From a virus: a DNA stretch of 33,482 bases. The position numbers were made by a program, and so were the translations under genes. The stretch is taken from positions 1-33,482 of the IMG/VR virus record IMGVR_UViG_3300032246_002017; one strand, given 5' to 3'. The notes beneath the pieces were generated by a model. That model did not search any database. It was not told where the DNA came from and was given only the letters and a program-made list of their open reading frames with translations. Of this stretch, positions 1 to 33,482 are shown piece by piece; the stretch's first letter is position 1; each line of letters starts with the position of its first letter.

Positions 1-3000
1 TACCTTCTTTACTAAAAAATTCAATACGTTCAGAATCGATGAACACTACACCGGGTATATTTCTAGCCGGGTTAGCAGGAACTAACTCAGTTGCATCTTG
101 AACAAATATTTCAGTATCAGAATGTAATAAGTCCTTGGCTAAAACTGTACTGTGATATTTTGATAGCCTTATGTAATGATTTTTATCAAATAAATCTTTA
201 AACACGCGGAATCCAAGAATTTTCCCCCCAAATTCACTCGTGTTAATTGTGCTTATTAAGATCTCGTCTCCTACTTGAAAATCAATCCATTCACTTAACT
301 CAACTGTCCTCTTATCATTTAAGATTTTAAAATCATATCTCGCAATTAAAGGTCTACCATTTACTGACGCCCAAATATAATTATCATTCATAACATCACG
401 GCTTAGAACAAATTTGCGAGTCAGAACACCGGCAAATCTATCAGTTCTGAGCATCATATTATCATGATCAGTGAAAGAAATAACTTTTATCTCGGCATTA
501 TCTACAGCGGCACCCAAGGTTAATATATTACCTAAAATTACATATTCGTAGTCCACTAATCCTTCTATGGCTAGAACATCGCCTGCTTCTAAAATCCCGC
601 TTGTTAAAGTTATTGTGCTATTAACCGAATCTACAGTATAATCAAATCCTGAGCGTAATGTATATCCATTAGCAAATGCTCGTACATTTCCTTCACCATA
701 GGTCCCAGAAGGCCTATCGTGTTTGCTATCAATTTTATATGTCAGTTCAATCCCGTCTAATTTATAATAACTGACCCAGGGAGGCGACAATCTTCTTCGC
801 CCGGCGTTATCATCTACTTCAACAATTGCCTGGACACTTAATGGTTCTAAAATACCGGGCTGTTTAGAAAGAGAAAACACAGTCTGAGGATCAGTAACTG
901 AAAATCTTTCTTCACTGATTCTATTAAATTTAGTATGTATAGATCTAAAGAACCACGCTTCGATTGTATGATTGCCTTGTGGCATATTGTAAACACGAAC
1001 ACAGGCTCTGTTGTTTTCACTGCTTACATTGCTTAACATATAACCATAATCTGTAGTAGTTGAAATTTGGTTAATCTCCTGCCCGTCAACTAACACATAT
1101 GCTGATCTTATATCCCCAATATATGATAGGCTTTCAACTAGTGCTTCTGTTTGATTTTGAACAAATACCGCATTTCCATCAACTCCTCGATCAGCACCCA
1201 CATTCACTATAGTATAACCACCTCGGCCAGTATAAGATTGTGCAGGAATTCTAATAACATTCCCTTCGATAAAATATTCGCCTTTGGTTGCATCTAATAT
1301 TCGACCACCAATGTGCAACATAAATCCGCCAACTGCTTCTGTAACTTCCGATATAACAAATGTCGATGTTACTCCTGCTTCAACCGAGAACGCTCCAGTA
1401 ATCATTAGAGTCTTAGTTGCAGATTGTTGAGTATAAACCTCTACACTTAATGTATCTAGCACATGTCCCGGAACTGACTCTTCCGGTGCATAACCGTCAT
1501 TTGCAGACAAGAACGAATCTCCCCGAATGATAAGATCCTCAGGAGATACTCCTAACCCGCCTGCAAAATTAGTTCCTGTCCAAGTTCCACCCGAGATCAA
1601 TGAATCTAGACTAGAAACATTACTATCAAATTTCCAAAATTCAACAGTGGGATTTCCAAACAAATCTACAGTAACAGTGGTTGCAGAAGAAGTATAAATG
1701 ATCGGTACCTGTACTGCTGCACGCCCAGAAATTTCATAATCTTCAATTAATGAATAAGAAGAAGTCGATGTATTATTAATTTTTACAGATACTCTAGATA
1801 CATCCGAAAGTTTAGAGAAAGTTCGAATTAAGACAGAACCAACATTAGTAACTGTAGACCAAAAATGTCCCAGTAACTCATTATTAGCAGGAATTGTGCC
1901 TAGAACAGCAGCCACTCTAACTGTAGCGGTAGAACTGGCTTCCCCATATATAGAAGATACTGTGCCTGTAGTAATTACTTCGAATACATCATTATTGTTT
2001 ATTCCACTAATGGTATATTGTCCATTATAGCCTAGTGTTGTCATTCCGGACACAAACACTAGATCTCCTATTTTGATATCTCCTAGGAAATCTGTTCTAG
2101 TTTTAAAGGTAACAGTAGTACCTGTAGAAGTGCTAGCAGCCTTGGCATATTTAATTCCATATGTAGGACAATCTAATGCAATAACTCCAGTACTTGAATT
2201 AATAGATAATATTGCGGTGTCAGTACGAAGTCTTATTGTAGAAGAATTCAATATATTAATTATTTGTCCAGGAACCAATCCTGTCGTTGTGTCCAAGGAT
2301 AAAGTTGTGGATCGTACTGTAGCGGTACTAACCAGTTTCGCAGTTGTATAATAATCAATTAGATCATCCCAAGGAGTGGTATCATAAGGTACTCCTGAAC
2401 TCCAAGGCACTGAATAACTAATCGGTAGTCCCTGTATAATTTGTTGAGGATATTCTGCTCCAGTCATTAATAGAGGTAATTCTTTACCTGGCATGACTTC
2501 AGTCGGCGAATAAAATCTATCTATCCTATCTACCGCGGTGTAAAGGTCAACGTGTTTGTTATACTTGATCTTTAATACTTGACCATTCTCCGGAACAATA
2601 TTTAAGAATACAAATTTAGAAAATTTCTTAGAATACCCATTGTATTTTTCAGTATAATATTCAATAGTATATTCTGTGGCTAAAATTAATTTACCATCAA
2701 GGGTCGGAGTGATCGTTGATTTGTCAGGTTCGGCTAACCAAGTCAATGTAAATCTATCTCGATCACCGGGACATACAAATACATCTTCAGTTCGAACAGT
2801 ACCTATTTCATTATTAACACCAACTCTATCAAATTTAAATCCTATTATATTTTTTCTAATCTCTGTATTACTCATCACAGGAGAAACGGTCGCTGTAGTT
2901 GTAACATAAGGACCGCCATTAGTGATTGTAAGTACTGGAGGAGTAACATATCCACTTCCAGGATTAGTTACCACTACCTTATAAAGTTTTCCATCTTTAA

Positions 3001-6000
3001 TATATGCATCTGCAGATGCACCTGTACCCGAATCGCCTGGTGCAGTAGTAATAACCACAGAGGGTTTTTGAGTATATCCTTTTCCAGGATTGGCAATCAG
3101 TACACTGCCCAATTGGTATTTGTGATTATCTGCCCAATCTTTCCAAGGTTGTTGATCTAGCAGGTCATCGCCGAGATTCACGACTTCTACTGCTTGATTT
3201 ACTGAATTATAGTAAGGAGGCAAATCAAAATCAGTAGTATAGATATAAGAAGGATCTCCCTGACCGTTGATAGGATAATTGTAACTAGAAATAAAATTTC
3301 TTATCTTGGTATGATAAGGTTTAATCTCATTTATATAATCTTCAATATAACGATCATTGTCAAATTTATAAACTGGTCTCTGATCAAGAGTACCTATCTT
3401 ATTCACTATGTTAATAAAGGATGTTTTAAATGCCCAATCTAATAGTTTTTGTTCTACCAGTGCCGCTTTCACTGCTTTAAAAAAGAATCTATTCCAATTT
3501 ATCTTAAGACCATTAACAAATAAATCATTCTTGATAGCCTGTAATATTCGATATAATTCTAAATCAGGAGTTTGATCATACCAAGTTTCGTCGAGAGTAG
3601 CACTATCATAGGAATAATTTGTATTCGGATAATTCCAAATAGTATCCAATATCTGTATAGTGCCCAATTCACTGTAAACTATGTCATACCCGGTCGAGTA
3701 ATTTCCAGAGTCAGCAACTCGAGATAAAATAATATATCTTCCATCACCTATATTTTTTATCTTGATATAAGATCCAACAGCAACATCATTTGAAAAAGGT
3801 AACTGAGAAACGTCAGATGCTACAAGATCGAAATCTTTATAGGGATTAAAATCCTCGCTCTTCCAATCTACATATTTCCAGTACAAAGGAGTATTAAAAG
3901 ATTGTGTTTTAATTTTTGCCCACTGATCCACTGAATATGTATAAACATACTTAGACCATTTATTTGATGATGTAGGATCCGCGAGAACAATCACTGAATG
4001 AGGTCTAACTTCTAATATCGGTGCAGATATAAATTGAGATCCGGAATTCTTTACAATAGCATTGCTAACTTTCCCAAGTTCGTCAATTTCAACTAATATC
4101 TCTGCACCAGAAGAATTACTAGAAATATTCACTTTCGGCGGAAGACTATATCCAGAGCCCGGATTAACTATCGACACACTTTGAATTTTTCCATTGTTGA
4201 CAAAACACTGCAGTTCCGCTTGTTTAATACCAGTTGTGCTTATTTGATTTAAAGATTCTAAATCTTCAACAATTAAATCATATTCTCGAGAGGTTTCGTC
4301 TGGGATTTTCTCTTGACTTTCTAAATTAGCAAAATCATAATTTCCCCTCATTCTATTCTTGATAAAAACAGAATTAGCAAATTCTATTAGATTGCGTAAA
4401 ACTTCTAATCTATTTTTAAATAGAGTCTGTTGGGGACGAATACCAATTCCATACTTATTTCTTGGTGTCAATAAAGGAGAAGGAACCAAATTACCAAGTT
4501 GATCGCGCCCTAGTAAACTGTCAATAAGTTTTTTCTCAAGAAGAGAATTCGGAAGACTATTAACATCTCCTTCTTCTAATAATATCCACTCTGTATGTCT
4601 AGGAATATCAGTATTAATATTATCAACTACAATATTAGCATTAATTGTATTTCCTATTAGCGTAGGCTGAATATTTGCAAATGCTACTGCATCAGAAGAA
4701 ATAATTTCTGCAAATTTTAAACCTTCTGCTGCTGGATCAGCAATAATCCTAGACACTTGATAACTGCTAATTTTTCGATTTGGATTATTTGGAACTGTGA
4801 CTTTGTTCTTGACCCAAAAATAATAAACGTTCTCAAATGCCCCAGTTACATTGTTATAAACTTGTTTAACTGAAATAATTGAATTATCTGGATATTTGGG
4901 TTGGCCGCTAATTCCGTTGGTTAAACCATAACTAGTATCTGCCCGATTGGCCCATTCGCTAGGTAAAATATCTGATTTTACCCATTCATAAACATCAATG
5001 GTTGCTCCTGGAAATAATTTACCCCAATTATTTTTTTTATAAACTTCATCCCCTTGCTCGTACCAGATATACTTGGCAGTACTCAGATCCCACCAAAGTT
5101 CCCCTACATGCTCATCAATCCAACTTGTCGTAGTATCAACTGTTGTACCGGATACACCGATAGAATATACTGCAGGATCGTATACAGATCTGTAAGTTAA
5201 CTCTCGATCTGCTATTCCTGCAACTTTTCCTTTTAAAGGGTCAATGACATCAAGATAATCTACAATTTCATCATTCTTTGAATCAATGAGTGCTACTCTT
5301 TTTACAGTAGAGGGATCAACTAACTCTTCTTGTGATCTTAATACCTTCCAACTTTCACTATTAGAATCAATTTTCTTAAATTGATAAAATTTAGAATTGT
5401 CAGTTTCTAAAATAACTGTTAAATTATTCAGTACTGTATCATATTGATCTATCAAGGTAGCAGTTGGTGTATCAACATATCCAGAACCGGGAGATAAAAC
5501 AGTAACCCCACTGATGGTTTTCGTTGCTTCAGTTACTTCGCTATAAACGATTTCTACCGTAGGTATTACTCCCGGAAGTAGATCGGGAGAAGAAATACTG
5601 ACAGAAATCGTAGCAGTAAAGGGCACTACTACAGAACTAGTGCTTGAAAGACGTAGTGCTCTGATCCCAATCGGTACCGATGAAGGAGACCCTACAAAAA
5701 TATTGTTATTAGCAATTACAACCGAAGTTCCATATCTACTACCTTGTGATATATTGGCATCTGAAAGTTCTTCTGTCTGAACAAAAAATTCTCCTAGTTT
5801 AGTATAAAGATAGACCGCTCCAGAATCTGGTATAGGATCCACAAATCTAGTAGTTGCTTGATCAAAAGTTGTTTCTTTAGATTTATTATTAGAATCAAAT
5901 GTTAAAAATCTAGCCCTATTAGTGCCAAGAGCACTTATAGCCAATGTAGTCTCATTATCGCTAATAGAAATTGAATGGCCTAATTTTAAATCGGAATTAG

Positions 6001-9000
6001 TTAACGGATTTTCTATTATCTGACTAAGAACATATTGATTAGATGTGTTAACATATATTGCTACCTTTCCTTTAGGTTCTTCTGCTTTTCTTGCTTCGGT
6101 AGAAGATATCATCAAGTATTTTCCACTAGAAGAAACTACTACATCATTGCCAAATGGATCGTCAGTGCCAAATGGAGAAATTAATGTTTGTTTCCAATGA
6201 AGATTTTTATCAAAAATTTGAACTAACCCAGTAAAGGTCGAATTATAATGATTCGGTGCACTAATTGCAATAACATTTCCAAAATTATCTCCGGAGATTT
6301 TATGTCCCCAGCGGGCACCACTGGATAAAGTTATTGATGATGTACTGTTTACTCTAATACCAGACGGATGAGCAGAAATGGTCACCGTAGATGTATTTGT
6401 TGAGGTGTTCACTTGATACGCATACACAGAACCTGTATCAGAATAGTAATATCCACCCGGAGATCCAACTAATAATAAAGTAGATTGATTAGATGAAACT
6501 TGATTATTGTAAATTGAGTGACCAAATCTAGCATAGTTTGCAGTATAGCCTGTAGTAGCATAGGGACTAACTAACACCGCTTCTACCAGTTCTTGATTGT
6601 TTCTAATATCCCTACTGCTGACCTTAACAATACCTTCAGAAACAAAAGATTTGGTTGCACCAGATCCAGTACTTAATACAACCACCCCTGTTACGCTAGG
6701 TGCCCTAATTAAACTTGCCTCTGGGGCGCCAGCAAAGTATAATTTTTTACCTATATCATACGATAAAGAATAACCAAATTGAGTTGACGTTGACGGGTCA
6801 CAATACTGCTTAATAGCACTGTTTAGCGTATATTCATACTGTTTTTCAATAGAAGTGCCAACTTTATTATAAACCCAGACTTTGCCATAACTAGGGCCGC
6901 CGGTAGTATACCATGCATATGCAGATGTTAATAATATAGGACTATCATCTGTTGAAAAAATTTCAAATCCTAATTTTTGACCTGCTGGTTTGCTTGTAGG
7001 AGAAAATTCTAAAGCAGAAGAATAATTTTTTACTTTCTGAAAAACTTGCCATTTACCATCAAGTCCCTCATCAATCCAAATTTTTTCTCCATCAAAAAGT
7101 TTAAAAAGATTTTTAACACGAGAAAATTCATCTATATTAGAATATCTAGATTTTTCAAATTTAAATAACGCACCATAATATGGTAAATTCTCATCAAGAA
7201 TGTTAGATAAAGATGCCGAGACTGAGAATTGATTTGGTGCAATTATTTTAGTTACTCGATAAATCCCATTTACTTGATCATTGAATCTAACAACTGATAC
7301 GATGTCACCTTCTGATAGTTTATGATGATAATTGGTTACAAAGGTGATTTCTTCTCCGGGTATTGAAAGTATTACTCCCGTAATTTTCGCAACCTGTAAT
7401 GTGTACCTATAAACAGTCCAATCCCCGTTTTCTAAAAATCCTGTCCAAATAGTATCGCCTTCTTTTAATAAAGAATTACTTGCGATATCTAAAATACTGT
7501 TCTTATTATAAGCAGTGACAGTAACATCATCTTGTCGAACATAACCTGCAGTCACTAATTCTAAACCAGTATCGAAAAAATTACTCTCTGTAGTTTTAAA
7601 TGTTGCAGTAGTTAAATATCTGTCTGGCTTTATTAAAAGGTTTGACGTTTCAACATAATTAATTAAAGAATTTGGATTCTTGGGTTTTTGATCAACAAAC
7701 TTGACAATATAAGGATTTTCTAAAAAGGACCCTTCCTCAAGACCAAATTCAAGTTCTCTATACGATTCAAAAGATCCATAATTTCCTACCCTAAATGCCC
7801 AGGACTCATTGATTTCAATCTCGCCCTGTTTGTTATATTTGTTAACCTTGGCTAATTTTTCAATAGCAGTTTTTGTACCTTTTTGTTTAATAAATCCTTG
7901 ATAGAATTTATACTGAGCAATAGGTGTGGTAAAAATATTTTTTAGATAATTTCTTTCAGTATATCCTGTAAGATGTTGTGCTAACTTTTGCTGTTCGTAG
8001 TCAAAATTATCAATGTCAAGACTATAAAAATCTTCGAATTGCGATATTTTATAATCAAAATTAGGCAGCAACTGGGGAGTTGGTTCTACTGGAAGTTTAA
8101 CCCATTTATTAAAATCAAATGTTTCATCACCTACAATTTCTTTATTGGCCTGATAATATGAACCATTATATCGAACTACATTACCTGGAAGATAATGTGC
8201 AAATTTTTCCCAATTATTATATGAAACTGTATCATAAACGAAACCGGGACTAAAAAAATCACCGTCCCAATTTTTTGTTCTAAAACCCGATAGCCTAATT
8301 CTCTTCTGTCGATACCCAGATTCGATATCATACATAGTATCATTAAACATGGTAGTATTGTTAAACACCATCGCATGTTCTTTTTGTACAGAATTTAAGA
8401 CCGCAAAAAACAGACCTTCTTCAGTATCAGGTGTAGTAATTACACAAACTCCGTCTTCTCTAAGAATATTAAACTTATCAATTGGGAAAGGTTTTCCATC
8501 TGCCTTTAATAAAGAATATTCGTAATTTTTCGAAATAACTGAGTCAACAACTGAATCCGCATATGAGAATTTTAAATATTCTGCAAAGGGAGATAAAGTA
8601 ATTAAATTATTTTCTGCCCAATTTTGTGTAGTCCAATATAAAAATTCTTTGCCAGTAAATTTCCAATCAAGAATTTCAGACAATGATTCATTATATTGGT
8701 CAAATATAAATCCTTGTTTTTTTAACCATTCTCCATACCCTATTATTAGATCATATACTTCCTGTGAAGTAGTAAGTTCAGATCCATAAGGAATTTGAGT
8801 TACCGTATTTTCAAATCTTACAGGTAACTGCACTGTGGTCCCTCCTTTTATTGGTAGAGACGGTAACAGTTGAAAGAGAGCAGGATCAAATGTAGGTTGG
8901 AGATTATGACCGACTTTAACCTTATAAAATTTTCCATTATATCTAACTATTTGCCCTTGTTTATAATATCTAGTTGTAGTTGCAGCCGTACTAGACATCG

Positions 9001-12000
9001 GAGTACTCGAACGATCGCTATTTAAAGAATTCGACCATTCTGTAAACGAGGCAGACACCCCCCCTACGGTTATTGATCCGGACGCTGTTGTCTTAATTGG
9101 TTTAAAAATTTCAAAATAAGGATTAACTCTGTCGTATCCTTTTATTAAAAATTTTCCATTATTCTTTTGAACAATAATTCCAGAAATTCTAGATGACCTG
9201 ATTGGATTACTAACATTTAAGATTAAAGAATAATCTTCAGGTGGTAAAGTTGCACCGCTACCAAACGAAGTGGGGTCAGTCGAATCAATTATTACCTGTA
9301 ATTTTTCTTTACTTGAAAATCCTCCTAATTTATGAAATAAATTAAAGTTCAAATAACTTAGATCTTGCTCTAATAAAGAACTGTAATTTAAATTATTTTG
9401 ATTTCCTCTTTCTTGGACATATACACCAAATCCAGCGATTTGAATATCAGTATCATTCGGTATTAACAAATCTGCAGGATTTAAATATATTCCTGTGTCT
9501 GCATAAGATATTTGATTAATCGAATTAATCAAAATTCTACTTACGTCATACAATCTAGAAATATACTTACAGGGATCTAATAATGCAGATGCTGCATTAA
9601 GTATAAAAGGCCAATAACTACTTTTTCTCCATGTGGTCTCTGCCGGGCCTTGATCGCCAAAAATCCAACTCGAATATTGATCTGTATATGCTACCGGCCC
9701 TACTAAAAATTGATCAGGACTTAAAAGTGCGCCGGCTGTGTCAACAGGAATAATATTTGTCAAGCCAGGTCTTGCATATTTTCCATTATATCTATGTTCA
9801 CCGGCAATATAGCCCAACTCTAAATCAGACCATAGTGCAGTATTATTTGAGGTATAAGGAGCAAAACCATAAAAATCTTCCCACCAAGAAGGCATGTTGG
9901 CAAAACCTAACATTTTCCAAGGTGTGGTATTAGGAGAATCAGTATCATAAAAGAATTTAAACAGTGCCCTCCAACTTCCAGAAACAGTAGTCCCCAATAA
10001 AGAGTCTATACTGTTTTTATAATTCCATGTAAATGGATCATCTTCATTAAATGAATCATTAACAGTTACATTGATGTTGAATATACCGGCCCATCTAATA
10101 AAATCCTTTGTAATTATTTTATTGAAATCATTAAAAGTATATCCGTTATCTCTAAATGCTCCCGGAACAACTGAGATAATATCAAATACATCAGAATTAT
10201 ATTTTGCCTTTATATTATTAAACACACGTTTTTCAAATTCTAAAATAACTTTGTCTCTATAATCGCCATAGGCACGCATCACACTACCGTCGTGTCCCTG
10301 AATTAATTCTACCACCCCTTCAACATAAGAATCATCATTATAAATTTCTGGATAAAATGCCGGATATAAGCCCATTGTTGAAGGTGTTGGCGGTATAAAA
10401 GAGCCCAGTGTGCTATTATATCTTACCACCGACATTGCATCACCGATTGCAATAGAAGACATCATACTATCAGTGAAAATGATACTAGAATTATTTTTAT
10501 TAAAATTAAAATCTCGGCCCACAACTAATTGTGTTCCATTGATATAAATTAAAACTGATTTCCTTGACAAAGATAAAAGATTAAAATCTATCCCGATTGG
10601 ATATTCGTTAATAGTTAGATCTTCTATAGTGAATTCAACAACTACTTTATCGTTGCCATGACCAATCATATCGGATGTATAATAAAGAGACCGAGTGCCT
10701 TTTGAACTGTTAATTCTCTTCAGTGCTTCGTCGAGAATTTCAATAGGCGATAAAGAATCACTAATTCCCGGTATGGTTCTTAACAGATTCATCTTAAATT
10801 GATTATAATGGTCAGCAGCTGATCTAATCGAATCTACTACATTATGCTCTTTCTTTCCAAGAAATATCTGTGTAAACGAAATAGGATTTTCATTTAGTAT
10901 TAATCTATTACCGTATTTAGAATAATCAGATAAATCTCTAAGATTACTATTTCCTGGAAACACCCCATTAAAATCAGTAATTCTATCGACCATTGAAGAA
11001 ACATGATCAGTTAATTCAGATAGTGTCATGTCTGTAACAGGACCATTTAAAGGATTGTTTGTTAAACTTAAAGGAGTTTCGTAATATCCATTTTCATTAG
11101 GTACCTGATTAGTAAATATTTTTAAAGTAGCAACTTCGTCTGTTGCAATAGACGAAGTTAAATTAACAACAATACTATCAGTCGTCGACGAAGTAACTGA
11201 AGATACTTTTTTATTTTTAATATAAACATCTACAGCCGAAGGGAGAGAAATAGGTCTATCAAAACAGGTAACTGTTAATGTATTGGTGGTCTCTTGAACT
11301 GTTTTTATTTCTATTACAGGTATTTGAAATACTTCAGAATTTTTCCAAACGTTTAAAAAAGATTCTGAATTATCAATATTATTAATTTTAAAAAAGGTAG
11401 TCTTGGTAGGCACTATAGAACTTATGTTATCAACACTGATAGTAATAATGTCTGATGTAAAATAATTCTTAAAAAGGTAACTGCCCGTCCCAATACTATT
11501 TTGATATTTTAAAGGAAACCCTAGAACTGGGTCAGATGTGCCTGTGCCTACATCATAACCGAATATCTTATTACCTTGAAAATTTCCTCGATAACTTAAC
11601 TGATCACTAAAACTATTACCTTGATCATCAAAAAGATCAAATAATGGTGGCTGATTTATTGTTGTATGCTGCTGAGATTGTTGCCATACTCTAGTAGAAC
11701 TATTATAATACCAACTTGTTCCTGAATTTTTTTCACCGTAACTAATCGGAGCAGAATCAAGATTCTTAGGCTTTTGATCTTCAACTAGTTCAATTACAGG
11801 GGAATCTCCCGAGAGATTGAATTCTACGCGATAAATTTTATTTCTTTTATCGTCGTCAATCTCAGCATTTAGAATTATTCGATGACCTTGTTCTAATAAA
11901 ACCCCGTCAATATAAAATCCATAGGATCCATTAATTCTAGAGTAGGCATCTTGTGTTTCTGTATCAATGAGATCAACATTTTTAATACCTTTTTTTCCAA

Positions 12001-12919
12001 AATTATAAAGTTGAATATTTGCTCTAAACTCAATAATCGGACGTTGAGCACGCTTATCAACAGTATATTTAGGAGTGGTATTATTAATTTCAGCAGAAAT
12101 TTTAATTACAGATTCGTGAAACCATCTATTATATCGTGTCCACGGATTAAAGTCAATGCTGGCCCGATTAATCGTAATATATTCCGGAGTTAATGGTAAT
12201 TTTTTATCATTATCAAAAGGGTAACTATCAAAGAGAGTACTGTCAAATCTCTCGTCAAAGATTGCTACTATCTGTTCATAGGGCTGCAAAGAATTAATAT
12301 CAATTAATACTATAGATGACCCGACTCCCTCAACTAAGAAAACTTTATTTTTGTAATCTGTAGATATGATATTGTCTGAAAAAGTTACTTTCATGCCATT
12401 GCTTAAATTGTATCCATTAGGCATAGTATAAGTTTCTCGGCCTAGAATTTCAGTTTTAACATCTAATCCCGGAGAATTTATTAAAATTAGATCAGGGCCT
12501 TCAGGTAACCAATAGTACTGAGAATAATTCAGTAATTTGTCCCAGTCTATATAAGGATCATAAGAATAAGTCTTGGTTCGAAATAGCCTATCAAGATTTT
12601 TGTTTTCACCGCCTTGTATCCCTATTTCATTGATTATATCATCATAGGCAACCACATCAGTAATATCAGAATTTTTATTCCTAAATACTAGTGCAGGCTC
12701 TAATGGATAATTTTTCCTAAGAGGAAGAGGTTCTTTAAGATAAATGTCTCTTAAAGGATCATATGTTGGGCTAGACAGAGATCCTACATATCCATCAATC
12801 CTTTCTAACTGAGGAGTACGGATTAACTGATCGATAGTACTAGATAAAAATTTAGAATTTTTTTCAGTTCTAAAATGTTCAGGTAATAATTTACTCGATT
12901 TTTTATTTTGATCAGCCAT
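1..12919 (-). CDS. Giant tail/baseplate structural protein (3'-partial, at least 4306 codons)
   Basis: A single open frame starts at ATG 12919, one base after the gp6 stop, with a GGAAG element just upstream, and stays open to the window edge. No stop is seen, so the C-terminus is missing. Residues about 1-1000 are rich in W/Y/P and resemble the very large virion proteins encoded after gp6 in cyanophage-type T4-like phages. Residues about 1310-1340 and 1567-1606 carry Y-x-x-G-x-x-V-R-Y-N-G-x-[FY]-Y motifs like small carbohydrate-binding modules. Residues about 1980-2420 contain seven FG-GAP-like repeats, suggesting a beta-propeller. PGSGY-type motifs recur near residues 2480, 2920, 3276 (as PGKGY) and 3320. 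The PEE..PGHVLDTL segment (residues about 3800-3830) recurs in my memory of marine T4-like structural proteins. The position corresponds to T4 genes 7/8/10, but no clear match to those proteins is visible. Its role as a peripheral baseplate or fibre-anchoring component is inference. Confidence 0.8.
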   Translation of the reverse strand, partial: MADQNKKSSKLLPEHFRTEKNSKFLSSTIDQLIRTPQLERIDGYVGSLSSPTYDPLRDIYLKEPLPLRKNYPLEPALVFRNKNSDITDVVAYDDIINEIGIQGGENKNLDRLFRTKTYSYDPYIDWDKLLNYSQYYWLPEGPDLILINSPGLDVKTEILGRETYTMPNGYNLSNGMKVTFSDNIISTDYKNKVFLVEGVGSSIVLIDINSLQPYEQIVAIFDERFDSTLFDSYPFDNDKKLPLTPEYITINRASIDFNPWTRYNRWFHESVIKISAEINNTTPKYTVDKRAQRPIIEFRANIQLYNFGKKGIKNVDLIDTETQDAYSRINGSYGFYIDGVLLEQGHRIILNAEIDDDKRNKIYRVEFNLSGDSPVIELVEDQKPKNLDSAPISYGEKNSGTSWYYNSSTRVWQQSQQHTTINQPPLFDLFDDQGNSFSDQLSYRGNFQGNKIFGYDVGTGTSDPVLGFPLKYQNSIGTGSYLFKNYFTSDIITISVDNISSIVPTKTTFFKINNIDNSESFLNVWKNSEVFQIPVIEIKTVQETTNTLTVTCFDRPISLPSAVDVYIKNKKVSSVTSSTTDSIVVNLTSSIATDEVATLKIFTNQVPNENGYYETPLSLTNNPLNGPVTDMTLSELTDHVSSMVDRITDFNGVFPGNSNLRDLSDYSKYGNRLILNENPISFTQIFLGKKEHNVVDSIRSAADHYNQFKMNLLRTIPGISDSLSPIEILDEALKRINSSKGTRSLYYTSDMIGHGNDKVVVEFTIEDLTINEYPIGIDFNLLSLSRKSVLIYINGTQLVVGRDFNFNKNNSSIIFTDSMMSSIAIGDAMSVVRYNSTLGSFIPPTPSTMGLYPAFYPEIYNDDSYVEGVVELIQGHDGSVMRAYGDYRDKVILEFEKRVFNNIKAKYNSDVFDIISVVPGAFRDNGYTFNDFNKIITKDFIRWAGIFNINVTVNDSFNEDDPFTWNYKNSIDSLLGTTVSGSWRALFKFFYDTDSPNTTPWKMLGFANMPSWWEDFYGFAPYTSNNTALWSDLELGYIAGEHRYNGKYARPGLTNIIPVDTAGALLSPDQFLVGPVAYTDQYSSWIFGDQGPAETTWRKSSYWPFILNAASALLDPCKYISRLYDVSRILINSINQISYADTGIYLNPADLLIPNDTDIQIAGFGVYVQERGNQNNLNYSSLLEQDLSYLNFNLFHKLGGFSSKEKLQVIIDSTDPTSFGSGATLPPEDYSLILNVSNPIRSSRISGIIVQKNNGKFLIKGYDRVNPYFEIFKPIKTTASGSITVGGVSASFTEWSNSLNSDRSSTPMSSTAATTTRYYKQGQIVRYNGKFYKVKVGHNLQPTFDPALFQLLPSLPIKGGTTVQLPVRFENTVTQIPYGSELTTSQEVYDLIIGYGEWLKKQGFIFDQYNESLSEILDWKFTGKEFLYWTTQNWAENNLITLSPFAEYLKFSYADSVVDSVISKNYEYSLLKADGKPFPIDKFNILREDGVCVITTPDTEEGLFFAVLNSVQKEHAMVFNNTTMFNDTMYDIESGYRQKRIRLSGFRTKNWDGDFFSPGFVYDTVSYNNWEKFAHYLPGNVVRYNGSYYQANKEIVGDETFDFNKWVKLPVEPTPQLLPNFDYKISQFEDFYSLDIDNFDYEQQKLAQHLTGYTERNYLKNIFTTPIAQYKFYQGFIKQKGTKTAIEKLAKVNKYNKQGEIEINESWAFRVGNYGSFESYRELEFGLEEGSFLENPYIVKFVDQKPKNPNSLINYVETSNLLIKPDRYLTTATFKTTESNFFDTGLELVTAGYVRQDDVTVTAYNKNSILDIASNSLLKEGDTIWTGFLENGDWTVYRYTLQVAKITGVILSIPGEEITFVTNYHHKLSEGDIVSVVRFNDQVNGIYRVTKIIAPNQFSVSASLSNILDENLPYYGALFKFEKSRYSNIDEFSRVKNLFKLFDGEKIWIDEGLDGKWQVFQKVKNYSSALEFSPTSKPAGQKLGFEIFSTDDSPILLTSAYAWYTTGGPSYGKVWVYNKVGTSIEKQYEYTLNSAIKQYCDPSTSTQFGYSLSYDIGKKLYFAGAPEASLIRAPSVTGVVVLSTGSGATKSFVSEGIVKVSSRDIRNNQELVEAVLVSPYATTGYTANYARFGHSIYNNQVSSNQSTLLLVGSPGGYYYSDTGSVYAYQVNTSTNTSTVTISAHPSGIRVNSTSSITLSSGARWGHKISGDNFGNVIAISAPNHYNSTFTGLVQIFDKNLHWKQTLISPFGTDDPFGNDVVVSSSGKYLMISSTEARKAEEPKGKVAIYVNTSNQYVLSQIIENPLTNSDLKLGHSISISDNETTLAISALGTNRARFLTFDSNNKSKETTFDQATTRFVDPIPDSGAVYLYTKLGEFFVQTEELSDANISQGSRYGTSVVIANNNIFVGSPSSVPIGIRALRLSSTSSVVVPFTATISVSISSPDLLPGVIPTVEIVYSEVTEATKTISGVTVLSPGSGYVDTPTATLIDQYDTVLNNLTVILETDNSKFYQFKKIDSNSESWKVLRSQEELVDPSTVKRVALIDSKNDEIVDYLDVIDPLKGKVAGIADRELTYRSVYDPAVYSIGVSGTTVDTTTSWIDEHVGELWWDLSTAKYIWYEQGDEVYKKNNWGKLFPGATIDVYEWVKSDILPSEWANRADTSYGLTNGISGQPKYPDNSIISVKQVYNNVTGAFENVYYFWVKNKVTVPNNPNRKISSYQVSRIIADPAAEGLKFAEIISSDAVAFANIQPTLIGNTINANIVVDNINTDIPRHTEWILLEEGDVNSLPNSLLEKKLIDSLLGRDQLGNLVPSPLLTPRNKYGIGIRPQQTLFKNRLEVLRNLIEFANSVFIKNRMRGNYDFANLESQEKIPDETSREYDLIVEDLESLNQISTTGIKQAELQCFVNNGKIQSVSIVNPGSGYSLPPKVNISSNSSGAEILVEIDELGKVSNAIVKNSGSQFISAPILEVRPHSVIVLADPTSSNKWSKYVYTYSVDQWAKIKTQSFNTPLYWKYVDWKSEDFNPYKDFDLVASDVSQLPFSNDVAVGSYIKIKNIGDGRYIILSRVADSGNYSTGYDIVYSELGTIQILDTIWNYPNTNYSYDSATLDETWYDQTPDLELYRILQAIKNDLFVNGLKINWNRFFFKAVKAALVEQKLLDWAFKTSFINIVNKIGTLDQRPVYKFDNDRYIEDYINEIKPYHTKIRNFISSYNYPINGQGDPSYIYTTDFDLPPYYNSVNQAVEVVNLGDDLLDQQPWKDWADNHKYQLGSVLIANPGKGYTQKPSVVITTAPGDSGTGASADAYIKDGKLYKVVVTNPGSGYVTPPVLTITNGGPYVTTTATVSPVMSNTEIRKNIIGFKFDRVGVNNEIGTVRTEDVFVCPGDRDRFTLTWLAEPDKSTITPTLDGKLILATEYTIEYYTEKYNGYSKKFSKFVFLNIVPENGQVLKIKYNKHVDLYTAVDRIDRFYSPTEVMPGKELPLLMTGAEYPQQIIQGLPISYSVPWSSGVPYDTTPWDDLIDYYTTAKLVSTATVRSTTLSLDTTTGLVPGQIINILNSSTIRLRTDTAILSINSSTGVIALDCPTYGIKYAKAASTSTGTTVTFKTRTDFLGDIKIGDLVFVSGMTTLGYNGQYTISGINNNDVFEVITTGTVSSIYGEASSTATVRVAAVLGTIPANNELLGHFWSTVTNVGSVLIRTFSKLSDVSRVSVKINNTSTSSYSLIEDYEISGRAAVQVPIIYTSSATTVTVDLFGNPTVEFWKFDSNVSSLDSLISGGTWTGTNFAGGLGVSPEDLIIRGDSFLSANDGYAPEESVPGHVLDTLSVEVYTQQSATKTLMITGAFSVEAGVTSTFVISEVTEAVGGFMLHIGGRILDATKGEYFIEGNVIRIPAQSYTGRGGYTIVNVGADRGVDGNAVFVQNQTEALVESLSYIGDIRSAYVLVDGQEINQISTTTDYGYMLSNVSSENNRACVRVYNMPQGNHTIEAWFFRSIHTKFNRISEERFSVTDPQTVFSLSKQPGILEPLSVQAIVEVDDNAGRRRLSPPWVSYYKLDGIELTYKIDSKHDRPSGTYGEGNVRAFANGYTLRSGFDYTVDSVNSTITLTSGILEAGDVLAIEGLVDYEYVILGNILTLGAAVDNAEIKVISFTDHDNMMLRTDRFAGVLTRKFVLSRDVMNDNYIWASVNGRPLIARYDFKILNDKRTVELSEWIDFQVGDEILISTINTSEFGGKILGFRVFKDLFDKNHYIRLSKYHSTVLAKDLLHSDTEIFVQDATELVPANPARNIPGVVFIDSERIEFFSKEG

Positions 12920-12920
12920 G

Positions 12921-15900
12921 TCAACTTCCGCTATTTGTTATTATCGAAGATGCTATTTTTAACTGAGACGCGGTTATTGCGTCAATTATTTCAATGTCAA
13001 ATACTGAAGCCCCATTTACAAAAATTTCATCGGGCAAACAAGATACCTCATACAGACTTCCAAAAGAAAAATCTCCCACCGGCACTATTACAAAATTTGT
13101 AATGTCTGGTGTTAACTTATTCATAACGTAAGTTGCTAATTCGCTAAAATAAAAAGATTGCCCAAAATCCCAATTTTCTAAAGAAAAGAATTCATCAATT
13201 GCCATCATGATCCTAGTTTTTAGGTCATTATCTGTAACTGGAAGATTTGAATTTTTTACCGCTTTGAATTTAGCCTGAAGATTTACATCAGCCTTAGAAC
13301 CAAATAACAATTTATATTTCACAGGGTGAAATATCATTTCGTCACTGATGGCTTTTTTTGGTTCTAGAGATGGGCGATAACTTTCTTCTAATGATTGACT
13401 TGTTGGTGCAGCAGGTTCAGCAGATAAATTACCAATAACCCAACTTCTATAATCATTGTCATATGCGGTCGTTAACACGTAGATGTCAATAATATTAGAT
13501 TTGCTAGGATCAATTCTTCTTTCTTCACCGCTATTATGCATATAATGAAATTTTAAATCAGATCTCCCTTGTTTGCCAATATATTCATCGGTATATATCA
13601 AGGAAGCAGTAGTCGTATTCCAATATTTTACTACGTCAACTGAAGAATTATAAAAATAATATAGAGTATTATCTGGGATTCCAACTTTATCTAAACTGTT
13701 AAAATCATCCTCAGAAAACAGAGGATTAATATCATCATCTGTTAAAATATAGGTTGAATCAGATTGTTTTTTAAAATAAACAAATTCAGATCCGACAATT
13801 TGATCAAAAGACTCGGGATCATTAATTTGCCCAGTAACTGAATTTTTATAGAAACTAATATATACTTTTTTAGGGTCTACATATCCGTCTAATTCAATTA
13901 TTTGATTATTAATCTGCCAAGAGTAATCTACTCCTAAATTTGTTGTGCTATTAGGTTTTGAATTAATTGATAATACATCAATCTTATCTTTTATTACAGT
14001 CCCAGAAGTATAATCATAATTAATAGCCGTTTTATCTAAGAAAAACCCAGTCTCTTCTACACTTTGAAAAATATAATTTAAAGTTCTATAAGTTACCCTA
14101 TAAGATTTTCCGGTCCAAACAAATGATATCAACCAACTGGCATCAAGCCCGAGGTCTTCATAATTTGCCTGGTTATTTAAACTAAAAGAATTGCTGAGAT
14201 TCAAATTAGAATTTAATATAATATCCCAATTACGAGTAGTATCATTGATCGTTAATCCAAAATTACTTTTTGTTGTACAAATATTAGCAATTTCATTCTC
14301 GATAGAAAAACCTAAACTTTTTGTATAACGAGGTATTACCAAGTTAGGGATAGCTCCTTGTGGAACTCTAGTTCCAAAAATAATAGGGCCTGTTCCATCG
14401 GATAATAAACCGAGGCCGTCGCCCACTCCGTCGTTAATGACGTTTTTAACCACTGCCCATATATAGGTTTTTCCACCAGTCGGGATTCCTGACACAGGTA
14501 TAGATTTTAAATTATTTTTATAATCAAAATATTTCCCAGAGGGCGGCAAAAATTTAACCAACGAACCTGCTAACACATATTGTAGGTTTGATCGAGAATA
14601 AATGCCAACTGCATTTACTCCATACGCACTGCCAATATAACCCCGGCTTTCACTAGGTAATTTATTTACTTCGTTCCATGTTAGGGACAGTGATGCTAAC
14701 GAAAATTTAGAATAATTTTCTATATAAAAAGATTCTATTTCAGAAGATGCAATAATCGGTGATAAAGAATTTGTGATGATTCCAAGAATCTGATTTCTAT
14801 TAGAAAATTCGAATTCAAAGACATTTTCTTTTTGCTCTCGATACAAAATTCCATCTGCAGCAAAAATATTTGTTCTACTATATTTTCCAGTAACATCAGA
14901 TATATCAAAATATTTGCTCAATCCGCTAGAAATTCTATTGATACTTTTAACTTTAAGTATATCAGATCCAGCCTTTAGGGGAAAGATGTTATAATCTTCA
15001 CCCGTAATCATTCTATCTTGAGTATAGTAGACCTGCGGTGCTTTTTTCTGAATACTACTATTTGATTCAGTAGGAGCACTATTGCTAATAGTATACTGCA
15101 AACTTAATGTTAAATTTAAAGTATGTAACTGACCTGATGGGTTTTTATAAGGAACTCGAATTGTAATTCCGGACATCTGTTCCGGTTTAATTACATAAGA
15201 ATTACCATTACTTTGTCTATAGAATAATCTAAAATTACCTTTAGGGAGATCTCCGAATACTCCGTCTGCAAAATTTAAATCAATTTGATCATTTTCTCTA
15301 GTAGAAATAGAATAAATGGTTCTAAGATTTTGATTTAAACTATTATAGATAACATTCGATCCACCGGAAATAGTATCAATTGGGGACCAAAGAGTAGAAT
15401 AATTTCCATTTTTATCTAATTGCCATAGCCAAACATCAGTATTATTGATGTCTTGAATATTAACAGCTATAATTTCGTTCGGTACCGGAGTATCTAAGGT
15501 AAAACTGGATAACCCCAAGGCGCCCTGTCTAACATGAGTAAAAAATCCGGTATTTGCACTTCCAGATCCTTGGTTGTCATTCTTATAGATAAAACTAAAA
15601 GAACTTAAAGGTTGGGGTGCTGTTTCGTATATAGAAGTCTTTTCTTTAGAAAATGAACAAGGAACTACTTCAAAACCCATAGTTGTTCCGTTGATATTTT
15701 TACTAAAACTAAAAATTGAAACATCATCATTGACATTATTAATGCGATATTGTTCAGTATCTATGCCACCAATCATGCTTTTATCTTCAGGTGTTCCAAA
15801 ATTAGAATTCATAACAGAATTCATTATATTAATGAATTGTTGATACCATTCTGGATTAGTTGTATCGTTCCATCCTATAGTTGCATTGGCTAAATTAGTC

Positions 15901-16298
15901 CCATTAGAATCAATGACCGAATCGGTTGTTGATATTGCTGTAATTTTTAAAAAACCATTAGCAGCAGAATTTCTAGAAGGAGAATAACTAATTAATTGTG
16001 CTAATCTTAACACACTATCTCTGCGTTGAGCAGTTTCTAAAAAGTTTTCTCTCGCATTCAGATCAATTCGAAAACTTAAATTTTGTCCCAAATAAGCAAT
16101 AAGATCTATTAGGGCAACATATTCGCTACTGTCAATAAAATCATTAAAATCTTCAGGGTAATTTTCCTGAAGATACGAAAACATAGTTCTTCTTAGAGTT
16201 TCGAAATCATAACTCTTAAAATCAGCATTACGAAAAGATTGATATATCTTTTTCCAATCTTCGGCAACCAGCAATTGTTTATTTGTAGATGGGATCAT
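12921..16298 (-). CDS. 6: Baseplate wedge protein gp6
   Basis: This 1125-residue protein is the gp6-type wedge subunit that, in T4, dimerises around the hub to form the inner ring of the baseplate. The N-terminus (DFKSYDFETLRRTMFSYL, then NFLETAQRRDSVLRLAQLISY) is the conserved helical start of gp6/J-like baseplate proteins. The C-terminal part (residues about 980-1090, from the KAISDEMIFHPVKYKL stretch through the FFSLENWDFGQSF motif) matches the conserved C-terminal gp6 region. T4 gp6 has about 660 residues, so the middle here carries several hundred extra residues, mostly beta-rich. The gene directly follows gp25, as expected for the wedge module, and its stop lies one base before the giant ORF. 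The start at 16298 has no Shine-Dalgarno sequence; the leader is A/T only. An AATAAATA late-promoter-like motif lies just upstream. Confidence 0.9.
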   Translation of the reverse strand: MIPSTNKQLLVAEDWKKIYQSFRNADFKSYDFETLRRTMFSYLQENYPEDFNDFIDSSEYVALIDLIAYLGQNLSFRIDLNARENFLETAQRRDSVLRLAQLISYSPSRNSAANGFLKITAISTTDSVIDSNGTNLANATIGWNDTTNPEWYQQFINIMNSVMNSNFGTPEDKSMIGGIDTEQYRINNVNDDVSIFSFSKNINGTTMGFEVVPCSFSKEKTSIYETAPQPLSSFSFIYKNDNQGSGSANTGFFTHVRQGALGLSSFTLDTPVPNEIIAVNIQDINNTDVWLWQLDKNGNYSTLWSPIDTISGGSNVIYNSLNQNLRTIYSISTRENDQIDLNFADGVFGDLPKGNFRLFYRQSNGNSYVIKPEQMSGITIRVPYKNPSGQLHTLNLTLSLQYTISNSAPTESNSSIQKKAPQVYYTQDRMITGEDYNIFPLKAGSDILKVKSINRISSGLSKYFDISDVTGKYSRTNIFAADGILYREQKENVFEFEFSNRNQILGIITNSLSPIIASSEIESFYIENYSKFSLASLSLTWNEVNKLPSESRGYIGSAYGVNAVGIYSRSNLQYVLAGSLVKFLPPSGKYFDYKNNLKSIPVSGIPTGGKTYIWAVVKNVINDGVGDGLGLLSDGTGPIIFGTRVPQGAIPNLVIPRYTKSLGFSIENEIANICTTKSNFGLTINDTTRNWDIILNSNLNLSNSFSLNNQANYEDLGLDASWLISFVWTGKSYRVTYRTLNYIFQSVEETGFFLDKTAINYDYTSGTVIKDKIDVLSINSKPNSTTNLGVDYSWQINNQIIELDGYVDPKKVYISFYKNSVTGQINDPESFDQIVGSEFVYFKKQSDSTYILTDDDINPLFSEDDFNSLDKVGIPDNTLYYFYNSSVDVVKYWNTTTASLIYTDEYIGKQGRSDLKFHYMHNSGEERRIDPSKSNIIDIYVLTTAYDNDYRSWVIGNLSAEPAAPTSQSLEESYRPSLEPKKAISDEMIFHPVKYKLLFGSKADVNLQAKFKAVKNSNLPVTDNDLKTRIMMAIDEFFSLENWDFGQSFYFSELATYVMNKLTPDITNFVIVPVGDFSFGSLYEVSCLPDEIFVNGASVFDIEIIDAITASQLKIASSIITNSGS

Positions 16299-16315
16299 AG
16301 TTTTATTGTTTTATG

Positions 16316-16323
16316 TATTTATT
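16316..16323 (-). promoter_or_regulatory. Possible late promoter (AATAAATA) upstream of gp6
   Basis: AATAAATA on the minus strand fits the NATAAATA late motif described for T4-like cyanophages (T4 consensus TATAAATA). It ends 17 nt before the gp6 ATG, which would give a very short leader. The surrounding leader is A/T-rich, so chance occurrence is possible. It may be an internal start within the baseplate operon. Confidence 0.3.
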
Positions 16324-16343
16324 TTGACTATTAAGTACTATTA

Positions 16344-16781
16344 TTATTGCACACTAAGCCCAATTTTTTGGTCAAATGCTAATTTTAAAACCGCAGATTG
16401 ATCTGTATCTTTTAACACCAAAGTAATTTCAACCAAATAACCCTTTTCATATTCCCTCACATTTATTTGCGTTGGATAAACCCTGGGGTCAAAATTACAA
16501 ATTGTTTTGATATCATCAAATAGCAAATCTTTTAGTTGAGGTGTCATAGGCTCCATAATAATATCCCAGATTATTGTACCAAACTCCGGGTTCATTACTC
16601 GACTGCCTTTTCTTGTATTAAAATGGTTTATGATATCTTGTTTGACTAACTCAAAGTCATAAATTTCAGTATTTCGATTGCTAGGATTAGTCGTACTAAA
16701 TCCGCGATAAAACTGACTCTTTTTTTGAGCCTTATGTTTCGGGGATCCGATGCTGTTTATTTCAAGATTTTTGTAGGGCAT
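16344..16781 (-). CDS. 25: Baseplate wedge protein gp25
   Basis: This 145-residue protein belongs to the GPW/gp25 family. In T4 it bridges gp6/gp53 in the wedge near the inner baseplate and contacts the sheath initiation site. Supporting features are the DFELVKQDIINHFNTRKGSRVMNPEFGT segment and the following W-D-I-I-M-E-P-M-T-P-Q motif, which carries the conserved E-P pair of the family. The C-terminal beta segments (YLVEITLVLKDTDQSAVLKLAFD) are typical. The N-terminal tail of about 35 residues, rich in basic and polar residues, resembles the extended arms of phage gp25. The gene sits 11 nt after gp5 and 45 nt before gp6, the usual gp5-gp25-gp6 order of cyanophage-like genomes. Length is close to T4 gp25 (132 residues). 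Confidence 0.93.
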   Translation of the reverse strand: MPYKNLEINSIGSPKHKAQKKSQFYRGFSTTNPSNRNTEIYDFELVKQDIINHFNTRKGSRVMNPEFGTIIWDIIMEPMTPQLKDLLFDDIKTICNFDPRVYPTQINVREYEKGYLVEITLVLKDTDQSAVLKLAFDQKIGLSVQ

Positions 16782-16792
16782 GATGATATTTA

Positions 16793-19135
16793 TTATGACC
16801 GTTTAATCGGATCTCCTGAGGTCTGTGCCAATTGACTTCCTGGTCCTGCTGTAGATACTGTACCTGTTTTATTTGTAGAGGCCAATGCCCCAGCAGGAAC
16901 AACAAGATCCGGACCAACACCTGCATTAGCAAGACATTGTAAAACTTCTCTTCTATGTAACAAATTCACCTTCTCAACCATTGCAGGTGTAAAATATCCC
17001 AATCTTCCTGGATCAAATCCGTTATTAGCTCTGTACCAACCGCCCGAGTATCGATCACCAGCAATGCAGATTTTTTGATCCATAGGAGAAAATCTAAATA
17101 TTGGCAACAACACTGTCAAGTAAATATTGACCAGAGTAGGATTAGACACTTGTTTAGACGGCCACCCATTCATTCTAAAATATTTTTCAACATAGTTCAT
17201 TTGTTCAACACGCGACATTGCCATAAGTTCCTGTTTAGTAATCCTTAACCCGCTAGCAGCATCGGTTCCAAATTGTATTAGCCCAACAAATCCTATTCCT
17301 TGTTTATCTCTGAGTTCTGGATTTTTTCTTCCGTTATCTATAGCAGGATCAAATGTCCTGTCTGATTCGAGATTCATAACAGCCAACAAATCAATCGGCG
17401 GAAACCCTAGTCTACTAGCCACTTCTTTAACTTTAGTTAAAAATGGTTGATCAGTACTCCAAGAAAACGGTTTATACTGTACTGTTCCTCTATCTCCAGC
17501 AGGTCCATTTTTAGCAGGATAAGGAGTATTTGCACTAGGAGTAGGTTGAGTGCTGCCATTAATTTGAGGAACACCTTGCTCTATTACTGCACCAGTTGCG
17601 GTAGATATTGTGGCAGGTTGTATGCTCGAATCGGTTGCTGCTAAACTAAATTGATCGGGATTATAATTCTCGTGCTGAGACCAAGGTTCATGCATAGGAA
17701 CACGCTGCATGATACTTAGAAGATCAGGTGCCTTATAGAAATTTTTATTTTCCCAACTTGCTCTTCCGGCAGAAGCATCGGTCTGAGGAACTTTAAACAG
17801 ATTTAATGGTTTAGGTTGTTCAGCAACTTCTGGGGACCCCGGGGACGCAGCACCGGGTCCGTTTAAATGAATTTTACCTCCAGTTACAAGAACATTACTG
17901 CTAGCACCCAAACTAAGATTACCTTTAGCACCTATAGAAACCGCAGCAGAAGATGCAATGCCGAAATTCCCGTTAGCACCATGTGAACTATTGCCGCCTG
18001 CAATAGAACTAAAATTTCCAGATGCTGATAGTTTAATTGACGCGCCGGTACTCAAATTAAAACTAGAACTCATACCCATCTTTAAGTTATCACCTATAAT
18101 ATGCATATCTTTTTTGATATTCAGATTATAGTCGCCATCTGCAGATATATTAAAATTTCGCCCAGCCTCTAAATTGAAATCTCTAGCTGCTCTAAAATTA
18201 AAATCTCCTTTAGTATGAATACTTACAGAATCTTGGGCATAGATATCAATTTTACCTTTACTGGTCATTTCTATCCACGCGGTACCTTTACTATTAGAAA
18301 TGTATATTAAATCCTGACTGTTATGTAACAGTATTTGATGACCAGTCCTAGTTCTCAATCTTACTAATTCGTTTTGACCATCAATGTCTCCGTCATCCAT
18401 GACAAATGTAGTTCCACCCAACCGACTAACTGGACCTTTTACCCTAGTTTCAAACCCTATATCTTTTCTAGGTGCGCCAGCACTAGTATCTAATGGTCCC
18501 GGTGTAGATATACCAAAAACGCCACTAGGAACTTCACGTCGAGCACTACTGGATGTTACTCCTCGAATTGTGTCTAATAATAATCCTTGTTCCACTAATC
18601 TTTCTGCAAAAGGATGTACCGGTTTAGGAAATTGATTAACATTAGGTATTTTTAAATTATCGGATGCTGTTCCTTTATGATATTCCGCAACTGGAAGATA
18701 TTTGGTCCCATACTTGTTTTCTTGATCAGGAGTAATATTAGCTAGATTACTGGCAGCAATTCCTGGCACCATATGATTTTGAAATACATCATTGACACAA
18801 CCAAACCAATATCCTTGGTTGGGATCTCCGTCTACAAATATAACCATTACAGTAGTACCGATATCAGGAGGAATCATCCAAAATCCATAGGATTTTTGTA
18901 CATCATTAAAATTTTTAGGATTGCTGCCTTCAAACCTAATAGAGGTATTTCCAGCAAATGGACTGAGATATCGAACCACAAACGATTCTCCTATCTCGTT
19001 AACTCGACTGGGTATGCCCTTAATCAAGGCAACTTCTAAACATCCCATATAGGTAGCATCTAAGTGATTAGTTACTTCCGCTAAAAAGGGACCCGGCGAT
19101 GATAACTTAGCCGGCGATCTCGATTCAACTGCCAT
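16793..19135 (-). CDS. 5: Baseplate hub/spike protein gp5 with C-terminal lytic-transglycosylase-like domain
   Basis: This 780-residue central-spike protein has three visible parts. Residues about 25-125 form the OB-fold start typical of gp5/VgrG (YMGCLEVAL to GYWFGCVND). Residues about 195-215 contain the ARREVPSGVFGISTPGP signature. Residues about 255-430 are a repetitive beta-helix with short N-F-N-[LI]-x-A-x-G-D-type repeats, the needle that forms a trimer. After a Pro/Ser/Thr linker (430-560), residues about 563-735 look like a peptidoglycan-degrading domain: Glu590 in AVMNLESDRTFDP and GFVGLIQF at 615-622 recall the E and G-L-x-Q-F/I motifs of soluble lytic transglycosylases (GH23). In T4 gp5 a different lysozyme domain lies between the OB fold and the beta-helix; here no enzyme is seen at that place. 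The gene lies 6 nt after the hub gene and 11 nt before gp25. Spike identity is firm; the lytic activity is inferred from motifs only. Confidence 0.9.
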   Translation of the reverse strand: MAVESRSPAKLSSPGPFLAEVTNHLDATYMGCLEVALIKGIPSRVNEIGESFVVRYLSPFAGNTSIRFEGSNPKNFNDVQKSYGFWMIPPDIGTTVMVIFVDGDPNQGYWFGCVNDVFQNHMVPGIAASNLANITPDQENKYGTKYLPVAEYHKGTASDNLKIPNVNQFPKPVHPFAERLVEQGLLLDTIRGVTSSSARREVPSGVFGISTPGPLDTSAGAPRKDIGFETRVKGPVSRLGGTTFVMDDGDIDGQNELVRLRTRTGHQILLHNSQDLIYISNSKGTAWIEMTSKGKIDIYAQDSVSIHTKGDFNFRAARDFNLEAGRNFNISADGDYNLNIKKDMHIIGDNLKMGMSSSFNLSTGASIKLSASGNFSSIAGGNSSHGANGNFGIASSAAVSIGAKGNLSLGASSNVLVTGGKIHLNGPGAASPGSPEVAEQPKPLNLFKVPQTDASAGRASWENKNFYKAPDLLSIMQRVPMHEPWSQHENYNPDQFSLAATDSSIQPATISTATGAVIEQGVPQINGSTQPTPSANTPYPAKNGPAGDRGTVQYKPFSWSTDQPFLTKVKEVASRLGFPPIDLLAVMNLESDRTFDPAIDNGRKNPELRDKQGIGFVGLIQFGTDAASGLRITKQELMAMSRVEQMNYVEKYFRMNGWPSKQVSNPTLVNIYLTVLLPIFRFSPMDQKICIAGDRYSGGWYRANNGFDPGRLGYFTPAMVEKVNLLHRREVLQCLANAGVGPDLVVPAGALASTNKTGTVSTAGPGSQLAQTSGDPIKRS

Positions 19136-19141
19136 ACAATA

Positions 19142-22100
19142 TTATCCTCTTTTCATTAATTTATCTAAAGGGTTAGTCCCTAATGATCTACTTCCATATT
19201 GAGCGGTTATTGTTCCGAGCATCATTTGATCAGAAATCTTTGAAGTATTATAAAGTCCCGATATCATAGAATTTGCAGATGCAATCTTATCTCTCGATAC
19301 TGTCGAATCAACTGAGTTGCCGGAAGAAGACATTCTAGGTGCTGTTGCCCCGGTACTATATATGTTATTCGAAACTTTTGTATATGGAGAAGTAGGAGGG
19401 AAATTAGAAATATTAGAGAAATCAACTGATCGACCAGATGCTAGTGCACTGTCTAAATTTAGATTAGTCGGAACCCCACTAAGTAGCCCCTGTATCCTTC
19501 CTGGCAAGCGACTGGTAAGATTATTACTTAATCCAGAAATTCTAGAAGGATCAAGTCCTGCGGCCGCTGCGATAGATCTTGGATCAGCAACAGATGCCAA
19601 TGACTGATTTATCTTTCCACTTACATCGTTGATCAACTGAGATGCATCTCTCCCAAGATTCGAAACAGCATCGAATGCTGTTTCTGTCAAATTAGTTAAA
19701 TTCGATTTAAAAGAATCTGCCATCGAACTTGCTAAATCTTGAGCAGAATATTCACCAGGAAATACATCAACAGCGGCATTAACCAATGCCGCTGATTGCA
19801 AACTGCCTCTATTTAAACTGGCAAGCCCCGCGGAATCCAATCTAATATTAGACGAGATTTGATCAGATGACGGTAACGGTGCTCCAATAAATGACGCCTG
19901 AGAAAAGAGATTGCCGCCAAATCCAGAATCAAATCCATAGGTTTGATTTAAAATTGAATCATAACTACCGCCCAGCCCACCGGTTGCATTTGTGAAATTA
20001 CTTAATTGGCCAGGGAGACCCGGGGATGGATACCCTATACTTAATGGATTAGAATCAGAAAGTCTATATTCTGGCCCAACAGAACCAGAGAGCGAATTGG
20101 TCGGTTGATCTTCTCTATTGACCAAAGACTGCGTTACCTCAAAAGGTAGAATTGTTCGTTCTTGTCCGTCAAGTATCTGCCCCGGCATTCGAATCATGGT
20201 CAAAAACTGTATAAATTTTCCATCCTTAAAGGTACTTTTTACTGTTAATACACGATATATACCACTAAAGGGAACTCGTTGTTCATCATTAAAATACATC
20301 AATCCTCCTTTAGATAAACCTCTTATATCAATAGGATTTCTAAAATTTATTGCTATCAATACTTCCCCGTAAGTAAATGCGGCTTCTTGATTCTCGGTTA
20401 CAGTAGAATTAGATGTGTCTAATTTAGGTCTATAATTACCCATTCCTCCTGTGACCAAATACATCGGATCTCCTAGTATCTGTATTTCTCCATCAAGCAT
20501 ACTACCTTTAGAGTTAACAATAGCATCATGCATTCCCCTAGCCATAGTGGAGAATGGATCATTTAGATATTGGCCGGCATTTTCGTGATTTTGACGAACA
20601 GGCACAGCACTTTGTTTAACTGGATGAGCGGGGATTTCATTTTCAGTTTTTAATTTTTCTTGTACTTTAGGTTCATTAATTTTAACTTCTTTACTGCCGT
20701 CAGGAGCCGCAGATAATTGTGCTGCAGGTGCCGGTTTGTTACCCAATGCCGCAGGCAATGCTTCAAAGAATAAAGTATCAAATTTAAGTTTAAAATCTAT
20801 AATGTCTAAATTTTTTCCTGTATAGATATAATTGTATTCTCTAACAGCAAGAGGTTTTATTTGTGATTCAGGCACCTGAACTGAACCATTATATAAAGGA
20901 ATTCTTGTATAGTGAATTTTGTAAGGAGTAACGATATACTTGATATTTTGATAATGACGCTTTGCTGCTATATCCCTTGCCTCTTTAAGCGTAGTCTCTA
21001 TTTTAATTAAAAAATAATCCACCCTTCCATTATCATCAACAACACTTCTCCAAGTTCCTTCGTTAGTTAATGCGTCTAATATATTTCTTACATATTCGCT
21101 ATCGCGTATTACACTTGAAATAATCTCATGAATTTTTGCATTTTCAGGAAACTGAATAGCCGTTTCTCCTGGATTATATTTAAAACTGTCTGGACGACTT
21201 TGCCGCTTTTGAGGACCGGGCGATTCTCCAGTCTTATAAGCATTAGTAGGAGACACTGTCGACGGGTCTACCATTTTATAAAGAACATTATCTCGAAAAA
21301 TTTCTACAAGTTTACTCGATGCAATAGCATTATCAGACGAGTAGTCATAACCATTGATATCTGTAGAAGGGAACACAATTTCATAAGTATCATAGTGATC
21401 ATTAGCCGATGATATTTTTCCTTCTTCATTCATCTTGGTATTTTGTCGTGTTACTTTTTTCATGAAATCAGTTAAAATTTCTTTTACAGTAATCCCTGTC
21501 ATTTTAATAGGCTGTTTAAGTGTATTATCTTGCCCAAAGGATTTTTCATTCGATGGTATTGCTTCGCATCTATATCGTGTACCTTTTTCTGTAATATCAA
21601 CTTCTACTGTGGAAAGTAACATTGGAATAAATCTGTCATATCCCTCCACCTTAACGGGTGCAGAATTGGCAACATCTTGATCGTCCGGGTATCCCCAAAA
21701 TTCTATCTTCAATACAAAAATACATTCCATGTAAGATGAATAACCCGCCGAGACAGCAGCTACCTGTAATGCTTCTATAAATCCATTAACACTATAAGGT
21801 TCGATTATATCGAATTTTATAACACTAGGTTGAGTAACATTAGTTCCTTCTCGAAAAGACATTATTGTCTCTATTTCTATGTTTTCAATAAACATGTCAA
21901 ACCTACCAGGACTGCGTTCATTATAACCGCCCACTAAATCAAAATTCATGTTCTGCTTGGCTATGTTAACCAGAGCCTCCCGTTTAATTCCGGCGTCATC
22001 AGCAGCATAAACTTCTGTATTTGCTGCTGCAATATCCGCTGCCGATGCCTTTTTAGATTTTATAGCATCGAACCCTTTTCCCCCAGATTTTAAAACAACT

Positions 22101-22339
22101 AGACCTAATTCTCCAGTTCGATAGGCGTCGGGGTTAGTTAAATAATCACCCGGTAATGCCGCTAGTGTGAAATTATAAGTCAGAGAGCGATACTTGTTAA
22201 GAGGGTTTTGTCCTTTTAAAATATAACTTGGCTCAATTTTTCTAGGTAGACTTGTGTTTATTCCTAACTCCCCAAGTGTGTTAATATCGAGACCGGGAGT
22301 AGCCCTTACTATTTTTGAAGAACCATTTGCCACTGCCAT
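19142..22339 (-). CDS. Large baseplate hub-like structural protein (possible gp27 counterpart)
   Basis: This 1065-residue protein starts one base after the gp53 stop and ends 6 nt before the gp5 start, so it is translated with the other baseplate genes. The N-terminal half begins with NKYRSLTYNFTLAALPGDYL and includes the stretches YNERSPGRFDMFIENIEIET, MECIFVLKIEFWGYPDD and GITVKEILTDFMKKV, a pattern I associate with the large structural protein next to gp53/gp5 in cyanophage-like genomes. Residues about 680-760 hold another folded segment (GEVLIAINFRNPIDIRG to FSGIYRVLTVKSTFKDGKFIQ), which resembles hub/tube-type beta-barrel edges ending in a LysM-like turn. Residues about 770-1065 are low-complexity, rich in S, N, G, L and D, and probably flexible or helical. 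T4 gp27 (about 390 residues) is the partner of gp5, and position makes this the candidate counterpart, but I see no decisive motif. Structural role is likely; hub assignment is inference. Confidence 0.65.
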   Translation of the reverse strand: MAVANGSSKIVRATPGLDINTLGELGINTSLPRKIEPSYILKGQNPLNKYRSLTYNFTLAALPGDYLTNPDAYRTGELGLVVLKSGGKGFDAIKSKKASAADIAAANTEVYAADDAGIKREALVNIAKQNMNFDLVGGYNERSPGRFDMFIENIEIETIMSFREGTNVTQPSVIKFDIIEPYSVNGFIEALQVAAVSAGYSSYMECIFVLKIEFWGYPDDQDVANSAPVKVEGYDRFIPMLLSTVEVDITEKGTRYRCEAIPSNEKSFGQDNTLKQPIKMTGITVKEILTDFMKKVTRQNTKMNEEGKISSANDHYDTYEIVFPSTDINGYDYSSDNAIASSKLVEIFRDNVLYKMVDPSTVSPTNAYKTGESPGPQKRQSRPDSFKYNPGETAIQFPENAKIHEIISSVIRDSEYVRNILDALTNEGTWRSVVDDNGRVDYFLIKIETTLKEARDIAAKRHYQNIKYIVTPYKIHYTRIPLYNGSVQVPESQIKPLAVREYNYIYTGKNLDIIDFKLKFDTLFFEALPAALGNKPAPAAQLSAAPDGSKEVKINEPKVQEKLKTENEIPAHPVKQSAVPVRQNHENAGQYLNDPFSTMARGMHDAIVNSKGSMLDGEIQILGDPMYLVTGGMGNYRPKLDTSNSTVTENQEAAFTYGEVLIAINFRNPIDIRGLSKGGLMYFNDEQRVPFSGIYRVLTVKSTFKDGKFIQFLTMIRMPGQILDGQERTILPFEVTQSLVNREDQPTNSLSGSVGPEYRLSDSNPLSIGYPSPGLPGQLSNFTNATGGLGGSYDSILNQTYGFDSGFGGNLFSQASFIGAPLPSSDQISSNIRLDSAGLASLNRGSLQSAALVNAAVDVFPGEYSAQDLASSMADSFKSNLTNLTETAFDAVSNLGRDASQLINDVSGKINQSLASVADPRSIAAAAGLDPSRISGLSNNLTSRLPGRIQGLLSGVPTNLNLDSALASGRSVDFSNISNFPPTSPYTKVSNNIYSTGATAPRMSSSGNSVDSTVSRDKIASANSMISGLYNTSKISDQMMLGTITAQYGSRSLGTNPLDKLMKRG

Positions 22340-22340
22340 A

Positions 22341-22640
22341 CTATAACCCCAACGTCTTTTTTAATGTTGATAATTTTGGAAGATAAATTTTAATCCCAGG
22401 ATTCAAATCAAATACTGGATCTTTTAGAATTGATTTATTTCTCATAGAAAACACCCACCATAGATTTACATCTCGATATAGATCATATGCTAATAAATCA
22501 GGACGATGTTCATAGGTGGTGGTAACCTCAAAAATTATATCATCTGCTTCTAGCGGTATATCTCGATAAGTCATAACATCAAGATATCCGTTGACAATTT
22601 CTGTTTTAAAATAAGGACTTGAATTTTTATATTTGTTCAT
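22341..22640 (-). CDS. 53: Baseplate wedge protein gp53
   Basis: This 99-residue protein matches the gp53 family, a LysM-like wedge subunit that joins neighbouring wedges in the T4 baseplate. The diagnostic stretch is YEHRPDLLAYDLYRDVNLWW, followed by VFSMRNKSILKDPVFDLNPG and IKIYLPKLSTL, which reads like a LysM fold (residues about 45-95). It is half the length of T4 gp53 (196 residues), so it keeps little more than the core. Its start codon shares one base with the stop of the upstream gene (TAATG), showing translational coupling, and its own stop lies one base before the next ATG. Confidence 0.92.
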   Translation of the reverse strand: MNKYKNSSPYFKTEIVNGYLDVMTYRDIPLEADDIIFEVTTTYEHRPDLLAYDLYRDVNLWWVFSMRNKSILKDPVFDLNPGIKIYLPKLSTLKKTLGL

Positions 22641-23644
22641 TATAGGTAACCCTTACCAGCAAATTCGTTAATGTCGAGATAATTTTGAACAGATGCACGA
22701 GCCATTTCGTTTCTGCTATACATTGGTTCACAGGTAACAGAAATAGTCGATAAAGTAGGCAACGAATATGGCCCAAAAATTGTAGAGGAAGATGTAAAAT
22801 AGTCCACACTGTCGGGTAATTCAACTCTAACACTACTGATTACCACTGGCACATTTTCAAACATCATTTGTCCGTGCCCGTCCAATCTGCATACAGGAGG
22901 CGGAGCACCGCTATCAGGTTCCCCAGCAAATTTCATTTTTGTTAATGCTCTGAGCAGGTGTAAAGTTGATAGATAGTATTCTGCATCTGATTCGTTTTCT
23001 ATAGAAAATTTGCCTGTAACTTGAATGCTACCTATAGAACTTCTTTGATAAAATCTAATCGCATAGTTCGAATGCATCACTGGTTGAGTGGAGTATTCTG
23101 CCTTAACGTCATATGAAATCGTCGGTGTATAAGGAAACAAAATTCCGCCAAACGAATCTAATTTGTTTGTTGAGGCGGGCTGAAGATAACTAGAAGGCAC
23201 TCGAATTTTAACTCTAAGATCCTTACCGCTAGATTTTCCCTTGAGGTCTTTGTAATTTACTTCTGTAACAGGTCTATCTTTTTTTTGAGCACCAGCAGGA
23301 ACACCCGGAACTATTCTTTGGCCCAGAGGGGGAACCGAGTTTTCCTGATTTACTGAAACACCCGGCTCGGTTGCTCCTGCACCACCGCCTCCAATAATAG
23401 ATGCATTTTGATATTTGTCTAGCGTTGCTTGATCTGATGCAGAAGGAACTGTAGGAGTAACTAAATATTCGTCTAATGCTGACTGAGCAGAGATAGTATT
23501 GTCTTGAGCAGTTTCTACCTGACTCAATAACAGATCCAAGTTAGTAGAGCCAAGTATTGTTTGGGCAGATAATTTATTTTCCAGAGTATTCTGCTTATTT
23601 AAAGCAGAACTCAACTGCTGTGTTAATGATGATAGTAAAGACAT
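22640..23644 (-). CDS. Tail tube-baseplate junction protein, gp48/gp54-like
   Basis: This 334-residue protein is the first gene of the minus-strand baseplate operon, preceded by AAGGA seven bases before the ATG. Residues 1-120 are polar, Q/S/A-rich and probably helical or disordered, with a Gly run near residue 84. From about residue 160 the conserved core appears: GGILFPYTPTISYDVKAEYS, HSNYAIRFYQRSSIGSIQVTG, YLSTLHLLRALTKMKFAGE, PPPVCRLDGHGQMMFENVPV, and a final STISVTCEPMYSRNEMA. I recall this core from cyanophage-like baseplate proteins annotated as tail-tube-associated gp48/gp54. In T4 these proteins cap the hub and initiate the tail tube. Which of the two this represents cannot be decided here. 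A virion role is well supported by the operon and the adjacent gp53. Confidence 0.7.
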   Translation of the reverse strand: MSLLSSLTQQLSSALNKQNTLENKLSAQTILGSTNLDLLLSQVETAQDNTISAQSALDEYLVTPTVPSASDQATLDKYQNASIIGGGGAGATEPGVSVNQENSVPPLGQRIVPGVPAGAQKKDRPVTEVNYKDLKGKSSGKDLRVKIRVPSSYLQPASTNKLDSFGGILFPYTPTISYDVKAEYSTQPVMHSNYAIRFYQRSSIGSIQVTGKFSIENESDAEYYLSTLHLLRALTKMKFAGEPDSGAPPPVCRLDGHGQMMFENVPVVISSVRVELPDSVDYFTSSSTIFGPYSLPTLSTISVTCEPMYSRNEMARASVQNYLDINEFAGKGYL

Positions 23645-23670
23645 GATTTATCCTTTGCTATTATTTAACC

Positions 23671-23678
23671 AATAAATA
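23671..23678 (+). promoter_or_regulatory. Possible late promoter (AATAAATA) upstream of gp55
   Basis: AATAAATA on the plus strand lies about 20 nt before the -35 box of the gp55 promoter. If used, gp55 could keep its own operon active late. The motif is short and in A/T-rich DNA, so support is weak. Confidence 0.2.
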
Positions 23679-23697
23679 AAATGCTCTGATAACTCCC

Positions 23698-23725
23698 TTG
23701 ACAAGGCATCATTCTATGCTATAAT
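23698..23725 (+). promoter_or_regulatory. Sigma70-type promoter driving the gp55-gp47-gp46 operon
   Basis: TTGACA at 23698-23703 and TATAAT at 23720-23725 both match the bacterial housekeeping consensus exactly, with a 16-nt spacer. Transcription would start near 23732, about 18 nt before the gp55 ATG, leaving room for the AAGGA element at 23734-23738. This fits an early/middle promoter read by unmodified host RNA polymerase. The promoter lies inside an imperfect dyad (TTGACA at 23698, TGTCAA at 23725-23730), so operator control is possible but unproven. Confidence 0.75.
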
Positions 23726-23749
23726 GTCAAAATAAGGAAAATAATAACA

Positions 23750-24661
23750 ATGACGCAAAGTGCACCTACTTCTGAAAGAAAGGTAAAATACCTAAATAAT
23801 CGAGATTTACTTGCAGAAATACATAAAAGCAAATGTTCTTTTTCTAGTTTTATTAAACCAGAATATCATCAATTTGACTTAATCTTAACAGAATTAAGTA
23901 GAATTAACATTAGAACTATCGCCGAGGCAAAAAGAAATAGAGCAAAAAGACTAGGATTAATTGCATTTACCGAGGCACGAAAATCTGGGGACAAAAAGAT
24001 TAAACTATCCGAAATTACTCCAGACTATAAAACTATTCCAAAAACTGATCTAGTGTTCAGAATTATGACTTTCGATCATATTCCGCTAGCACCGGGTCGT
24101 AAAAAAACCACTAAAACTACTGCAGATAGTCATGACAAAATTAATTTTCCGCCATATCAGCATTGGAAATTCAACGAAGAAGACGAACTAATTTGTATTG
24201 GTAAAAGTCATTGGAAGGGCGACCTAGTTAAAGGAAAATACTCAAAAGATCACGGACGAATTACAGAAAATCTCGGCAAAATGTTTATAAAATTAAGCGA
24301 GCGGTATGCTCAAAGAAGCAATTGGCGTGGCTACACATATGTAGAAGAAATGCGGGGACAGGCTATATTGCAGTTAAGCCAAATTGGTCTTCAATTTGAC
24401 GAAAGCAAAAGCGAAAATCCATTTGCTTATTATACCGCAGCGGTGACTAATAGTTTTACTAGAGTACTAAACATTGAAAAGAAAAATCAAAATATTCGAG
24501 ACGATATGTTAGAAGAGCACGGGCTAACTCCTAGCACTACTAGACAGCATCAACAAGAATACGCGGAAGAAACTGCTCGGCAGGCAGAATTGTATAAAAA
24601 TATGCGTATGCCTAAAAGTGAAGAAACAGTAGCAGAGGACGATGACGAAACGGCCGTTTGA
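23750..24661 (+). CDS. 55: Late-transcription sigma factor gp55 (extended form)
   Basis: This 303-residue protein is a gp55-type sigma factor, which binds host RNA polymerase core and recognises the minimal late promoter (TATAAATA in T4). The N-terminus KYLNNRDLLAEI parallels T4 gp55 (NYVNNKELLQAI). The C-terminal half (residues about 180-260) has the family core: LGKMFIKLSERYAQRSNWRG, then YTYVEEMRGQAILQLSQIGL, QFDESKSENPFAYYTAAVTN and SFTRVLNIEKKNQNIRDDML. T4 gp55 has about 185 residues; the extra length lies mainly between residues 40 and 170 (with FRIMTFDHIPLAPGRKK and SHWKGDL). The acidic C-terminus does not show the hydrophobic clamp-binding tail of T4 gp55. The gene is first behind a consensus sigma70 promoter and starts an operon with the recombination nuclease. 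Confidence 0.88.
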   Translation: MTQSAPTSERKVKYLNNRDLLAEIHKSKCSFSSFIKPEYHQFDLILTELSRINIRTIAEAKRNRAKRLGLIAFTEARKSGDKKIKLSEITPDYKTIPKTDLVFRIMTFDHIPLAPGRKKTTKTTADSHDKINFPPYQHWKFNEEDELICIGKSHWKGDLVKGKYSKDHGRITENLGKMFIKLSERYAQRSNWRGYTYVEEMRGQAILQLSQIGLQFDESKSENPFAYYTAAVTNSFTRVLNIEKKNQNIRDDMLEEHGLTPSTTRQHQQEYAEETARQAELYKNMRMPKSEETVAEDDDETAV

Positions 24662-24693
24662 CTTTGCCCAACATACAATATAAACTATTTGTT

Positions 24694-24700
24694 AGGAGGG
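24694..24700 (+). promoter_or_regulatory. Strong ribosome binding site that sets the gp47 start
   Basis: AGGAGGG lies six bases before ATG 24707. An in-frame TTG at 24689 lies upstream of it and cannot use it, so the ATG is the better start. Confidence 0.75.
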
Positions 24701-24706
24701 CGCGCT

Positions 24707-25720
24707 ATGGCCTTGTTTAAAAAGGTAGCAGTCTTTACAGATCTTCATGTGGGCCTTAAATCCAACTCTGCAACTCATCTTAAAGACTGTGAAGAATTTG
24801 TAGACTGGTTTATTGAGCAGGCCAAGGAAAACAACTGCGAGACCTGTATCTTCATGGGTGACTGGAGTCATAATAGAAACAGTCTCAATCTTTTTACTCT
24901 TAACACATCACTGATCTTGTTAGAAAAATTAGGGGCCGCGTTTGATCAATTCTTCTGGTTTCCGGGCAATCACGATCTGTTCTATAAAGATAAACGAGAT
25001 ATTCATAGTTCAGCATTTGGTCGACATATCCCAGGTGTAACTGTGGTAGAAAGATTAACCACCATAGATGACGTAACTTTAGTCCCTTGGTTAGTCGGCG
25101 AAGAATGGAAACAGATGCGATCTGTTAAGAGCAAATATGTGTTTGGGCATTTAGAATTACCTTCATTTTATATGAACGCCATGATTCAAATGCCCGATCA
25201 CGGTGAACTTAGAGCCAGTGATTTTAAAGGGCCCGATTATGTTTTTTCTGGGCACTTTCACAAACGACAAACCAAAGATAACGTAGTTTATATCGGTAAT
25301 GCGTTTCCCCACAATTTTGCAGATTCATGGGACGACGACCGAGGTATGATGGTGTTAGAGTGGGGAGGAGTTCCCAAATATATTAACTGGACTAACGCAC
25401 CCAAGTATAGAGTTATAAAACTCAGTGAACTAATTGATCAGAAAGATTCTATAATGAAATCTAAAATGTACTTAAAAGTACATTTAGACATTGATATCAG
25501 TTTCGAAGAAGCAAACTTTATCAAAGAAACATTTATGACTGATTACGATATTAGAGAAATTAGTCTTATCCAAGATAAAGTTAATCTAGAAGGAACATAC
25601 GAAGATAATCCCGAAGGAAAATTTGAAAGTGTTGATCAAATTGTTTCTGAACAATTAATCAACATTGAATCAGAACAGTTTGATAAACGAGTTCTATTGG
25701 ATATCTACAATAATCTATGA
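24707..25720 (+). CDS. 47: Recombination endonuclease subunit gp47 (Mre11/SbcD-like)
   Basis: This 337-residue protein (from ATG 24707) is the nuclease subunit of the gp46/gp47 complex, which resects DNA ends for recombination-dependent replication and, in T4, host DNA degradation. All metallophosphoesterase motifs are present: DLH at residues 12-14, GDW at 51-53, GNHD at 87-90, GHLE at 147-150 and GHFH at 182-185, giving the two-metal site. T4 gp47 has 339 residues, so length is normal. The C-terminal part (from about 230) should form the capping/gp46-binding region. Its stop (TGA 25718-25720) overlaps an ATG (25717-25719), a coupling arrangement that once led straight into gene 46; the ORF from that ATG is now a 12-codon remnant because an HNH gene has been inserted. 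Confidence 0.95.
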   Translation: MALFKKVAVFTDLHVGLKSNSATHLKDCEEFVDWFIEQAKENNCETCIFMGDWSHNRNSLNLFTLNTSLILLEKLGAAFDQFFWFPGNHDLFYKDKRDIHSSAFGRHIPGVTVVERLTTIDDVTLVPWLVGEEWKQMRSVKSKYVFGHLELPSFYMNAMIQMPDHGELRASDFKGPDYVFSGHFHKRQTKDNVVYIGNAFPHNFADSWDDDRGMMVLEWGGVPKYINWTNAPKYRVIKLSELIDQKDSIMKSKMYLKVHLDIDISFEEANFIKETFMTDYDIREISLIQDKVNLEGTYEDNPEGKFESVDQIVSEQLINIESEQFDKRVLLDIYNNL

Positions 25721-25755
25721 CATTTCTCATTAAAAATCTCACAGTGAATACATAG
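25717..25755 (+). pseudogene. Remnant 5' end of gene 46 (12 codons then stop)
   Basis: The ATG overlapping the gp47 stop opens a 12-codon frame reading MTFLIKNLTVNT, closed by TAG at 25753-25755. The intact gp46 begins MFKICNLTVKNF, so the NLTV block is shared in the same reading phase, and 14 bases (AATCTCACAGTGAA) are identical between 25735-25748 and 26395-26408. This is best read as the original gene 46 start, cut off by insertion of the HNH gene. Confidence 0.65.
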
Positions 25756-26408
25756 TACTGCTTTAGGAGTATATTATGCCAAGAGGTGGGTTCCGTTATA
25801 AAAGAACATTTACAGAGGATGAATTAAAGTTGATTGCTGACCCAAATATATCATTAACTAACCTATGTGAGTTAGTTAATGCCTCTATGCCGACTATAGG
25901 TAAAATACGGAAAGAATTAGGAGTGACTACTATCAAGGGCCGACGAGCAGGAGCACTTATTCCGCAACAGCGACGAACTATTCAGTGTGTTTGTCAAAAT
26001 CCAGTGTGTAGAAAAGAATTTAGTTCAATACAATCGGTCCCTCGAAAATATTGTAGTCATTTGTGTCATATTACTGTATACAACCCAGGAGTAAAAGGTG
26101 TCGGCAATGGAAAGATGCGTAATCCAAATACTCCAGAATATAAAAGGTATGTAAGACAGGTTCACAGTTTGAGTCAAAAAGTATATGAACAAAATATAGA
26201 CATCATTAATCCAGAACGACATCCTCGAACCCTGTGCGGAGTTGAGGGAGGATGGCAATTAGATCATATTATTCCTATTAAAGAATGTTTTGAAAACGGT
26301 ATAACAACAGAAGAGGTATCAGCAATTACCAATCTCCGAATGCTTCCATGGAAAGATAATCTTATGAGACAATACAAAAATGTTTAAGATTTGTAATCTC
26401 ACAGTGAA
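25735..26408 (+). repeat. 14-bp direct repeat flanking the HNH gene
   Basis: AATCTCACAGTGAA occurs at 25735-25748 and again at 26395-26408. Just upstream each copy has ATT plus three differing bases, so 17 of 20 positions agree. The left copy lies in the gene 46 remnant; the right copy lies in codons 6-10 of the intact gp46. The repeat brackets the HNH ORF almost exactly and probably arose when the endonuclease gene entered the start of gene 46. Confidence 0.75.
25776..26387 (+). CDS. Free-standing HNH homing-type endonuclease
   Basis: This 203-residue protein has a TTAGGAG ribosome binding site six bases before its ATG. Residues about 10-50 look like a helix-turn-helix DNA-binding unit (FTEDELKLI to NASMPTIGKIRKELG). 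Residues 71-97 carry a Cys/His cluster (C71, C73, C78, C93, C97) that could hold zinc. Residues 160-196 form the HNH core: QLDHIIPIKECFENGI with Asp163-His164, then NLRMLPWKDNLMR with Asn186 and the downstream N/K positions. It separates gp47 from gp46, which are normally adjacent, and a duplicated gene 46 start flanks it, so it is most likely a mobile intercistronic homing endonuclease. Its stop overlaps the gp46 ATG by 8 nt, so gp46 translation may now depend on it. The cleavage site is unknown; the gp46 start is the obvious candidate. Confidence 0.85.
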   Translation: MPRGGFRYKRTFTEDELKLIADPNISLTNLCELVNASMPTIGKIRKELGVTTIKGRRAGALIPQQRRTIQCVCQNPVCRKEFSSIQSVPRKYCSHLCHITVYNPGVKGVGNGKMRNPNTPEYKRYVRQVHSLSQKVYEQNIDIINPERHPRTLCGVEGGWQLDHIIPIKECFENGITTEEVSAITNLRMLPWKDNLMRQYKNV

Positions 26409-28158
26409 GAATTTCATGAGTGTGGGTAACCAAACTCAAGCAGTATCTTTTGATCGAGAACATCTTACCTTGGTATTGGGATCAAACTTGGATCTAGGCG
26501 GGGACGACACCGGCTCAAGAAACGGAACTGGAAAAACTACCATTATCAACGCACTCAGTTACGCATTATATGGCCAAGCATTGACCAATATCAAAAGAGA
26601 AAATTTGATCAACAAGATTAATGGAAGGGGAATGTTAGTCACTGTTGAATTTGAAAAAGATAATCTCAAGTATCGCATCGAACGGGGCCGCAAACCTAAT
26701 GTGCTAAAACTCTATGTCAATGATAGTGAATTAAAACTTGACGAAGAAGACGACAGTCAGGGCGACAGTAGAGAAACACAAAAAGCCATTGAACAGATGC
26801 TAGAAATGAGTCACACCATGTTCAAACATCTTGTGGCGTTGAATACCTATACCGAACCATTTCTCTCTATGAGAGCCGCTGATCAAAGAGAAGTCATCGA
26901 ACAATTGTTGGGCATTACTTTATTGTCTGAAAAAGCAGAAGCATTAAAATCCACGATCAAAGATACTAAAGAACAAATTACCAGTGAAGAATTTAGAATC
27001 ACCAGTGTCAAAACTGCTAACGAAAACATTCAAAAAAGTATCAACAGTTTACGACTTAAAAGCAGTGCTTGGGATCAAAAAAAGAATTCAGATATCGAAT
27101 CATTTAACAAGGCCATTGTCCAATTAGAATCAGTTGACATCGAAGCAGAATTGGGAGCACATAATTTATTAAAACTGTGGACCGAAAACGATACTAAACT
27201 GAGAAATCTCAACAAGCAGAAATCTACACTAGAATCTGCAGTCACGCAGGCAGAACGAACTTTAAACAAATATACCAAAGAACTAAACACTCTGGCCAAC
27301 AAAACCTGTCCGGCATGCGAACAAGACCTGCACGATCACAAGCACGAAGAAATGACTGCCAAGGTCGTTGAAAACATCACAGAGTCAAAAAAATATCTCG
27401 ATAAAGTCACAGGAGACCTAAACAAGGTATTAAGTGAGGTTGCCGCAATAGGCGAACTTGAACATAAGCCTAATACGTTCTACGAAACACAAGAAGAAGC
27501 ATTAGGACATAAAAATAATTTAAACAGTCTAGAAAAATCTCTAGAATCTCGAATTAATGAAACTAATCCCTATGACGAACAGATTGTTGAGCTCGAAAAT
27601 TCTGCCCTACAAGAAATTAATTGGCAAACTATTAACGAATTAACCAAATTAAAAGATCATCAAGAATTTTTACACAAACTGTTAACCAATAAAGACAGTT
27701 TTATTCGTAAAAAAATTATTGATCAAAATCTAAATTATCTAAACAAACGATTAAGCTATTACATTGATACACTGGGGTTACCCCATCAAGTGATTTTTCA
27801 AAACGATCTTTCTGTAGAAATTACACAACTAGGACAAGATCTAGATTTTGATAATCTAAGTCGCGGTGAAAGAAATCGACTGATTCTATCAATGAGTTTT
27901 GCGTTTCGAGATGTATGGGAAGGCCTATATCAAAACATTAATCTCTTGTTCATCGATGAGATGGTAGACAGCGGTATGGATGGGGCTGGCGTTGAAGCAG
28001 CACTCGCAGTTCTAAAAAAGATGTCTCGAGATCGAAATAAGAATATATACTTAATATCACACAAGGACGAATTGATCGGCCGTGTGAACAATGTGCTAAA
28101 AGTGATCAAAGAGGGTGGATTTACCAGTTACTCAAATGCTTCCGACTACATCGAATAA
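26380..28158 (+). CDS. 46: Recombination endonuclease ATPase subunit gp46 (Rad50/SbcC-like)
   Basis: This 592-residue ATPase partners gp47 in DNA-end resection. The Walker A motif is at residues 45-54 (GSRNGTGKTT), a coiled-coil region runs from about 170 to 470, and a zinc hook CPAC sits near residues 310-313. The ABC signature LSRGERNRL lies near residue 492, Walker B NLLFIDE near 521-527, and the switch histidine is in LISHKDE near 557. Length is close to T4 gp46 (560). The start overlaps the HNH stop and has only a poor Shine-Dalgarno sequence, so it probably relies on coupling. The original start seems to have been the remnant at 25717: the present N-terminus MFKICNLTV repeats it with changed first codons. 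The 3' end overlaps the next ORF. Confidence 0.95.
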   Translation: MFKICNLTVKNFMSVGNQTQAVSFDREHLTLVLGSNLDLGGDDTGSRNGTGKTTIINALSYALYGQALTNIKRENLINKINGRGMLVTVEFEKDNLKYRIERGRKPNVLKLYVNDSELKLDEEDDSQGDSRETQKAIEQMLEMSHTMFKHLVALNTYTEPFLSMRAADQREVIEQLLGITLLSEKAEALKSTIKDTKEQITSEEFRITSVKTANENIQKSINSLRLKSSAWDQKKNSDIESFNKAIVQLESVDIEAELGAHNLLKLWTENDTKLRNLNKQKSTLESAVTQAERTLNKYTKELNTLANKTCPACEQDLHDHKHEEMTAKVVENITESKKYLDKVTGDLNKVLSEVAAIGELEHKPNTFYETQEEALGHKNNLNSLEKSLESRINETNPYDEQIVELENSALQEINWQTINELTKLKDHQEFLHKLLTNKDSFIRKKIIDQNLNYLNKRLSYYIDTLGLPHQVIFQNDLSVEITQLGQDLDFDNLSRGERNRLILSMSFAFRDVWEGLYQNINLLFIDEMVDSGMDGAGVEAALAVLKKMSRDRNKNIYLISHKDELIGRVNNVLKVIKEGGFTSYSNASDYIE

Positions 28159-28480
28159 AGAATTAGACAAGTACAAAGATCTGTGCTCTCAATTGGCCAC
28201 AGAATTTGTAGAATTTTACAATGATAATCTGGGATTTTTTAAAACATTGGGCAGAGAGCCCGGATATGCCGCAAGAAAACATCTTAGAAATATAGAAGAT
28301 CTCGCAAAACAATTGAAAAAACAAAGTCAATTGGTGAACAAAGAAAATTTAGCCAACCTTCGTATAGAGGCTAAATTAAATAAACTCAAGGCAAAGAAAA
28401 AGAGTGGGCCTCGAGGAAGACCAAAAAAAAATCAAAAGCCAATAAACAATGACATGGACACATCAAGGCACGATAGTTAA
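28136..28480 (+). CDS. Small basic protein with C-terminal AT-hook-like motif
   Basis: This 114-residue ORF overlaps the end of gp46 by 23 nt when started at ATG 28136. A GTG at 28115 would add seven residues, but it lies within the GAGGG element and has no clear binding site of its own. Residues about 5-85 look helical and charged (KELDKYKDLCSQLATEFVEF, then KHLRNIEDLAKQLKKQSQLV). The tail KLKAKKKSGPRGRPKKNQKP contains a G-R-P core flanked by basic residues, the pattern of AT-hook minor-groove binders. I do not recognise the family. A DNA-binding accessory role alongside gp46/gp47 is inference from the tail and operon position. It overlaps the following GIY-YIG gene by 32 nt. Confidence 0.65.
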   Translation: MLPTTSNKELDKYKDLCSQLATEFVEFYNDNLGFFKTLGREPGYAARKHLRNIEDLAKQLKKQSQLVNKENLANLRIEAKLNKLKAKKKSGPRGRPKKNQKPINNDMDTSRHDS

Positions 28481-28874
28481 TGAACTTCCCGAAGATTGTG
28501 TGGGTTTTGTGTATTGTATAACCAATTTAACAAATAATAGAAAATACATAGGCAAAAAACTGGCAAAATTTAGTAAAACGACCTACAAGACTGTAAAGTT
28601 AAAGAACGGCACCAAGAAAAAAAAGAAAATTCGTAGTAAAATAGATTCAGACTGGCAAACATATTTCGGCTCAAATCTAGAACTAAACAAAGATGTAGAA
28701 CAATTAGGCACTGAAAATTTTAAAAGAGAAATACTATACTACTGCAAAAGTAAGGCTGAATGCTCCTATATTGAAGCCCGTGAACAGTTTGATCGTAAGG
28801 TATTAGAATCGAAAGATTACTATAATGGTCAAATTTCTGTCCGGGTGCATGGCTCACATATACTAAAAACTTAG
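28449..28874 (+). CDS. GIY-YIG family endonuclease
   Basis: This 141-residue protein shows the GIY-YIG nuclease core. The first strand is GFVYCITN (residues 19-26, VYC replacing GIY), followed by KYIGKK at 32-37, a basic insert (residues 45-64), the DWQTYFGSN block at 68-76, FKREILYYC at 91-99, the likely catalytic glutamate in SYIEAREQF (Glu109), and a final N in YYNGQIS (Asn126). There is little beyond the catalytic domain, so no separate DNA-binding domain is seen. It starts inside the previous ORF and is thus part of the gp55-gp46 transcript. Similar free-standing proteins are common in T4-like phages and may be homing or DNA-processing enzymes. Its stop is 10 nt before the first arm of a candidate structured RNA. 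Confidence 0.8.
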   Translation: MTWTHQGTIVNELPEDCVGFVYCITNLTNNRKYIGKKLAKFSKTTYKTVKLKNGTKKKKKIRSKIDSDWQTYFGSNLELNKDVEQLGTENFKREILYYCKSKAECSYIEAREQFDRKVLESKDYYNGQISVRVHGSHILKT

Positions 28875-28884
28875 GCAAATTAAA

Positions 28885-29162
28885 CGGTTACAGCTCGCAC
28901 TGGCTAATTTCAAGTGCTCGGAAACCTGGACCCAAGGTCACAGGGAGGAAAATCTCTTGCCGTTAAGAGTGCTCAACCACTACCCTATTACTGGATGAAG
29001 ATCGCTTATAAGCCCTGCGATTTGGTTGTTTGAAGATATTATAACATAGGCAAAAAGAAGGGTAATTCCCTAACGGCCTCAAGTATGATAGCATATACTT
29101 GTGGACCTGCCGTCAGAAATAAGAACTTGGCTCGAGGTACCGGCTGACCGCCTCTGTAACTG
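28885..29162 (+). ncRNA. Candidate structured RNA (about 278 nt, unknown class)
   Basis: No ORF of note crosses this stretch, but it is full of nested helices. A closing stem joins 28885-28893 (CGGTTACAG) with 29154-29162 (CTGTAACTG), nine pairs including one G-U. Inside, in order: 28897-28901 with 28913-28917; 28925-28932 with 28936-28944 (CCTGGACC/GGTC-A-CAGG, loop CAA); 28954-28958 with 28965-28969; 28974-28979 with 29023-29028 (CAACCA/TGGTTG) enclosing 29001-29005 with 29017-29021; 29059-29062 with 29068-29071; 29073-29077 with 29109-29113 (ACGGC/GCCGT) enclosing 29080-29086 with 29095-29101 (CAAGTAT/ATACTTG); and 29134-29137 plus 29141-29143 with 29148-29150 plus 29151-29154, looped by CTGA. 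The last helix competes with the closing stem for base 29154. The helices were paired by eye; no covariation was tested. Strand is taken from the preceding operon. Confidence 0.5.
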
Positions 29163-29430
29163 CCATAATGCTATTGACCGCTAAAGAACTCGACGAAAGA
29201 TCTCTTTGGATATATTTTTTTGCCCGGCAACGGGCAAAATGTGACCGTTGAATCTGACGAAGTATCTCTTCTTTCATAATGATTTACTGTTTAACAATAT
29301 GTTTAGACTTTTAAGATTAGAGATGAGATAACTGCTTCGAGCGATAGCGACGAAGCGAGTGAACAGAGTTCACTCTAAACTAATAAATAAATTCACTAGT
29401 ACATTCATTAAATTTTAGGATTCGAATATT
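29163..29430. other. Non-coding spacer with three further hairpins
   Basis: After the candidate RNA no convincing gene is seen up to 29430. The spacer holds a 9-bp hairpin with a GCAA tetraloop at 29218-29239 (TTTTGCCCG/CGGGCAAAA), a GCTTCG/CGAAGC stem at 29334-29339 and 29351-29356, and an 8-bp stem GAGTGAAC/GTTCACTC at 29357-29375 with an AGA loop. An AATAAATA late-type motif follows at 29382-29389. None of the hairpins is followed by a U-run on either strand, so they are not standard terminators. Confidence 0.6.
29382..29389 (+). promoter_or_regulatory. Possible late promoter (AATAAATA) for the 29431 gene
   Basis: AATAAATA fits the NATAAATA late motif. Transcription would begin near 29397 and leave a leader of about 35 nt before ATG 29431. 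The position is right for a late promoter, and the two hairpins immediately upstream mark the end of the previous unit. Confidence 0.4.
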
Positions 29431-29958
29431 ATGAGAATACATGAGGTTATTCTAGAAGATCAATCAGTAGATGAAGGTCTTAAAGACATCGTAGGCAGGG
29501 TAGGAGGCCATGTGGTAGGCGCTCTAGGTGCAGCAGGTAGATACGCTGCCGATTCCTGGAAGGATGTTAAAGCAGGTTACGATGACGCTAAAAGTTATTG
29601 GGATGCACCGGGAACACGCCCGGCACCTAGGCCTGCACCTACTAGTTCAGATCCTAGTCCGACACCTGCACCTAGTGAGCCCGTAAGAAAAGTTAATGAT
29701 GTAGTAGCAGACAAAGGCAACACCATTACTGGGCGATATACTGGTCTAAAAGGAAAAGAATGGGAAATCGTGGGCGGAAAAGTTTGGGATAATATTAAAA
29801 ATGACCCAACGAATGATAGACGTAATCGTATAACCAGAGATGCTACGGGTAAAATCTTTATCAATGCTGCTGATGCTAAAACAATATATGATTTATCAGA
29901 GAACAAAAAATCCGTTAGGGGAGATTTTTATAGTAAATTTCTAGATCAAATGCTCTAG
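29431..29958 (+). CDS. Unknown protein with proline-rich linker
   Basis: This 175-residue protein is not one I can name. It begins MRIHEVILEDQSVDEGL, a start style (M-[KR]-I-x-E-[IV]-I-x-E) that I recall from many small proteins of marine T4-like phages. Residues about 16-60 are Gly/Ala-rich and possibly helical (GRVGGHVVGALGAAGRYAAD). Residues about 60-85 form a linker of Pro, Ala, Ser and Thr. Residues about 95-175 look like a small folded domain (GKEWEIVGGKVWDNI, then KIFINAADAKTIYDLSENKK). An AGGA element lies about 10 nt before the ATG. Its end overlaps the convergent minus-strand gene by four bases (shared CTAG, 29955-29958). A late motif upstream and the neighbouring tail genes suggest a virion or assembly role, which is inference. 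Confidence 0.65.
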   Translation: MRIHEVILEDQSVDEGLKDIVGRVGGHVVGALGAAGRYAADSWKDVKAGYDDAKSYWDAPGTRPAPRPAPTSSDPSPTPAPSEPVRKVNDVVADKGNTITGRYTGLKGKEWEIVGGKVWDNIKNDPTNDRRNRITRDATGKIFINAADAKTIYDLSENKKSVRGDFYSKFLDQML

Positions 29959-30173
29959 AAGAAGTTAAGACCGGTCTTTTTAGTAGTTTCTAGATTTTCT
30001 TCAATCATTTTTCCAATGATTTCTCTGTCTTCAAAAGACAGGAGGTGTGCTTCGTTAACTGTGATGCCGCCTCGCATATACCAGCATATCTTGAATAGTT
30101 CGCTCTTTAAGGCTTTTGTATCTTTTTCGTATTCTTTGACTAAATTGTTAATGCCTTCGATATCGAGATACAA
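29955..30173 (-). CDS. Small conserved tail-assembly-type protein (72 aa)
   Basis: This 72-residue ORF follows gp26 by five bases. The body ELFKICWYMRGGITVNEAHL, LSFEDREIIGKMIEENLETT, KKTGLNFF matches a small protein pattern that I recall next to gp26 in T4-like genomes (an M-R-G-G turn followed by an S-x-E-D-R helix and a TKK tail), possibly an assembly chaperone; I cannot assign a T4 gene number. The only plausible start is TTG 30173, because the first ATG is at codon 33, inside the conserved core. An AAGG made partly of the gp26 stop lies three bases before it, closer than ideal. The start region lies in one arm of a perfect 16-bp inverted repeat, so translation is probably coupled to gp26. 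Confidence 0.75.
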   Translation of the reverse strand: MYLDIEGINNLVKEYEKDTKALKSELFKICWYMRGGITVNEAHLLSFEDREIIGKMIEENLETTKKTGLNFF

Positions 30174-30182
30174 AAGCCTTAA
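30107..30182 (-). repeat. Perfect 16-bp inverted repeat covering the start of the 72-aa gene
   Basis: TTAAGGCTTTTGTATC at 30107-30122 is the exact reverse complement of 30167-30182, with 44 bases between. In minus-strand mRNA the 5' arm contains the gp26 stop codon, the AAGG element and the TTG start of the 72-aa gene. The 3' arm lies in codons 18-22 of that gene. The folded hairpin would hide the start. Confidence 0.8.
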
Positions 30183-31051
30183 GCGAAAAAAGTTGCTGGA
30201 TCAAAAACTAAAGGAATTTCTATGAAAGATTCTTTGACACCTTTCTCCCGCATTTCATCAGTCACGGCAACTTTAATTGGTTTAATTTCGTTGCGGATCC
30301 TTAAATCTTCAGTGTGTTTTTGAATAACATTAAAAATATCTTTATCTACATTTTCTACAAATTCTTTGATGTGCCATGGATTATCAGTTCTGCCGCCAGT
30401 GGAGTCAATCTTGTATATGCTAGATTGAACTAGTCCTATTGTGACTTCGGTCAGTTTGCCAAAACTATCCTTGAATGCTGATAATTTTTGTTCTTCGGTG
30501 AGATTGCTGTCATTAGCCATCTGAATAATTTTTTGAGTTTCAAAGGTTTTAACAGCACTTTCGCTGATCTGTTTATAATTTAATGGCTTAACAAACACTG
30601 TTAAATCTGGATTAACTGGAATCATAGGTTCCCAATTGATTTGTTGCATTATGTTTTCTAACACTATTCTAAGATCCACAGAATATTCCATTTCTAGATC
30701 TTCTCCCAGCGTTAAGGGAGTTTTCATAAACTCTCCGTATGTGGCTATTCTAATTGCAATCAATATTGCGTCTAGATCGATGCTGGGTATTTCCCAAGCA
30801 TTTTTAATACCAGGAACACAATGTTGTATAACATCAACTACTGCTTGACCATTCATGACAGCATCAGGAATTTTAAGCATGAGTTCGTCCTTTGCGGTCA
30901 TTGAATAAACTGCATATTCGTTATTTTCGGTAATTGCCAAACTGCCCTCTGGCCAATAATTTCCTCCGCTGGGCAGTCTGATATAAATTTTTGGCTGCCG
31001 CATAAAAGAGGCTAACGGGTTAGGTTGTGAGAACGACTGATTAGGTAGCAT
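30179..31051 (-). CDS. 26: Baseplate hub protein gp26-like
   Basis: This 290-residue protein fits the T4 gp26-type baseplate family as I recall it from cyanophage-like genomes. Evidence is the opening motif KIYIRLPSGGNYWPEGSL, then EYAVYSMTAKDELMLKIPDA, VVDVIQHCVPGIKNAWEIPS, IDLDAILIAIRIATYGEFMK. The remainder is helical and charged. In T4, gp26 is needed for assembly of the central hub. T4 gp26 has about 208 residues, so this form is longer. A GGAG element lies about seven bases before the ATG, and a GATAAATA late-type motif lies 42 bases before the start. It heads a two-gene unit with the 72-aa protein and is divergent from the tape measure gene. The family call rests on remembered motifs. 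Confidence 0.75.
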   Translation of the reverse strand: MLPNQSFSQPNPLASFMRQPKIYIRLPSGGNYWPEGSLAITENNEYAVYSMTAKDELMLKIPDAVMNGQAVVDVIQHCVPGIKNAWEIPSIDLDAILIAIRIATYGEFMKTPLTLGEDLEMEYSVDLRIVLENIMQQINWEPMIPVNPDLTVFVKPLNYKQISESAVKTFETQKIIQMANDSNLTEEQKLSAFKDSFGKLTEVTIGLVQSSIYKIDSTGGRTDNPWHIKEFVENVDKDIFNVIQKHTEDLRIRNEIKPIKVAVTDEMREKGVKESFIEIPLVFDPATFFA

Positions 31052-31062
31052 ATAATGTCTCC

Positions 31063-31070
31063 GATAAATA
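31063..31070 (+). promoter_or_regulatory. Possible late promoter (GATAAATA) for the tape measure gene
   Basis: GATAAATA differs from the T4 late consensus TATAAATA only at the first base and fits NATAAATA. Transcription would begin near 31078, about 47 nt before ATG 31125. It pairs with an opposite copy at 31100-31093. Confidence 0.45.
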
Positions 31071-31092
31071 AAAGATAGAAAAAGGACAGTGT

Positions 31093-31100
31093 TATTTATC
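31093..31100 (-). promoter_or_regulatory. Possible late promoter (GATAAATA) for gp26
   Basis: The minus strand reads GATAAATA, giving a start near 31085 and a leader of about 34 nt that includes the GGAG element of gp26. The same sequence occurs in the other direction at 31063-31070, so the two divergent late units have matching promoters that face away across overlapping leaders. Confidence 0.45.
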
Positions 31101-31111
31101 TACGTAGATAA
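31096..31111. promoter_or_regulatory. Perfect 16-bp palindrome in the gp26/tape-measure divergent region
   Basis: TTATCTACGTAGATAA reads the same on both strands and overlaps the upstream half of the minus-strand GATAAATA motif. It sits between two divergent late genes. It could be a protein-binding site, or in the plus-strand leader a small hairpin; the sequence alone does not decide. Confidence 0.5.
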
Positions 31112-31124
31112 CCAGTAAAAAACA

Positions 31125-33482
31125 ATGGCTGAAGTCTTTGGATCAATCGGCAACGAACCTGTAGAATTAAACAACGCAGCAACCGAATCTACACTTCGGT
31201 TATTGCTGCAAGCAACTCTATCTGCTAATAGACAAAGCCTCGAGGGAATCAGCAGGATAGCCAGGAGTGCAGGACTTGATCCTGCAACAGTTGCAGCCGC
31301 TAATAGTAATTTAGGAGGACTGGCTGCTGCTAGTAGAAATACTACTGGAATTTTTTCTCTATTAGGTATTGCTGGTCGAATCCTTGAAAATAGCATTCTC
31401 TCAGTTAACAAAGAACTGGGACCGATGTTGGCTCAGTTTGCTCAAGGTACTGCTACGGCTAGCGGACTTTTTGGACAACTTGAACGACTACCTGGGGTAT
31501 TTGGTGCTGTAGCAGGTGTGTTTTCAAAAGTAGCTGCATTCCAAGAAAAAAATTTAGAAACATATCAAAAAATTAGTTCAGCAGGAGTAACGTTTGGAGG
31601 TAGCCTTACTGATCTAAGAATGGCTGCTCTTAATAGTTACATGACACTAGATCAGTTTTCGAATCTGATGAAGACTAACAGCGAAAATCTAGTGAACTTG
31701 GGCGGAAACGTGAATAGTGGGGCTATGGCATTTGCAAAATTTAGCAACTCTATGCTAAAAAGCGAATTGGGCAGTAACCTACTAGCATTAGGGTACACTG
31801 CTGAAGAAGCTAATCAAAGTATGCTAACTTACCTTGGTGCAGCAGGTATAAGCAATGCAAAAGATCTGCAGTCAAATAGCGCACTAAGAGAAGGTGCAAA
31901 ACAATATCTCGAAGAATTGGATAGACTGGCTCAAGTTACTGGCAAGAGCAGGCAAGAACAAGAAAATACAATGAAGAAGCAGAAGTTGGATGCCGAGATA
32001 CAAATAACTGCTTCAAGAATAAAAGATCCTGCACAGAGAGCAGCATTTGAAGCCAACGTCAAATACATGACGGACATGTATGGCGATGCTGGTAAAGATT
32101 TGGCTATTGCACAAGCACAAGGTCGTTCGGCAATTACCAAAGAGGGAAGGTTACTGCAGGCCACTGCTCCGGGTATAGAACAAGCGTATAAAAAAATGGT
32201 AGATGCTGGAAACCAATTTGGTGTCGGCTCTAAACAGTATATCGATGCACAGAACGAAATGTCTTTACGAGTAAAAGATGGGTTTGACAGGATTCCTACA
32301 GCAGTATTCAGTGCTAATAGTGGATTAAAAAGTTTAAGTCAAGCAACTCTTACAGTGGCAAATCAAACAAAACAAGGTTTAGATAGTAAAGAAAAGTTTG
32401 ATGCAAGAGATGAGGAATATGCAAGAGATAAGGCTGCACGGCAAGAATCTGAAGCTGCAGCAGCAGTTGAGGCTCAAAAGGCTATTCAAGAAATGGGCCA
32501 ATCCATTATGTCGTTGCTACTGCCGGTAATCAAAATATTAACACCTGTGGTAAATTTTTTAACAGGAGCTATTGGTGGTTTATTTAAAGTACTTGCTGAG
32601 TTCAAATATGTTACTCTTGGAATAGTTGCGGCACTTGGTTTATGGTGGGGTTTACAAAAACTTAACAATATAAAAGCAGCAGCAGCGGCCGCACGACCTG
32701 CGGGCGGGCTAGGGGGGCTTGGTGGAGGTACTTCGGGTCTCGGTTCTGGTAGAGCAGCAGGGGGTGCTGGTAGAGCAGCAGGAGGTGCTGGTAGAGCAGC
32801 AGGGGGTGCTGGTAGAGCAGCAGGAGGTGCTGGTAGAGCAGCAGGAGGTGCTTTAGGAGGTATTGGTGCAGGTATTGGCAGCGGAGTAGGTGCAGCACTA
32901 ACTGGTCTATCAACAGGCTTACAATCCTTAGCCAACCCAAGAGCAATGTTAGGAACAGTTACATTAGGCTTGTTATCTGGAAGTTTATTGATATCCGCTA
33001 AGGCATTTAAAGAATTTACAGGAGTAAGTTGGAAAGATGTAGGTATAGCGACTCTGGTAATTACTGGCCTTGCTGCAGGAGCTGCAGCATTATCTTTCAT
33101 TGCTCCTGCAATTCTTGTTGGTTCTGCGGCGTTAGGTGCACTTGGCGGTGCAATCTGGTTACTAGGAAAAGGTCTCAAAGAATTTCCTACTGATGTTTTT
33201 CCTGATATAAACCTATCCTTTGGCGCACTGGGAGACGTTGTTAGTGATGTATTCGGGGCTATCAACTCTGTAATATCCGGTATGTGGACTGCAGTAAAAA
33301 CTACCTTTGGTTTTGTTTGGGATGTTATATCTTGGCCATTTAAGCAAATAGGCAGTTTGGTATCTGGTGCTTTTGATCTTGTTAGTACATTGGTAACTGG
33401 TTTGTATAATGGAATTAAATCTACCTTTGGTTTTGTTTGGGATGTTATATCTTGGCCATTTAAGCAAATAGGTAATTTAGTA
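31125..33482 (+). CDS. Tape-measure-like tail protein (3'-partial, at least 786 codons)
   Basis: An open frame runs from ATG 31125 to the window edge. Residues 1-470 are mostly helical, Ala/Ser/Gln-rich, with segments such as LLQATLSANRQSLEGISRIA and GGNVNSGAMAFAKFSNSML. A charged helix (about 420-455) is followed by hydrophobic stretches (LLLPVIKILTPVVNFL; VTLGIVAALGLWWGL; further ones near 610-690) separated by Gly/Ala-rich linkers. Five tandem 7-residue units G-[AS]-G-R-A-A-G occupy residues 540-574. From about residue 700 a 40-residue repeat starts, with TFGFVWDVISWPFKQIG appearing twice. Helical length, hydrophobic patches and internal repeats are typical of tape measure proteins, which set tail length and may insert in the host membrane; T4 gp29 itself lacks such hydrophobic segments. 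The start has no strong ribosome binding site. Confidence 0.75.
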   Translation, partial: MAEVFGSIGNEPVELNNAATESTLRLLLQATLSANRQSLEGISRIARSAGLDPATVAAANSNLGGLAAASRNTTGIFSLLGIAGRILENSILSVNKELGPMLAQFAQGTATASGLFGQLERLPGVFGAVAGVFSKVAAFQEKNLETYQKISSAGVTFGGSLTDLRMAALNSYMTLDQFSNLMKTNSENLVNLGGNVNSGAMAFAKFSNSMLKSELGSNLLALGYTAEEANQSMLTYLGAAGISNAKDLQSNSALREGAKQYLEELDRLAQVTGKSRQEQENTMKKQKLDAEIQITASRIKDPAQRAAFEANVKYMTDMYGDAGKDLAIAQAQGRSAITKEGRLLQATAPGIEQAYKKMVDAGNQFGVGSKQYIDAQNEMSLRVKDGFDRIPTAVFSANSGLKSLSQATLTVANQTKQGLDSKEKFDARDEEYARDKAARQESEAAAAVEAQKAIQEMGQSIMSLLLPVIKILTPVVNFLTGAIGGLFKVLAEFKYVTLGIVAALGLWWGLQKLNNIKAAAAAARPAGGLGGLGGGTSGLGSGRAAGGAGRAAGGAGRAAGGAGRAAGGAGRAAGGALGGIGAGIGSGVGAALTGLSTGLQSLANPRAMLGTVTLGLLSGSLLISAKAFKEFTGVSWKDVGIATLVITGLAAGAAALSFIAPAILVGSAALGALGGAIWLLGKGLKEFPTDVFPDINLSFGALGDVVSDVFGAINSVISGMWTAVKTTFGFVWDVISWPFKQIGSLVSGAFDLVSTLVTGLYNGIKSTFGFVWDVISWPFKQIGNLV
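32742..32846 (+). repeat. Five tandem 21-bp repeats in the tape measure gene
   Basis: The unit begins GGTGCTGGTAGAGCAGCAGG and is 21 bases long. Copies start at 32742, 32763, 32784, 32805 and 32826; the first has TCT for GCT, and the last base alternates between G and A. Each codes for seven residues, G-[AS]-G-R-A-A-G. The copies are nearly identical at DNA level, so their number probably changes by slippage. Confidence 0.9.
33301..33472 (+). repeat. 52-bp exact direct repeat, 120 bp apart, in the tape measure gene
   Basis: Bases 33301-33352 recur exactly at 33421-33472. The offset of 120 bases keeps the frame and gives a 40-residue period. The parts between the copies are only similar in protein pattern (GMWTAVKT against GLYNGIKS), so the exact blocks look recently duplicated or converted. 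The array may continue past the window edge. Confidence 0.9.

Follow-up and report, generated by a model that had tools for sequence, protein, structure and literature searches.

Analysis of the window, that is the whole fragment of 33,482 bases from the IMG/VR virus record IMGVR_UViG_3300032246_002017, led to a conserved pseudoknotted RNA core at position 28884-29175, which is a full-length version of the Polynucleobacter-1 RNA (nhmmer homologues and consensus structure) and is followed by a 3′ module presenting the same short sequence twice. Coordinates are those of the window, and features lie on its + strand unless stated otherwise. Judged by covariation among homologues, the region is almost certainly a real structured RNA. 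Our tentative reading is that T4-like phages may encode here a structured non-coding RNA that acts in trans, both heptamers of which would be docked by one partner.

The RNA is found behind an operon at 23750-28158 that bears gp55 (late sigma factor), SbcD-like gp47, an ORF and SbcC-like gp46 (PHROGs and synteny), and just 3′ of a SegE-like GIY-YIG endonuclease gene at 28449-28874 (Pfam PF19835, E-value = 1.1e-33). Synteny across loci gives the order gp55, gp47, gp46, GIY-YIG, RNA and then a convergent baseplate hub gene, which is on the opposite strand in 156/156 loci where it was located downstream. An ORF scan of the window showed that ORFs of at least 60 aa are absent between 28875 and 29430, and the GC content of the 28885-29162 region is 0.43-0.45 vs. 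about 0.31-0.36 in the upstream coding DNA. The non-coding character, the higher GC content and the position behind a GIY-YIG gene had all been pointed out in a sequence-only reading of this DNA, which described a compact multi-helix RNA at 28885-29162. These ends proved wrong, as conservation persists beyond 29162, with the core reaching about 29175 and the 3′ module extending to about 29265; that outline therefore missed the twin-heptamer module, the most unusual part of the RNA. Further downstream, at 29334-29375, lie two hairpins, namely GCTTCG-AGCGATAGCGA-CGAAGC and GAGTGAAC-AGA-GTTCACTC. The region of the first covaries (29358, 29360 and insertion columns) while the second is drawn from sequence alone, and together they probably mark where the transcript ends, with a putative terminator role. 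The conserved hairpin at 29334-29356 carries a tandem GA-like motif (GAGCG..GCGAA), and the hairpin after it may terminate transcription on both strands. Elsewhere in the window, an open frame of at least 4306 aa (2-12919, - strand) runs off the window end and adjoins baseplate wedge genes; its product is probably a giant tail or fibre protein.

Concerning its class, the RNA had been described as belonging to none that is recognized. Cmscan matched 28892-29031 with RF01718 (Polynucleobacter-1) at 108.7 bits, over a curated gathering score of 37 (E-value = 6.6e-23) and spanning the full model (1-141 of 141), which overturns that description. RF01718 alone reached its threshold in the Rfam search up to an E-value of 10, additional matches being chance ones. 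The same covariance search, which the earlier reading had proposed, gave no match at threshold for GOLLD, ROOL and HEARO, and neither Rfam nor ARAGORN matched a tmRNA, RNase P or group I intron, in line with its view that the RNA is none of the latter three. Polynucleobacter-1 was described in 2010 as probably an RNA and probably cis-regulatory (cis-reg 'y' in Table 1), from Burkholderiales and from fresh water or estuaries (Weinberg et al., 2010; PMC2864571), and is a family without known function (Rfam RF01718). Within the open-access literature the family name was found in that paper alone, and the accession also in a genome paper. As aligned here, RF01718 is a model of the 5′ half only of a conserved RNA about twice as long; homologues from viral contigs can be aligned to the window across about 290-300 nt, vs. 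141 nt in the model.

Folding energy did not distinguish the region, as z was -1.29 for 28885-29162 and 21/200 shuffles folded as well, an unremarkable outcome of the shuffling comparison suggested earlier. Energy alone being weak, the proof of the fold is comparative. The sequence set consisted of viral contigs fetched via the GIY-YIG protein, the gp46 protein and two DNA patterns, from which near-duplicates were dropped at 95-97% identity for tree and covariation; contigs from related samples are not independent. Mean pairwise identity was 68% among 86 non-redundant homologues. For a 58-pair structure with three pseudoknots, 90.9% of the cells were paired vs. 73.8% after shuffling (38 sequences, MAFFT default), 45/58 pairs had changed on both sides vs. 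32.1 in shuffles, and cells with double changes amounted to 346 vs. 104.5. When partner columns were shifted by 1-3, the double-change cells fell to 35-50, a control in which the consensus structure is favored because it was derived from the same sequences. A tree-based substitution null, our own version of the R-scape idea, gave 33 significant column pairs in 129 sequences, of which 24 were Watson-Crick; its E-values are rough because only 12 simulations were run, and its nucleotide tree included the tested columns. The earlier proposal of a compact RNA with many helices is thus borne out; the RNA is non-coding, measures about 280-300 nt and has a fold kept by compensatory change in homologues.

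Three pseudoknots and a junction can be specified. Pseudoknot A joins 28884-28888 with the loop 28959-28963 of the hairpin 28952-28957/28965-28970; it is paired in 94% of the cells in 129 sequences and in 65% in the default MAFFT alignment (38 sequences), and its pairs 28884-28963 and 28886-28961 are significant under the tree-based null. Helix H3, CAACCA/TGGTTG (28974-28979/29023-29028), encloses a three-way junction with the hairpin 29003-29005/29017-29019 and is 99% paired with CG/TA/AT/GC alternation, three of its pairs being significant. Within this junction, 28983/28996 and 28986/28991 present strong non-Watson-Crick covariation (U-C with C-U), which is probably a tertiary contact. Pseudoknot B connects the hairpin loop 29090-29093 with the 3′ strand 29169-29172 (99% paired, GC/AT and CG/TA changes, significant). 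Finally, a 3′ sub-module at 29113-29165 harbors pseudoknot C (29113-29116/29144-29147), H6 (29128-29131/29162-29165) and H7 (29134-29137/29151-29154), all 93-98% paired with covariation. The individual stems listed by the sequence-only reading fared unequally in this test of compensatory change. CAACCA/TGGTTG and the CCTGGACC/GGTC-A-CAGG helix (87-91% paired) were upheld, and of two nested helices CAAGTAT/ATACTTG mostly held (84%) while ACGGC/GCCGT did not (57%). The 9-bp closing stem 28885-28893/29154-29162 has to be abandoned, as it is 60.9% paired vs. 62.2% in shuffles with two pairs showing double changes, and its strands pair otherwise in homologues, 28884-28888 in pseudoknot A and 29162-29165 in H6.

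The 3′ module consists of two framed copies of one heptamer, CTC-[7 nt]-G for copy 1 and TCT-[7 nt]-A for copy 2, the flanks being constant and differing between the copies. In the window both are one base shorter, reading CTC + GACGAA at 29189-29197 and TCT + GACGAA at 29253-29261. Between them lies a hairpin, TTTTGCCCG-GCAA-CGGGCAAAA (29218-29239), whose inner seven pairs covary (92% of the cells paired, with alternation) and whose outer pairs are read from the sequence; copy-to-copy spacing varies, mostly within 47-61 nt. The heptamer differs from phage to phage (GGATAAT, AGATAAT, GGATGAT, AGATGAT, GGATGAA, AGATGAA, AGATGAG, GAATAAT, GCATAAT, GAATGAT, ACATGAA, ACAGAAA, ACGAAAT, TGGTAAT), yet its two copies match each other in essentially every genome, and their columns covary with the same letter, i.e., not as base pairs. 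Identical copies were found in 185/192 loci, the others, so far as they were inspected, being cut short or not caught by the pattern. A fresh sample, in which a pattern upstream of copy 2 was chosen blind to copy 1, gave 63 new sites, 59 of which had the identical heptamer behind ACTC at the expected place; two were cut by the contig end and two resembled chance matches, so that 59/59 testable sites were identical. With a stricter, heptamer-blind choice of copy 1 in this sample, 35 agreed and 0 disagreed. In shuffled versions of 2.5 million bases, the module signature turned up a single time. A listing of 171/171 identical pairs was set aside because its pattern demanded identity and is no evidence of it, and two further counts likewise took identical pairs only. 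On the tree, changes were concerted, on the same branch and with the same letter, in 26/26 cases at 29192/29256, 10/10 at 29196/29260 and 8/8 at 29193/29257, so that all 44 changes at the three best-sampled heptamer positions were joint; the counts are approximate because ancestral states were assigned by parsimony with random ties. At 29198/29262 copy 1 changed nine times and copy 2 eight times, eight changes being shared and seven of these with the same letter, and there are two mismatches, the window being one of them (A against G). No A/G mixtures between the copies were seen at 29192/29256 or 29196/29260. Two further interpretations of the copies were rejected: around copy 1 the flanks lack the covariation expected of a stem that carries the heptamer in a hairpin loop, and a coding reading of GACGAA, codon-like in the window, fails in relatives.

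Nearly every member of the sampled clade of environmental T4-like phages carries the RNA, which was present in 72/72 gp46-fetched loci with enough sequence behind the GIY-YIG gene (six further loci were too short). The window type was found in 65 of the 72 and a third type in seven. The divergent type-2 RNAs, in five loci (e.g., L208:3600-4000) and about 30 more, occupy the same locus with a different 5′ part and have in common with the window RNA only the GGTACCGG..CAACCGCC pseudoknot sub-module (29113-29165 in the window) and the twin heptamers. Type-3 RNAs of about 390 nt (seven loci, e.g., L017:3429-3817) combine an unrelated 5′ sequence of about 330 nt with the same twin-heptamer module (ACATGAA, ACAGAAA). 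Nearly all RNAs of both types follow a GIY-YIG gene, and Rfam had no match for either, while L317 is a type-1 copy matching RF01718. Blastn with the window, type-2, type-3 and relocated RNAs (see below) found no homologue in isolated phages, and the fetched stretches of PA5oct, Phosso, Atu_ph07 and Melnitz held no recognizable copy. A first scan of bacterial genomes was empty and a second gave contigs binned into Methylococcaceae MAGs, which look phage-derived, and neither scan recovered a Polynucleobacter genome; apart from these few contigs, the carriers are metagenomic viral contigs. In two cultured jumbo phages, long unannotated gaps lie at the corresponding site behind gp46, of about 1.0 kb in Sinorhizobium phage Phosso (L410:15410-16425, folding to -319 kcal/mol over 1011 nt) and about 0.66 kb in Pseudomonas phage PA5oct (L411:15867-16531). 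Neither gap matches the RNA in sequence, but both would offer testable isolates, if related.

That the heptamers vary across phages yet are identical within each suggests one shared reader of both, and a single partner is the simplest account. The observed basis of such a model is that the RNA is independent of the GIY-YIG gene and often of downstream genes, and that the heptamers change in concert. Transcription of gp55-gp47-gp46-(GIY-YIG) would most likely yield the RNA as its 3′ end, immediately ahead of the late gene region, with termination or processing near 29375. No promoter for the RNA was found, and TAGGCA, tried as one, was not enriched. The pseudoknotted core of about 290 nt could hold up the 3′ module, showing the same short sequence twice with a hairpin between, and one partner, most likely a cognate phage-encoded protein (dimer) or an RNA, would read both copies with strict demands on their sequence, making the RNA a two-handed docking site or a decoy. 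A heptamer complement was detected neither in cis within the RNA, nor at a fixed genomic offset, nor in conserved flanks of nine large contigs, and a search for the RegA-type family found no match anywhere and is hence uninformative. A protein partner would have to change at every switch, and one position alone has switched between A and G at least 26 times. As U pairs with A as well as with G, the absence of mixtures is not explained by an RNA partner alone; it would be by a protein that reads strictly or by a requirement for identity at the DNA level. Against docking in general, the identity is stricter than ordinary RNA-RNA pairing needs and the folding energy is unremarkable. A broader reading, possible but rather doubtful, takes the 3′ module as an 'address' read twice by an identity-checking mechanism that acts on the RNA or on the DNA encoding it and whose cognate partner changes fast. 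Such a module, needing exactly identical framed heptamers, would then unite a class of phage RNAs that are unrelated in their 5′ domains, which is likewise more doubtful than probable. We know of no non-coding RNA family for which such a mechanism has been described. In any case, 44 joint switches at three positions, with no intermediate seen, call for an explanation, and the reader of the twin heptamers, whatever it is, should add a new component to phage biology.

Two identical short sequences within one RNA are a known arrangement among small RNAs, and the framed, mostly purine-rich heptamers would fit it as seeds of an antisense-type RNA, pairing with phage or host mRNAs and changing together with their target. 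This is nevertheless unlikely, as the complement of a phage's own heptamer was not enriched at its start codons (11 observed vs. about 14 expected, nine contigs), no conserved complementary site appeared in the phage contigs searched, and A/G mixtures, which would preserve pairing with U, were not seen at the two positions named above. The exact identity, extending to the one-base length change in the window and bounded by constant but different flanks (CTC/TCT, G/A), has a parallel at the DNA level, since exact identity is needed in the overlaps of site-specific recombination and in repeat-mediated template jumps. The direct heptamers could accordingly be strand-exchange or primer/template translocation sites with the hairpin as part of the site. 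We consider this quite unlikely: reverse transcriptase and tyrosine and serine recombinases were absent in 14 large phage contigs where controls were detected, the copy spacing varies, and a locus with the hairpin deleted was not noticed. Docking of both heptamers by one partner remains our preferred, if tentative, reading.

Regulation in cis, as a 5′ UTR switch of the downstream gene, would agree with the marking of Polynucleobacter-1 (PMC2864571) and with the + strand gene that follows the RNA in 121/181 loci. It is improbable here and already weakened, as an exact TATAAATA late promoter intervenes between RNA and gene in 61 of those 121 loci, the downstream genes differ widely, and in 34 loci the convergent hub gene is matched less than 600 nt behind the RNA, leaving no downstream gene to be regulated. 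The cis-regulatory position proposed for the family, a matter of annotation and not part of the model, was thus not found at these loci. Downstream late genes, such as the ORF at 29431-29958 of the window and those of many loci, often start with M(K/R)INELI.E, and TATAAATA precedes many of them. Such a start is reminiscent of the peptide by which internal head proteins of T4 are targeted to the capsid.

The GIY-YIG gene is the usual upstream neighbor of the RNA and not an obligatory partner. Two loci (L215, L256) bear the RNA without it, while five others and more bear the gene without the RNA, another ORF following directly. The RNA is relocated in L202, where it is flanked, on the same strand, by a hub gene and a RusA-like gene, and in L206, where it is near DNA polymerase and exonuclease genes, which indicates an independent unit. 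In nine loci the GIY-YIG gene and the RNA are separated by an extra 0.7-1.2 kb; in one (L135) the insert ends with an HGSHIINKI-like tail as in the GIY-YIG protein, which suggests another endonuclease insertion. Membership of the RNA in a GIY-YIG homing element, with endonuclease and RNA together as in HEARO, is highly improbable and largely refuted by this dissociation, since the RNA usually adjoins the SegE-like gene but each occurs without the other, other DNA can intervene, the RNA is otherwise present throughout the clade sampled, and the obligatory linkage of endonuclease-associated mobile RNAs is lacking.

Among known systems, HEARO resembles the present case as a structured RNA beside an endonuclease gene, but that gene is of the HNH type in HEARO and of the GIY-YIG type here, where it is also dispensable to the RNA. 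Twin identical heptamers are, to our knowledge, not a described feature of GOLLD or ROOL. These are likewise large ornate non-coding RNAs with pseudoknots, some of them phage-borne (PMC12286853), although the window RNA is smaller. Marine phages such as Melnitz (PMC9004378) have a two-piece tmRNA, likewise a pseudoknotted, phage-borne structured RNA of T4-like phages; the window RNA differs in having no tRNA-like domain, and no copy of it occurs in the stretch of Melnitz that contains the GIY-YIG gene. The closest relative is Polynucleobacter-1 itself, as helices H1, H2 and H3 and the inner hairpin are common to the RF01718 model and the window RNA. In contrast to the family annotation, the context here is that of T4-like phages and many loci have no 5′ UTR position, while in comparison with the model the window RNA adds a core of about 150 nt with two more pseudoknots and then the twin-heptamer module. 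What was an orphan half-model in RF01718 is thereby extended to the full-length phage RNA, conserved both in its fold and in its genomic place.
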